Shown one piece after another: positions 1 through 44,653 of a stretch of DNA of 44,653 bases. Within the stretch, counting starts at the first letter, position 1. Each line of letters starts with the position of its first letter. The notes below the pieces were generated by a model. That model made no database searches and had not been told where the DNA came from. It saw only the letters and a list, made by a program, of their open reading frames with translations. The DNA lies in NCBI GenBank assembly GCA_017960855.1, contig JAGCYJ010000008.1:1-44653 (forward strand), written 5' to 3'. A program made the translations under genes and the position numbers. The DNA is from Alphaproteobacteria bacterium (GTDB lineage: Bacteria; Pseudomonadota; Alphaproteobacteria; Rs-D84).

Positions 1-932
1 CATTTCTTAAACAGATATCCATCCGCAGTAATTGCTGCTGGCATATTAAACGATTCACCATATGTGCATGAAGACGGACTTGTTGGTGCAGTTCCATGTC
101 CACCATTGTTATATGTTAACTGAATTGTGTTTGCTTCACATATTCCGCCTTCACCTGGGGTATACCCGTCTTCGCAATCTGCGGCCATACACTGACTTGG
201 TGCTTCATCGCCATAATAGAATTTACTGTCTTCTGTGTAAGATGTCGCATTTGGTATATCGCCTTCGGTACATTCACGATAGCAATCAGATTCTTCATCC
301 GAACCAGTATCACTATAAGGGTAATCCGCCGGACAAGTATGGTCGCCGTCTTCATCGCAATAATGACCAGCTTCGCAATCATCCCATATTGCATAAAATG
401 TGGTTGTACTTGATGGACATTGAATGGCCTCTGTGCCGCTTGTCGCATTTTGATTTTCTGAAAAACCGTCCAAGGTGTAGCCCACTCTTGATATCCCGCC
501 AAGTCTAAACACAGCCCCCGGTGTACATGTTACTGTGGCATTACTTGTGCCGCTGTTTGTTGCAACGGTTGGCGCATCACCGGAAACAGTTATCGCCTCC
601 AGAGATCCGGTACCACCATTTTTATTTATTGTAACAGTAACCGCAGAAACTACGCAGGTTTCGCCACTTTTTACCGTTGATTCATGCGTTGTTGAATTCC
701 AGTATCCTTCGGGACAGTCGCAAGCCGAAGCGGTGTTATGGGCCTGAGTCGTTGATGCCCAGCCAGTCCCAGTTGGACAAGGTACACACTGGCTGCTGTC
801 GTTCAGGTAATATCCAGCATTACATTCATCGTATACTAAATCGCACACGTAACTCTCAGCGAACGCATTCGCCGAAAATACGAGTACGAACAACGATACA
901 AAAAACCCCAGAAAACTGCGCTTTCTTCCCAT
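1..932 (-). CDS. Secreted cysteine-rich InlB-like repeat protein (partial, C-terminus beyond window)
   Basis: The frame is open from the ATG at 932 to the left edge (310 residues seen, no stop). Residues 1-25 form a signal peptide (basic MGRKR start, hydrophobic core, cleavage after ANAFA). Next come a Cys-rich segment (about 30-110) and one full InlB/Listeria-Bacteroides-type repeat (about 110-210: INKNGG near the start, VGYTLDGF, then TTFYAIW). A CPAGYY-like Cys module follows (about 210-290), then a second repeat beginning LTYNNGG. The first 30 residues nearly match the 3170-residue protein encoded just upstream on the same strand, so the two are paralogues. An AGGAG/GAGG purine tract lies before the ATG. 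The protein is probably exported to the periplasm or surface. Repeats of this type occur in surface adhesins, but a specific role is not supported. Confidence 0.85.
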   Translation of the reverse strand, partial: MGRKRSFLGFFVSLFVLVFSANAFAESYVCDLVYDECNAGYYLNDSSQCVPCPTGTGWASTTQAHNTASACDCPEGYWNSTTHESTVKSGETCVVSAVTVTINKNGGTGSLEAITVSGDAPTVATNSGTSNATVTCTPGAVFRLGGISRVGYTLDGFSENQNATSGTEAIQCPSSTTTFYAIWDDCEAGHYCDEDGDHTCPADYPYSDTGSDEESDCYRECTEGDIPNATSYTEDSKFYYGDEAPSQCMAADCEDGYTPGEGGICEANTIQLTYNNGGHGTAPTSPSSCTYGESFNMPAAITADGYLFKK

Positions 933-954
933 AACTTCCTCTCTTTCTCCTTTA

Positions 955-984
955 ATCGTAGAAAAAAAAGGGCAGGTCGTGCAA
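955..984 (-). promoter_or_regulatory. Promoter of the partial Cys-rich gene
   Basis: On the minus strand TTGCAC (979-984) and TACGAT (955-960) are separated by 18 bases, with a run of T in the spacer. The same arrangement with similar bases lies in front of the 3170-residue paralogue at 10597-10626, which raises confidence that it is functional. Confidence 0.5.
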
Positions 985-1023
985 GAAAAAAATATAAATT
1001 TAAATGTAATTTTTGTTGCTGAA

Positions 1024-1051
1024 ATAAAAAGCCCCGTCGTTTTGACGGGGC
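1024..1051 (-). terminator. Rho-independent terminator of the giant gene
   Basis: On the minus strand GCCCCGTC and GACGGGGC form an 8-bp stem with a 5-base loop (1031-1051), followed by TTTTTATTTC. It lies 10 bases after the stop codon of the 3170-residue protein and separates it from the paralogue downstream. Confidence 0.9.
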
Positions 1052-1061
1052 GATACTTATT

Positions 1062-4000
1062 TTACCAAGACATATATCCCGGATTACATGTGCGTACACA
1101 CTTCTTAAGCATGTCGTTCCACATTACCGAACCTGTTTCGTCTGAATATGGTCGGTCGCAAATTGGAACACATTCATTGTTTTCCAGGTTGTACTTTTCA
1201 CCTTGGTACATACAAGTTGCGATTTCACAACCTGTAATGTATCCGCTGGCCGCGACTTCACCCAATATGCTGAACTTGTTGCGGCATTCGCTGCATTGTT
1301 CAGATGCATTGTTCTTTTCACTTGGGTCGTTGGTATAACCTGGCGCGCAAGATGTTGCTTCGCATGGATCCCAATCTTTTCTGTCGGCATTCCATGTCTT
1401 GACACCAACACCGTTTGCCACAGTGCAAACCTGTTCATTTGCAACACACGCGTTCGAAGCCAAATGATAATCTTCTTCGCAGGTCTTTATGATGCAGGTT
1501 TCGTATGCTCCCAGTGTGCCATTCCATTTCTGTTCGGCATAGGTCGAGTTTGGCGCCTGTGGTGTGCACTCTAATATGTCTGACTCACATTGATCCGCCT
1601 TTGGATGATACCCAATCGCGCAAGCAGACACCATACAGGTACCTTCGGTCTCGTAGGACAGTGCATTTTCACGGTTACATGGTTCGCAAACACCACTAAT
1701 CATTTCATAACCGGTCTGGCATCCAGTCATTGTGCACATACCTGTGTCTTCGTCATAGTCCGCTGGATTGCCATTGACGGTCGCAGTGTACTTACACTTG
1801 TCGTTCCAGTACGCGTTGTATTCGCTGCCACCTTCTGGTACTAAATGACAATCGTTTTCGTCATGTTCGGTGCACTCGCGATAGCACTGGTCTTTCCGTG
1901 TGGCACCTGGAGCACTGTTTGGCCAACCCGCCGGACAAGATGTTGAACCATCGCCATTACCGCCATCGGTGCCGTCACAGTAATTTCCTGCTTCACAGCG
2001 GACACATTGTGTTTTGTCTGCGTTAAACATATATCCAACACCACACGATACGATTTCGCAAGTGTCAGCAGGTTCGCCACCGCCATTATTGTTATAATCG
2101 CGTCCGCTCATAGCTGTCGCATTAGCGGCATTATCGCAATCTTTATAACAGTACTTGGCATCACTTGCACCCTCGTCAGATTGGGTATATGGTGACGGAC
2201 AAGTGTGTTTATCCGTGCCGTCGCAGTAACTGCCCGCTGGACAAGTTTGACATGTGCCATTTTCCAGATAGTATCCTGGCTCACAAGTCGTGATTTCACA
2301 TGTGTCTGCAACACCATAATTGTCGCGTCCGGACATTGTTGCCGCGGGTGGTGTCACTTCGCAGTCCGTGTAGCACAAATCAATACTACTGTTCCCTGTG
2401 TCAGAGTTAGGATGAGATGCCGGACAGTCGTTCTTGTCATTGCCGTCGCAATAACTACCCGCTGGACACGTCACACATGCGTTGTCTTCCAGATAGTATC
2501 CAGGTTCACACTTGGTTATGACACAGGTGTCTGGGACATTACCCGCATCGTTATAATCGCGCCCATCCATTTCGGCTGCTGGTGATGACACCTCGCACTC
2601 TGCCCAACAGTACGCAGGGTCACTGGTCCCCGCATCAGACCTGGTGTACTGACCATTTGTTAATTCAGCGCAGGTCTTGTCACCAATGTCTGGATTGCAG
2701 ACGTGATCTTCTGGGCATTCGAAACAGTCGTCTTCGCTGTCGCTTGTTTCGGTTAGGGTAATTGTCCCCGGCTGACAAGCATAACGATTGGTGTCTCTGT
2801 TCGGACTGTATGAATTGTATCCAACAGGTACGCAGTCAAGTGCCAACGCATCTGCTAACCAATATCCACCTTCGCACCAGGTTATCTTCTTGTCGCCACA
2901 TCCGATATTATACGCCTGGACGTCCGGATCGTCATTCCAATTACATGTCTGCGATCCGCCACCATGTGTGGCTTCGTATTCCAAACCATCCTTGAAGCAC
3001 AAACCGATATCCGCAGTTGTTATACCATTGGTCTTACCGCCGTCTGGGCATGCGTGTCTTTCAATATCGTTTTCTGGACTGTAATTGTTCTGTCCAACTT
3101 CTGTACAGGTCACATCTGTGCTGTTCGCACGATAATATCCGCCACGGCATGCATTGATGGATTGATCAAAACATTCGCGCCCATACACAGCAGAATCACC
3201 TTCGCCACTGGAATACCAGCAACTTTGTGTTCCTGAACCAGACGAGTCAGGTGCAGTATAATCCAAACCTGTCTTGTAGCATTCATATATGCTTTCAGCC
3301 GTCTTGTTGTTGGCCATAGTTGTTCCGCCATTCGGACACTGATGTCTAATCAGTTCGTCATCGCCACTGTAATACCCAACATCCGCTTCAGAGCAGTCAA
3401 TGTCAGATTCGCCCGCTAACCAATAACCCGCATCGCACGATGTTATCGCAAAGTCTTTGCAGCGTGCAGAATATGAACGCGCTTCGTTATCATAGTAGCA
3501 GGTTTGTGTACCATGACCATGATCCGCTTCATATGTCGGCAATAGTTCTTTATAGCAGTCCGAAATATCATCCGAACCAGCTGGTGATTTACCGCCGTCT
3601 GGACACACGGTCATACCCGCTTCGCCAGAGTTAGTATCCACCGTTGTGCCTTCGCAGTAATTGTTTTCTTCACAGGTCTTACATACATTCGGATCCGTTG
3701 GATCTTCACCGGTGCCGGCATAGTATGTTCCAGCTGGACATGTTATCGGTGCATCAGACCATTGTGCCACTACGGTTGCGTTTCCTGCTGTGAATGTTAA
3801 TGCGGCAACCGAAGTTATAAACTTACCGTCTGAACCGATTACATTCACATCGTTACCCTTGTATCCAGCAAAGGTCATAACACCCTTGACCGGCAAGGTC
3901 GTCAGTTGTGTAATGCTGGTCGTGGCACCTGCATCGGAATACCAGCCGGTTGCGTACTTCAAGTACACTGTAGCTGGGGCACCAGCAGTTGCCGCGCCAT

Positions 4001-7000
4001 TGTGGTTCAATGTAATGGTATAAATATTCGGTGTCCATTGTGCATACAGTGTTGTATCAGATGCATTCGCCGAGATGTTTGTCGTCACTGTTGTGCCGGC
4101 ATCATAACATGTGCCAGAACCATCGGCATTAGTGCACCATTTGTTCGCAGTGCTGTATCCTGTACGCGTATCAACAATCGCCGGCAACGCACATGCACCA
4201 CTGTCAAATACACAGTTTACACTGGCTGGGGTCGAACCAGCACCACCATTCTTGTCCAACGTGATTGTGTATTCATGTGCCACGCACGATGGGTTTGGTG
4301 TTCCATTGCTTTGAACATCGTATCCTGTGACACATGTGATTTCGTACGCACAGGCATTATATGTTGTTGCACTGGCACCTGTGACGTAATCGGATACAGG
4401 AACAACTGTCTTTGAGTGGGCAAATGCACTGGTCGTCAAATCACATGCCTTATAGCATTGTTCATAACTATAAGCATACGGTTCAGAACCCGAGCATCCC
4501 GCCGGACATGCAATCGCGCTTATTGACGATCCTGGGGTCGTCATTGTCGGATTTTCGCTTGGGAATGCCGATTGAGCAGGACTGTAATAGCATGTATTAA
4601 CGCCCGAGCAGAATATGGATGAATCATAGTAATATCCCGCATCACAGGTCAATGCACCGACATTATAGTAATTGGTGTAATCGCCGTTCGCTTCGGTTCC
4701 TTCATAGAACGCCTTGACCCAACCAGTTCCATGTTCCCAAACATGGTTATAGTTTTCCGTCACAACAAATGGATTGTACAATACATAGCATGTTTCTATG
4801 CCACGATATTTCTGATTTGGCACCAAATCAGCTTTACCTGGTGTTCCGTCCTTGTCCGCAGGGCAATTGTGGAACCCGTCTGTATCGCACCACATATCTT
4901 CTGGACATGTGTCGGAATCATAGATACAGGTGTCATATGTATTCTTGGTCGTGTTATAGTGTACCGGTGAATTTGTCACATTAACAATCGTTCCGTTCAA
5001 ATTCTTGGTCGCATTACATGTCAGATAGCACGCCGTTATAGCCGCAGAAGTTGTCGTCGCGGTTGTTGGATTTGTGCTGACCACATCCACCGCGCCGGTA
5101 CCCGCCGGGCATTGTGAGCGTTGCGTTGATATTGTATCTGTGGTCATGGTTGGATCCATATTTTCTGGGGCAGGGCTGTAATATCCTAATCCCACAGCAA
5201 CACAATCCACTGTGTCATCAGATGTTGTCACGCCTTCCAATGCATCCCAATATCCAGCCGCACACTTACGAATAGTATAACTATCGCAATTGGTTGAGTA
5301 TGTATCCGTACTGGTGTTCCAGTGACATCTTGTTGTACGGCCACCATGCGCGGTTTCATCCCATACGCCTTCGCGGACACAACTTGTTACCAGTTCACTT
5401 TCCGTACCATCGGTTGATATGGTATTACGTGTGTCACCATATTCATATACGGCCTCTGGACAGCGATCGCGCGTCGTCAGATATGTGGCACTGTAATACT
5501 GATAACCTACAGCCGTACAGTCGCTTGGATTGGTCGTATCCAGATAGAAACCACTATCGCAGGTCAATATCTGTTCATTCGAGCAATTGGATTCATACTT
5601 CCCGGATGCATAATGACAGATACGGCTTCCGGCACCCTTGGTTGCGGTAAGTTTTACCGTCGCATAGCAGGCAGATGCTTCTGAAGAACCAGTGTTCGAA
5701 GTCACGTTTGGTGCAATGTCAACTAATGCTGTGCCGTTCCATTCTTGTGCTGGGGTATATGTTGTACCCGCAACCGCTGTTGGACACGGTGTTATGAAGT
5801 GATCATCACCATCGGCATCTTCGTCATCATATGCTGTACCACCTTCGCAGTAAGAACCCGCTGGGCATGTTGTGCAAGAACGTGTGTCATAGTCGTAATA
5901 TTCACCCGCCGCACAGGTCTCTGTCTTCTTTTGAATCCAGCTGGCCATCAATTCAATTGGTGTTGTATAATCATTATAAGAGACCAATTTATTTGACGCC
6001 GTAATCACACCGGACTCATTAATGACGGACCACTGTGCCTCTTCGATTGTCGCTTCGTATCCTGTGCAATTCTGTGAACCTTGTGTTGGCATGGTAATAC
6101 TGGTCAAAGGTGTAGTGGCACTGCTATCCGAGAACCAACCAGTGTTATACTTCATATATATTGGTCCGTTGTCACCACCTGTTCCACCATTCTTATTTAA
6201 TGTGAATGTATATATGTTAGGTTCACATGTTGTTCCAACGGTGTGATAACCAGGATTACATACTGGTGCATCATATGTACATGCTGGATATGAACCGCTT
6301 GTTGTGACCGTTGCGTTTTCATAATCGTACGCGGTTATCGTGCCAGCAAAATTCACAGTGCGTGGATTTGCTGCGCGTGAACCAATTATATTATTTGATT
6401 CATCAAGCACATTTTGATCCGAACAAGTGTTATAACACGCTGTCGGTAATCCGCTTGTTTCCGCATTTTCGCCACCAGTTGTTGCATTATCATAGCCCGG
6501 TAACACACTACATGAATAACGTACCATACTTATGTTATCTTCGGTCGTGTTGGTTGGGGCAGGGCTCCAATACCCTGTGCCGACTTTGTTACATGACTGA
6601 GCATCTGGGGCAACACGATAGCGACCTTCGTTACAATACTTTATCTGCACTTTGCCACAATTTGTATAAGCGTCATCGGCATCTTTATAATTACATACTT
6701 GATCACCACCACCTGTGCCATCATTCAGTGGAACACCTGTGCGTGTTGTTTGGCATGCCTCAATAGTGCTGCTGCCTGTGGGCGATGTAACCGTTCCGCC
6801 ACCAGCGTCAGTCGGACAGGTCTTCACACAGCCCGAATCAACAGTATCTTTATATTCAACTGCGACTTCTCCGCCAGGACAATAATATCCAGCTGGACAT
6901 TGTTCCAGTTCGCCCGGTTGAACTTCTGTGGCTGTACGCCCAGCGGTACATGTGTACATACCCTGGGTCCAATGTGCATACAATGTTGTGTCTTCGGTGA

Positions 7001-10000
7001 ATCTTGTATTAGATACATCGATTCTGCCTTCTCTCGTAATGATAATGCTGCCACCAGTTTGTTCTGTGTAGTAACCATCAAATTCCCAGTTGGTAAATGT
7101 TGGTGCTGTAATACTGGTTATACTTGTTGTTGCGGCTGAATCAGAATACCATCCAGTTGCATACTTCTCATATATGTATGTGGTTGTATTATTCTTAGGA
7201 TCAACCAATGTGATGGTATAAGTACCTGGGTTACAAGTAGCATTTGATGGGTCAAACTCATATCCTGGATCACAAGTAATGGTCATATTACAAGAACCGC
7301 TGGCATTACAGTCTGAACCATAGAATTGTTTACCTTGGATACAATAATCGACAGTCGTATCAGTGTAACATACAGGACTGTAATCATAGTCGCAGGTTGC
7401 GTTTTCTGGACAAGTATCTTTTGTACAGGGCAACTCGCAGGTCGTGTAACAAACACTTATATTAGAGAAGTTATTACCGCGTGACAAAGGATGCGTTTCT
7501 GGACATTCCGTACATTCATCAATGTTTAGATAGGTAAACGCTGGACAATAGATGTTGTCATAGGGGCACATAGTATCAGTCACATTCAAACACGTTGATG
7601 TGTTGTAATACATAATCCCAGAAACAGTTGACCAAGTTTGGAAAGTACAAGAGTTTGCAGGTTCTGGCGTCTGCGGGCAATCCCTTGGCGATACACCAAC
7701 AACGCACGGTGCATTATCACATTCTTTGTAGCAACCAGCCGAACTTGTAGAACCTGAATCAGATCCAGTGTAATCTGAACCCAGCGTTGTACAAGATACA
7801 CGACATCCAACGCCACCTTCAATCGCGGTACCCGTACCAGGACAGTAGTAGCCCGAACCACAGGTTTGCATGGTCGTGCCATCGTAATACTTGCCGGCCT
7901 CGCAATTTACGGTATTTTGTGACCAGTGTGCATATAAGATATATGATTGTTCTGCGGCTTTGTCCCAATTCCGCACGGAATGACCAGTTGAATCATAATA
8001 CGATGTTCCACCTGTCTGTGCATCAAAATACCCGGTTAAAGAGAAGGTGTCACGTGTTGCAACGGATGACAATGTTGGCATCGGTGAACCGAACGTAGCC
8101 GTCACAGATGTTTGTCCGTCTGTTCCACTATCTGATCCGCGGTTTGGTGATAATGTGATGTTGTATGTCTTTCCAACACATCCATCGCCAGCAGCATTGG
8201 GTTCATATCCTTCGTTACATGTAAACCCATCTGTTCCACCAGGGCAGTCAGCATTGCTTGGACATGTCACACATGCACCATCTTTCAAATAATAGCCAGA
8301 ATTACACGATGTAGCAGAGCAATTATCTGTCGTTGGGTTTGCTGATGTAACCCTGCCGGCAACAGCGCTGGCACCAGGTACATCTGTTGTTTTACAGTCG
8401 CGATAACATTGTCCAACAACAGTGGATCCTGCGTCTGATTTAGGATATACAGGATTTATTGCTTCGCATGCTGTACAACTGGTTGCGGTTGTTGATGCAA
8501 AATAGTTCGCTTGTGCGACAACTGGCGCAACGACGGTCTTGTTACAAGTAGTCGTATTGGTTGAACAACCGCTTCTGACATTACCGTCGCCATCACCCGT
8601 TGTATTGGAATAGGCCACATATTCACAAGCGGCGGGTGTGCAATCTACAAATGTTGCGCTTGAGCACCCCGCAGGAATAGTTTCTATGTGTTCCCCAGTT
8701 GATGGACGCAGTTTTGTGTCACTGTAACATTGGGTTATTGCAGTAGATGCGGTGCTTTCTGTGTTTGGATATCCGGTTGGACATGTCTGACACGCAGCAC
8801 TGGCTTGTGCGCTTGATGTCTTGTAAGAGCCAGTTGCACACGGTAACCATACCGCATAAACAGTTGTTGATGAATTGATTGTCATTGTTGTTGTTCCGCT
8901 TGTCGCAGATGCGGACGTTGACCATCCATCAAAGACATAGCCGGCACGATAAAATGATGTTGTCGCACCACTTGCCAAAGTACATGAAACACCGGCAGTA
9001 CATGTGGTGTTACTTGGTTTTGTTCCAGATCCACCGTTCAGGTTATATGTAACAGTGAAAGCATCTTGGCTCCAAGTTGCTTTAAGAGCGATATTGCCAT
9101 ATGTGCCAGCGGCAATTTTGAAACTTGTATCGCCACTGCTAGAAGAACCAGAACCCCAATTTGTTGGCGCGGTTGTCACAGTCCAGCCAGTAAATGTATA
9201 ATTTGCTCTTGTAGGATTGGTAACATTTATTGTTTGGGTGACATTATATGTCGCAGGATGTGTTGCACCAGATGGCCAAGAACCATTATCCAAATTATAA
9301 GTTATATTGTATGTATCGGCAGTACATGATACTGTTGAGCCAGATACGGTTGCATTACTATACCCACCCAAACATGTTCCGCTATATGTACAAGAGTTTG
9401 TGCCCTTCGATACGCTACATGTGGCGGCACCTGTTCCCTTGGTACAGGTATCACATGTAAAGTCGGTAATAGGGCATACACCAGGATTTGCTGCATCACA
9501 TGAACCACCATAGTGCTGATCGCCGGATGTAGAATAATTTGTATTATATGTACATGTCGCATTATCTGGACATGTTGCTTGCCCAGAGCATGTCTTGGTA
9601 CAAGACGTATAGCAAGTGCTCTGACTATCTCTGTTACCATCAGAATTTGTATACTCATTTCCTAGTGTTGTACATGATACACAAGCGGTTCCGTTAAAGT
9701 ATTCACCATCTTGACAATTCGCAGCTGTTTCATTCCATACAGCAGTCAAGGTTATTGTTGCACCATTTTCTGTTGTGATATTAGTTATATCTCCACCACC
9801 GGCAACAGACGACTTACTTGGAGTGCAAGAACTGTTGTTTGATTTATTACAAGAGATAGTCCATCCACCAAAGTCATAATTGGTTTTTACCAATGAACCC
9901 TTTGAAGCAGCGGTACAGGTCTGACCATAAGTACAAGTATGATTAGATGGTTTTGTTCCACCGGTATTACCATTACCATTATATGTCACAGTAAAGGTAT

Positions 10001-10574
10001 TAGGTGCGCATTCTTCCCCACTTGCATGATAACCTGTGGCTGTACAGTTTGGTGTCCAACTACCATAAGTCGCGGTACATGCGCCACCAGCTGTGCTGCT
10101 GTATGTAACAGAACGAGTTCTGGTACCACCAGTTATGTTTTGTGTTTCGGTATCATTTAATCTGGAACAAGGTTTACATTCGCCAGAATCTAATTCATAG
10201 TTAGCATCACAAGTAATGGTTTTTGTGCCACATCCAGAACAAGCACCCCATTGACTACATCCCGTACATTGGGATACACCACTAGATCCCGCTGTGCCGC
10301 CGGTGTAATTACCGGTACATGTCTGTGTGCCTGCGTTTGCCTGGCATGTACAGGTCCCATGATCAACACTGCACGTTGTTTGAGTGCAAGATTGTGTGCT
10401 GGTGTTGTTGGTGGCACTGGTACATGCCAAGCAATCACCATTGGATAGATAATATCCAGCAGTACAACTTGTGTACTCTATATCGCACACATAGCCCTCA
10501 GCGAACGCATTTAGTGAAAATACGAACACGAACAATGACAGCAAAAACCCGAGAAAACAGCGCTTTTTTCCCAT
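1062..10574 (-). CDS. Giant secreted cysteine-rich protein with InlB-like repeats (3170 aa)
   Basis: The start is placed at the ATG at 10574, with a purine-rich GAGGGGAAG just upstream and the same MGKKR-type signal peptide as the paralogue. A longer reading from 10664 would run through the promoter and lacks a signal. Cleavage is expected after residue 25 (NAFA). About eight InlB/Listeria-Bacteroides-type repeats are visible. Each opens with an (Y/F)T(I/V)T(Y/L)-x-x-NGG-like strand and closes with a (L/V)YA(H/Q/V)W-like strand. The first starts near residue 192 and the last is near 2100. They are embedded in many Cys modules of the CPAG(S/Y)YC or C-x-x-GYY type. The last third is almost purely Cys-rich, including three near-identical units. 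No membrane anchor or sorting signal is seen at the C-terminus (ends NPGYMSW). Such a protein should need periplasmic disulfide formation. Adhesion or surface coating is plausible but unproven. Confidence 0.9.
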   Translation of the reverse strand: MGKKRCFLGFLLSLFVFVFSLNAFAEGYVCDIEYTSCTAGYYLSNGDCLACTSATNNTSTQSCTQTTCSVDHGTCTCQANAGTQTCTGNYTGGTAGSSGVSQCTGCSQWGACSGCGTKTITCDANYELDSGECKPCSRLNDTETQNITGGTRTRSVTYSSTAGGACTATYGSWTPNCTATGYHASGEECAPNTFTVTYNGNGNTGGTKPSNHTCTYGQTCTAASKGSLVKTNYDFGGWTISCNKSNNSSCTPSKSSVAGGGDITNITTENGATITLTAVWNETAANCQDGEYFNGTACVSCTTLGNEYTNSDGNRDSQSTCYTSCTKTCSGQATCPDNATCTYNTNYSTSGDQHYGGSCDAANPGVCPITDFTCDTCTKGTGAATCSVSKGTNSCTYSGTCLGGYSNATVSGSTVSCTADTYNITYNLDNGSWPSGATHPATYNVTQTINVTNPTRANYTFTGWTVTTAPTNWGSGSSSSGDTSFKIAAGTYGNIALKATWSQDAFTVTYNLNGGSGTKPSNTTCTAGVSCTLASGATTSFYRAGYVFDGWSTSASATSGTTTMTINSSTTVYAVWLPCATGSYKTSSAQASAACQTCPTGYPNTESTASTAITQCYSDTKLRPSTGEHIETIPAGCSSATFVDCTPAACEYVAYSNTTGDGDGNVRSGCSTNTTTCNKTVVAPVVAQANYFASTTATSCTACEAINPVYPKSDAGSTVVGQCYRDCKTTDVPGASAVAGRVTSANPTTDNCSATSCNSGYYLKDGACVTCPSNADCPGGTDGFTCNEGYEPNAAGDGCVGKTYNITLSPNRGSDSGTDGQTSVTATFGSPMPTLSSVATRDTFSLTGYFDAQTGGTSYYDSTGHSVRNWDKAAEQSYILYAHWSQNTVNCEAGKYYDGTTMQTCGSGYYCPGTGTAIEGGVGCRVSCTTLGSDYTGSDSGSTSSAGCYKECDNAPCVVGVSPRDCPQTPEPANSCTFQTWSTVSGIMYYNTSTCLNVTDTMCPYDNIYCPAFTYLNIDECTECPETHPLSRGNNFSNISVCYTTCELPCTKDTCPENATCDYDYSPVCYTDTTVDYCIQGKQFYGSDCNASGSCNMTITCDPGYEFDPSNATCNPGTYTITLVDPKNNTTTYIYEKYATGWYSDSAATTSITSITAPTFTNWEFDGYYTEQTGGSIIITREGRIDVSNTRFTEDTTLYAHWTQGMYTCTAGRTATEVQPGELEQCPAGYYCPGGEVAVEYKDTVDSGCVKTCPTDAGGGTVTSPTGSSTIEACQTTRTGVPLNDGTGGGDQVCNYKDADDAYTNCGKVQIKYCNEGRYRVAPDAQSCNKVGTGYWSPAPTNTTEDNISMVRYSCSVLPGYDNATTGGENAETSGLPTACYNTCSDQNVLDESNNIIGSRAANPRTVNFAGTITAYDYENATVTTSGSYPACTYDAPVCNPGYHTVGTTCEPNIYTFTLNKNGGTGGDNGPIYMKYNTGWFSDSSATTPLTSITMPTQGSQNCTGYEATIEEAQWSVINESGVITASNKLVSYNDYTTPIELMASWIQKKTETCAAGEYYDYDTRSCTTCPAGSYCEGGTAYDDEDADGDDHFITPCPTAVAGTTYTPAQEWNGTALVDIAPNVTSNTGSSEASACYATVKLTATKGAGSRICHYASGKYESNCSNEQILTCDSGFYLDTTNPSDCTAVGYQYYSATYLTTRDRCPEAVYEYGDTRNTISTDGTESELVTSCVREGVWDETAHGGRTTRCHWNTSTDTYSTNCDSYTIRKCAAGYWDALEGVTTSDDTVDCVAVGLGYYSPAPENMDPTMTTDTISTQRSQCPAGTGAVDVVSTNPTTATTTSAAITACYLTCNATKNLNGTIVNVTNSPVHYNTTKNTYDTCIYDSDTCPEDMWCDTDGFHNCPADKDGTPGKADLVPNQKYRGIETCYVLYNPFVVTENYNHVWEHGTGWVKAFYEGTEANGDYTNYYNVGALTCDAGYYYDSSIFCSGVNTCYYSPAQSAFPSENPTMTTPGSSISAIACPAGCSGSEPYAYSYEQCYKACDLTTSAFAHSKTVVPVSDYVTGASATTYNACAYEITCVTGYDVQSNGTPNPSCVAHEYTITLDKNGGAGSTPASVNCVFDSGACALPAIVDTRTGYSTANKWCTNADGSGTCYDAGTTVTTNISANASDTTLYAQWTPNIYTITLNHNGAATAGAPATVYLKYATGWYSDAGATTSITQLTTLPVKGVMTFAGYKGNDVNVIGSDGKFITSVAALTFTAGNATVVAQWSDAPITCPAGTYYAGTGEDPTDPNVCKTCEENNYCEGTTVDTNSGEAGMTVCPDGGKSPAGSDDISDCYKELLPTYEADHGHGTQTCYYDNEARSYSARCKDFAITSCDAGYWLAGESDIDCSEADVGYYSGDDELIRHQCPNGGTTMANNKTAESIYECYKTGLDYTAPDSSGSGTQSCWYSSGEGDSAVYGRECFDQSINACRGGYYRANSTDVTCTEVGQNNYSPENDIERHACPDGGKTNGITTADIGLCFKDGLEYEATHGGGSQTCNWNDDPDVQAYNIGCGDKKITWCEGGYWLADALALDCVPVGYNSYSPNRDTNRYACQPGTITLTETSDSEDDCFECPEDHVCNPDIGDKTCAELTNGQYTRSDAGTSDPAYCWAECEVSSPAAEMDGRDYNDAGNVPDTCVITKCEPGYYLEDNACVTCPAGSYCDGNDKNDCPASHPNSDTGNSSIDLCYTDCEVTPPAATMSGRDNYGVADTCEITTCEPGYYLENGTCQTCPAGSYCDGTDKHTCPSPYTQSDEGASDAKYCYKDCDNAANATAMSGRDYNNNGGGEPADTCEIVSCGVGYMFNADKTQCVRCEAGNYCDGTDGGNGDGSTSCPAGWPNSAPGATRKDQCYRECTEHDENDCHLVPEGGSEYNAYWNDKCKYTATVNGNPADYDEDTGMCTMTGCQTGYEMISGVCEPCNRENALSYETEGTCMVSACAIGYHPKADQCESDILECTPQAPNSTYAEQKWNGTLGAYETCIIKTCEEDYHLASNACVANEQVCTVANGVGVKTWNADRKDWDPCEATSCAPGYTNDPSEKNNASEQCSECRNKFSILGEVAASGYITGCEIATCMYQGEKYNLENNECVPICDRPYSDETGSVMWNDMLKKCVRTCNPGYMSW
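1870..2605 (-). repeat. Three tandem ~76-residue Cys modules inside the giant gene
   Basis: Three consecutive units share the order: CE or CD, then (M)SGRD or MDGRD, DTC(E/V)I, C(E/G)(P/V)GY, a CPAGSYCDG or CEAGNYCDG block, and an ending CY. Units one and two are close at DNA level (both encode CEPGYYLE and CPAGSYCDG). This indicates recent internal duplication. Boundaries are approximate. Confidence 0.75.
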
Positions 10575-10596
10575 AACTTCCCCTCTTTTATATTTT

Positions 10597-10626
10597 ATCG
10601 TAGAAAAAATGGGGCGGGTCACGCAA
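10597..10626 (-). promoter_or_regulatory. Promoter of the giant Cys-rich gene
   Basis: On the minus strand TTGCGT (10621-10626) and TACGAT (10597-10602) are separated by 18 bases. The block resembles the one before the paralogue at 955-984 in both hexamers, the spacer length and a T-run next to the -10. The expected transcript start is about 15 bases before the ATG. Confidence 0.5.
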
Positions 10627-10654
10627 GTGAAAAATGATAATATGAATGTAGAAA

Positions 10655-10678
10655 TAAAAAACACGCCATTGGCGTGTA
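10655..10678 (-). terminator. Terminator after the CAU tRNA
   Basis: On the minus strand ACACGCC and GGCGTGT form a 7-bp hairpin with a 3-base loop, followed by TTTTTTATTTC. It lies 22 bases after the tRNA 3' end. Confidence 0.8.
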
Positions 10679-10698
10679 AAAATCATCATAAAATCTGA

Positions 10699-10775
10699 TG
10701 GTGGGTTATGTAGGACTCGAACCCACGACCAAAGCGTTATGAGCGCTCCGCTCTAACCAACTGAGCTAATAACCC
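10699..10775 (-). tRNA. tRNA with CAU anticodon (Ile2 or elongator Met)
   Basis: A full cloverleaf is visible: acceptor GGGTTAT/ATAACCC, D stem GCTC/GAGC, anticodon stem GAGCG/CGCTT with loop CTCATAA, T stem GTGGG/CCTAC around TTCGAGT, discriminator A and an encoded CCA. The anticodon is CAU. An initiator tRNA is excluded because pair 1-72 is G-C and the anticodon stem lacks the three G-C pairs. The variable region TTGGTCG resembles tRNA-Ile2, where the wobble C becomes lysidine, but elongator Met cannot be ruled out by eye. Confidence 0.95.
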
Positions 10776-10784
10776 ACGGCGGTC

Positions 10785-10812
10785 ATTATATCTGTTTTTG
10801 TTTTCCTTGCAA
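10785..10812 (-). promoter_or_regulatory. Promoter of the CAU tRNA
   Basis: On the minus strand TTGCAA (10807-10812), a 16-base spacer and a perfect TATAAT (10785-10790). The predicted start is a few bases before the tRNA 5' end at 10775. Confidence 0.7.
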
Positions 10813-10829
10813 GAGATTTTTATGTAGTG

Positions 10830-10857
10830 TTGACTTTTTGCGGTTTTGTGCTAGCGT
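10830..10857 (+). promoter_or_regulatory. Possible promoter of the ten-repeat protein gene
   Basis: TTGACT (10830-10835) is followed after 16 bases by TAGCGT (10852-10857). That hexamer is preceded by TG plus one base, an extended -10 pattern. The -10 match is weak. Confidence 0.35.
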
Positions 10858-10908
10858 CAAGATTGAAAAGATTAAAATGCTAACCCCCAGAAGAACGGGA
10901 GTTTTTAA

Positions 10909-13212
10909 ATGAGTTCAGTTGAGTTTAAAAAATTAAAAGTTAAAACGGCTGACTGGCTGTCTGCTGCTGAATTACACAAAGGTTATATTGTCGGGGATTT
11001 TTGCCGCATAAAAGAGGCTCTGTCGCGATTGGCTGATGCTAGTGATGGCAAGATTCAGTTAAGACGTACCACCACCAGAACAGGGTTGTGTTTACACAAA
11101 GATGAAATAGCTTGGTTTTGCAAGACGGCTAGCTTGCGTCGCAAGAAAAAGAGTGCGATTACAGAGATTAAAACAAAAACATGGCTTCACGCAGTTGACT
11201 TGAAACATGGCGGTTACATAGATGCCGATATCCCTGAAATTCGTAAAGCATTGAAAATACACCAAACAGATTTGCCAAATTATATCACAATGCAGCGCAT
11301 TGGTAAAAAAACGGGCATATATCTGTTGAATACACCGAAAGCCATAGATGCATTTCGTGCTATATCTGGATACACTGTCGTTGCAGCCAAAAAAACAAAC
11401 AGATGGTTGACGCCAAAAGAATTGGCCGGGACCTATATCAGTGCGAGTTTTGGAACAATAAGAAGACATCTTGGCGAATTTCAAAATGATATGCCAAAAG
11501 AAATCCAGGTTAAACATACTGGTGGACAAAATCATCGGCTTTTGTGTTTGCGTAATACCCCAGATGCGATAAAAACGTTCTGTGCCAAAGCGAATTTGCA
11601 ACTGGTCTGCGAGCTAGAAGACAGAACAGCTGAATGGCTGACCGCTGCTAGATTGAGTAAAAACTATATCCAGGGTGATCCGCGTAAGATATTGGCGGCA
11701 CTTAAAAAATATCAATATACAATGCCAGCGGGAACGATTGCATTAAAACGTTGTAAAACCGGGAAAGCCCTGTGTTTGTTAAACAATGACGATGTTATAA
11801 AAGAATTTTGCAAGCAGTCAGGGTTGATTCAAGCCGGCATACTGGATGGAAAAAGTTGGCTGTCGGCGCGTAGTTTGCACGCAAAAAAACTTATTGCCGG
11901 TTCGTACAAAGAAATAAACAAGGCCTTGAAAGAATGGCGAAAAATCAAGCCCGAATATGTCATAGAAAGACAATATGGCAAAGATATTGCTGTATATCTG
12001 AAAAATGATAGCGATGTCATCGCGCAATTTAGTGTTTTTTGCGCATCACCAGACAGAAAAACAGTCAAATGGTTGACTGCTTTTGCGCTGTTGCATAATG
12101 GAATTGTTTCTGGTACACACAAGAAAATAGAGATGGCATTAAAAGAATGGCAAAAAACTCACCCAGATGATGTTTTGGAAAAGCCATTTGGTAATAAAAG
12201 GGTAATGTTATCTTTACGTAATGATACGGCGGTTATCCGGGCATTTTGTGATGAACAAAAACGCAAAAAAGAAGAATGGTTGCCCATTAGTGCGTTGCAA
12301 AAGGGTAAACTTGTTTCTGGGGATTCAAAGATAATAGAAAGCGTATTAGCAGAATGGGAAGAAAGCAGACCAAGCGATATTTCCAGAAAAAAACATGCCA
12401 CCGGAATGATATTGTGTCTGCGTAATGATCCCGACGTCATAAAACAATTTGCCGAAGTGGTAAAAAACAGAAAATCTAGAAGAGGGCCCAAACAAGCATT
12501 ACAATGGCTTAGTGCTAACGAATTAGAATACAAACTCATAGATGCTGGCTTTTCGGCGATTTATCAAAATTTATGCTTGTACCAAGCCAAAATGAGAGAT
12601 GCAATCCAGCATAAACAAACACCAAATGGTCAAAAGTTGTGTTTGAAACGCGACGCAATAGAAGATTTTTGTAAATTATGCGGGTTAAAAGCGATTACAT
12701 TAAAAACGGCTAATTGGTTGTCCGTCAAAGAATTGTTGGACGGAAAATATATTTCCGGTGTGTACAAGAATATAAAAACCACACTGATGGTGAATCAAAG
12801 ATATAAGCCCGAATATGTGCAAATGAAGACACAATGTACAGGCAAACAAATTCTGTGCTTGCTGAATGATCCTGATGCAATTTTGTGGTTGCGCAGAAAG
12901 TTAGAATTGTCCCCACTTGTTTTCCCTGAATATGCGGGCGAATGGGTCAGTGTAAATAATTTATCTAGATTCCACATTTTAGCAACCCCAGAGCAAATAA
13001 CCGCGCGAATACAAGAAATAGAATATAATATCCGTAATGATGTTTGGTATGCGCGTGATGGAAAACGTCGGGTTTTATATCTGCATCGGGATTCAATTGA
13101 AAAATTTTGCCAGATGGCTGGCTTTAAAACGGTGACAGAGATTACTACAAGGATGTCCAATGTTTCGTCTTTGGTCAATTCAACAATAGTAAACTCAAAA
13201 CAAAAATCATAA
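10909..13212 (+). CDS. Protein of ten tandem ~74-residue repeats, unknown function
   Basis: The 767-residue protein is built of ten repeats starting at Trp residues 16, 92, 166, 243, 317, 388, 457, 533, 603 and 679. The consensus is W-L-(S/T)-A-x-x-L, then (Y/L)-I-x-G, I-x-x-A-L, P-x-x-I, G-x-x-L-C-L, N-D-P-D-(A/V)-I-x-x-F-C and a closing G-L. The pattern reads as helix, helix, short beta hairpin, helix, which would suit a winged-helix-like unit. It is rich in Lys and Arg, without a signal peptide or membrane segment, so a cytoplasmic nucleic-acid-binding scaffold is a reasonable guess only. An ACGGGAG ribosome site lies about 9 bases before the ATG. A PIF1-like helicase gene starts 18 bases after its stop on the same strand. 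I do not recognise the family. Confidence 0.9.
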   Translation: MSSVEFKKLKVKTADWLSAAELHKGYIVGDFCRIKEALSRLADASDGKIQLRRTTTRTGLCLHKDEIAWFCKTASLRRKKKSAITEIKTKTWLHAVDLKHGGYIDADIPEIRKALKIHQTDLPNYITMQRIGKKTGIYLLNTPKAIDAFRAISGYTVVAAKKTNRWLTPKELAGTYISASFGTIRRHLGEFQNDMPKEIQVKHTGGQNHRLLCLRNTPDAIKTFCAKANLQLVCELEDRTAEWLTAARLSKNYIQGDPRKILAALKKYQYTMPAGTIALKRCKTGKALCLLNNDDVIKEFCKQSGLIQAGILDGKSWLSARSLHAKKLIAGSYKEINKALKEWRKIKPEYVIERQYGKDIAVYLKNDSDVIAQFSVFCASPDRKTVKWLTAFALLHNGIVSGTHKKIEMALKEWQKTHPDDVLEKPFGNKRVMLSLRNDTAVIRAFCDEQKRKKEEWLPISALQKGKLVSGDSKIIESVLAEWEESRPSDISRKKHATGMILCLRNDPDVIKQFAEVVKNRKSRRGPKQALQWLSANELEYKLIDAGFSAIYQNLCLYQAKMRDAIQHKQTPNGQKLCLKRDAIEDFCKLCGLKAITLKTANWLSVKELLDGKYISGVYKNIKTTLMVNQRYKPEYVQMKTQCTGKQILCLLNDPDAILWLRRKLELSPLVFPEYAGEWVSVNNLSRFHILATPEQITARIQEIEYNIRNDVWYARDGKRRVLYLHRDSIEKFCQMAGFKTVTEITTRMSNVSSLVNSTIVNSKQKS

Positions 13213-13230
13213 ATTGCAAAACGATATAAA

Positions 13231-13250
13231 ATGTGGCAATATGGCCACAT
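13231..13250. repeat. Inverted repeat covering the helicase start
   Basis: ATGTGGC and GCCACAT form a perfect 7-bp inverted repeat around a 6-base centre. It begins at the first possible ATG of the helicase and ends inside the second ATG (13249). It could be an operator or a translation-blocking hairpin, or chance. Confidence 0.4.
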
Positions 13251-14520
13251 GCCTGAATTAGTATCCATTTTGAATCCGGCGCAAAAAGCGGCGTTTAATA
13301 CATTGGAAAACACCCATTCTAATCTGTTGATATTGGGACCGGCCGGCACAGGAAAATCAACTTTTGTTAATTACTTAAAATCCGCTTCTAAGAAACGAAT
13401 TGTGTGTGCATGTCCGACGGCGGTGTCTGCGCTTAATGTTGGCGGGCAAACGATACATTCTCTGTTCCAGATTCAGCCACGCGATTTTATCATGATGGAA
13501 TTGTTGAAACTAAAGGCAAAACCACGCAATATATTGGCGGCCACAGATGTTTTGATAATTGACGAGGTTTCCATGGTTGCGCCAGATTTGCTGGATGCTA
13601 TGGATTACTTGGCGCGTGCTGCGCGGCGAAACAATGAACCGTTTGGCGGGATACAAATCGTTGCGATTGGCGATTTGTTCCAGTTGCCGCCTGTGATAAC
13701 GCGCGAAGCAGAAAAATATTATGCGGCAGAATATGAACACGAAAACGCATATTTTTTTGATTCACACGCATATAAACGTGCAAGTTTCGTACCATTTAAC
13801 TTTGAAACCGTTTATCGTCAAAATGATGGGGAATTATTGCAAAATCTTATGCGGTTGCGTGGGAACGATATTGATGCACTGAATTTCTTTAATAATTGCC
13901 GTATCGAAGATGCCGAACGGCGCGCAAACGCGGTGATTATAACGCCTTTTCGTGCGGTTGCGGAACGCATAAACACAGACCGATTGAATAAAATTGGCGC
14001 GCCAGAGGTTGAATATCATGGCGAAATCACAGGAACCTTTGCTGAACGTGATGTCCCCGCACCGATGAATTTAGTGTTAAAGCAGGGGGCCCTGGTCGTT
14101 TTTGTGAAAAATGGGGACAAATGGCACAATGGATCCATGGGTGTCGTGGAACACCTGGGGACGCACGAGATAATAGTACAATTATTAAACAAAACGCGCG
14201 ATGTTGTCGTCGTAAAGCCGGAAAAATGGCAAAAAATAGAGTACGAACGCGATGAAAACGACCGCCTGAACGAGATAGAAGTCGGCAGTTTTAAGCAATT
14301 TCCGTTGAATTTGGGCTATGCCATGACGATACACAAGGCACAAGGTAAAACTCTGGATGCGGTTGTTGTTGATATTTCACGTGGTGCGTTTGCGCACGGT
14401 CAAACCTATGTCGCATTATCACGCACCAGAAACGCTGGGGATATGCATGTTGCAAGCCCTTTGCGTCAGCGGGATGTTATTTTTGACAATCGCGTATTGA
14501 ATTTTGTAAATAATCTATAG
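13231..14520 (+). CDS. PIF1/RecD-like superfamily 1 helicase
   Basis: This is a 429-residue ATP-dependent DNA helicase of the PIF1/RecD type. Seen motifs are Walker A GPAGTGKST near residue 37, Walker B LIIDEVSMV near 110, motif III GDLFQLPP near 150, and C-terminal motifs MTIHKAQGKT and VALSRTRNAGD. Length fits the short bacterial PIF1-like group. Neither the ATG at 13231 nor the one at 13249 has a clear ribosome site. The second lies nearer the conserved LNPAQ start, so the true protein may be 423 residues. Proteins of this group unwind forked or structured DNA. It probably forms an operon with the ten-repeat protein. Its stop codon abuts the stop of the convergent minus-strand gene. Confidence 0.88.
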   Translation: MWQYGHMPELVSILNPAQKAAFNTLENTHSNLLILGPAGTGKSTFVNYLKSASKKRIVCACPTAVSALNVGGQTIHSLFQIQPRDFIMMELLKLKAKPRNILAATDVLIIDEVSMVAPDLLDAMDYLARAARRNNEPFGGIQIVAIGDLFQLPPVITREAEKYYAAEYEHENAYFFDSHAYKRASFVPFNFETVYRQNDGELLQNLMRLRGNDIDALNFFNNCRIEDAERRANAVIITPFRAVAERINTDRLNKIGAPEVEYHGEITGTFAERDVPAPMNLVLKQGALVVFVKNGDKWHNGSMGVVEHLGTHEIIVQLLNKTRDVVVVKPEKWQKIEYERDENDRLNEIEVGSFKQFPLNLGYAMTIHKAQGKTLDAVVVDISRGAFAHGQTYVALSRTRNAGDMHVASPLRQRDVIFDNRVLNFVNNL

Positions 14521-15552
14521 CTAGCGGGTTGTTTGTTTTCGTGCTTGCTTCAAATCATATTCCATAACAGCCAAGAAAGCATCACCATTGTCTTTTAATT
14601 CATCAAAATTTGGTTTAACTGGGTCTGTGCTGGATACTGGCGCGATAAGTGTTTGTGGTTCTAATATGCTGGTATCTGGGGATTTTAACGATTTTGCACC
14701 ATGGATTATGGTGTTGCGTTCCGCCGTAACAATTATTTTCCCATCCGGCGTCAATTGGTCTTCGTCTGTTTCTGGAACCAAGCCGACAATTTGGTGTTCG
14801 TTTATCATTTGATACGTAAATGCATATGTTGCAAAGAAGTTTCCCATACGGAAATACGACGGCATCATATCTTCGGCATGGTCAGATACATATCTAGAAA
14901 ATTGGTTATGGAACTTCATCATTGTATCGCTGGCAGACATAAAGGATATCATGTTAAACCGCGAATTGTGTATCGGCGCGGTTGGCGCGTGCTGAACAAC
15001 CAATAATCGTTTCATTATTTGTGGTATAATCCGTTTGTCATAGCCAGATTTTTCCATATCTTGAATCATTAAATCTTGGAATACACGAACGACCGCAGCG
15101 CCATGACAGTGAGTAAAAATCATAATGCGATGCATGTTCTGTATGGCCTGAATATCAGAAAAACGTTGGCCTTGGTCGTTTATAATGCGTGGGCGAATTA
15201 TATGATTATACAGGTCGCGAATATATTCATTTTCTGCTGAAATCTTGAATTTTACTCTGGTTTGTGCAGCGCAGAATATACAATTGCGTTCAGTTTGTCT
15301 GTTTGTATTGTTAAACGAATAATACGCCGAATATATCGCTATATCATCAACCCCATATGCGGTAAATAATCTCTGGAACATAGATGCGTAAAAATTAGCA
15401 TCCTTGATTGACAATGTTCGTTCCCCGCCGATTATGACAAGGCATGGTTTATCGACTGGAATAGTGTCTGCGGTCACAATACCATATTCATGTTCAGCGT
15501 TTTTTGGAACACGTAATGCGATTTGTCCCTGGGTGGTACTTGGTGTTGTCAT
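14521..15552 (-). CDS. Uncharacterised 343-aa protein, possibly alpha/beta-hydrolase-like
   Basis: I do not recognise this protein. Near residue 40 a hydrophobic strand (CLVIIGGERT) is followed by a helix and a second strand (DDIAIYSAYY). Near 170 the stretch IMIFTHCHGAAV has the strand-turn-helix shape of a hydrolase nucleophile elbow, but with Cys-His in place of the usual Ser. No signal peptide is visible. It is the last gene of the lon-tsaB-rimI operon, and its ATG overlaps the stop of rimI by 4 bases, which suggests coupled translation. The C-terminal 60 residues look low in structure. Confidence 0.75.
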   Translation of the reverse strand: MTTPSTTQGQIALRVPKNAEHEYGIVTADTIPVDKPCLVIIGGERTLSIKDANFYASMFQRLFTAYGVDDIAIYSAYYSFNNTNRQTERNCIFCAAQTRVKFKISAENEYIRDLYNHIIRPRIINDQGQRFSDIQAIQNMHRIMIFTHCHGAAVVRVFQDLMIQDMEKSGYDKRIIPQIMKRLLVVQHAPTAPIHNSRFNMISFMSASDTMMKFHNQFSRYVSDHAEDMMPSYFRMGNFFATYAFTYQMINEHQIVGLVPETDEDQLTPDGKIIVTAERNTIIHGAKSLKSPDTSILEPQTLIAPVSSTDPVKPNFDELKDNGDAFLAVMEYDLKQARKQTTR

Positions 15553-15938
15553 GATAGATCCTTTCGCATGATAATTGCATCGGTGCCGTCATAGTATTTT
15601 GGACGTTTTCCGGCCGGTTTAAACCCGTATTTTTCATATAGTTTTTTTGCCGGATAGTTTACTTCAGAAACTTCTAAAAACACATTGACAACACGCGATT
15701 TTTTTAATTCTTGTTCCATAAGTAAAATTAGCGCCCCAGCGATGCCAGAACGGCGTTTTTCTGGCGCAACGCCAATGGAAATAATTTCTGCTTCGTCGGC
15801 CACAACGCGCCACACGATAAAACCATTCTCAGATGCAATAATTTCACATCCCGACTTCTTTAAATCGGCAAAATCAGATGCCGACCATGGTTTGTCGGGA
15901 AAACATTTCGCATGAAGATTTGCCAGTTTATTTAACAT
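15549..15938 (-). CDS. rimI: RimI-like ribosomal protein/TsaB-partner N-acetyltransferase
   Basis: This GNAT-fold N-acetyltransferase is 129 residues long. It shows the acetyl-CoA loop R-R-S-G-I-A-G near residues 62-68, followed by a helix, then the RimI-type LEVSEVN..A..LYEKYGF block and RPKYYDG near the C-terminus. RimI acetylates the N-terminus of ribosomal protein S18 and is commonly linked to tsaB, which is present in the same operon five genes upstream. It is slightly short compared with E. coli RimI (148). Its start overlaps the preceding gene by 11 bases and its stop overlaps the next start by 4. Confidence 0.85.
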   Translation of the reverse strand: MLNKLANLHAKCFPDKPWSASDFADLKKSGCEIIASENGFIVWRVVADEAEIISIGVAPEKRRSGIAGALILLMEQELKKSRVVNVFLEVSEVNYPAKKLYEKYGFKPAGKRPKYYDGTDAIIMRKDLS

Positions 15939-16362
15939 GGTTTTTTAACTTCTTTATGTTTCTATTTATACCATTTTGTATTGCGTTGCGATAGATTTTT
16001 TTTATTTCTTTTGCATATGGCGATTTAGCAATAATATTTTTTGTCTTGCTGTATATATACATAAACAATAAAAGATTCTGGAACCCGCAAGTTTGCGTAG
16101 ATGTGAAAATACTTGTTCCGTCACGCGCACACAAATGAGAATCGTAATAACTATAACAAACAGTTGCTGTATCTGGTTTGTTATATTCTTCAAACATAAT
16201 GGAAATGCGTTCAGTTATATATTGTACTGTCAGTATGTACGAAGAACAGGTTGTGGGCCTTTGGTTTTTATCAATTTTTATGTGCATAGTATGCTGGTAT
16301 GGGCGTCCTTTTATTTCGTCCAACAAAGGTTTAAGTACTTTATATTTTTCTTTAGGATTCAT
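15928..16362 (-). CDS. Hypothetical 144-aa protein in the tsaB-rimI operon
   Basis: Not recognised. The start at 16362 (MNPKEKYK) is chosen because GGAG lies 5 bases upstream; the longer frame to 16401 lacks a ribosome site. The protein is basic, especially in its Lys-rich C-terminal 30 residues. It has four scattered Cys or Cys-Gly positions (TCSS, CYSYYD, LCARDG, TCGF) and several aromatic strands. No signal or membrane segment is seen. It may be a divergent relative of the four tandem proteins upstream, but I cannot align it with confidence. Confidence 0.7.
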   Translation of the reverse strand: MNPKEKYKVLKPLLDEIKGRPYQHTMHIKIDKNQRPTTCSSYILTVQYITERISIMFEEYNKPDTATVCYSYYDSHLCARDGTSIFTSTQTCGFQNLLLFMYIYSKTKNIIAKSPYAKEIKKIYRNAIQNGINRNIKKLKNHVK

Positions 16363-16385
16363 ACTTACTCCTATAATTACACGCA

Positions 16386-16790
16386 TCATTTTATTGGACA
16401 CATAACTGTACGACTTTGTATTTTGTTGTTATAATTTGCTACCAGTTCGTTATATACCTGTAATGGAAATCTTGCTTCATCTTCAAATTCCAAACATGCT
16501 TCTTTGTGTAATCCTTTTGGATTGTGTAACAAACAATTTTTTTCGCTACAGTTGGTTTGTCTGTTACATTTGAAACTGTATTCTACAAAACCAGGTTTGC
16601 GGGGCCATTCTCGGCTTTCTCTGATATTTGCAAACAAAGAAAAATCAGAATCTGTAATGTTATAAATATGCCAACGATAGTAGTCGTTTTCTGTTGTACG
16701 ATATTCCGCTGCATTTGGGTGCTTGTCAATGAAGTCCAAAATCATTCGTTGAGAATTTGATAACCGTAGTTTCTGAAAAAAACGTATCAT
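16386..16790 (-). CDS. Tandem paralogue A (134 aa), unknown function
   Basis: This is the fourth member of a tandem family lying between tsaB and rimI. It starts MIRFFQKL, chosen over the Met at 16826 because it matches the other members' N-termini. It shares the N-terminal pattern of a short aromatic helix, then SxxQxxILDFIxxH. A central Cys cluster (C-x5-C-x4-C-LLH) and a C-terminal F-x-x-x-VY helix follow. The Cys cluster could bind a metal. This is the most divergent member in its last 15 residues. Confidence 0.75.
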   Translation of the reverse strand: MIRFFQKLRLSNSQRMILDFIDKHPNAAEYRTTENDYYRWHIYNITDSDFSLFANIRESREWPRKPGFVEYSFKCNRQTNCSEKNCLLHNPKGLHKEACLEFEDEARFPLQVYNELVANYNNKIQSRTVMCPIK

Positions 16791-16807
16791 TTTATTTTCC
16801 CTTTCTT

Positions 16808-17203
16808 TTAACGTCCACATGGACACCCGTGTTGCGCAACATAATGATCTAACATCTTTTCATACACCTTTTCGGCAAAATTTCCACAGCCGGAAATAGG
16901 CGTAGTTCTAAGCGAACAATGTTGACATTCGTCTTTAACCGGTTTAGCACATTGAAAAGAATAATGTATTTCATTCGGTCTGGATTCATCAGAGAATTTT
17001 GATAGTGTTGCATTCAATACCATATCGTCAGCTTGAATTGAAACACTGTGACGCGTCCCAATATGAATACTATAATGAAACTCATCTTCACGCATTGTTA
17101 TGGGCTGTTTGACATACGTGATAGAATTTTTGTGTTCTTTGATGAAATCCAAAATCTTGCATTGCGTCGGTGTAAAGAACCATCTTTGAAAAATATTTGC
17201 CAT
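16808..17203 (-). CDS. Tandem paralogue B (131 aa), unknown function
   Basis: The protein starts MANIFQRWFF, continues with TPTQCKILDFIKEH, and ends with FAEKVYEKMLDHYVAQHG, matching members C and D. A Cys cluster (C, then ECQHC, then SGCG) sits near residues 85-110 and another Cys pair is at the C-terminus. An AAAGGTGA ribosome site precedes the ATG. There is no signal peptide. Confidence 0.75.
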   Translation of the reverse strand: MANIFQRWFFTPTQCKILDFIKEHKNSITYVKQPITMREDEFHYSIHIGTRHSVSIQADDMVLNATLSKFSDESRPNEIHYSFQCAKPVKDECQHCSLRTTPISGCGNFAEKVYEKMLDHYVAQHGCPCGR

Positions 17204-17229
17204 TATTTCACCTTTTGGTTGCGTTGTTT

Positions 17230-17631
17230 TTATCTTGATTTCTTAGTCGTGCCACCATGATGTTCAACAAAGGTATTGAACATTTCCGAATAGACCCTTT
17301 TTGCAAAATCTGTTCCTTTCCCTTCTTCGGCTTTCTGCAAAATGCCATCGGGTGTGCGTTGTTCAAAATGATAACTTATTATGCCATTGGTGGGGTAATT
17401 TGGGTTTGTTTCACACACAGAACATAGTGTAAGCAGTGGTTCCGTTTTAGATATGCTGAATATATGAAACTTGTAAACACCTGACGCACTGTATTGATAT
17501 GTAATACTGTCGGCGTTTTCCTTAATTGTGTCCAGCAATGCCATGTTATCCTGTGATAACTTAATGTTGTGTATATCGTAATTTGTTGATTTCTTTCTGC
17601 GTAAAAATATTCTGTTAATCAAATTACTCAT
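17230..17631 (-). CDS. Tandem paralogue C (133 aa), unknown function
   Basis: This member shares SQDNMALLDTIKENADSITY near residue 26 and FAKRVYSEMFNTFVEHHG near the end with members B and D. It has a longer basic N-terminus (RRKK) and has largely lost the Cys cluster: the region that is Cys-rich in the others reads EQRTPDGILQKAEEG. That makes it the odd member of the family. Confidence 0.72.
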   Translation of the reverse strand: MSNLINRIFLRRKKSTNYDIHNIKLSQDNMALLDTIKENADSITYQYSASGVYKFHIFSISKTEPLLTLCSVCETNPNYPTNGIISYHFEQRTPDGILQKAEEGKGTDFAKRVYSEMFNTFVEHHGGTTKKSR

Positions 17632-17643
17632 TGTGTTGTCTCT

Positions 17644-18033
17644 TTAATATGTTGGATATCCATTTAGTGCGACATAATAGCGCATCATCTTCTTGTATAA
17701 ATGGTGCGCAAAACGGGTGTCTTTATCAGAAATCTTTCCATCATGAAACAAGCAATGTTGGTTGTTACATTTTTCACAGTTTCGATTTGCCGCATTGCGT
17801 GGTGACATAAAATATGACACAGATGGTTTCTGGTGATTTGTATATTCGGTAAAATCCACATTTAACCATACTTGATCATTATATATAGACATGTGTCGCG
17901 TGTTGCTTACGGGGGTGTCGTGCTGATATGATGTTCCATGGCCGTATTTAATATTACCAGCATTTTGTTCAACAAGATTCAAGATAGCTAGTTCTGTGGG
18001 TGAGTATGCAATTTTTTCAAATATTGTAATCAT
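17644..18033 (-). CDS. Tandem paralogue D (129 aa), unknown function
   Basis: This is the first member of the tandem family after tsaB. It starts MITIFEKIAYSPTELAILNLVEQ, of which SPTELAILNLV parallels the TPTQCKILDFI of member B. The Cys cluster NCEKCNNQHCLFH near residues 88-100 closely resembles member A. The C-terminus FAHHLYKKMMRYYVALNG is family-typical. An AAGGA ribosome site lies within the end of tsaB. Confidence 0.75.
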   Translation of the reverse strand: MITIFEKIAYSPTELAILNLVEQNAGNIKYGHGTSYQHDTPVSNTRHMSIYNDQVWLNVDFTEYTNHQKPSVSYFMSPRNAANRNCEKCNNQHCLFHDGKISDKDTRFAHHLYKKMMRYYVALNGYPTY

Positions 18034-18039
18034 TTATAA

Positions 18040-18582
18040 CTATCCTTGTTTATTTGTTTCAACATAACTGGGGCGCAGATACATTGGTACCACTGGTTCA
18101 TGATTTCCATTTGCCAATTTGTCGCGTACAATTTGCACCCCCAGTTTCAAATCAAATGGTTTGTGCCCAACGGTGCGTGGCCATTCCATTTGTTTGGTTT
18201 CCAATTCATCAATCGTCATAGTGCAGGGTGATAAATTGTTTGCGCCAACAAAGAAATCACCATGGCCGGAATCAATCGCAACGCATGCGTCGGGGGTTGC
18301 CACCAAATACAGTTCAAATGCATTTACCGAAACAACCGGAATATTTAAACCCATTGCCAACCCCTTGGCATAGGCGATACCAATTCTGATACCGGTAAAA
18401 CTGCCGGGGCCAACGACAACGCCAATGGCGGAAATATCGCGCCACGTTGCGCCACATTCGGTGATAAACTTTTCTGTTTCGGTTGGCAATGCGACCGATT
18501 GTTTTTCCGTGGAAACCCGCTTGTATTGCGTATCCAATACAAATTCTAAATCGCCACCCGAAGAGTTTATTACAAGAATCAT
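18040..18582 (-). CDS. tsaB: tRNA threonylcarbamoyladenosine biosynthesis protein TsaB
   Basis: TsaB is the non-catalytic ASKHA-fold partner of TsaD in making the t6A modification at position 37 of ANN-decoding tRNAs. The family signature GPGSFTGIRIG is near residue 58, and the N-terminal strand MILVINSSG is the ATPase-fold start. At 180 residues it is a little shorter than E. coli TsaB (231), mainly at the C-terminus. Its ATG overlaps the stop of the upstream 127-residue gene by 4 bases. tsaD lies 17 kb away in this window, in another operon. Confidence 0.9.
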   Translation of the reverse strand: MILVINSSGGDLEFVLDTQYKRVSTEKQSVALPTETEKFITECGATWRDISAIGVVVGPGSFTGIRIGIAYAKGLAMGLNIPVVSVNAFELYLVATPDACVAIDSGHGDFFVGANNLSPCTMTIDELETKQMEWPRTVGHKPFDLKLGVQIVRDKLANGNHEPVVPMYLRPSYVETNKQG

Positions 18583-18962
18583 AGTTGTTTTTGTTTCTCA
18601 AAAAGGTTGTAATACAGAATAGGAACAATGCCATAAAGAAGGAACTTAGGTTCTTCTTGGCTTTTTGTGTTTCTGATTGATGCCACATAACTTGCGTGGT
18701 CAAGTATGTCTTCGGACACCCCTGGCAGATATTCCTTGATTGCTCTTATCTCTAGTTTGTGTGATTGGGCGATATACATTTTACGTGCCCAACCAACACT
18801 TCTGGGTTCAAGATCCATTTCGGTTATGAAAAAGTATTGAATTTTATTATAAATATCTTTGTATTGACCGATATTTTGCGCGGTTTCAGCATCTACTATA
18901 CATTTTCGTTTTACGCCATTGTGGTCGTGATATGTTATTTCCTTGGTTGTTTCTTTACTCAT
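18579..18962 (-). CDS. Hypothetical 127-aa protein between lon and tsaB
   Basis: Not recognised. The start overlaps the stop of the Lon-like gene by ATGA and the end overlaps tsaB in the same way, so all three are probably translated together. The sequence is polar with a short N-terminal beta-rich part (ITYHDHNGVKRKCIV) and then helices. It contains no Ser-Lys protease dyad or GxSAG-type motif, so it is not the missing Lon protease domain. Confidence 0.75.
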   Translation of the reverse strand: MSKETTKEITYHDHNGVKRKCIVDAETAQNIGQYKDIYNKIQYFFITEMDLEPRSVGWARKMYIAQSHKLEIRAIKEYLPGVSEDILDHASYVASIRNTKSQEEPKFLLYGIVPILYYNLFEKQKQL

Positions 18963-20716
18963 AATCTTACCCCAAATCCAATTTTTTTATTTAATCCCAC
19001 CGATTTATGTACAGATAATAAATCATCTATTTTTGCGATTGTAAAATCTGTAGGTACATCTTCGCCATCATTTTGCAACAATGCGCGACGCAACATTGCG
19101 GTCAGTTCGCGCTGTAATTCACGAACACCTTCTTCGCTGGTATAATTTTGAATTATATGGCGAATTGCATCATCCGATATAAATATGTTTTGATCTGCCC
19201 AGCCCGTATCGTGTGCCGCGCGTTTAATAAGGTGTTCGCGCGTAATACGGACTTTCTCATCCATGCTGTATCCCGGTATTTCAATGATTTCCATACGATC
19301 CTTTAATGCGTTGGAAATGTTCAGCGTGTTGGCGGTCGCGATAAACAGAACATTTGATAAGTCAAAATCTACTTCCAAATAATGATCGCGGAAGTTTTTG
19401 TTTTGTTCTGGATCCAAGATTTCCAACAAAGCGGATTCCGGATCGCCGCGCCAATCACGTCCCATTTTATCTATTTCGTCCAGCACGATAACAGGATTAT
19501 TTGCTTTGCAACGTTTCAGTGCATCCATAATGCGACCAGTTTGCGCACCAATATATGTTTTGCGATGACCGCGGAAATGCGCCTCGTCTGAAATACCACC
19601 CAATGAAATGCGTTGATATTTACGACCCAATGCCGCCGCAATAGATTTTCCCAGTGATGTTTTACCAACACCCGGCGCACCAACAAAGCACAAAATGCTG
19701 CCTTGGTTTTTGCCGGTTTTCTTCATAACAGCAATATGTTCCAAAATGCGTTCTTTGACCGCGTCCATACCAGAGTGTTCGCTGTCCAGCACCGCACGCG
19801 CGGTTTTTAAATCAATAGGTTGTTTATCAGGTTTATCCCATGGCATAGACAACATTTCGTCCAGATATGCTTTTAACAAACCGCCTTCGTTTGACATTGG
19901 CGACAAAGTGCGCATACGGCGCCATTCGGACATCGCTTTGTCTTTGGCGTCCGCCGGCATAGACGATTTTTCAATGCGGGCGCGCATATTTTCAGCATCC
20001 ATTTCTTCATCAACTTCGCCCATTTCATGCTGAATCGCGCGCATTTTTTCCTGTAATATCGCTTCGCGGCGACCTTTTTCCATTTGTTGATTTATACGGC
20101 GGTTAATGGAATCTTCGATTTTCATTGTTTCCGCCAGCAAATTTACTTGTTCCAGCAAAATAATCAACTTTTCGCGCCAAGTTTCCGCACACAGAATGTT
20201 GATTGCAATATCGGTATCAATGTCCAACATTTGTACCACCGCATCAACAAAGGCGGGCAGTGGATAGTTTTGAATAACGGTGCGCAGTTTGTCCATTTTG
20301 AACTTGCGGGCACTGGACATTGCTTGAATATTATTCGCAATTTTATCGCGCAGGGCAATTGTTTGGTCAAATTCACTGTCGTCCAAAACATTTATCGGGC
20401 TAACTTCGCCCATGAATATACCGTTTTCCACAGATATATCGGTAATGTGTACAGCACTTATCGTGCGAACAATTGCGTGCAATGAACCGTCCGGCATACG
20501 CAGAACCTGGGCAATTTCGCCAATTGTGCCGACTTTATAAATGTCGGCGGGTTCGGCGGGGTATCCCCAACTGTGTTGTGCAGTCAAAACGACTTGCTTG
20601 CCAGCATTGGCAGCCGCCTCTATACAGGCGACAGACAGCGGATTGTCTATATAAATCGGAACAGTAAGCCCAGGATTTACGACCAAATCACGAAAAGGCA
20701 GAATATATTCTTTCAT
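18959..20716 (-). CDS. Lon-like AAA+ ATPase lacking the protease domain (585 aa)
   Basis: The protein has the Lon N-terminal domain (ILPFRDLVVNPG at residue 5; domain to about 200), the linker helix (INQQMEKGRREAILQEKM near 208) and a complete AAA+ module. The module has Walker A GAPGVGKT (346-353), Walker B VIVLDEID (409-416), the RISLGGISDEAHFRGHRKTY stretch near 369 and an arginine-containing C-terminal helical domain. It ends at residue 585 (FGVRL), about where the S16 peptidase domain with its Ser-Lys dyad would begin; full Lon is about 780-810 residues. The stop overlaps the next ATG by 4 bases, so this looks like a settled gene end rather than a fresh frameshift. It would act as an ATP-driven unfoldase or chaperone without proteolysis, by inference. 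Confidence 0.93.
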   Translation of the reverse strand: MKEYILPFRDLVVNPGLTVPIYIDNPLSVACIEAAANAGKQVVLTAQHSWGYPAEPADIYKVGTIGEIAQVLRMPDGSLHAIVRTISAVHITDISVENGIFMGEVSPINVLDDSEFDQTIALRDKIANNIQAMSSARKFKMDKLRTVIQNYPLPAFVDAVVQMLDIDTDIAINILCAETWREKLIILLEQVNLLAETMKIEDSINRRINQQMEKGRREAILQEKMRAIQHEMGEVDEEMDAENMRARIEKSSMPADAKDKAMSEWRRMRTLSPMSNEGGLLKAYLDEMLSMPWDKPDKQPIDLKTARAVLDSEHSGMDAVKERILEHIAVMKKTGKNQGSILCFVGAPGVGKTSLGKSIAAALGRKYQRISLGGISDEAHFRGHRKTYIGAQTGRIMDALKRCKANNPVIVLDEIDKMGRDWRGDPESALLEILDPEQNKNFRDHYLEVDFDLSNVLFIATANTLNISNALKDRMEIIEIPGYSMDEKVRITREHLIKRAAHDTGWADQNIFISDDAIRHIIQNYTSEEGVRELQRELTAMLRRALLQNDGEDVPTDFTIAKIDDLLSVHKSVGLNKKIGFGVRL

Positions 20717-20726
20717 AGCGTAATTA

Positions 20727-20754
20727 AATATAGAATATTTTTATGCGTTTTCAA
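20727..20754 (-). promoter_or_regulatory. Promoter of the lon operon
   Basis: On the minus strand TTGAAA (20749-20754), a 16-base spacer and TATATT (20727-20732). Only 10 bases separate the -10 from the ATG, so the transcript should start about 4 bases before it. No ribosome site is present. Confidence 0.55.
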
Positions 20755-20783
20755 GGTAATTTATAAGCCGTTGTTATGGGCAA

Positions 20784-20814
20784 TAAAAAACTAAAACCGC
20801 CGAAATGGCGGTTT
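20784..20814 (-). terminator. Terminator after tRNA-Ser
   Basis: On the minus strand AAACCGCC and GGCGGTTT form an 8-bp stem with a 5-base loop, followed by TAGTTTTTTATTG. It lies 8 bases beyond the tRNA 3' end. Confidence 0.85.
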
Positions 20815-20822
20815 AATTTTTG

Positions 20823-20911
20823 TGGCGGAGCGTATAGGACTCGAACCTATGGACCGCTATAACACGGTCACGGATTAGCAATCCGCTGCATTACCACTCT
20901 GCCAACGCTCC
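20823..20911 (-). tRNA. tRNA-Ser (GCU anticodon)
   Basis: Acceptor GGAGCGT pairs with ACGCTCC, with discriminator G and an encoded CCA. The anticodon stem CGGAT/ATCCG encloses loop TGCTA with anticodon GCU, reading AGC and AGU. The long variable arm (about 18 bases, GACCGTG..AGCGGTC) is typical of class II tRNA-Ser. The T arm carries TTCGAGT. Confidence 0.97.
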
Positions 20912-20927
20912 GGCTTAGGTAAGCGGT

Positions 20928-20956
20928 ATTATATAGAAAGCATTTTTTAAATGCAA
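20928..20956 (-). promoter_or_regulatory. Promoter of tRNA-Ser
   Basis: On the minus strand TTGCAT (20951-20956), a 17-base spacer and a perfect TATAAT (20928-20933), ending 16 bases before the tRNA 5' end. Confidence 0.75.
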
Positions 20957-20982
20957 TAAAAAGTTATTCATGGTTTTTTATT

Positions 20983-21011
20983 TTGACAAAGGGCGATGAT
21001 TCTGGCATTAT
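20983..21011 (+). promoter_or_regulatory. Promoter of cysS
   Basis: A perfect TTGACA (20983-20988) is followed after 17 bases by CATTAT (21006-21011). This would give a leader of about 125 bases before the cysS ATG. Confidence 0.5.
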
Positions 21012-21144
21012 TGGGGTATGACAATTCGTTTTATAAACTTTTACTGTTGTCGCTAGTTCGCTTTTTTAATCGTGCGAACATGTTTTGTTTGCAATAAATC
21101 AATCAATTCGTTATTATCGTATGGAAAAAATAGGGGAAAATGCT

Positions 21145-22572
21145 ATGCAAATCAGATTATTTAATACAATGACACGTAAAGTCGAAGAATTCAAACCATT
21201 GGTGCCGGGGCATGTCGGTTTTTATGGGTGCGGCCCGACGGTCTATCACTATGCACATATTGGTAATATGTTGTGCTTTATCAGAAATGATTTGTTGCGC
21301 CGTATGTTTATTGAAAATGGGTATAAGGTTCATCATGTTATGAACATAACGGATGTCGGGCATTTAACCAGTGATGATGCCGATTCTGGCGAAGATAAAA
21401 TGGAAAAGGGCGCCGCACGTGATAATAAATCTGTATGGGATATTGCAAAGTTTTACACGGAACAATTTCTGCGCGATTTTGATGATTTGAACAACATGCG
21501 TCCAACGGAAATGCCGCACGCCACAGATTACATAGCCGAACAGATTGATTTGGTTAAAAAGCTGGAAAAATTGGGTTATACATACGAAATACCGGGCGAT
21601 GGCATTTACTATGACACATCAAAATTTGCGGCATATGGTCAATTGACAGGTGGTTCATTGGCTGGTAATCGGGCGGGGGCGCGTGTAGAATTTAATGAAT
21701 TAAAGCGCAATCCAACGGATTTTGCGTTATGGAAGTTTTCGCCAAAGGATAGCAAACGTCAAATGGAGTGGGATAGTCCATGGGGCGTTGGTTTTCCGGG
21801 TTGGCATGCCGAATGCAGCGCGATGAGTATGAAATTACTTGGTGACCATTTTGATATTCATACTGGGGGCGAAGATTTGGCACGTATTCATCACACAAAT
21901 GAAATTGCGCAATCTGAACCAATCACTGGTGCACCATGGGTGTCGTATTGGTTGCATTGGGCATTTTTGATGGATAAATCTGGCAAAGAAAAAATGAGCA
22001 AGTCAAACGGTGAGTTTTTAAGTTTGGACGCATTACGCAAACGCGGATATGATCCGATTGTTTATCGCTATTTTATCACACTGGGACATTTCCAAAGCCA
22101 ACTGGCATTTTCATGGGAAGCTTTGGATGCGGCGGCAAACGGCTATAAAAACATTGTACGGCGTGTGGCCGACATTATCGCGAATAAATCGGGCGAATTG
22201 GACAAAGTTGCCTATGACACCTGGCACGACAAGTTGTTGGCACCGGTGTCGGACAACCTTAAAACCGCAGAAACCTTGGTCGTTTTCCAAGAATTGTTGA
22301 AAGATAGCGCGGTCAATAACGCGACCAAGATAGCATTAGTAGAGTTTGTGGACAGATTGCTGGGGCTGATGTTCATTGAACACGCTGAAAAACTGGTCGC
22401 GGCGGAATCAGAATCTGCACCAGCAGAAATCGTGGCATTGGCGGAAAAGCGCACTGCTGCCAAGGCAGCAAAAGACTGGGCAACGGCGGATGCGTTGCGT
22501 GCGCAAATTGACGTGGCGGGCTGGGTTTTGACCGATACGCCAAGTGGTCCAAAGTTGACCCGAAAGGCATAA
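21145..22572 (+). CDS. cysS: Cysteinyl-tRNA synthetase
   Basis: This class I synthetase of 475 residues charges tRNA-Cys. It has the HIGH-type AHIGN just after CGPTVY near residue 30, and the KMSKSNG loop near residue 280. The zinc ligands are the Cys of CGP, the Cys of GWHAECSAM, and His and Glu in HHTNEIAQSE. The start at 21145 is chosen because GGGG lies 9 bases upstream; frames to 21121 or 21085 lack a site. The zinc-proximal motif reads IHTGGEDLARIHHTNE rather than the common IHGGGxDLxFPHHENE, so it belongs to a less common subgroup. It is transcribed alone, with a terminator directly after it. Confidence 0.96.
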   Translation: MQIRLFNTMTRKVEEFKPLVPGHVGFYGCGPTVYHYAHIGNMLCFIRNDLLRRMFIENGYKVHHVMNITDVGHLTSDDADSGEDKMEKGAARDNKSVWDIAKFYTEQFLRDFDDLNNMRPTEMPHATDYIAEQIDLVKKLEKLGYTYEIPGDGIYYDTSKFAAYGQLTGGSLAGNRAGARVEFNELKRNPTDFALWKFSPKDSKRQMEWDSPWGVGFPGWHAECSAMSMKLLGDHFDIHTGGEDLARIHHTNEIAQSEPITGAPWVSYWLHWAFLMDKSGKEKMSKSNGEFLSLDALRKRGYDPIVYRYFITLGHFQSQLAFSWEALDAAANGYKNIVRRVADIIANKSGELDKVAYDTWHDKLLAPVSDNLKTAETLVVFQELLKDSAVNNATKIALVEFVDRLLGLMFIEHAEKLVAAESESAPAEIVALAEKRTAAKAAKDWATADALRAQIDVAGWVLTDTPSGPKLTRKA

Positions 22573-22576
22573 AAGA

Positions 22577-22606
22577 AAACCGCCCGTTTGGGCGGTTTCG
22601 TTTTTT
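22577..22606 (+). terminator. Rho-independent terminator of cysS
   Basis: AAACCGCCC and GGGCGGTTT form a 9-bp stem with a GTTT loop (22577-22598), followed by CG and six T. Confidence 0.92.
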
Positions 22607-22628
22607 AGTAAAAAATATTAAAAATTAC

Positions 22629-22657
22629 TTGAATTTTTGCATATCGTGGTGTATATT
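22629..22657 (+). promoter_or_regulatory. Promoter of trcR-rpoD
   Basis: TTGAAT (22629-22634), a 17-base spacer and TATATT (22652-22657). The expected start is near 22664, leaving a leader of about 22 bases with an AGGGG ribosome site before the ATG at 22687. Confidence 0.6.
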
Positions 22658-22686
22658 TAGCGCCGTTATAACCTAGGGGAATTTCC

Positions 22687-23217
22687 ATGAATTATCCATA
22701 TATGCCAAAATCTACGGCGCTGTGGTTGATCGAAAACACAGCATTGACTTTTGAACAAATTGCCGATTTCTGCGGTCTGCATGAATTAGAAGTCAAAAAC
22801 ATCGCGGATGCCGAAACCTATAAAATTCAGGGTTTAAACCCGATTTTGAACGGCCAATTGACCCGCGAAGACATTGAAAAATGCGAAGCAGACCCAAGCG
22901 CACGCTTGACTTTGCGCGAAGAAATCGTTGCTGCACAAAAGGCACAAAACAAGAAAGGTGTTGGTTATACGCCAAAATTGCACCGTCAAAACCGCCTTGG
23001 TGGCATTCTGTGGATTTTAAAGAATTATCCTGAATTGTCCGATGGCCAGGTGGCGCGTTTGATGCGCAGCACCAATCCGACCGTGGCATCTATCCGCAAC
23101 AAAACGCACAAATCATACTCTTTGATTCAAATTCAAAGCCCGATTGTGTTGGGTTTGGTTTCGGAATCTGCCGTACATGATGCGGTTGCCAAGGCACAAA
23201 AGAAAAACAAAAAATAA
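22687..23217 (+). CDS. trcR: TrcR-type (DUF1013) cell-cycle transcriptional regulator
   Basis: This 176-residue protein belongs to the alphaproteobacterial DUF1013/TrcR family. The hallmark MPKSTALWLIENTALTFEQI appears at residue 6, followed by ADFCGLHELEVKNIAD (helix-turn-helix-like), NGQLTREDIEKCE and a second HTH-like region LSDGQVARLMRSTNPTVASIR near residue 116. In Caulobacter the family is described as a transcription factor tied to the cell cycle and RNA polymerase. Here it sits 21 bases upstream of rpoD, in one transcription unit. The AGGGG site supports the ATG at 22687, though the one at 22702 would match many relatives. Confidence 0.9.
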   Translation: MNYPYMPKSTALWLIENTALTFEQIADFCGLHELEVKNIADAETYKIQGLNPILNGQLTREDIEKCEADPSARLTLREEIVAAQKAQNKKGVGYTPKLHRQNRLGGILWILKNYPELSDGQVARLMRSTNPTVASIRNKTHKSYSLIQIQSPIVLGLVSESAVHDAVAKAQKKNKK

Positions 23218-23238
23218 CTTAATCCCAAAGGGTTCTAT

Positions 23239-25329
23239 ATGGCTAAAAAGCTTGATGAAGCAACCAAGTTATTGATTGACTCGTTGCCGGAAAACCTTCA
23301 GAAACTTGCGACATCTGCGGTGGAAGTTGGGTATTTTTCCCAAATGGATTTTAATGCTGCGAACGAAGCAGACGAGGTTCCAAACGAAGAACAAGAAGAG
23401 GTCATGGCCTTCTTTACCCAAGATTTGGGTTTGGAAATGTTGGAATCTGATTCTTATTCCAAGAATATTGAAAAATACTATGCCGACGAAGATGACGAAG
23501 AAAACCGCGATAAAACGCGCAATTTGCTGAACGCGGATGCGGAACAGGTTGATGTCAATGACGAAGATTATGAACATTTCGCGAAACAGTTGGAGCGCAG
23601 TCAAACCGGTACTTTGGTGTTGGGTGTCCAAGATTCTGTCCAATCATATTTGAAACAGATTGGAACGGTACAGTTGTTGACCGCCGCCGGCGAAGTCGCA
23701 ATTGCCCAGCGTATTGAAGCCGCGTCTCGTCTGATGGTCTATGGTCTGTGCGAAAGCCCGATGACAATTCGTGCAATGTTGGACTGGTATCAACAGTTGT
23801 TAAACGAAGACATCCGTTTGCGCTATATCGTGAATTTGGAAGTTATGTATTCGTCTGATTCTGAACAGAAATCATTGGCGGCGTTGTCCGAAGCCCTTAA
23901 GTCAAAGGGTGTTGATGACGTTGATAACTTGGACGATGAAGATTTGGACGATTTGGAAGAATCAACCGCATCCACCGAAGATGACGAGGATGAAGAAGAG
24001 GATGAAGAAGACGAAGACGGTTTGAAGAAAGAGGATACACCACGCGGTACATCTGGTGTTCCAATTCCTGTGATGGAAGAAGCGTTAATGCCAATGGTTT
24101 TGGATTTGTTCGCCAAAATCAAACGCACATTTAACAGCATGCAGAAATTACAAGCGCACCGTTTGGAAAACTTGCTTACATCATCCAAACCGGACGAAGC
24201 GTTGGAAAAGAAATACGCTAAAATGCGTCTTGAATTGTTCGAATATGTCAGCAAGATTCGTTTGAATGATGACCGTAATGCTGAAATCTTGGAACAATTA
24301 ACCAAGCGTGATCAGTTGTTGATGGGGCTTGAAGGTAAGTTATTGCGTCTTGCCATGGCGAACAAAATTAAACGTGAAGATTTCTTGGCTGAATATGTCG
24401 GAAACGAAATCAATCGCAACTGGGTCAAGAAGATGGCAAAGTCCAAGAATCCAGCGTGGGTTAACTTTGTCAAGAAGCACGAAAAAGACATCGTTAAAAT
24501 CCAAGACGATATTACTGCAATCGCCGATGAAACAGGTCAACCAACCGCAGAATATAAAAAGGTTGTGGAATTGGTTCGTCGTGGTCAAACCGAAGCGGCC
24601 CGCGCAAAACGTGAAATGATAGAGGCGAACTTGCGTCTTGTTATCAAGTTTGCGAAAAAATCCAGCAATCGTGGTTTGGGACTTGATTTCTCGGACTTAG
24701 TCCAAGATGGTAATATCGGTTTGATGAAGGCGGTTGATAAGTTTGATTATCGTTTGGGAAATAAGTTTTCAACATATGCGACCAACTGGATTCAACAGGG
24801 TATTTCCCGCAGTATCGCTGACCAAGCGCGTACAATTCGTATCCCTGTGCATATGATTGATAATATTCACAAGATTCAACGTGCATCGCGCCAATTTATG
24901 CATAAATATGGCCGTAATCCGACCGCCGAAGAATTGTCAAAGATTATTTATTTGCCGGTGGACAAGATACATAAGGCAATGAAAGTCAATCTGAAACCAA
25001 TTTCATTGGAAGCACCCGTCGGCACCGAAGACGACAGCAGCCGTATCGAAATTATCGCAGACGAAACCGCGAAAAATCCATTTACATCCGCGGCGCAAAA
25101 GAATCTGCGTAAAATCGTCACGCAAATTCTGTCTGAATTGGATCCCAAGGAAGAAACCGTTCTGCGCCAGCGTTTCGGTATGAGCACCAATAAAACCAGC
25201 ACATTGGAAGAGGTTGGTGAATATATTGGCGTGACTCGTGAACGTATCCGCCAGATTGAACAGAAGGCGTTGAATAAATTAAAGCATCCAACACGTGCGC
25301 GTAAACTGCGCAGTTTCTTGGAAGATTAA
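23239..25329 (+). CDS. rpoD: RNA polymerase primary sigma factor RpoD, variant region 2.4
   Basis: This 696-residue primary sigma factor has region 1.1 at the start and region 1.2 (VQSYLKQIG near 134). A large non-conserved insert with an acidic tract (about 226-266) follows. Regions 2.1-2.4 lie at about 455-530, region 3 at 530-600 and region 4 at 620-696 ([10 protein letters not shown] at 665). Region 2.4 reads [20 protein letters not shown]. Against the E. coli [20 protein letters not shown] this changes W433 to N (residue 516), R436 to Q, A438 to G and T440 to S. Region 2.2 carries about two extra residues ([15 protein letters not shown]). Region 4.2 is conventional. The AAAGGG ribosome site precedes the ATG and a strong terminator follows. 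In many bacteria dnaG precedes rpoD; here trcR does. Confidence 0.97.
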
Positions 25330-25335
25330 AATATG

Positions 25336-25359
25336 GACCCGTGTTGCACGGGTCTTTTT
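25336..25359 (+). terminator. Rho-independent terminator of trcR-rpoD
   Basis: GACCCGTG and CACGGGTC form an 8-bp stem with a TTG loop, followed by five T. Confidence 0.93.
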
Positions 25360-25379
25360 AGCACAAAAAAGGAAGTAAT

Positions 25380-26054
25380 ATGATTATAGCAGTCGAGGGA
25401 GCAGACAAAGCAGGAAAACACACACAAGTTGTGAAAACAGTTAATTATATGCAAGAACACGGAATACCCACAGAAACACTAGATTTTCCACGATACAAAT
25501 CATATTGGGGTCGGTTCACCAAGAGATATTTGAACGGCGAATTCGGTCCAACGCGTGATTTGCCGGCGGAATATACTATGTTGCCGTATGCCTTGGACAG
25601 ACAGGCGCACATGGGTAAAATAAAGGGCTGGATTGATACGGGCAAATGGGTCGTTTTGGACAGATATACATACAGCAATGTTTATTCTATTGCCAAATTG
25701 CCGCGCGACCAGTGGAACGAAAAAATCAATCACCTTGAAGATATGGAATTTAATCAACTGGGTATTATTCGTCCAGATTTAAATATCTATCTTTCTTTGC
25801 CGGCAGAAGTGTCTTATGCGATGCGTAATCAGGGGTTAAAGGAATATCAGAACGGCAAGCCAGATATTCATGAAAGTGATTTGCAATTATTAACAGATGT
25901 TGCGGGTGTGTATAAAATGATTGCCGCGCGTGACCCAAAAAATTGGGTTGTGATTAATGAAATTAAACCAGATGGTACACGTATGAATCCAGATGAAGTA
26001 TTCGCGTGTATCCGTCCATTTTTGGATAATTTGATATTAAGCAAATCCAGATAA
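25380..26054 (+). CDS. tmk: Thymidylate kinase family protein
   Basis: The 224-residue P-loop nucleoside monophosphate kinase is expected to phosphorylate dTMP to dTDP. The P-loop is EGADKAGKHTQ at residues 6-16, where His replaces the usual Ser or Thr next to Lys. The DR(Y) motif is LDRYTYSNVYSIAK near residue 97, and the lid-like KEYQNGKPDIHE is near 155. The DKAGK and DRYTYSN forms look closer to eukaryote-type dTMP kinases than to E. coli Tmk, though that is an impression. An AAAAGGAAG site precedes the ATG. The gene has about 20 bases to the rpoD terminator, so it may depend on read-through or an unseen promoter. Confidence 0.85.
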   Translation: MIIAVEGADKAGKHTQVVKTVNYMQEHGIPTETLDFPRYKSYWGRFTKRYLNGEFGPTRDLPAEYTMLPYALDRQAHMGKIKGWIDTGKWVVLDRYTYSNVYSIAKLPRDQWNEKINHLEDMEFNQLGIIRPDLNIYLSLPAEVSYAMRNQGLKEYQNGKPDIHESDLQLLTDVAGVYKMIAARDPKNWVVINEIKPDGTRMNPDEVFACIRPFLDNLILSKSR

Positions 26055-26072
26055 AAAGAAATAAAATAAATA

Positions 26073-26095
26073 ACGGGGGTGTTGCCCCCGTTTTA
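26073..26095. terminator. Bidirectional terminator between tmk and the coiled-coil gene
   Basis: ACGGGGG and CCCCCGT form a 7-bp stem with a TGTTG loop, with TTTATT on the plus side and TTATTTATTTT on the minus side. It lies between two convergent genes and probably serves both. Confidence 0.85.
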
Positions 26096-28045
26096 TTATG
26101 CTTCGCCTTTCAGTGCCGTATATATCTTACCAAGTTCTGTTTTAAGCAACGCTTCGGACAACTTGTCAGGATTGTCGGCGGATTCCGCAGCGGTCATTAT
26201 CTTGCCGAAACTGCGCACGAATTGTGATGATTGCGAACGGAATACACTATCTTTCTTTAACGTTTCACGAATTTGCTTCTTGTCGGCGGCGGTTAACATC
26301 TTTGCCAACCATTTGGAAAAGATAGCGTTGTCACCTTCGTGATATTTCTTCCATATTGAATCTGGTATTTCCACGCCCAGCGCACGTGTTAAATCTAATG
26401 ACTGCTCATGTAACTTTGCAAACAGTTTTTCGCTCTGTGCAACGAAATCTGTGGTACTAACGCGACCGTAATGCGTGTCCGCCGGTGCAGATTTTATTGC
26501 TTCCATTGGTGCAGATGCACGCGCGACCATCATTTGTTTGTTTAATGTCTGCATGGTGTCAACCGCCTTGGCATAGTCAGACATCAGATCTATCATTTGT
26601 TGACGTGAATCGCCCGCCAATTCATCAAGTTTTGTTGCGGACTTTGAAATCGCATCAGTGGATTCATTGACGGTGGATTTCATTGCTTCAATTGTTGTGT
26701 TTAATTCTGCAACAATCTTGCCCAGTGTTTCGCCGGCCGCCACAGAATCGCGCGATATATCGGGCAGGGCGGCGTAATACTTTTCAATCAGTTCAGACAA
26801 CGGCTGCAATTGTTCCGTGGTTTCACGTGACATTTTAATAAGGTTTTCGGACTGACCAGACAACTGTGTGTGCGCGGTATTCATTTCAATCAATGTTTCG
26901 CGTACACCGGTCCCCATGGTCTTTACTGATTCAGAAAATGCGTTTGCCGCGGTCTTGGTATTTTCCAGTGTGATATTCGCAACACCAGATACTGTATTCA
27001 GTTCAGAGACAACATCCGTTGCAAACTCTTTGATTTCGCGATTAAAGCGATTGGTTAGTCCCGCCAGTTCACTGGAAATGCCACGTACAGATGTTTCTGT
27101 TGTTGTTGCAGATGTTGTCAACGCATCTACGGCATCGGATAATTTCCTGATTTGTTTATCTATAGATGATTCTGTTAAACGCACCTGGCCGGCGACAACG
27201 TTCGCAGTATTTGTAATGGTATTTGTTTGGCTGGCCAACTGTTTCTTTGATTGTTTGGAAAACGCATCTAATTTTGCCAAGTGCATATCCAGCATTTCGT
27301 TGTTCTTTTCCATAACATCATTGTATTCTGCCGAAGATGTCTGAACCTTGGTAAATCCTTCGGCCGTAGATTCTGCCATGTCGGACAATTGTTGTTGCAT
27401 TGTTGCCGATTTTTCAGTGATATCGGACAATTGCGTCGCATTGGATTCAAATTCGTCTTTCAGATGCTGACTCAATTCATTACTTGTTGCAACCCATGAT
27501 TCAATTTGATTTTGTATCTGGGCAACATTAGCCGTTGTGTCGTTTGTTGTGGTTTCTATTTTGTTCAACAGTTCATTGATAGTGGCGGAAAACTTATCAG
27601 ATGCGCGTGTTATATCGTTCCACGATTTTGAATCAACAATTGATTGCAGCCCACCCAATGTATTTTCCAAACGATCGGACATTTGTGCCAATTTTCTTGT
27701 CGCATCGTCTGCGACGGATAACAATTTATCGTTTTGATCGGTCAACTGCGCTTTTAATTCGTTCGTTTGTGCAATCTGTCCGTTCAGAGTATCGCTCATT
27801 ATCTTGAAATTATGTTCTATTTTGGCAATTTCATCCGCCATAATTGTATTCAAAACGCGTGTTGCATCACCAACGCGTGCGCTTTCGGGACGTAACATAA
27901 TATCTAACATAGATTGCATAACGCGTTGAGATTTGCGTGAAATAAAGAACAACATTCCCAGTGCGATTACCAACAACAACCCCAAACCACCACTGATAAA
28001 CATAAGAATATTGTTCGCAATAAATACTGTTTGTTGAGTTTCCAT
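26096..28045 (-). CDS. Membrane-anchored coiled-coil protein (649 aa)
   Basis: A single transmembrane helix lies near residues 12-35 (glycine- and leucine-rich, ending FFISRK). It is followed by about 480 residues of Ser/Thr/Asn/Gln-rich heptad-like coiled coil (for example LSDITEKSATMQQQLSDM). A compact C-terminal domain starts near 530 (SEKLFAKLHEQSLDLTRAL, then IWKKYHEGDNAIFSKWL). The positive residues after the helix suggest the coiled coil is cytoplasmic. Related anchored coiled coils are common in alphaproteobacteria, but I cannot name a function; a structural or cell-division role is speculation. AAAGGATAA precedes the ATG. It diverges from addA through overlapping promoters. Confidence 0.85.
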   Translation of the reverse strand: METQQTVFIANNILMFISGGLGLLLVIALGMLFFISRKSQRVMQSMLDIMLRPESARVGDATRVLNTIMADEIAKIEHNFKIMSDTLNGQIAQTNELKAQLTDQNDKLLSVADDATRKLAQMSDRLENTLGGLQSIVDSKSWNDITRASDKFSATINELLNKIETTTNDTTANVAQIQNQIESWVATSNELSQHLKDEFESNATQLSDITEKSATMQQQLSDMAESTAEGFTKVQTSSAEYNDVMEKNNEMLDMHLAKLDAFSKQSKKQLASQTNTITNTANVVAGQVRLTESSIDKQIRKLSDAVDALTTSATTTETSVRGISSELAGLTNRFNREIKEFATDVVSELNTVSGVANITLENTKTAANAFSESVKTMGTGVRETLIEMNTAHTQLSGQSENLIKMSRETTEQLQPLSELIEKYYAALPDISRDSVAAGETLGKIVAELNTTIEAMKSTVNESTDAISKSATKLDELAGDSRQQMIDLMSDYAKAVDTMQTLNKQMMVARASAPMEAIKSAPADTHYGRVSTTDFVAQSEKLFAKLHEQSLDLTRALGVEIPDSIWKKYHEGDNAIFSKWLAKMLTAADKKQIRETLKKDSVFRSQSSQFVRSFGKIMTAAESADNPDKLSEALLKTELGKIYTALKGEA

Positions 28046-28086
28046 TTATCCTTTCCCCCCGAAATCTGCCATTGTTCATATCGTTC

Positions 28087-28131
28087 TTGCAGTTCGTAAT
28101 GATTTATACTAGAATATTTTTCATAAAGCAA
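28087..28131. promoter_or_regulatory. Overlapping divergent promoters of addA and the coiled-coil gene
   Basis: Plus strand: TTGCAG (28087-28092), 17 bases, TAGAAT (28110-28115), driving addA. Minus strand: TTGCTT (28126-28131), 17 bases, TATAAA (28103-28108), driving the coiled-coil gene. The two -10 boxes lie almost on top of each other, so polymerase can probably occupy only one at a time. Confidence 0.55.
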
Positions 28132-28139
28132 GGGCATAA

Positions 28140-30794
28140 ATGACAAATAAACCACAACTTTCACCAGAACAAGACAAGGCAGCCAATCCATCTGATAATG
28201 TTTGGGTCCAGGCGAATGCTGGAACCGGCAAAACAAGCGTTTTGGTTGAACGGCTGTTGCGTATTTTATTTCGTACCGAAGATACAAAAAACAGTGGAAT
28301 ACTCTGTCTGACCTATACAAATGCTGGTGCCGGTGAAATGCGGAATCGTATTTTGTCTGCATTGCGCGGTTGGGCGGTTGCATCTGATAAAGAATTGGCT
28401 GAATTGCTGGACGGTGTGGCGTTGAATAAACCTGCCACCGCCAAAGACATTGCCCATGCGCGAGAGGTTTTCTTTTGGTTCATAGATAATCCCGATGCGT
28501 TAAAAGTCAAAACGATTCACAGTTTCTGTGAAGAGATTTTGCGTCGTTTTCCAATAGAGGCGGGCGTATCGCCGGCATGGACATTGGTTTCAGATATGAA
28601 TCAACGCGTGTTATTGCAAGATGCCTTTGATCGCTTGGTAAATGCATCGGATTTGGAACCTGAAAAATATGGTCGTGTTGCTGGGGCATTTGAACATATT
28701 GTCGGTATGTTAAGCGAACAACGTTTATCAGATTTGTTGGAAATATTGAGTGCACAATATAAGTACTTTTTCCAAGTTGAAGATATCGAACGTTATCGTA
28801 AATACTTTGTTGATACGGCGCGATATTTCATGGGGGTAAACATTGCACCAAAAGATGATATTCCGGTCCAGGAATTGCAAAAAATATTGAATATGGTAGA
28901 TGTCGAAATAAAAGCATCAAAAACGCCGGCAGGATATTTAACAAAAATCTTTAATTTAACAAAACAATATATTGAAAAAACGGTTGATTTTGAAAAATAC
29001 AAAACTGCGTATTTAACGCAGGATGGTGCCCCAATAAAACTGGTTCAGCGCAAAGAATTTTTGGCTGCTGAACAAGAACGTGTCTATCGTTCGGATCAAT
29101 ATAATATCAATGAAAAAGTATTCCAGGATACTGTCGCTTTATTTGATTTGGCAGCGGCATTTGCGAACATTTATCGTGAGTTAAAACAGCAGCGCAATCT
29201 GTTGGATTTTGAAGACCTTATTTTATATACACGGCGTCTATTTTTTAAACCGGATATGATGGGCTGGGTATTGTCGCAGCTGGATTTATCGCTGTCGCAT
29301 ATATTGGTTGATGAAGCTCAAGACACATCGCCGTTGCATTGGGATATTTTGCGTATGTTGATTGGGGATTTCTTTGTTAGCGGTGACACAGAAAAAGAGC
29401 AACATTCTTTGTTTGTCGTGGGCGATACAAAACAATCTATCTATGGCTTCCAAGGGGCAGATTCTCGCGCCTTTGCGACTAGTCGTGATGAAATAAAAAA
29501 ACAGATAGAAAATAATTTGCGAACGATACATGAAATACCGCTTACGCAAAGTTTCCGTTCGTTATCGTCAATTCTATATACCGTTGATGCGTTCTTTGGC
29601 AATCAGCATATCGCGAATATAACCGGGTTTCATAATAATCCACATGTGTGTTTTCGCAAGAAAGATGGCGCGGGCCTGGTGGAGATTCATAAGTTGGTTT
29701 CGCGGAGTGAGGACGAGGCCGATACAAACAAGTATGTTTCAGCCATAGCGGACAAAATAAAATCAATAGTTGATTCTGGAAAATATAAACCAAGCGACAT
29801 TATGGTTCTGGTCCAGCGACGTAATCCAATGGTGGTGCCGTTGGTTACTGCATTGAAACGTAGAAATATAGAAGTAGCAGGTAGTGATCGTGTCGTTTTG
29901 CCAAACTTTTCGGCGATACGAGACCTGATGAATCTGGTTCGTTTTTGTCTTAATGTCGCGGATGATTATAGTTTATGTTGCGTGTTAAAAAGTCCTATTT
30001 TTCGTTTGACCGAAGCCGATATTTTTAAATTGTGCGATGAAAAAAATAGGGCGAATATTGCCAATTTCGAAGCGGTCCCAACGACCGTGTTTCAGGTTCT
30101 GGCAAAACTTAATTCCGATGTTTATAATCAATTAAAATCTATCGTTGAAATGGCCGAACAAATGGGACCATATTCGTTCTTTTCGGCTATACTTGATGGT
30201 GGCGCGCGTAATGATTTCTTGGCTGCATTGGGACCCCAAGTCATAGATCCGCTGGAAGAGTTTATGACAATATGTTTGTCGTATGAACGCACACAACCAG
30301 GAACGTTGCGACATTTCCTTAAATGGTTTATAACCGGTGGCAGCGAAATTAAACGCGATATAAACGCGTCATCTGGGGTGCGGGTTGCAACGGTACACGG
30401 CAGTAAAGGGCTAGAAGCACCAGTGATATTCTTGATTGATACAACACGTGTACCGACTGGGGACAAGGTGTTGTTTATTACACCGGAAATTATGCCCAAA
30501 AATATACGCGCTGATTATACCGTGCCGCCACCGTGGCTGTGGGTTTCCAAGGATGTGCCCAGTAATAATTTGGCAATCGCAAAAGAAGCAGCTATGTCGG
30601 ATAGGTTTGAAGAATATTACAGATTATTGTATGTTGCTATGACTCGTGCACGCAATGAATTGTATGTGTATGGCTATACGGCGGGTAAAAATGCTAATGA
30701 AAAGTCGTGGTATGCGTTGTTGTGGGATACATTAAAAACAATTCCAGACGCAACGGTTGATAATGATAGAATCAGGATAATACATGGCAAATAA
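28140..30794 (+). CDS. addA: AddA helicase part (UvrD/RecB-type), nuclease domain encoded separately
   Basis: This 884-residue superfamily 1A helicase has Walker A ANAGTGKT (25-32), motif II LVDEAQDTSPLHW near 390, and GDTKQSIYGFQGAD near 432. TVHGSKGLEAPVIFLID is near 750 and LLYVAMTRARNELYV near 845. The motifs and order match AddA, the helicase-nuclease subunit of AddAB that processes double-strand breaks for RecA. A typical alphaproteobacterial AddA is about 1150 residues with a C-terminal PD-(D/E)XK nuclease. Here the frame stops after the helicase, and the nuclease follows in another frame with an 11-base overlap. No addB lies in this window. AGGG precedes the ATG. Confidence 0.92.
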   Translation: MTNKPQLSPEQDKAANPSDNVWVQANAGTGKTSVLVERLLRILFRTEDTKNSGILCLTYTNAGAGEMRNRILSALRGWAVASDKELAELLDGVALNKPATAKDIAHAREVFFWFIDNPDALKVKTIHSFCEEILRRFPIEAGVSPAWTLVSDMNQRVLLQDAFDRLVNASDLEPEKYGRVAGAFEHIVGMLSEQRLSDLLEILSAQYKYFFQVEDIERYRKYFVDTARYFMGVNIAPKDDIPVQELQKILNMVDVEIKASKTPAGYLTKIFNLTKQYIEKTVDFEKYKTAYLTQDGAPIKLVQRKEFLAAEQERVYRSDQYNINEKVFQDTVALFDLAAAFANIYRELKQQRNLLDFEDLILYTRRLFFKPDMMGWVLSQLDLSLSHILVDEAQDTSPLHWDILRMLIGDFFVSGDTEKEQHSLFVVGDTKQSIYGFQGADSRAFATSRDEIKKQIENNLRTIHEIPLTQSFRSLSSILYTVDAFFGNQHIANITGFHNNPHVCFRKKDGAGLVEIHKLVSRSEDEADTNKYVSAIADKIKSIVDSGKYKPSDIMVLVQRRNPMVVPLVTALKRRNIEVAGSDRVVLPNFSAIRDLMNLVRFCLNVADDYSLCCVLKSPIFRLTEADIFKLCDEKNRANIANFEAVPTTVFQVLAKLNSDVYNQLKSIVEMAEQMGPYSFFSAILDGGARNDFLAALGPQVIDPLEEFMTICLSYERTQPGTLRHFLKWFITGGSEIKRDINASSGVRVATVHGSKGLEAPVIFLIDTTRVPTGDKVLFITPEIMPKNIRADYTVPPPWLWVSKDVPSNNLAIAKEAAMSDRFEEYYRLLYVAMTRARNELYVYGYTAGKNANEKSWYALLWDTLKTIPDATVDNDRIRIIHGK

Positions 30795-31230
30795 TTTAAA
30801 AGAACTTTTGGCGGAACACAGCGCAAAAAAACACGCCACCGACACAGGAAAAGAAATGCACGAAAAACAGCGTTTGATTCATGTGTTAGCAGATTGTGAT
30901 AAAGTGGATTCCAAATTAAAAAAACACATAGAATCCTGTGATGGATTGTTGGTATTTTTTACCGAAAACGCGCGGACCGAAGTTCCAATCGCTGGCGTTA
31001 TAAATGATTATTTTATCAGCCGTAGAATTGACCGTTTGGTTGTTGACGATGTCAAGAAAGTTGTTCGTATTTTAGATTACAAGACAGACATAGATAAGAC
31101 ATCATTGCGCGATAAATATATCATTCAACTGGGCGAGTACGAGAAGTTGATTCGCCAAATATACCCGAAATACAAGGTGGAAAAGTATATTTTATGGTTA
31201 CACGACTGGACGTTGGAACCAATAAAATAG
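30784..31230 (+). CDS. AddA-type PD-(D/E)XK nuclease domain as a separate protein
   Basis: The 148-residue protein corresponds to the AddA C-terminus. It shows an alpha-helical start with MHEKQRLIHVLAD, ARTEVPIAGVIND near residue 61, RIDRLVVDD, ILDYKTD (catalytic D and K) near 95, and QLGEYEKLIRQIYP near 120. These are the acidic and Lys residues expected for the RecB-family nuclease. The ATG lies in the last codons of the helicase gene (11-base overlap), so the two are translationally coupled and probably form one enzyme from two chains. A single-base frameshift artefact is possible but would need checking. Confidence 0.85.
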   Translation: MANNLKELLAEHSAKKHATDTGKEMHEKQRLIHVLADCDKVDSKLKKHIESCDGLLVFFTENARTEVPIAGVINDYFISRRIDRLVVDDVKKVVRILDYKTDIDKTSLRDKYIIQLGEYEKLIRQIYPKYKVEKYILWLHDWTLEPIK

Positions 31231-31232
31231 CC

Positions 31233-31463
31233 CTACATTATCGGCGGGAAGCAATCGCCACCAGATTCTGGGCAACAATTAAATCCTTGTTCGCCCATAT
31301 CTGTATAGATTTCACCAGCACAGCATCCGTTTTTATCTGGGCTTGTCTCGTTCGGGCACAAGATGACTTCGTTTCTAATAAAACCCCAGTTTATGTTCGC
31401 AACAACAAGGCCAACGATGACCCCGATAATTGTTCCTAAAACAAACATACGATATTTTTTCAT
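31233..31463 (-). CDS. Small membrane-anchored cysteine-rich protein (76 aa)
   Basis: The start is the ATG at 31463, with a GGGGGG ribosome site 7 bases upstream. Residues 6-24 are a hydrophobic, glycine-rich segment (signal anchor or uncleaved signal). The remainder holds six Cys in the order CPNE, CC, CC and CF, with NGCCAGEIYTD and FNCCPESGGDCFPP. The exported part could be disulfide-bonded. I do not recognise a family. Confidence 0.75.
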   Translation of the reverse strand: MKKYRMFVLGTIIGVIVGLVVANINWGFIRNEVILCPNETSPDKNGCCAGEIYTDMGEQGFNCCPESGGDCFPPIM

Positions 31464-31491
31464 CTGCAATCCCCCCGTTTAACACATTGTA

Positions 31492-31497
31492 ATTATA
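31492..31497 (-). promoter_or_regulatory. -10 box for the small Cys-rich gene
   Basis: TATAAT on the minus strand, about 28 bases before the ATG at 31463. I see no convincing -35. It lies next to the recN promoter on the other strand. Confidence 0.4.
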
Positions 31498-31508
31498 ACA
31501 CAAAAATC

Positions 31509-31538
31509 TTGAAAAATATAGTTCATTTTGGCTATAAT
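31509..31538 (+). promoter_or_regulatory. Promoter of recN, predicted leaderless
   Basis: TTGAAA (31509-31514), an 18-base spacer and a perfect TATAAT (31533-31538). Only 6 bases separate the -10 from the recN ATG at 31545, so transcription should start at or within a base or two of the ATG. Confidence 0.65.
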
Positions 31539-31544
31539 TCCGGC

Positions 31545-33194
31545 ATGCTTACCGCGTTAAATATCTCAAATATTGTATTGATTGAAAAACTGAATCTGGA
31601 ATTCGGTGCGGGGCTTAATATTCTGACGGGCGAAACGGGCGCAGGTAAAAGTATTTTGCTGGACGCGTTGTCGTTGGCACTGGGTGCGCGTTCAGATGCC
31701 GGTTTGGTGCGCAGTGGGTGTGATATGGCATCTGTTGTTGCGGAATTTGATTCTACGCCTGATACGGTTCGTGCAATTCTGACGGAAAACGGTATTGATT
31801 CAGATGATAATTTGATTCTGCGACGCACATTGTCCGTGGACGGTAAAAGTCGCGCCTGGATAAACGATACGCCGGTTTCGGTGCGCGTATTGCACGATGT
31901 GGGGGATGCACTTGTTGAAATACATGGTCAGTTTGCAAATCACCGTTTATTAAACCAATCTACACATCGTGCTGCGTTGGACGAGTTTGCAATCGCACAT
32001 ATCCCTGGCTTCGCAGATTTATTGGCGGACACACGTAGCGCATATAACGAATATCACGCGGCTGACCTAAAACTTCGCGAATTGCGTGAAACGGTCGCAC
32101 GTGCTGCAGACGAACGTGATTTTCTTGAGCACAATGTCGCGGAACTGCGTGCGTTAAATGTGCGTGTTGGCGAAGAATCTGAATTGGCGGACAAGCGCAC
32201 TGCGATAATGAACGCAGAAAAGAATGCTGCGATTGTATCGGATGCTAATTCGGCTATGAATCCAAACGGTAAATCATTGGATGCGTTTGTGTTTGATGTC
32301 GCACATATCTTGGAACGAGTAAAGACCGATCCAAATCCATATGCAGAACAGATTGAAAAACTTTACGAAGTGGCGGACACATTGGCAACGGTGTCTTCGT
32401 GCCTTACACCCGACGATATGGATGTTGCTAGCATAGACGAAATAGAAGAACGCTTGTTTGCAATACGTGCAGCGGCGCGAAAGCACAGGGTGCCGGCGGA
32501 CGAATTGCCACAAAAATTGGAACAAATGTCTGCACAACTTGAGGTTATTGATAATTCGGATGCGGCATTAAAGAAACTTGCCCATGATGTTGATATGTTT
32601 CGTACAAAATTTGACGCGTGTGCAGCAAAATTGTCTGCGGAACGAATGGTCGCAGCAGACAAGTTAAGAACGCTTCTGCGTGGCGAATTTCCTGATTTAA
32701 AATTGGGTAATGCTGATTTTATGGTTGAACGTGCGGAAACAAACCCAACGGCAACGGGTGTTGATGATGTGACATTTATGATAAAAACAAATCCGGGGTC
32801 ACCTTTTGCGCCATTGCATAAGTCCGCATCCGGTGGGGAATTGGCGCGTTTAATGTTGGCAATGCGTGTGGTGCTGATAACTGATACAGATGCACATACA
32901 TTTGTCTTTGACGAGGTTGATACCGGCATAAGTGGTGCCACCGCATCTGCGGTTGGTCTGCGTCTGAATAAATTGGCACAAACGGCACAGGCACTGGTTG
33001 TGACACATTCTGCCCAGGTTGCCGGTTTTGCTGATTATCATTTCAAAATTGAAAAAAGTGTTCACGACGACAAAACAACAACTACTGTGCGCGAAATAAC
33101 GGGCGACGAACGTGTAAATGAAGTTGCACGAATAATCAGTGGTGCCGAAATTACGCCTGAATCTATTGCAACCGCAAAAACATTGATTAAATAA
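31545..33194 (+). CDS. recN: DNA repair protein RecN
   Basis: This SMC-like ATPase of 549 residues acts in recombinational repair of double-strand breaks. Walker A GETGAGKS is at residues 29-36, coiled coil arms lie at about 155-350, the ABC signature SGGELARLMLAM is near 430, and Walker B FVFDEVDTGISG is near 455. Length matches the family (about 550). The start at 31545 is used because the promoter -10 lies directly upstream; the frame extends to 31509 but that would include the promoter. It converges on the DUF488 gene with 1 base between stop codons and no terminator visible. Confidence 0.95.
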   Translation: MLTALNISNIVLIEKLNLEFGAGLNILTGETGAGKSILLDALSLALGARSDAGLVRSGCDMASVVAEFDSTPDTVRAILTENGIDSDDNLILRRTLSVDGKSRAWINDTPVSVRVLHDVGDALVEIHGQFANHRLLNQSTHRAALDEFAIAHIPGFADLLADTRSAYNEYHAADLKLRELRETVARAADERDFLEHNVAELRALNVRVGEESELADKRTAIMNAEKNAAIVSDANSAMNPNGKSLDAFVFDVAHILERVKTDPNPYAEQIEKLYEVADTLATVSSCLTPDDMDVASIDEIEERLFAIRAAARKHRVPADELPQKLEQMSAQLEVIDNSDAALKKLAHDVDMFRTKFDACAAKLSAERMVAADKLRTLLRGEFPDLKLGNADFMVERAETNPTATGVDDVTFMIKTNPGSPFAPLHKSASGGELARLMLAMRVVLITDTDAHTFVFDEVDTGISGATASAVGLRLNKLAQTAQALVVTHSAQVAGFADYHFKIEKSVHDDKTTTTVREITGDERVNEVARIISGAEITPESIATAKTLIK

Positions 33195-33195
33195 A

Positions 33196-33582
33196 TTACA
33201 GCGTTTTTTGATTGGACTGTAATTGGTATTCCGTAACGCTTATTTTTGCTTTTTCATTCAGCCATTTTGCGACAATGTGCCGGTGACAAAACTTTTCTGG
33301 TGTTTCAAAACAGAGCAGAATAACATTTTCGCCCAAGGATTGTAATTGTGCGGCGACCGTATTTGGATTCAGTGTATTTAAAACAGTTGAATAATACTGT
33401 TCTGTGTACCATTGTTCAGACAAGTGTTCATCGTGCCACTGTTTCCACCATGAATATTTAGGCGCTAATTTCTTATAAGTTTTGCCGGTATAACCATCAG
33501 GCGACCAACCGGAAATACCAACTGGGGTCAAATTATTCGCTTTATATTCGTCCAGTTTATCCCAGTACCCAGTGTAAATCAT
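33196..33582 (-). CDS. DUF488 family protein
   Basis: The 128-residue protein has the DUF488 signature: an N-terminal YTGYWDKLDEY segment and the C-terminal LLCFETPEKFCHRHIVAKWL, with two Cys and a His-Arg-His cluster. The family's biochemical role is not established. AAGGA precedes the ATG by 8 bases. It is the last gene of the DUF2155-tsaD-xseA run. Confidence 0.85.
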   Translation of the reverse strand: MIYTGYWDKLDEYKANNLTPVGISGWSPDGYTGKTYKKLAPKYSWWKQWHDEHLSEQWYTEQYYSTVLNTLNPNTVAAQLQSLGENVILLCFETPEKFCHRHIVAKWLNEKAKISVTEYQLQSNQKTL

Positions 33583-33593
33583 ATTGGCGGTCC

Positions 33594-34826
33594 TTATATG
33601 TCCAAAATACCATCAGCGAATTCAATTGTTTTGGGTTTGCCATCGTTGGTGCGAGTAATGATTTTATTGTTCTTGTCGCGAACGATTGCATAGCCGCGTG
33701 CCAAGACATTTTTATAACTTAAACTGTTCAGCATTTGCCCCATATGTGCAACCGATTGAGTAAGTGCATTCATGCGTGGTTGCAGTATATTGCCAAAGTT
33801 CGCCATATTCGCAATTTTCTGATGCGCGTTTTGTATTTTTGCATTTATGATAATATCCATTGTTCGTGCGATATCGTCAACGCGTTGCTGATGCTCCATG
33901 ACAACCTGGTGTGGACTTTTAAGAGTGATAGATTCAATCCGTTGTTTTGCATGTGCCAATCGTGTGATAAAAGCACTGCCTAAGCGATGCCAGAAATTAT
34001 CAATTTCTTGGCTTAACGCTAGTTTTGTTGGTACAACCATTTCGGCGGCACCGGTTGGTGTTGGAGCGCGCACATCTGCGGCAAAATCAATCAACATCCA
34101 ATCGGGTTCATGACCGACACCGGAAATAAGTGGTATATGGCTTGCGGCCGCGGCACGTACAACGATTTCTTCGGAAAAGGGTAATAAATCTTCTAATGCG
34201 CCACCGCCACGTGCGACAATAATAACATCAACATTGTTCATGCGGTTGAAGTATTCGATACCAGCGGCAACCTCAGCAGCCGCAGTTGCACCTTGGACGG
34301 TTGCAGGATATAACAATACATGCACCGGAAAACATTCGCGCAAACGATTCTGAATATCTTGGAATGCGGCGCCGGTGGGACTTGTTACGACACCAATGGT
34401 TTGTGGCAAACGTGGCAATGGTTTTTTGCGTGATTCATCAAACAAACCTTCGGCGGCAAGTTTCTGTTTGCGCTCCTCAAGCATTTTTAGAATTGCGCCG
34501 ACACCCGCCATTTCAATTTCACTGACTACAATTTGATAATTACTGCGCGAAGGGTATGTTGTGAAACGACCAGTCACAACAACTTCCATTCCTTCCTCTA
34601 ACTTGAAAGCAATGGGTGTACCACGCCAAATAATCATCTGAATTGCAGCGCCGGAATCTTTTATTGTCATATACATATGACCCGAAGTCGCACGCGTGAT
34701 TTGCGACAATTCACCACGAATCTTGATGCGTGGAAACGCAGTTTCAACAACACCTTTTAACAGTGCTGATGCATCAGAAACGGTAAAAATTGTGTCCGCA
34801 CTAACGGCTGGTTCTGGTTTTTGCAT
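33594..34826 (-). CDS. xseA: Exodeoxyribonuclease VII large subunit
   Basis: XseA degrades single-stranded DNA from both ends together with XseB. The 410-residue protein shows an OB-fold N-terminal domain (IKIRGELSQITRATSGHMYMTIKD near 35), GVVTSPTGAAFQDI near 147, and the VIIVARGGGALEDLLPF and PLISGVGHEPDWMLIDFAADVRAPTP motifs of the catalytic core. A coiled-coil C-terminus follows. The DW after GHE varies from the usual GHETD. The ATG overlaps the preceding gene by 26 bases and has no clear ribosome site, so coupling is likely. xseB is not in this window. Confidence 0.95.
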   Translation of the reverse strand: MQKPEPAVSADTIFTVSDASALLKGVVETAFPRIKIRGELSQITRATSGHMYMTIKDSGAAIQMIIWRGTPIAFKLEEGMEVVVTGRFTTYPSRSNYQIVVSEIEMAGVGAILKMLEERKQKLAAEGLFDESRKKPLPRLPQTIGVVTSPTGAAFQDIQNRLRECFPVHVLLYPATVQGATAAAEVAAGIEYFNRMNNVDVIIVARGGGALEDLLPFSEEIVVRAAAASHIPLISGVGHEPDWMLIDFAADVRAPTPTGAAEMVVPTKLALSQEIDNFWHRLGSAFITRLAHAKQRIESITLKSPHQVVMEHQQRVDDIARTMDIIINAKIQNAHQKIANMANFGNILQPRMNALTQSVAHMGQMLNSLSYKNVLARGYAIVRDKNNKIITRTNDGKPKTIEFADGILDI

Positions 34827-35361
34827 TTTTTGTACGTGGTGGTTTTAGTTTTTTTGCTTCGGTTAAAAGGTCAATGCCAAGTGCAGCAGCAAAATTTGCG
34901 GGTGAATCGTTCGGAACGACGATATTAAATATATGTCTGCCGTATTTGTATGGAATATCTTTTAATGATTCAGTGTGCGTGAATTGATCCGCGGTTAAAT
35001 CCAGTATCGTATTTGATGGCTTGTGCAATATGTAATGGTGCGGACCATAAGGCGCAAATATTTCGGGTATCGCCATAAGTTGCCATCCGTTTTGTTCGCC
35101 CCCCATAAGAGTACAAAATGCAATGGAAGATGCACGACAAAAACCATTGGATGCCCATATTTTGTCTGCTATCTCAGGTGCTTCTGGTTGTTCGTCAGGA
35201 AAGGTTGCTTGTCTTATTTCGTCTGATTTAAAAGAATCGCGGAATAATAATACCAAATTTTTTGCCCGCAGGCGCTGTTTGTTGCCCAAACCCATACCGT
35301 CAATCGTTTTTAAGATTAAACGGGTTCCTGCCTCATAAAAATCGTGCTGTGCTTTATCCAT
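34801..35361 (-). CDS. Uncharacterised 186-aa protein with Cys-His-Asp arrangement
   Basis: No named family is assigned. The middle reads NGFCRASSIAFCTLMGG, then WQLMAIPEIFAPYGPHHYILH, then ILDLTADQF. This order of Cys, His and Asp, with an (L/P)TADQF ending, resembles small papain-like or transglutaminase-like folds in which those three residues form a catalytic triad. The last 20 residues are basic (KLKPPRTKNAKTRTSR). No signal peptide is seen. It lies 23 bases after tsaD and overlaps xseA by 26 bases. Confidence 0.75.
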   Translation of the reverse strand: MDKAQHDFYEAGTRLILKTIDGMGLGNKQRLRAKNLVLLFRDSFKSDEIRQATFPDEQPEAPEIADKIWASNGFCRASSIAFCTLMGGEQNGWQLMAIPEIFAPYGPHHYILHKPSNTILDLTADQFTHTESLKDIPYKYGRHIFNIVVPNDSPANFAAALGIDLLTEAKKLKPPRTKNAKTRTSR

Positions 35362-35384
35362 ATCATCGCCATTCTATCAAAAAA

Positions 35385-36524
35385 CTATAATTCGGTCAAT
35401 GGCCAGCGGGGGCGGGGTGCCACTGGTTCTGTCACAATATTTCCAACACGATAGTTTTCCAATCCAGCCCATGCAATCATTGCACCATTGTCGGTACACA
35501 GATTCATTGGTGGCGCGGCGAAAACCACACCTTGTTTGTGTGCCAATTCTTCCATAGCGGTGCGAATTGCGCTGTTCTTGGCAACACCGCCAGCAACCAC
35601 TAATGTCTTGGGGGCGGCTTCGCGTACACGTTTGTCTGCAAATGCGTGGTTTAAACGGTTTATAATGCAATCAACTACAGATGCTTGGAACGATGCACAA
35701 AAATCATTTATAAATGTTTCATCGCGTTCCGTTTCTGGAACACGTCCAAGGAATACGCGTGCGGCGGTTTTTATACCACTGAAACTGAAATCGCATCCTG
35801 GTTTGTCGCATAATGGGCGCGGAAAATCAAATGCATGCGGGTTGCCGTTTGACGCACGTTTATCAACAATTGGTCCCCCGGGATATCCCAGCCCCAACAT
35901 TTTTGCGACCTTGTCAAATGCTTCGCCGGCACTGTCGTCCAGTGTTTGACCGATAAGTTCATATTTGCCAACACCACGAACCAATAAAATCTGACAATGA
36001 CCGCCCGACGCCAACATCAACAGGTATGGAAAATCAACATTAGTTTTACCGTCTGCGCCAGACGCAGATGATGCGTGTAAACGCGGAACCAGTGCGTGTC
36101 CTTCCAGGTGATTCACAGCCACCAATGGTTTTCCGGTTGATTGTGCAATTCCTGTTGCTGCCAACCAGCCAACCAAAACACCGCCAATAAGGCCCGGACC
36201 CGCGGTTGCGGCAATAACATCTATGTCGTCCATAGTTTTGCCGGCATTAGACAAAGTTTGTTTGATAACTTCATCAATCGCCAATATATGTGCGCGTGCC
36301 GCCAATTCTGGTACAACGCCACCGTATTTTTGATGCTCGGGTATTTGTGAATAAATGATATGTGACAAAATATTGCGGTCTGAATCCACAATCGCCGCAG
36401 ATGTTTCGTCGCACGACGATTCAATCCCTAAACACAAAATAGGTTTGTCGGGGGAATTGTTGTCGTGGGCGACGGCATTTAATTTGCCCATATCCATACG
36501 TAATAATTTATTATCGTCTGTCAT
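35385..36524 (-). CDS. tsaD: tRNA N6-threonylcarbamoyladenosine synthase TsaD
   Basis: TsaD transfers the threonylcarbamoyl group to A37 of tRNAs reading ANN codons, with TsaB and TsaE. The 379-residue protein has LGIESSCDETSAA near residue 32, the metal-binding H-x-x-x-H as NHLEGHALV near 139, LMLASGGHCQI, and CTDNGAMIAW near the end. About 28 extra residues precede the first core strand. The ATG overlaps the DUF1460 stop by 4 bases. TsaB is encoded elsewhere in the window, and tsaC and tsaE are not seen. Confidence 0.97.
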   Translation of the reverse strand: MTDDNKLLRMDMGKLNAVAHDNNSPDKPILCLGIESSCDETSAAIVDSDRNILSHIIYSQIPEHQKYGGVVPELAARAHILAIDEVIKQTLSNAGKTMDDIDVIAATAGPGLIGGVLVGWLAATGIAQSTGKPLVAVNHLEGHALVPRLHASSASGADGKTNVDFPYLLMLASGGHCQILLVRGVGKYELIGQTLDDSAGEAFDKVAKMLGLGYPGGPIVDKRASNGNPHAFDFPRPLCDKPGCDFSFSGIKTAARVFLGRVPETERDETFINDFCASFQASVVDCIINRLNHAFADKRVREAAPKTLVVAGGVAKNSAIRTAMEELAHKQGVVFAAPPMNLCTDNGAMIAWAGLENYRVGNIVTEPVAPRPRWPLTEL

Positions 36525-37213
36525 TTTCTTGGTTCCAATAACATAATACCCAAATTATTAGGCGATTTTTTGCGTTTTGCAACATAATCATAAAAATTAA
36601 CATCAACAATTTGTCCACGGTCTGACGAAGCATGACGCAGAGTCCCGTCGGGCAACAAGAACCCCATGTGCATAACGGCTAAATCCGTCCCCAGTGTATC
36701 GGTATCCTTGTATTTGTCGCCGATAAACAGTACAACCAATGGTTCCGTGGTGTGTATTTTGCCTAACACACTGTACGGAATATACTTCAAATGAACGGTT
36801 TGAACAGGTGTATCATCGTCAATGTCATAATTCTTTTTAAGCCAATTTGCGCGGTCTATGCGGACATCACGGGTGGCTGTGGTGCCGTATTTCCGGGTCA
36901 CATCCGTCAAAATATCAGAATTATTCGGCAACCAATCTGTTTCAACAAAGTGATTGCGGTTCACAAAATCAACAACGCCGTCTTTATACCTGATTTTTGT
37001 AAGTTTGTTCAAATCAGTGTCCGCTAATGCTGTTTCAACAAAAGTAGTGCAGTCAAAGGCATCAAGGCGCATCAGAGGGTCAGCATCGGGCAAGCAACCT
37101 TCGCCAAGTGGATTGTTGACGTATTTTGCACCAACATACTGTTCACCAATCGTTGCGCCGCACGCACATGTGGTACAGACGACAGAAAAGAACAGGGCAA
37201 CAGGTGCTTTCAT
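36521..37213 (-). CDS. DUF1460-type (amidase/NlpC-P60-like) exported protein
   Basis: The 230-residue protein has a signal peptide (residues 1-19, ending CACGA) and the DUF1460 pattern. YVGAKYVNNPL is at residue 26 and LDAFDCTTFVET at 50 (Cys55 the likely nucleophile). W(L)PNNSDILTDVT, KYIPYSVL and HMGFLLPDG follow (the likely catalytic His), then LRHASSDRGQIVDV. Members of the group are murein amidase or endopeptidase-like enzymes. A periplasmic cell-wall role is therefore likely. It is coupled to tsaD by ATGA overlap. Confidence 0.87.
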   Translation of the reverse strand: MKAPVALFFSVVCTTCACGATIGEQYVGAKYVNNPLGEGCLPDADPLMRLDAFDCTTFVETALADTDLNKLTKIRYKDGVVDFVNRNHFVETDWLPNNSDILTDVTRKYGTTATRDVRIDRANWLKKNYDIDDDTPVQTVHLKYIPYSVLGKIHTTEPLVVLFIGDKYKDTDTLGTDLAVMHMGFLLPDGTLRHASSDRGQIVDVNFYDYVAKRKKSPNNLGIMLLEPRK

Positions 37214-37217
37214 AGCA

Positions 37218-37517
37218 TTAGATATTTTCTTTTAATATTATGCCCGTGTGGCACAGTGAAATGGCATCACGAACAATCATTTCGTGTGAATCTGGTAATG
37301 TTGCCATCTTGCTAACACAGGCAACGATTAAATCAATATTGGCATCATCACTGGCGGTGACAACGCGCGCGGTGGCAATACGTTGATCAGCCGATGCAGA
37401 TGCCCAGTTTTTCAGATTTCCAACCGATAAATCATTTGAACGTTGGGTGTGAAAGAATATAAAGAACACAGCCAGTAAAACAGCAATTCCCAACAAGAAC
37501 TTTAATACAAATTTCAT
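37218..37517 (-). CDS. Small exported or membrane-anchored protein (99 aa)
   Basis: Residues 4-22 form a hydrophobic signal anchor (VLKFLLGIAVLLAVFFIFF). A soluble part of about 75 residues with two Cys (VACVSKM and SLCHTG) follows. GGGGGAAAAT is an excellent ribosome site. It lies between DUF2155 and DUF1460 genes with short gaps, so it is probably part of the same envelope-related operon. No family recognised. Confidence 0.78.
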   Translation of the reverse strand: MKFVLKFLLGIAVLLAVFFIFFHTQRSNDLSVGNLKNWASASADQRIATARVVTASDDANIDLIVACVSKMATLPDSHEMIVRDAISLCHTGIILKENI

Positions 37518-37541
37518 ATTTTCCCCCTGTAAAGATTCAGA

Positions 37542-37898
37542 TTATTCGCAGCGCACCAACCACATGTCAAAATCCGCATTTTGCAATGGGTTTTCGCCCG
37601 GTTCATTTTTATTCATCCAACCGCTGAATATCTTTCCATCATTAGCAGTAGAGATTTCAATGAACATATAAGAGTTTTCTGCTTGAAACGGATCGGTTTG
37701 TTTACATGAACGAATAATAAAATTTAATTTTTCGTATTTCATGTCTGTGCCGACCGGAATCGCTGAAGTATATGTTTTCCCAGATGTTTTGTCCAATATG
37801 GTAATAACCGCGCTTTGCCGATCAACATATGCGGTCGCCGGTGCAAATAGCCCGAAAAATACAAACAACGAAATTAAAATCGCAGATAATTTTTTCAT
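37542..37898 (-). CDS. DUF2155 family exported protein
   Basis: This 118-residue protein has a cleavable signal peptide (residues 1-23, cut after APATA). It carries the DUF2155 pattern: ITILDKTSGKTYT near the start, IPVGTDMKYEKLNFIIRSC, then FIEIST, and FSGWM near 88 with a final DMWLVRCE. The family is largely alphaproteobacterial and of unknown function. The start at 37898 follows from the promoter, which ends 7 bases upstream; no ribosome site is present. Confidence 0.87.
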   Translation of the reverse strand: MKKLSAILISLFVFFGLFAPATAYVDRQSAVITILDKTSGKTYTSAIPVGTDMKYEKLNFIIRSCKQTDPFQAENSYMFIEISTANDGKIFSGWMNKNEPGENPLQNADFDMWLVRCE

Positions 37899-37905
37899 GA
37901 TTGAC

Positions 37906-37934
37906 ATTTTACATTTGCATATCGCCAATGTCAA
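37906..37934 (-). promoter_or_regulatory. Promoter of the DUF2155-tsaD-xseA operon, predicted leaderless
   Basis: On the minus strand a perfect TTGACA (37929-37934), 17 bases and TAAAAT (37906-37911). The ATG begins 7 bases after the -10, so the transcript should start at the ATG itself. Confidence 0.65.
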
Positions 37935-37950
37935 ACTTATAAATTATGAA

Positions 37951-37977
37951 AATAAAAAGTCCCGCATTTGCGGGACT
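37951..37977 (-). terminator. Rho-independent terminator of the rpsP-rplS operon
   Basis: On the minus strand AGTCCCGC and GCGGGACT form an 8-bp stem with a 4-base loop, followed by TTTTATTTT. It lies 21 bases after the rplS stop. Confidence 0.92.
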
Positions 37978-37998
37978 GTTCTAACAAAAGGACTTTTG

Positions 37999-38391
37999 TT
38001 ATTTGTTCGCAGATTTTTCTGCTGATGTTGCAGACAAATCTTCCACAATACGTGCTTTCTTGCCCGACAAACCACGCAAGAAGAACAATTTTGCACGACG
38101 AACACGACCGATACGAACTTTTTCAATCTTTTCGATTGCCGGTGTGTAAAGTGGGAACTTGCGTTCAACGCCAACACCATAAGATTCACGACGAACCGTA
38201 AATGATGCGTTATTGCCATTGCCACCATCACGTGCGATAACGACACCTTCGAACACTTGGATACGGAACTTGTCGCCATCTTTAATTTTTACATGAACTT
38301 TTACTGTATCACCCGCTTTAAAGTCAGGGATTTTCTTGTCGGCAGCAACTTTTGCGATATTCGCTGCTTCTACTTTTTTCAAGATACTCAT
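37999..38391 (-). CDS. rplS: 50S ribosomal protein bL19
   Basis: The 130-residue protein has the bL19 core: [54 protein letters not shown], and [25 protein letters not shown] short low-complexity tail follows. bL19 sits at the 30S-50S interface. An AAAGGATAA site lies in the end of trmD, one base of spacing between genes. It is the last gene of the operon before the terminator. Confidence 0.98.
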
Positions 38392-38392
38392 T

Positions 38393-39073
38393 TTACTTAT
38401 CCTTTATTAAGTCCGGACGACGTTCTTTTGTTATTTCGTCCGATTGTTGTTTCCGCCACCGTTCTATATTGCCGTGGTGGCCAGACAGCAGGACTTCTGG
38501 GACTTTGTGTCCACGCCATACTGACGGTCGGGTATATAACGGCCATTCTAACCCGCCGATTTCAAAACTTTCATTCGCGGTGGATTCAGCGCCACCGTGC
38601 AGCACATTATCTAACACGCGAACGCAACTGTCAATAAAAACTTGCGCGGCGATTTCGCCACCCGACAGTATATAGTCGCCAATGGAAAGTTCCATTATAT
38701 CATATTCGTCGATAATACGCTGGTCAATTCCTTCGTACCGACCGCAAAGCAGGGTATATGTCGCATCTTTGTCGGCGGAAAACTGGCGTACCATTTTCTG
38801 GGTCAGTTGTGGGCCTCGTGGCGAAAAGTATATGATTTTCCCGCGTTTTTTAAGTGAATCAATCGCATCTGACAGTGGTTCTGGACGCATAACCATACCC
38901 GCACCACCACCGAATTGTTCGTCATCAACACTGCCATAATTATTTATGGCAAAGTCGCGAATGTTCACCGCGTCATACGACCAAATCCCTTTTTCAAGGG
39001 CGCGACCAACAACCCCGCCGGAAAGTGTGCCGGGGAACATTTCTGGAAAAATAGTCAGTATATTAAAGTGCAT
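38393..39073 (-). CDS. trmD: tRNA (guanine-N1)-methyltransferase TrmD
   Basis: TrmD makes m1G37 in tRNAs with a G36. The 226-residue SPOUT-fold enzyme shows [11 protein letters not shown] at the start, [45 protein letters not shown], and [11 protein letters not shown] at the knot. Length is normal for the family. No ribosome site is visible; translation may depend on the 39076 gene, whose stop is 2 bases upstream. Confidence 0.98.
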
Positions 39074-39075
39074 TG

Positions 39076-39687
39076 TTATTTTTGCTTTTTCTTTACATTA
39101 CATATACATGTATGACACTTGGTCAAGAAAGCTGAAAACACTTTTGAATCAGCATGTGGCACAAAGACGTCATAACTTGAATCTAGGTGTGGCATGATAA
39201 CCACATTAGCATGCGTTTTTTCTAATTCCTGCACGATGGGGCATTTGTGGCGCAACGTGTACAACGCGCCGAAACAAAACTGCTGCAATCTAAAATCACA
39301 TGTTGATTTCGCAACACACTGTTTTGACCATGTATTCGCAGGGGCAGTCAAATGAGATTTGTCAATGAATCTTACTTCAGCTGTGGTTTGGTTGTGGGGG
39401 TCAATAGTTTGTAAGCCAGATTTTTGTTTTCTGAAGTTCCCAAGATCCATTATTTCAACTGTTTTACCATCTAAAAGCATACGACTGCCATGGCAATATC
39501 CACCGTGTGGACATGGCATACGTTCAGGGATAACATGCACCCCATTTGTAATATCATATTTTTGAAATTGTTCACATACATAAACACACGGTACTGGCAC
39601 CCTGTACACTTGGCGTGGACCTTTGCCGTAAAGCAGCCATTCTAGTGTAAACTTTGTTGATGTATTTTGTTTGTTTTTGTCAGTCAT
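39076..39687 (-). CDS. Cysteine-containing hypothetical protein (203 aa) in the rpsP operon
   Basis: Not recognised. The start at 39687 (MTDKNKQN) is favoured because an AAGGGA site lies upstream and the longer frame would overlap the previous gene. Cys groups include VPCVYVCEQF, MPCPHGGYCHG, CVAKSTCDFRLQQFC, KCPIV and KCHTCICN near the C-terminus. These look like metal-binding or redox pairs, but no known zinc finger fits. No signal peptide is seen. It lies between trmD and three smaller Cys-containing genes. Confidence 0.75.
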   Translation of the reverse strand: MTDKNKQNTSTKFTLEWLLYGKGPRQVYRVPVPCVYVCEQFQKYDITNGVHVIPERMPCPHGGYCHGSRMLLDGKTVEIMDLGNFRKQKSGLQTIDPHNQTTAEVRFIDKSHLTAPANTWSKQCVAKSTCDFRLQQFCFGALYTLRHKCPIVQELEKTHANVVIMPHLDSSYDVFVPHADSKVFSAFLTKCHTCICNVKKKQK

Positions 39688-39707
39688 ATCTTGTTCCCTT
39701 GTCAATT

Positions 39708-39983
39708 TTATTTCTGTACACCGTACTTTTTGTGACATGCCGCCGCATAGTACAGAAGGGTTTGAAGACCGTATTTGTCCAGTTTTGGTAAATCAATATC
39801 AATTCTGCGACCAAAAACTTCCCTGTTTGTGCGGTCAAAAACACTCATGTCTTTGTAGCGAGATTCTTGTTGCATACATTTTACTTCGCAAAACACAAAA
39901 CAGTTGTTATTAAAATTACCTTCCCATGGGCAATTTTCACAACTGCATATAAGTTCGCCACAAAATCGTATTTCTATCTTCAT
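39708..39983 (-). CDS. Cysteine-containing hypothetical protein (91 aa) in the rpsP operon
   Basis: Six Cys cluster in the first 37 residues (FCGELICSCENCPWEG, then NCFVFCEVKCMQQ). A polar part with RRIDIDLPKLDKYGLQTLL follows. A zinc-binding or iron-sulfur role would fit the spacing but is unproven. No family recognised. It has no signal peptide. Confidence 0.72.
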   Translation of the reverse strand: MKIEIRFCGELICSCENCPWEGNFNNNCFVFCEVKCMQQESRYKDMSVFDRTNREVFGRRIDIDLPKLDKYGLQTLLYYAAACHKKYGVQK

Positions 39984-39997
39984 TTTTTAATATCTTT

Positions 39998-40246
39998 TTA
40001 TTTGTGTGTTGGACTGTGTTTACACATGGCCTTTAATCTTTGAACGTTTTTATAGATTTCAGGTAATTTTGCCAATGATTCAGGATCTGTGTTGCGTAAA
40101 ACGACATTGTTTGTTGAACCGCGATCACGGTGAAGTAAAATGTTTTGCGTGCTATTAATGTAGTTTTCCACAGGGCACATATCTTTTAAGCCGCGTTGGC
40201 AATCAAGACATGTTGTTAAAACAAGCGAGAATGTAGGATTTTTCAT
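39998..40246 (-). CDS. Small Cys-motif protein (82 aa), paralogue of its upstream neighbour
   Basis: The N-terminus has LTTCLDCQRGLKDMCPVENY, which lines up with LLECRSCYCPYTYDRCPVSQF of the 99-residue gene upstream (C-x2-C-x6/8-CPV). Both end with a short helix containing IYK or TYK and a final Cys. AAAGGAAT precedes the ATG. The three Cys and CPV may bind a metal. Function unknown. Confidence 0.72.
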   Translation of the reverse strand: MKNPTFSLVLTTCLDCQRGLKDMCPVENYINSTQNILLHRDRGSTNNVVLRNTDPESLAKLPEIYKNVQRLKAMCKHSPTHK

Positions 40247-40258
40247 TTTTAATTCCTT

Positions 40259-40558
40259 TTATTTTGTGTTTTGAGGATTACGATAAGGACACGTGTCGCG
40301 AATTTCTGCTATTTTCTTATATGTTTCAAAAAGTTCGTCTTTCAGATTTGGATTTTCATCGGCTTCATTGTGGAATCTGTAAAGGTATTGAGCAATGTAT
40401 CCCAAATCTCGTCCAGATGCCATTCCATGATATTCTATGGCAGGTTGTTTCGGGTTATACAAGAATTGAGACACAGGGCAACGGTCGTAAGTATAGGGGC
40501 AATAACATGACCGGCATTCCAAAAGAGTTAAAGAATGAATAACGCTTGTCGGTTCCAT
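40259..40558 (-). CDS. Small Cys-motif protein (99 aa), paralogue of its downstream neighbour
   Basis: This has a C-x2-C-x8-CPV motif at residues 15-28, a middle part with EYHGMASGRDLGYIAQYLYRF, and a C-terminal helix ending RDTCPYRN. It shares the Cys motif and helix with the 82-residue gene that follows, which suggests tandem duplication. AAGGGAATT precedes the ATG. It lies 12 bases after rimM. Confidence 0.73.
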   Translation of the reverse strand: MEPTSVIHSLTLLECRSCYCPYTYDRCPVSQFLYNPKQPAIEYHGMASGRDLGYIAQYLYRFHNEADENPNLKDELFETYKKIAEIRDTCPYRNPQNTK

Positions 40559-40569
40559 TGTAATTCCCT

Positions 40570-41031
40570 TTACACAAGTATCGTTTTGTTTTTCATATCA
40601 ACATCTGCGCCGATAAAAGAAACATATTCGCCATTGTCCAATTCAATTATGTCGCCCGCGCCAAAGTTTTGGAAACCGGCAACAATACCGATTTTTTCGC
40701 CACCACGCATAACCGAAAAGCCAATCAGGTCCGCTTGGTAATATTCGCTGCCTTTAAGGTCGGGCAGGGTGTCGCGATTTATAAACAATTCAGTGCCACG
40801 CAGAGTTTCCGCCGCGTTACGATCATCATAACCCGCAATATGTGCGATTATGACGGTTGAATTTGGAACAACGCGGATGAATTTAAAGTCGGATTCTTTG
40901 AACTTTGCACTTTGAACTTTGAACTTTTGAAAATCCCGGGGATTTTCGCTGTATGTCTGTATTCTAACATCCCCGCGAATACCCTGGGGGGCAACGATTT
41001 TTCCGACCAAGATTTGTTTGCTTGTCGTCAT
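40570..41031 (-). CDS. rimM: 16S rRNA processing protein RimM
   Basis: RimM assists 30S maturation by binding uS19 and the 3' domain of 16S rRNA. The 153-residue protein has the N-terminal VGKIVAPQGIRGDVRIQTYSE and IAGYDDRNAAETLRGTELFI. LPDLKGSEYYQADLIGFSV and the PRC-barrel part follow, ending SFIGADVDMKNKTILV. The start at 41031 is chosen because it lies 5 bases after the previous stop; a longer frame overlaps that gene. A stretch near residue 36 (FQKFKVQSAKFKESDFKF) comes from a short DNA repeat and probably forms a loop. No clear ribosome site. Confidence 0.93.
   Translation of the reverse strand: MTTSKQILVGKIVAPQGIRGDVRIQTYSENPRDFQKFKVQSAKFKESDFKFIRVVPNSTVIIAHIAGYDDRNAAETLRGTELFINRDTLPDLKGSEYYQADLIGFSVMRGGEKIGIVAGFQNFGAGDIIELDNGEYVSFIGADVDMKNKTILV
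40894..40928. repeat. Five-copy 7-base repeat inside rimM
   Basis: On the plus strand five consecutive 7-mers read TTCTTTG, AACTTTG, CACTTTG, AACTTTG, AACTTTT. On the coding strand they give the KFKVQSAKFK stretch. The sequence departs from the usual RimM sequence there, so it looks like a repeat expanded or inserted into the gene. Confidence 0.7.
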
Positions 41032-41036
41032 ATTGT

Positions 41037-41438
41037 TTAGTGTTGTCTTTGCTCGTGCAAACTGCATAGCGTCATATAATTGTGTGGACAGCCGTCAAAC
41101 ATATCAGCACTGGTATAAATTACATTAGAAAGACGTTTTTTGGCGTGATATTCAATCGCATTACGCCATTCGTCAAGCACGCGTTGTTTGTCGCGACACC
41201 ATTTGAAATTAAACGGACAGCGTGTTTCAGGGCAAATTTTCCGTTCTTCCTTGTCCTGTTGTGCGCTATACACATTATGATGCGATGAAGCAAAGAAATT
41301 CGGTTCTTTATCCAAATCTATGCTATACACATCTGGCGCGTGATATGACGATGCCACCACTGACTTGTCCAAGCGGACATCAAACGTTTCAGTCAGTGGT
41401 GCAACATATGTTAATTTAATTTTCATGTCGTTCGTCAT
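41037..41438 (-). CDS. Cysteine-containing hypothetical protein (133 aa) between rpsP and rimM
   Basis: The N-terminal half is beta-like (KIKLTYVAPLTETFDVRL). A Cys-rich segment, KICPETRCPFNFKWCRDKQRVLDEW, lies near residues 67-92, and the C-terminus has FDGCPHNYMTLCSLHEQ. The Cys-x5-Cys-x6-Cys spacing could coordinate a metal. The start may be Met1 (41438) or Met5 (41426). It sits 20 bases after rpsP and 5 bases before rimM. Not recognised. Confidence 0.73.
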   Translation of the reverse strand: MTNDMKIKLTYVAPLTETFDVRLDKSVVASSYHAPDVYSIDLDKEPNFFASSHHNVYSAQQDKEERKICPETRCPFNFKWCRDKQRVLDEWRNAIEYHAKKRLSNVIYTSADMFDGCPHNYMTLCSLHEQRQH

Positions 41439-41458
41439 ACTTTCTGCTTTTTATTGTA

Positions 41459-41914
41459 TTATTCAGCAGCAGCTTCAGTTGCAGGTGCTTCTTCGGCAAC
41501 TGGTGCTTCGGCTGGGACTTCTGCGGCGGCCTTGGCTGCGGCTTCGGCGGCTGCTTTTTCTTCTGCTATCTTTGCCAATTTTGCTTCTTTATCTTTAATC
41601 TTCTGTTGTGTCTTTTCCGAAGGTTGATTCTTCTTTGTTTGAACAGGGATTGGTTTTGCAGTTGCCAAACCGGCCTTGACCAAGAACTTGTAAACGCGGT
41701 CGGATGGTTGTGCACCCTTGGCAATCCATGCCTTGATTTCATCAATTTTCAAAACAACGCGTTTGTCGCTATCTTTTGGTTGCATTGGGTCATATTTACC
41801 AACAACTTCCAAAATGTTGCCAGAATTACGTGCATTACGTGAATCTGTGACAACAACGTGATAATATGGGCGTTTTTTTGCCCCATAACGTGCTAATCTG
41901 ATAACAGTAGCCAT
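41459..41914 (-). CDS. rpsP: 30S ribosomal protein bS16 with Ala-rich extension
   Basis: The core (residues 1-85) shows [40 protein letters not shown] and [29 protein letters not shown], typical of bS16, which helps fold the 16S 5' domain. About 65 further residues form a Lys-rich helix ([14 protein letters not shown]) and then a run of Ala, Glu and Pro. This tail is longer than in E. coli (82 residues in total) but such tails occur in alphaproteobacteria. AAGGAG precedes the ATG. Confidence 0.97.
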
Positions 41915-42045
41915 GCTTTTTACTCCTTAGGTTTTAAACTGTTTTATCCAAAAGAAAACCGCCATCAAGGGCGAAACTCGCCGGATGATGTTCCACACGC
42001 ATACTGCGTACTGGGTGATTCAAAATGGCAATCTTTGGGATTTGC
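41915..42045 (-). promoter_or_regulatory. Structured leader of the rpsP operon
   Basis: The predicted transcript carries about 130 bases before rpsP. Hairpins are ACGCA-GTA-TGCGT (41997-42009) and GGCGA-GTT-TCGCC (41970-41982). GCCAT (42025-42029) can pair with ATGGC (41961-41965) to close a junction. CATCA upstream of the second hairpin can instead pair with TGATG, which overlaps the same bases, giving two exclusive folds. It may allow regulation, but that is inferred from pairing alone. Confidence 0.4.
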
Positions 42046-42051
42046 AGGTCA

Positions 42052-42080
42052 ATTATTACCCGATTTTTAGCAAAAGTCAA
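42052..42080 (-). promoter_or_regulatory. Promoter of the rpsP operon
   Basis: On the minus strand TTGACT (42075-42080), 17 bases and AATAAT (42052-42057, five of six matches). It lies in the gap after the solenoid gene, which ends at 42087. Confidence 0.55.
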
Positions 42081-42086
42081 ATAAAA

Positions 42087-44653
42087 TCAATACGATTGCC
42101 CCGAAGATGAGTTTTGTTGGTTTTGCATATTGTGCTGCGCCATACGCAATTTAAGGCCAGCAATCTTTTGTTTTGCCGTTTTAAATATGTTTGGTCTTAT
42201 TATTTCAATACCATACTTTGCCAGTTGTTTGAACAGTATCCTTTCGCCGTTCATCATGACTTCTTGTTCTTTTAGATTTTTATACTGTTTATTGGTTAAT
42301 TTTATACTTTTTACCTTCGTAAAATCAGTACGCATAAGCGCGATAAAATCTGGTCCGTATGTAAAGTCCAAATCACCCGCAAACACAGATTCCCAAAGGT
42401 ACACACAATGTTTGGTTGAATTTGGATTGAATTTAAAGCTTTTAACATTTGTCAAATCACATTCGTGCAGAATCAAGTCCTCTTTTACCATACTAAAATC
42501 CAAATCACCAGATATGCGGCTCTTCACTATTTCTACTCGATTCATGTCTGGGTTGAATAACATTTTTTTAACCTTGGATAAATCGCAGTTTTCTATTTTT
42601 AAATGGTCTATTCCGGCAAAATTCCAAGTACCAGCAATCTTTTGATCCACCAACGACAAGCTGCCCGTATCAGCCCAGCCAGCCGTCACAATTACATTTT
42701 TTAGTCCTGTTAAATCGCTGGCGTCTACACGTGCTGTTTTTGAAAAGTCAAGTTCCAGCAAGCTTTCCGATTTAATCCCGTTTATTAATGGGGTATAGGA
42801 AAGTTTTACGCGGGAAACCTTGTTTAAATCTGCGCCCGTTAGGTCTGGCGAATGTAAAAAACCAAAATCCAAGGGACCCATTAATTTGGAATTGTGTAAT
42901 TTAATACGTGATGCCCCCGGGTTAAACTTTATGCTGGTTGCTTCGGACAAATCACAATCAAGCAATTCCAGCGTCGATACTTCACTAAAATCCAAATTAC
43001 CCGTCAATTTTAAAGGTGTGTTTTCTAAACGTATAACATGCGCTTCTGAATTCAATTTTATGCTGGTCACATTAGTTAAATCACAATCATGCATTTCTAA
43101 TTCTTGAACATTAGAAAAATCCAAATTTCCTTTGAGTTTAGTGTTTGTAATTTTTATACATTTTGCAGATGGGTTTAATTTTACAACATTGGCTTTGGTT
43201 AAATCAGAATCATGCAGTTCTATAAAATCAGTTTCACCAAAATCAACATCATTTTCCTGAGAAAAACCATGCGCCGTAAAAGCTGTGTAGCTATGTAGAA
43301 AATGGCTGTTGTTGATTTTTATGTTTTTTATTTTTGTTAAATCGGTATAGCCCAAATTTAAATGGCCTACACCGTGAAAATCGTATTCACCAGATAGTTT
43401 TAATCCACGACTGCCATCCAAGGTTATTACCGCGGCAAGGGGATAAAACTTTATATCTTTGACATCAGTCAAATCACAGTCCGATAAATACAATTTATTT
43501 GTTTGACTGAAATCCAAATTACCAGATAACTTGCAATCAACAATCTTTACGGTTTGATATTTTCGAAGCTCGGCAAGTTGCATATTTGTTATTCCAGATA
43601 AATCGCAATTGTATAATTCCAAATTGCTTACATTACTAAAATCAAAATCCCCAATTAATTTACATGGTGATTTTTCTACGTGAATCTTGGGTGCATTTGG
43701 ATTGAACTTTATGTTACTCATCTTGGACAAATCACAACCATACAGTACCAAGTCGTTTATACCACTAAAATCTAAAATGCCGGCGGGTAATTTGGTATCA
43801 ACAAGTCTTACTTCACTTGAGTTACGCGGAAATTTAATGCTTTTAACATTACTTAAATCGCAATTGTGTAATTCAAGATGTTTTACATTACTAAAATCCA
43901 AATCACCGGACAATTTGGCATTATTAAATCGTATAGTATTCGCATTTGGATTTAGTTTAAGATCGGTCACATTAGTTAAATCCGCATTACCTAAATCTAA
44001 AGTTATAACATGACTAAAATCATGACTCCCCGATAATTTGGCACCAGTAGTTTCCAACTCTATAATAAGTGCATATGGATTAAACTTTATTGCTGTGTCT
44101 TTTGACAATGGGCATCGTTTTAAATGTAAAATATTTACGCCACTAAAATCAAAAAGCTCAGGCGATGGCAAATCAGCACACGAAAAGCAAGAAATTCTAT
44201 CTGCATTCGGGTTGAATTTTATACTGGGAACTTTTTTGCAATCGCAATTAAGCAATGACACGCCTGTTGCTTTGCTAAAATCTAAAGCAAAACCCAATTT
44301 AACAAATTCCACAACGTTTTCGCCGCTTCCAAATTTTATTCCGGTAACATTTGTCAAATCACAATCAGATAACGCAAGGTGTTTTGTTCCGCTAAAATCA
44401 ATATCGCCAATCAGTGCCGTCCCATGCCGTTTAAATGCTACTTCGTTCAAGTTAGATGCATCTATAAATGTTATTTTGCCGTCTTTTACATCCATAAAAC
44501 GTTTGCCGTTTACAAGGATTGTTTTTGTTTTGTCCTTGGCTGTGGATATGCTAATTTTTTTATCGTGCAGAAATTCGTTCAGTGAATTACAAAATTCCAA
44601 ATTGTCTTTCACAACAGATTCTACTGTATTATTACCCTTGGCAATGGTTAATA
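42087..44653 (-). CDS. Beta-solenoid/LRR-like repeat protein (partial at N-terminus)
   Basis: The frame runs from the stop at 42087 to the right edge without a stop, so the true start may lie outside. A GTG at 44612 would give 841 residues, but in-frame codons continue upstream of it. About 17 repeats of roughly 44-48 residues are visible. The consensus is L-DFS-x-V-x-x-L-x-L-x-x-CDL-(T/S)-x-V-x-x-IKFNPNA-x-x-I-x-L-x-x-(T/S)-x-L-x-G. The periodic hydrophobic strands with an Asn/Cys turn suggest a leucine-rich-repeat-like or beta-solenoid fold. The C-terminal 60 residues are helical, then Gln/Asn/Ser-rich. No signal peptide can be judged. No function assigned; protein binding is the usual role of such repeats. 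Confidence 0.88.
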   Translation of the reverse strand, partial: LTIAKGNNTVESVVKDNLEFCNSLNEFLHDKKISISTAKDKTKTILVNGKRFMDVKDGKITFIDASNLNEVAFKRHGTALIGDIDFSGTKHLALSDCDLTNVTGIKFGSGENVVEFVKLGFALDFSKATGVSLLNCDCKKVPSIKFNPNADRISCFSCADLPSPELFDFSGVNILHLKRCPLSKDTAIKFNPYALIIELETTGAKLSGSHDFSHVITLDLGNADLTNVTDLKLNPNANTIRFNNAKLSGDLDFSNVKHLELHNCDLSNVKSIKFPRNSSEVRLVDTKLPAGILDFSGINDLVLYGCDLSKMSNIKFNPNAPKIHVEKSPCKLIGDFDFSNVSNLELYNCDLSGITNMQLAELRKYQTVKIVDCKLSGNLDFSQTNKLYLSDCDLTDVKDIKFYPLAAVITLDGSRGLKLSGEYDFHGVGHLNLGYTDLTKIKNIKINNSHFLHSYTAFTAHGFSQENDVDFGETDFIELHDSDLTKANVVKLNPSAKCIKITNTKLKGNLDFSNVQELEMHDCDLTNVTSIKLNSEAHVIRLENTPLKLTGNLDFSEVSTLELLDCDLSEATSIKFNPGASRIKLHNSKLMGPLDFGFLHSPDLTGADLNKVSRVKLSYTPLINGIKSESLLELDFSKTARVDASDLTGLKNVIVTAGWADTGSLSLVDQKIAGTWNFAGIDHLKIENCDLSKVKKMLFNPDMNRVEIVKSRISGDLDFSMVKEDLILHECDLTNVKSFKFNPNSTKHCVYLWESVFAGDLDFTYGPDFIALMRTDFTKVKSIKLTNKQYKNLKEQEVMMNGERILFKQLAKYGIEIIRPNIFKTAKQKIAGLKLRMAQHNMQNQQNSSSGQSY

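What the first reader, a model, noticed from the sequence alone, without database searches (positions are those of the whole stretch)
10909..14520. Ten-repeat protein of unassigned fold in an operon with a PIF1-like helicase
Ten units of about 74 residues start at regularly spaced WL(S/T)A motifs and close with (N)DPDAI..FC...GL. The unit predicts helix-helix-hairpin-helix and is basic, as expected of a nucleic-acid-binding array. The helicase gene follows after 18 bases. A repeat array beside a helicase could give sequence- or structure-specific recruitment to DNA or RNA. I know of no named family with this consensus.
Basis: partly seen in the sequence, partly recalled or inferred. Interest (0 to 1): 0.78.

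Follow-up and report, generated by a model that had tools for sequence, protein, structure and literature searches.

The report
Ten-unit winged-helix DNA-recognition array
A gut bacterium carries a protein that looks like ten small DNA-reading modules on a string; in related species the same kind of string is fused to a DNA motor, and the modules are swapped and altered at just the residues predicted to touch DNA, so it may be a natural, fast-changing DNA-targeting device.

Summary
The repeat is real: ORF 10909-13212 (767 aa, net charge about +54) holds ten homologous units 69-77 aa apart. No Pfam, NCBIfam, PHROG or PADLOC family matches it. One unit folds with high confidence (pLDDT 94.8) as a winged helix-turn-helix, most like RacA, BldC and excisionases.

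The PIF1-like helicase link is weak. That helicase is a core gene (161 of 183 family genomes) that directly follows tRNA-Met in relatives; the array is inserted between them in only two sister species.

A different helicase matters. In 18 of the 21 genomes with a particular SF2 (DEAH/ResIII) helicase, the same units (1-7) form its C-terminus.

Arrays behave like exchangeable specificity modules. Helicase cores 97% identical carry arrays about 48% identical, with breaks at the array ends; one pair differs in a single unit. Positions matching the DNA contacts of BldC vary most within arrays (P=0.002; 1.5e-4 with the wing) and have dN/dS about 0.7, against 0.26 (other exposed) and 0.06 (buried).

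Best reading: a modular, diversifying dsDNA-recognition array that normally targets an SF2 translocase, possibly against foreign DNA, and stands alone in the window. DNA binding and function are untested.

The parts
10909..13212 (+). stand-alone array protein, 767 aa, ten winged-HTH units, basic
10954..11124 (+). unit 1 (not matched by the orthologous 9-unit array of G057)
11182..11361 (+). unit 2
11404..11589 (+). unit 3
11635..11814 (+). unit 4
11857..12030 (+). unit 5
12070..12252 (+). unit 6
12277..12456 (+). unit 7
12505..12675 (+). unit 8; the unit whose structure was predicted (pLDDT 94.8)
12715..12900 (+). unit 9
12943..13116 (+). unit 10, followed by a short C-terminal tail
10699..10775 (-). 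tRNA-Met (CAT), left boundary of the insertion; in relatives it lies directly before the PIF1-like helicase
10822..13212 (+). approximate extent of the inserted single-gene segment (exact ends uncertain); relatives have an empty site here
13231..14520 (+). PIF1-like SF1 helicase, core gene of the family; conserved start at Met7 (13249); neighbour by insertion, probably not a dedicated partner

Best explanation
The protein is a stand-alone member of a modular DNA-recognition family. Tandem MerR/excisionase-type winged-HTH units, about 58 aa plus a linker of about 15 aa, each present a recognition helix and a wing, so that an array would lie along double-stranded DNA much as BldC or RdfS monomers line up head to tail, one unit per 9-10 bp. 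Shown by computation: the unit fold, the tandem array, its fusion to an SF2 DEAH/ResIII helicase in most relatives, exchange of whole arrays and of single units between otherwise near-identical genes, and concentration of variation at predicted DNA-contact positions. Inferred: each unit reads its own short DNA element, so the array sets a long composite target; in the fused form it docks an ATP-driven dsDNA translocase at that target. The rapid turnover suggests the target is variable or hostile DNA (phage, mobile or selfish elements). The window form, which lacks the helicase, would act by occupancy (roadblock or silencing) or with a partner in trans.
For: Fold: one unit pLDDT 94.8, H-H-hairpin-H. 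Best structural neighbours are RacA-DNA (Z 5.5, 1.7 A over 50 of 58), a ParA-type partition protein, BldC and two Xis proteins; the top viral match is an excisionase. A four-unit model repeats the fold in every unit (pLDDT 86). Fusion: SF2 core (PF04851, PF00270, PF00271) with intact Walker A, DEAH and motif VI, found in 21 genomes. In 18 of them it carries the units; two are cut by contig ends, and one (G031) has a different repeat. The nearest solved relatives of the core are XPB/RAD25 DNA translocases. Cassette exchange: L039 vs L032 core 93-99% nt, array 48-66% nt, tail 94% nt, with the break at the first unit. L034 vs L041 are 88-99% nt throughout the core and the other units except unit 4 (62-68% nt). 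L039 vs L046 arrays 97-100% nt on cores of 85-97% nt. The window locus shows the same: array 38% aa identical to G057 while the tRNA flank is 100% nt and the helicase 94% aa. Contact variability: positions transferred from the BldC-DNA structure (PMC5859096) are more variable within arrays than other exposed positions (P=0.002; P=1.5e-4 with the wing). dN/dS is 0.72 contact, 0.26 other exposed, 0.06 buried, with equal synonymous change. In the young six-unit array of L042, seven of the ten positions showing three or more residues are predicted contacts (P=1.2e-4).
Against: No DNA binding has been measured. The fold match is weak in score (Z 5.5; no Foldseek E below 0.001) and no profile links the units to MerR or Xis by sequence. 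Several characterised relatives (BldC, RdfS) read DNA largely indirectly, so one unit need not mean one specific word. Relative orientation of units is uncertain (pTM 0.44). Some fused arrays are hardly basic (L050 net -2, L048 and L052 about +1 per unit). No nuclease, methylase or other defence gene was seen to recur next to these genes (ORF lists), and PADLOC gives only generic SF2 similarity. The contact test in the window array alone is marginal (P=0.05; 0.011 with the wing). The test on recent differences between orthologous units is borderline (P=0.05).
Confidence: 0.55

Rival explanations
1. The array is a non-specific or indirect-readout architectural DNA-binding protein (nucleoid or filament-like, as RdfS and Xis filaments), and the fused arrays simply raise the processivity or DNA affinity of the helicase.
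For: RdfS and BldC make few base contacts and coat DNA (papers read); the window array is strongly basic.
Against: A generic DNA clamp should not need hypervariable recognition-helix positions between neighbouring units, or swaps of whole arrays and single units on conserved cores. Several fused arrays are almost neutral.
Confidence: 0.2
2. The array and the adjacent PIF1-like helicase form a functional operon in which the array recruits that helicase.
For: Co-directional, 18 bases apart, and kept in both G000 and G057.
Against: The helicase is a core gene without the array in nearly all relatives, and the array interrupts the tRNA-Met/helicase junction. The helicase keeps a TTGCAA...GTGGCA upstream region like that of the empty sites. 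No other array lies next to it.
Confidence: 0.08
3. The array is a sequence-specific transcription regulator or silencer of host genes that diversifies as its regulatory targets change, unrelated to defence.
For: MerR/BldC-like domains are mostly regulators; stand-alone arrays without helicase exist (window, L031, L037, L038, L043, L045).
Against: The usual form is fused to a translocase; distribution is patchy (28 of 183 genomes) and allele turnover is high, which is unusual for a host regulator.
Confidence: 0.2
4. The variable surface binds proteins or RNA rather than dsDNA.
For: The fold alone does not prove DNA binding; some winged helices bind RNA or protein.
Against: Variable positions coincide with DNA-contacting residues of BldC, and the SF2 core is closest to DNA translocases.
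Confidence: 0.1
5. The variation reflects relaxed constraint in a decaying gene.
For: The window array is old and diverged; some units score low.
Against: Buried positions are under strong constraint (dN/dS 0.06), the window array frame is open, and variation is not uniform over exposed sites.
Confidence: 0.03

Closest known systems
BldC (Streptomyces), MerR-like winged HTH binding direct repeats head to tail (PMC5859096)
   Same: Unit fold and secondary-structure order; BldC lines up head to tail with about 9 bp per protomer; variable positions of the array match its DNA contacts.
   Different: BldC is a single 68-residue domain that assembles identical copies; here up to ten different units are covalently joined, and in relatives they are fused to a helicase.
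Xis/RDF excisionases (Tn916 Xis, Pukovnik Xis, RdfS; PMC11963761)
   Same: Small winged HTH of the same type; filament-like lining of DNA.
   Different: No tandem covalent arrays; used for excision of mobile elements, and no integrase was recognised next to the array.
Helicase-associated (HA) domain proteins, Pfam PF03457
   Same: From general knowledge: several copies of a small predicted DNA-binding domain after an SF2 ResIII/DEAD helicase core; function unknown.
   Different: No PF03457 match in the window protein or eight relatives. HA is described as all-helical; this unit has a beta-hairpin wing.
TALE and TALE-like repeats, C2H2 zinc-finger arrays (PRDM9, KRAB-ZNF), STAR/MOON/pTERF repeat proteins (PMC11417379)
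   Same: Tandem units with conserved scaffold and few hypervariable positions on the DNA-facing side, arrays that gain, lose and exchange units.
   Different: Other folds; a code is established for TALE and zinc fingers but not here. The 2024 screen considered periods of 15-35 aa, so a unit spaced about 74 aa apart lay outside it.
Type I restriction specificity subunit (HsdS) exchange
   Same: From general knowledge: conserved motor and frequently exchanged DNA-recognition modules.
   Different: No methylase, nuclease or HsdS domain in the protein; the recognition module is a tandem array in the motor chain or alone.

Membership tests
MerR/Xis-type winged HTH (per unit) | Fold alpha-alpha-beta hairpin-alpha of about 50-60 residues | tested here: met
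MerR/Xis-type winged HTH (per unit) | Significant sequence-profile match to a MerR, HTH_17 or Xis family | tested here: not met
   No such Pfam, NCBIfam or PHROG match, so the fold class is claimed, not family membership
MerR/Xis-type winged HTH (per unit) | Binds dsDNA through recognition helix and wing | not testable with these tools
   Only indirect: variability at the transferred contact positions
Helicase-associated (HA) domain, PF03457 | Match to the PF03457 profile | tested here: not met
Helicase-associated (HA) domain, PF03457 | Several repeats C-terminal to an SF2 ResIII/DEAD core | tested here: met
   Met by relatives, not by the window protein, which lacks the helicase
TALE-like repeat proteins | Repeats of about 33-35 aa forming two-helix units with a base-specifying loop | tested here: not met
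   Unit about 58 aa plus linker, winged HTH
TALE-like repeat proteins | One repeat specifies one base by hypervariable residues | not testable with these tools
   Hypervariable positions exist; no code was tested
Type I restriction system | Methylase, specificity and nuclease-motor genes together | tested here: inconclusive
   Families searched only in selected array, helicase and immediate window genes, none giving a methylase or HsdS; flanking genes were listed as ORFs and not systematically annotated, and one locus (L050) has a methylase-like ORF about 6 kb away
PIF1-recruiting operon | Array and PIF1-like helicase adjacent across genomes | tested here: not met
   Adjacent only in G000 and G057; helicase present in 161 of 183 genomes

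The most novel reading that the evidence does not exclude
A natural programmable-type DNA-recognition scaffold made of winged helices. Each unit reads a short word set by about eight hypervariable residues (5, 15-18, 21, 24, 42); arrays are shuffled by unit and cassette exchange and steer an SF2 translocase to invading DNA as a protein-guided, nuclease-free immunity. This would be a mechanism not yet described in bacteria.
Probability: 0.28. Interest if true: 0.93.

Novelty: new variant of a known kind. Interest (0 to 1): 0.76.

Why it matters
Modular DNA-reading arrays are rare in nature (zinc fingers, TALE-like repeats and a few recent repeat families). A bacterial array built on winged helices, with code-like variation and exchange of arrays on a conserved motor, would give a new scaffold for studying how DNA specificity evolves. 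It would also suggest a helicase-based targeting system in tiny-genome gut bacteria, and natural allele pairs such as L034/L041, which differ mainly in one unit, make the idea directly testable.

Tried and rejected
Known families: no Pfam, NCBIfam, PHROG or PADLOC family for the array. Weak Pfam hits such as KfrA_N or SIL1 are below their cut-offs and local.

Phage or plasmid origin: no tblastn match of the array in 50,697 phage and 72,556 plasmid records, and no relatives in IMG/VR with three queries. The SF2 core has only generic helicase matches in phages.

The genome scan was made with the SF2-array alignment instead.

Solved structures: the unit profile has no meaningful match. Families absent from the fold-search lists are not excluded by that.

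Array autoregulation of its own promoter: upstream regions of genes with near-identical cores were compared and vary with both locus and array, so this is inconclusive.

Wider distribution: no match outside the genus among the other genomes of a 385-genome sample of the class; two genomes of another family in the order have four-unit arrays.

An HA-domain (PF03457) assignment and the PIF1 operon were considered and rejected as above.

Full report
WHAT IS THERE. The ORF at 10909-13212 encodes 767 aa with ten repeats spaced 69-77 residues apart, pI 9.7 and net charge about +54. Mean column identity among the ten units is 44%, with W1, L7, I19, L47 and I52 invariant in the numbering of the first unit. 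An HMM built only from these units recovers arrays in relatives down to E=1e-131. The window is contig C6 of a 646 kb, 60%-complete assembly. Related records are alphaproteobacterial or proteobacterial MAGs, many from ruminants. Genome sizes of 0.6-1.1 Mb are consistent with the Rs-D84/Enterousia lineage (PMC12306168), but this placement is my inference.

FOLD. A unit folded with 44 aligned units gives pLDDT 94.8: helix 4-10, helix 16-26, strands 34-39 and 42-47, helix 49-57. The best structural alignments are to RacA bound to DNA (Z 5.5, 1.7 A, 50 residues), a ParA-type partition protein, BldC and two Xis proteins. Among viral models the first match is an excisionase. The scores are modest and no Foldseek E-value is below 0.001, so I claim the fold class and not family membership. 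A four-unit model shows the same secondary structure in each unit but does not fix the relative orientation (pLDDT 86, pTM 0.44).

DISTRIBUTION AND THE TWO HELICASES. A profile of units finds arrays in 28 of 183 genomes of the family, all in one genus, and in two genomes of another family of the order. There are none outside the genus in a 385-genome sample of the class. The PIF1-like helicase next to the array is a core gene: 161 of 183 genomes have it. Most of the fetched relatives without an array at this place show tRNA-Met immediately before the helicase. The array gene is therefore an insertion between the two, shared only by this genome and G057, so helicase adjacency is incidental unless shown otherwise. 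By contrast, most relatives carry the units at the C-terminus of an 800-1000 aa SF2 helicase with ResIII, DEAD and Helicase_C matches and intact Walker A, DEAH and motif VI. The SF2 core occurs in 21 genomes. In 18 the units follow it, in two (G063, G134) the contig ends first, and in one (G031) a different tandem repeat follows. The nearest solved relatives of the core are XPB/RAD25-type DNA translocases.

EXCHANGE OF ARRAYS. Comparing helicase cores with arrays shows repeated allele replacement. L039 and L032 are 93-99% identical in DNA over the core. They drop to 48-66% from the first unit to the last and return to 94% in the C-terminal tail. L034 and L041 are near-identical in units 1, 2, 3 and 5 (93-98% aa) but 54% in unit 4. 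L039 and L046 share arrays of 97-100% DNA identity on cores of 85-97%. The same alleles recur in independent assemblies, which argues against assembly error. At the window locus the tRNA flank is 100% identical to G057 over 152 bases, the helicase is 94% identical in protein, and the array between them only 38%, with ten versus nine units.

VARIABLE POSITIONS ARE THE PREDICTED DNA CONTACTS. I took the DNA-contacting residues of BldC from its published complex (Ala15 N, Asp24 N, Lys26, Thr27, Thr29, Arg30, Trp31, Lys33 and the wing; PMC5859096). I transferred them by secondary structure and conserved hydrophobic positions to unit positions 5, 15, 17, 18, 20, 21, 22, 24 and 42-44. Mean within-array identity is 0.26 at these HTH positions against 0.45 for all non-buried positions (P=0.002; P=1.5e-4 with the wing tip). 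The eight most variable columns are 16, 42, 17, 5, 15, 21, 18 and 24. For 106 within-array unit pairs of at least 60% identity, dN/dS is 0.72 at contacts, 0.26 at other exposed sites and 0.06 at buried sites; dS is about the same in all three classes. In every one of 20 arrays the contact ratio exceeds that of other exposed sites, though arrays are related and not independent. In the youngest array (L042) the six units are almost identical except at positions 3, 5, 15-18, 21 and 41-43; seven of these ten are predicted contacts (P=1.2e-4). Limits: the list of buried positions is mine, based on conserved hydrophobic columns, and the transfer was made after I had seen the first variability table; the wing alignment is approximate; the window array on its own is marginal (P=0.05; 0.011 with wing); and 26 recent differences between orthologous units give P=0.05.

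INTERPRETATION. A conserved scaffold, variation focused on the predicted DNA-facing residues, unit-by-unit differences within one array, and whole-array and single-unit exchange on a conserved motor together point to modular, sequence-specific dsDNA recognition under diversifying selection. Fusion to a translocase suggests that recognition directs a motor. That the target is foreign or selfish DNA is the least certain step. It rests on patchy distribution and rapid turnover, not on a defence neighbourhood or a known defence domain. The window protein, without the motor, is a variant whose action I can only infer. I put the winged-HTH array at about 0.9, sequence-specific modular binding at about 0.65, and use against foreign DNA at about 0.4.

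NOVELTY. I found no description of tandem winged-HTH arrays of this type in the papers searched. The largest recent screen for DNA-binding repeat proteins restricted itself to periods of 15-35 residues (PMC11417379). The nearest architectural parallel is the HA domain of SF2 helicases, which does not match by profile. I rate it a new variant of the known kind 'modular DNA-recognition arrays', with a categorically new mechanism not excluded.

Noticed in passing
window 18959-20716 (-): A Lon homologue of 585 aa that ends right after the AAA+ part, without the protease domain. Same-genus relatives with a match have open frames of 587-619 aa, while other families of the order have 700-880 aa: a genus-wide Lon that seems to have lost its protease domain.
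   Followed up: partly
window 1062-10664 (-): A 3200-residue cysteine-rich, repeat-rich ORF beginning with a probable signal peptide, with its start next to the tRNA-Met that borders the array insertion.
   Followed up: no
window 16386-18033 (-): Four neighbouring ORFs of about 130-146 aa that look like diverged tandem paralogues.
   Followed up: no
L103 (G031) and L101 (G024): The same SF2 core carries a different tandem repeat ending in VxDGTxxD...TGI in G031 and a degenerate array in G024, suggesting that this core accepts several kinds of C-terminal arrays.
   Followed up: partly
window about 10806-10822 and 13213-13249: A TTGCAA box is present at both ends of the array insertion; the right copy resembles the region before the helicase in empty-site relatives, so the insertion may have duplicated or re-created the helicase promoter.
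   Followed up: partly

What the first reader, a model, noticed from the sequence alone, without database searches (positions are those of the whole stretch)
39076..41438. rpsP-rimM-trmD-rplS operon interrupted by five small Cys-containing genes
The order is rpsP, 133-residue gene, rimM, 99-, 82-, 91- and 203-residue genes, trmD, rplS. The usual order has no such insertions. Each extra gene carries paired or clustered Cys (C-x2-C, CPV, CPxxxC). None has a signal peptide, so they are cytoplasmic and may bind metal or nucleic acid, possibly with ribosome biogenesis.
Basis: partly seen in the sequence, partly recalled or inferred. Interest (0 to 1): 0.62.

Follow-up and report, generated by a model that had tools for sequence, protein, structure and literature searches.

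The report
Changeable cysteine genes inside ribosome operons
In one genus of tiny-genomed gut bacteria, the genes for ribosome building are regularly interrupted by small, fast-changing proteins that match no known family and keep little except four cysteines, which hints at an undescribed metal-binding helper or guard system tied to protein synthesis.

Summary
In detail: five unannotated co-directional genes (133, 99, 82, 91 and 203/220 aa; 5.4% Cys) sit between rpsP, rimM and trmD. The window belongs to Candidatus Enterousia (Rs-D84, Alphaproteobacteria). In 80 named Enterousia loci plus the window, 67 of 76 complete operons hold at least one member of three mutually unrelated tetra-Cys families: A only between rpsP and rimM, B and C only between rimM and trmD; trmD-rplS is never opened (0 of 81). 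Outside the genus they were not found, apart from one weak hit with stops. Four Cys are almost the only conserved residues, dN/dS is about 0.18, and some copies look exchanged between species. Profiles hit this operon almost exclusively (57 of 61 hits). No convincing match in Pfam, NCBIfam, PHROGs, PADLOC or PDB. A fourth tetra-Cys family follows lepA in the rbfA-lepA region, in the window's own genome too; a non-Cys family fills lon-tsaB-rimI. So "metal or nucleic acid, ribosome-linked" gains genomic support but no functional proof. Best guess: small metal-stabilised proteins, co-translated with 30S-maturation and tRNA-modification factors, acting on them or guarding them; sequence turnover suggests conflict.

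The parts
41459..41914 (-). rpsP (ribosomal protein S16)
   Evidence: Pfam S16 3.8e-22
41037..41438 (-). p133, family A: tetra-Cys domain (CP-x-C ... CP-x-C) in its last 63 residues
   Evidence: family A profile 3.5e-20; the only whole-genome profile hit in G000
40570..41067 (-). rimM (16S rRNA maturation factor)
   Evidence: Pfam RimM 5.4e-17, TIGR02273 2.2e-30
40259..40558 (-). p99, orphan with 5 Cys and a B-like look
   Evidence: no convincing relative found (B profile E 0.011)
39998..40246 (-). p82, family B; Cys at 13, 16, 24 and 75 (it lacks the near-invariant Cys at 72 and has C16 instead)
   Evidence: family B profile 8.4e-11; the only whole-genome profile hit in G000, 1.4e-8; AF2 model pLDDT 74
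39708..39983 (-). p91, small protein with 8 Cys, clusters with two genes of L093
   Evidence: cluster of 3 at phmmer 1e-4
39076..39738 (-). p203/p220, family C domain in its N-terminal half plus a further Cys-rich half
   Evidence: family C profile 4.7e-28; the only whole-genome profile hit in G000, 6.3e-21
38393..39073 (-). trmD (tRNA m1G37 methyltransferase)
   Evidence: Pfam 1.8e-46
37999..38391 (-). rplS (ribosomal protein L19)
   Evidence: Pfam 3.2e-42
16386..18033 (-). four tandem paralogues (129-146 aa) of a second, mostly non-Cys family inserted between tsaB and rimI: the same kind of interruption in another operon
   Evidence: tsaB and rimI by Pfam

Best explanation
Shown: the genus Candidatus Enterousia carries several unrelated families of small, probably cytoplasmic proteins with four conserved Cys, encoded inside or beside translation-factor operons (rpsP-rimM-trmD; downstream of rbfA-lepA), with fast sequence turnover under purifying selection. 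Inferred: the four Cys hold a metal ion (most likely zinc) that stabilises a tiny scaffold whose surface is otherwise free to change. Inferred and uncertain: each protein is co-translated with its neighbours and acts on them, or on the maturing 30S subunit or tRNA that they serve, as an adaptor or as a guard against an inhibitor aimed at them; the need to keep pace with a changing partner explains the turnover, the tandem duplicates, the gain and loss and the apparent exchange between species.
For: Position lock: A 57/57 in rpsP-rimM, B 66/66 and C 21/21 in rimM-trmD among ORFs of the two gaps; whole-genome profiles hit this operon in 24/26 (B), 24/25 (A) and 9/10 (C) cases. trmD-rplS never opened (0/81); nearby conserved pairs hardly (F6-F10 0/52, F10-F7 0/51, F7-F4 0/52; but F3-F5 25/59 and F5-F6 9/64 did hold a called gene). 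Four Cys are almost the only conserved residues in A, B and the lepA family; A, B and C are not alignable to each other. Median dN/dS 0.18 in 41 pairs. B is modelled as b-a-b-b-a, pLDDT 74; by topology its Cys lie at one end (my inference; coordinates not seen). Independent second locus: gap after lepA of 150 bp or more in 20 of 25 measurable genomes, Cys columns 27, 27, 26, 26 of 27, with rbfA upstream in the window's genome. Near-identical single genes between species whose core genes differ: dS 0.02 against 0.25-0.40, and 0.06 against 0.44-0.66.
Against: No experiment, no homologue of known function, no demonstrated metal. B genes are absent from 11 of 11 tested genomes with short gaps, so the function is dispensable. 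The lepA family also occurs off its locus in 7 of 46 hits, some with no translation gene next to them. A helical family with few or no Cys (D) can occupy the same gap. The lon-tsaB-rimI family is not Cys-rich, so tetra-Cys is not the whole story. The sample for 'translation operons only' is small (two genomes, 600 kb).
Confidence: 0.37

Rival explanations
1. Defence or counter-toxin genes: small proteins that protect the cell, or its translation factors, from phage or competitor toxins, parked in core operons for steady expression.
For: Gene gain and loss, tandem copies and single-gene exchange between species; fast divergence with invariant scaffold Cys.
Against: No PADLOC or PHROG match worth the name (best PADLOC hit 0.027, 12.4 bits); no relatives in phage, plasmid or viral contigs, though those queries reach close relatives only; median dN/dS 0.18, none of 41 pairs above 1.
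Confidence: 0.25
2. Effectors of a partner-dependent bacterium, exported without a classical signal and acting on another cell.
For: Rs-D84 is thought to be an obligate symbiont or parasite (PMC12306168, whole text read); effectors often evolve fast and can be Cys-rich (general knowledge).
Against: Lodged in a ribosome operon at a median 3 bp from trmD, so expression is presumably constitutive; locus-locked; no signal seen.
Confidence: 0.12
3. Redox or metal housekeeping proteins (zinc store, thiol buffer) that hitch-hike on high operon expression without touching the neighbours.
For: Tetra-Cys as the main constraint; several unrelated sequences converge on it.
Against: Would not require each family to stay at one locus.
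Confidence: 0.13
4. Translated regulatory spacers or leader genes that tune trmD and rimM translation by coupling or by Cys availability; the proteins themselves do little.
For: Tight spacing to trmD; B. subtilis precedent in which the ylqD ORF upstream of rimM carries an mRNA-level control determinant (PMC10100781, passages).
Against: Purifying selection on the protein, conserved Cys over 80-130 aa, foldable models; no known structured RNA.
Confidence: 0.08

Closest known systems
Bacillus subtilis rimM operon with ylqC and ylqD (ylqC = KhpA, a KH RNA-binding protein; that name and the gene order are recalled)
   Same: Small genes lodged next to rpsP and rimM in the same operon; ylqC and ylqD appear in PMC10100781 (passages).
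   Different: Enterousia genes have no Pfam match, no KH family hit, keep little but Cys, and also lie between rimM and trmD. The B model's weak PDB resemblances include KH and HMA-like folds but none is significant (Foldseek E>=0.05, VIA Z<=6.4).
Small tetra-Cys zinc domains (zinc ribbons, treble clefs)
   Same: Two Cys pairs, CP and CxxC motifs, small size.
   Different: Family not matched: only single-member, noise-level Pfam zinc or Fe-S hits; the A model has no PDB match below E 5.6.
HMA / ferredoxin-like metal-binding domains
   Same: B model is b-a-b-b-a with metal-capable Cys; HMA chains among VIA rows, Z 5.2-5.8.
   Different: B has four Cys in its own pattern, and Z is in the range that the tool calls a common arrangement.

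Membership tests
KH-domain protein KhpA/YlqC | match to a KH family model | tested here: not met
   no KH family among the listed hits at E<=0.1 for the 53 B, 43 A and 14 C members scanned
KH-domain protein KhpA/YlqC | KH fold | tested here: inconclusive
   KH chains appear among weak structural rows, not significant
Zinc-ribbon/treble-clef proteins | four candidate metal-ligand Cys | tested here: met
   4 or more Cys in the matched domain in 57/57 A, 65/66 B, 21/21 C; conserved columns
Zinc-ribbon/treble-clef proteins | bound zinc | not testable with these tools
   needs metal analysis
Zinc-ribbon/treble-clef proteins | profile or fold match | tested here: inconclusive
   only noise-level hits
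Known anti-phage defence system | match to a PADLOC model | tested here: not met
   best 0.027 over 46 residues, 12.4 bits
Mobile-element or phage cargo | homology to phage or plasmid proteins, or dispersal in the genome | tested here: not met
   the collection searches reach close relatives only
Conserved members of the rpsP operon of the order Rs-D84 | present in other families of the order | tested here: not met
   profiles A, B, C and the lepA family find nothing in the 18 same-order genomes outside the genus

The most novel reading that the evidence does not exclude
Enterousia has a genus-specific layer of rapidly changing tetra-Cys proteins, of several independent origins, each tied to a translation-maturation gene (RimM/TrmD, RbfA/LepA, possibly GatCAB and an FtsJ-type rRNA methyltransferase), forming an evolving guard or adaptor system around ribosome assembly and tRNA modification.
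Probability: 0.3. Interest if true: 0.82.

Novelty: categorically new. Interest (0 to 1): 0.63.

Why it matters
Ribosomal operons are among the most conserved gene orders, and highly reduced genomes are expected to shed dispensable genes. A genus that keeps filling the same two gaps beside rimM with unrelated, fast-changing proteins that preserve little but four cysteines points to strong, changing selection near translation. If the proteins bind the 30S-maturation or tRNA-37 machinery, they would expose an unknown contest over ribosome assembly; if not, they show how new small genes become fixed in core operons.

Tried and rejected
Mobile-element origin: no phage, plasmid, viral-contig or PHROG match, families locked to one locus. 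Structured RNA in the gaps: no Rfam match. Common ancestry of A, B and C: profile-profile probabilities 0.4-1.7%. Fusion of a B domain to the C-terminal half of p220 (seen by eye): not supported (B profile E 0.97). Solved-structure homologues: none convincing. Known fold: no significant Foldseek row for B or A; a weak or missing match does not show a new fold. Non-functional ORFs: rejected by median dN/dS 0.18; of 49 pairs, 41 passed the dS 0.05-3 filter; one listed pair left out by it (dS 0.02) had a ratio of 1.63. General operon leakiness: 86 of 102 conserved same-strand neighbour pairs of G003 and G010 had no called insert in either.

Caveats. Gene calls are from my own dicodon caller, not Prodigal. 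The 28 'unassigned' gap ORFs include some out-of-frame artefacts over the rpsP tail, so I quote 67 of 76 loci (A/B/C only, counted by me from the table) rather than the script's 72. Gap lengths run between tblastn ends and so include unaligned gene ends. A Fisher test used a wrongly typed outgroup count and is not used. One search's empty answer has no positive genome in that call; the same profile rings in 20 of the 34 other genus genomes. Literature: searches listed no paper that I could recognise as being about these genes; most were seen as titles and abstract starts only. PMC8035907 was seen in passages.

Full report
What is there. The window's minus strand carries rpsP, a 133 aa gene, rimM, genes of 99, 82 and 91 aa, a gene of 203 (or 220) aa, trmD and rplS. 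Pfam confirms the four core genes; the five extras have no Pfam hit at E<=1 and nothing convincing in NCBIfam, PHROGs or PADLOC. They hold 33 Cys in 608 residues.

Which organism. The window is the first part of contig C6 of a genome whose genus relatives have 0.6-1.1 Mb. A TrmD scan of named genomes kept 80 loci at 82-90% identity, several named Candidatus Enterousia. A 2025 paper describes Rs-D84/Enterousia as reduced-genome gut bacteria that appear partner-dependent; it does not mention these genes (PMC12306168, whole text read).

Recurrence. Among 80 named loci plus the window, the rpsP-rimM gap is 150 bp or more in 66 of 76 measurable loci, rimM-trmD in 67 of 78, trmD-rplS in 0 of 81. ORFs tiling the gaps on the operon strand number 186, 163 of them with 4 or more Cys. 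67 of 76 loci with both gaps measurable hold at least one member of families A, B or C (counted by me from the table); one locus, L131, has nothing. In the 12 measurable genomes of other families of the order and class the two gaps are 17-244 bp, except one 932 bp gap with a 228 aa Cys-free ORF. Called small genes inside the gaps average 5.3% Cys (n=154) against 1.3% outside (n=795).

Families. Iterated profiles on 185 distinct gap ORFs gave A (57 members, all rpsP-rimM), B (66, all rimM-trmD), C (21, all rimM-trmD), D (16, few or no Cys, all rpsP-rimM) and 28 unassigned. In B (53 rows aligned) three Cys are invariant and the fourth is at 90% or more, with mean column identity 18%. In A (43 rows) two Cys are invariant and one more is at 90% or more; the remaining one slides in the alignment. 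In C (14 rows) four Cys are among eleven invariant columns. A, B and C do not align to each other. p133 is A, p82 is B, p220 is C; p91 clusters with two genes of L093; p99 has no convincing relative.

Locus lock. Whole-genome profile searches covered 59 genomes: the window's own, 34 of the genus, 18 of the order, 6 of the class. B: 26 places, 24 at this operon; the others are a weak B-like gene beside secreted-looking proteins in G014 and a hit with stops in class member G055. A: 25 places, 24 here, the other in G020 beside a gene that I recognise as rpoD (recalled). C: 10 places, 9 here. In 11 named genomes chosen for short gaps the B profile found nothing anywhere.

Evolution. In 41 usable pairs the median dN/dS is 0.18, none above 1, so these are real proteins under constraint. 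Some single genes are nearly identical between species whose flanking genes differ: L128/L151 first B gene dS 0.02 against 0.25 (trmD) to 0.40 (rpsP), while their second B gene has dS 0.75; L128/L135 second B gene dS 0.06 against 0.44-0.66. That looks like gene-by-gene exchange; I ran no formal recombination test.

Structure. B modelled with 53 rows: b-a-b-b-a, pLDDT 74, no significant Foldseek match, best VIA Z 6.4. A domain modelled with 43 rows: Cys-bearing N-terminal turn, one long helix, C-terminal Cys pair, pLDDT 81, no match. No coordinates were visible to me, so Cys clustering is inferred from topology only.

Elsewhere in the genome. In 600 kb of two relatives, 22 of 302 small genes were Cys-rich; most begin with signal-like sequences. 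Of the few others that I could not name, two lie between lepA and an integrase-like gene (one in each genome), one between gatC and gatA (Pfam GatC and Amidase) and one next to a gene that I recognise as typA (recalled). After lepA: of 30 genus loci, 25 had both flanking genes in reach; 20 of these had a gap of 150 bp or more; 27 ORFs there form one family whose Cys columns are kept in 27, 27, 26 and 26 of 27. In the window's own genome, rbfA, a 144 aa gene and lepA are followed by four such genes. Its profile is again genus-only (27 of 59 genomes), but 7 of 46 hits lie off the locus, one of these between an SRP M-domain gene and an FtsJ-type methyltransferase gene. Inside the window a mostly non-Cys family of four tandem genes lies between tsaB and rimI, and ORFs of similar size occur in one or other gap of lon-tsaB-rimI in many of 30 loci.

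Reading. The gaps around rimM and after lepA are persistent homes for small proteins that share no detectable ancestry but share a tetra-Cys plan. The simplest common cause is a shared task near the maturing ribosome or tRNA, with a metal-stabilised scaffold and a surface that keeps changing. Whether the change is conflict, co-evolution with a fast RimM (rimM protein identity is lower than that of trmD in nearly all pairs listed) or weak constraint cannot be decided here.

Noticed in passing
window 16386-18033: Four tandem paralogues of 129-146 aa (about 25% identical) between tsaB and rimI; ORFs of similar size in lon-tsaB or tsaB-rimI gaps of many genus relatives.
   Followed up: partly
window 18959-20716: Lon-like gene of 585 aa with substrate-binding and AAA domains but no protease-domain match in Pfam at E<=0.001.
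   Followed up: no
window 1062-10664: Giant 3200 aa Cys-rich repeat protein (219 Cys in 3155 residues as called) next to a second similar gene at the contig edge; likely secreted.
   Followed up: no
window 42087-44612: 841 aa repeat protein with a DUF3737/pentapeptide-like match directly upstream of rpsP.
   Followed up: no
L336 (G000:C3) 3066-4687: Four tandem tetra-Cys genes of the lepA family in the window's own genome, before an integrase-like gene that is found in 33 of 34 genus genomes searched.
   Followed up: partly
L328 3858-4361: SRP M domain (Pfam SRP_SPB) apparently encoded as a separate 167 aa gene in relative G015, with a lepA-family gene beside it.
   Followed up: no
L131: Named Enterousia intestinigallinarum chromosome with no ORF assigned in either gap; a natural 'empty' state.
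   Followed up: partly
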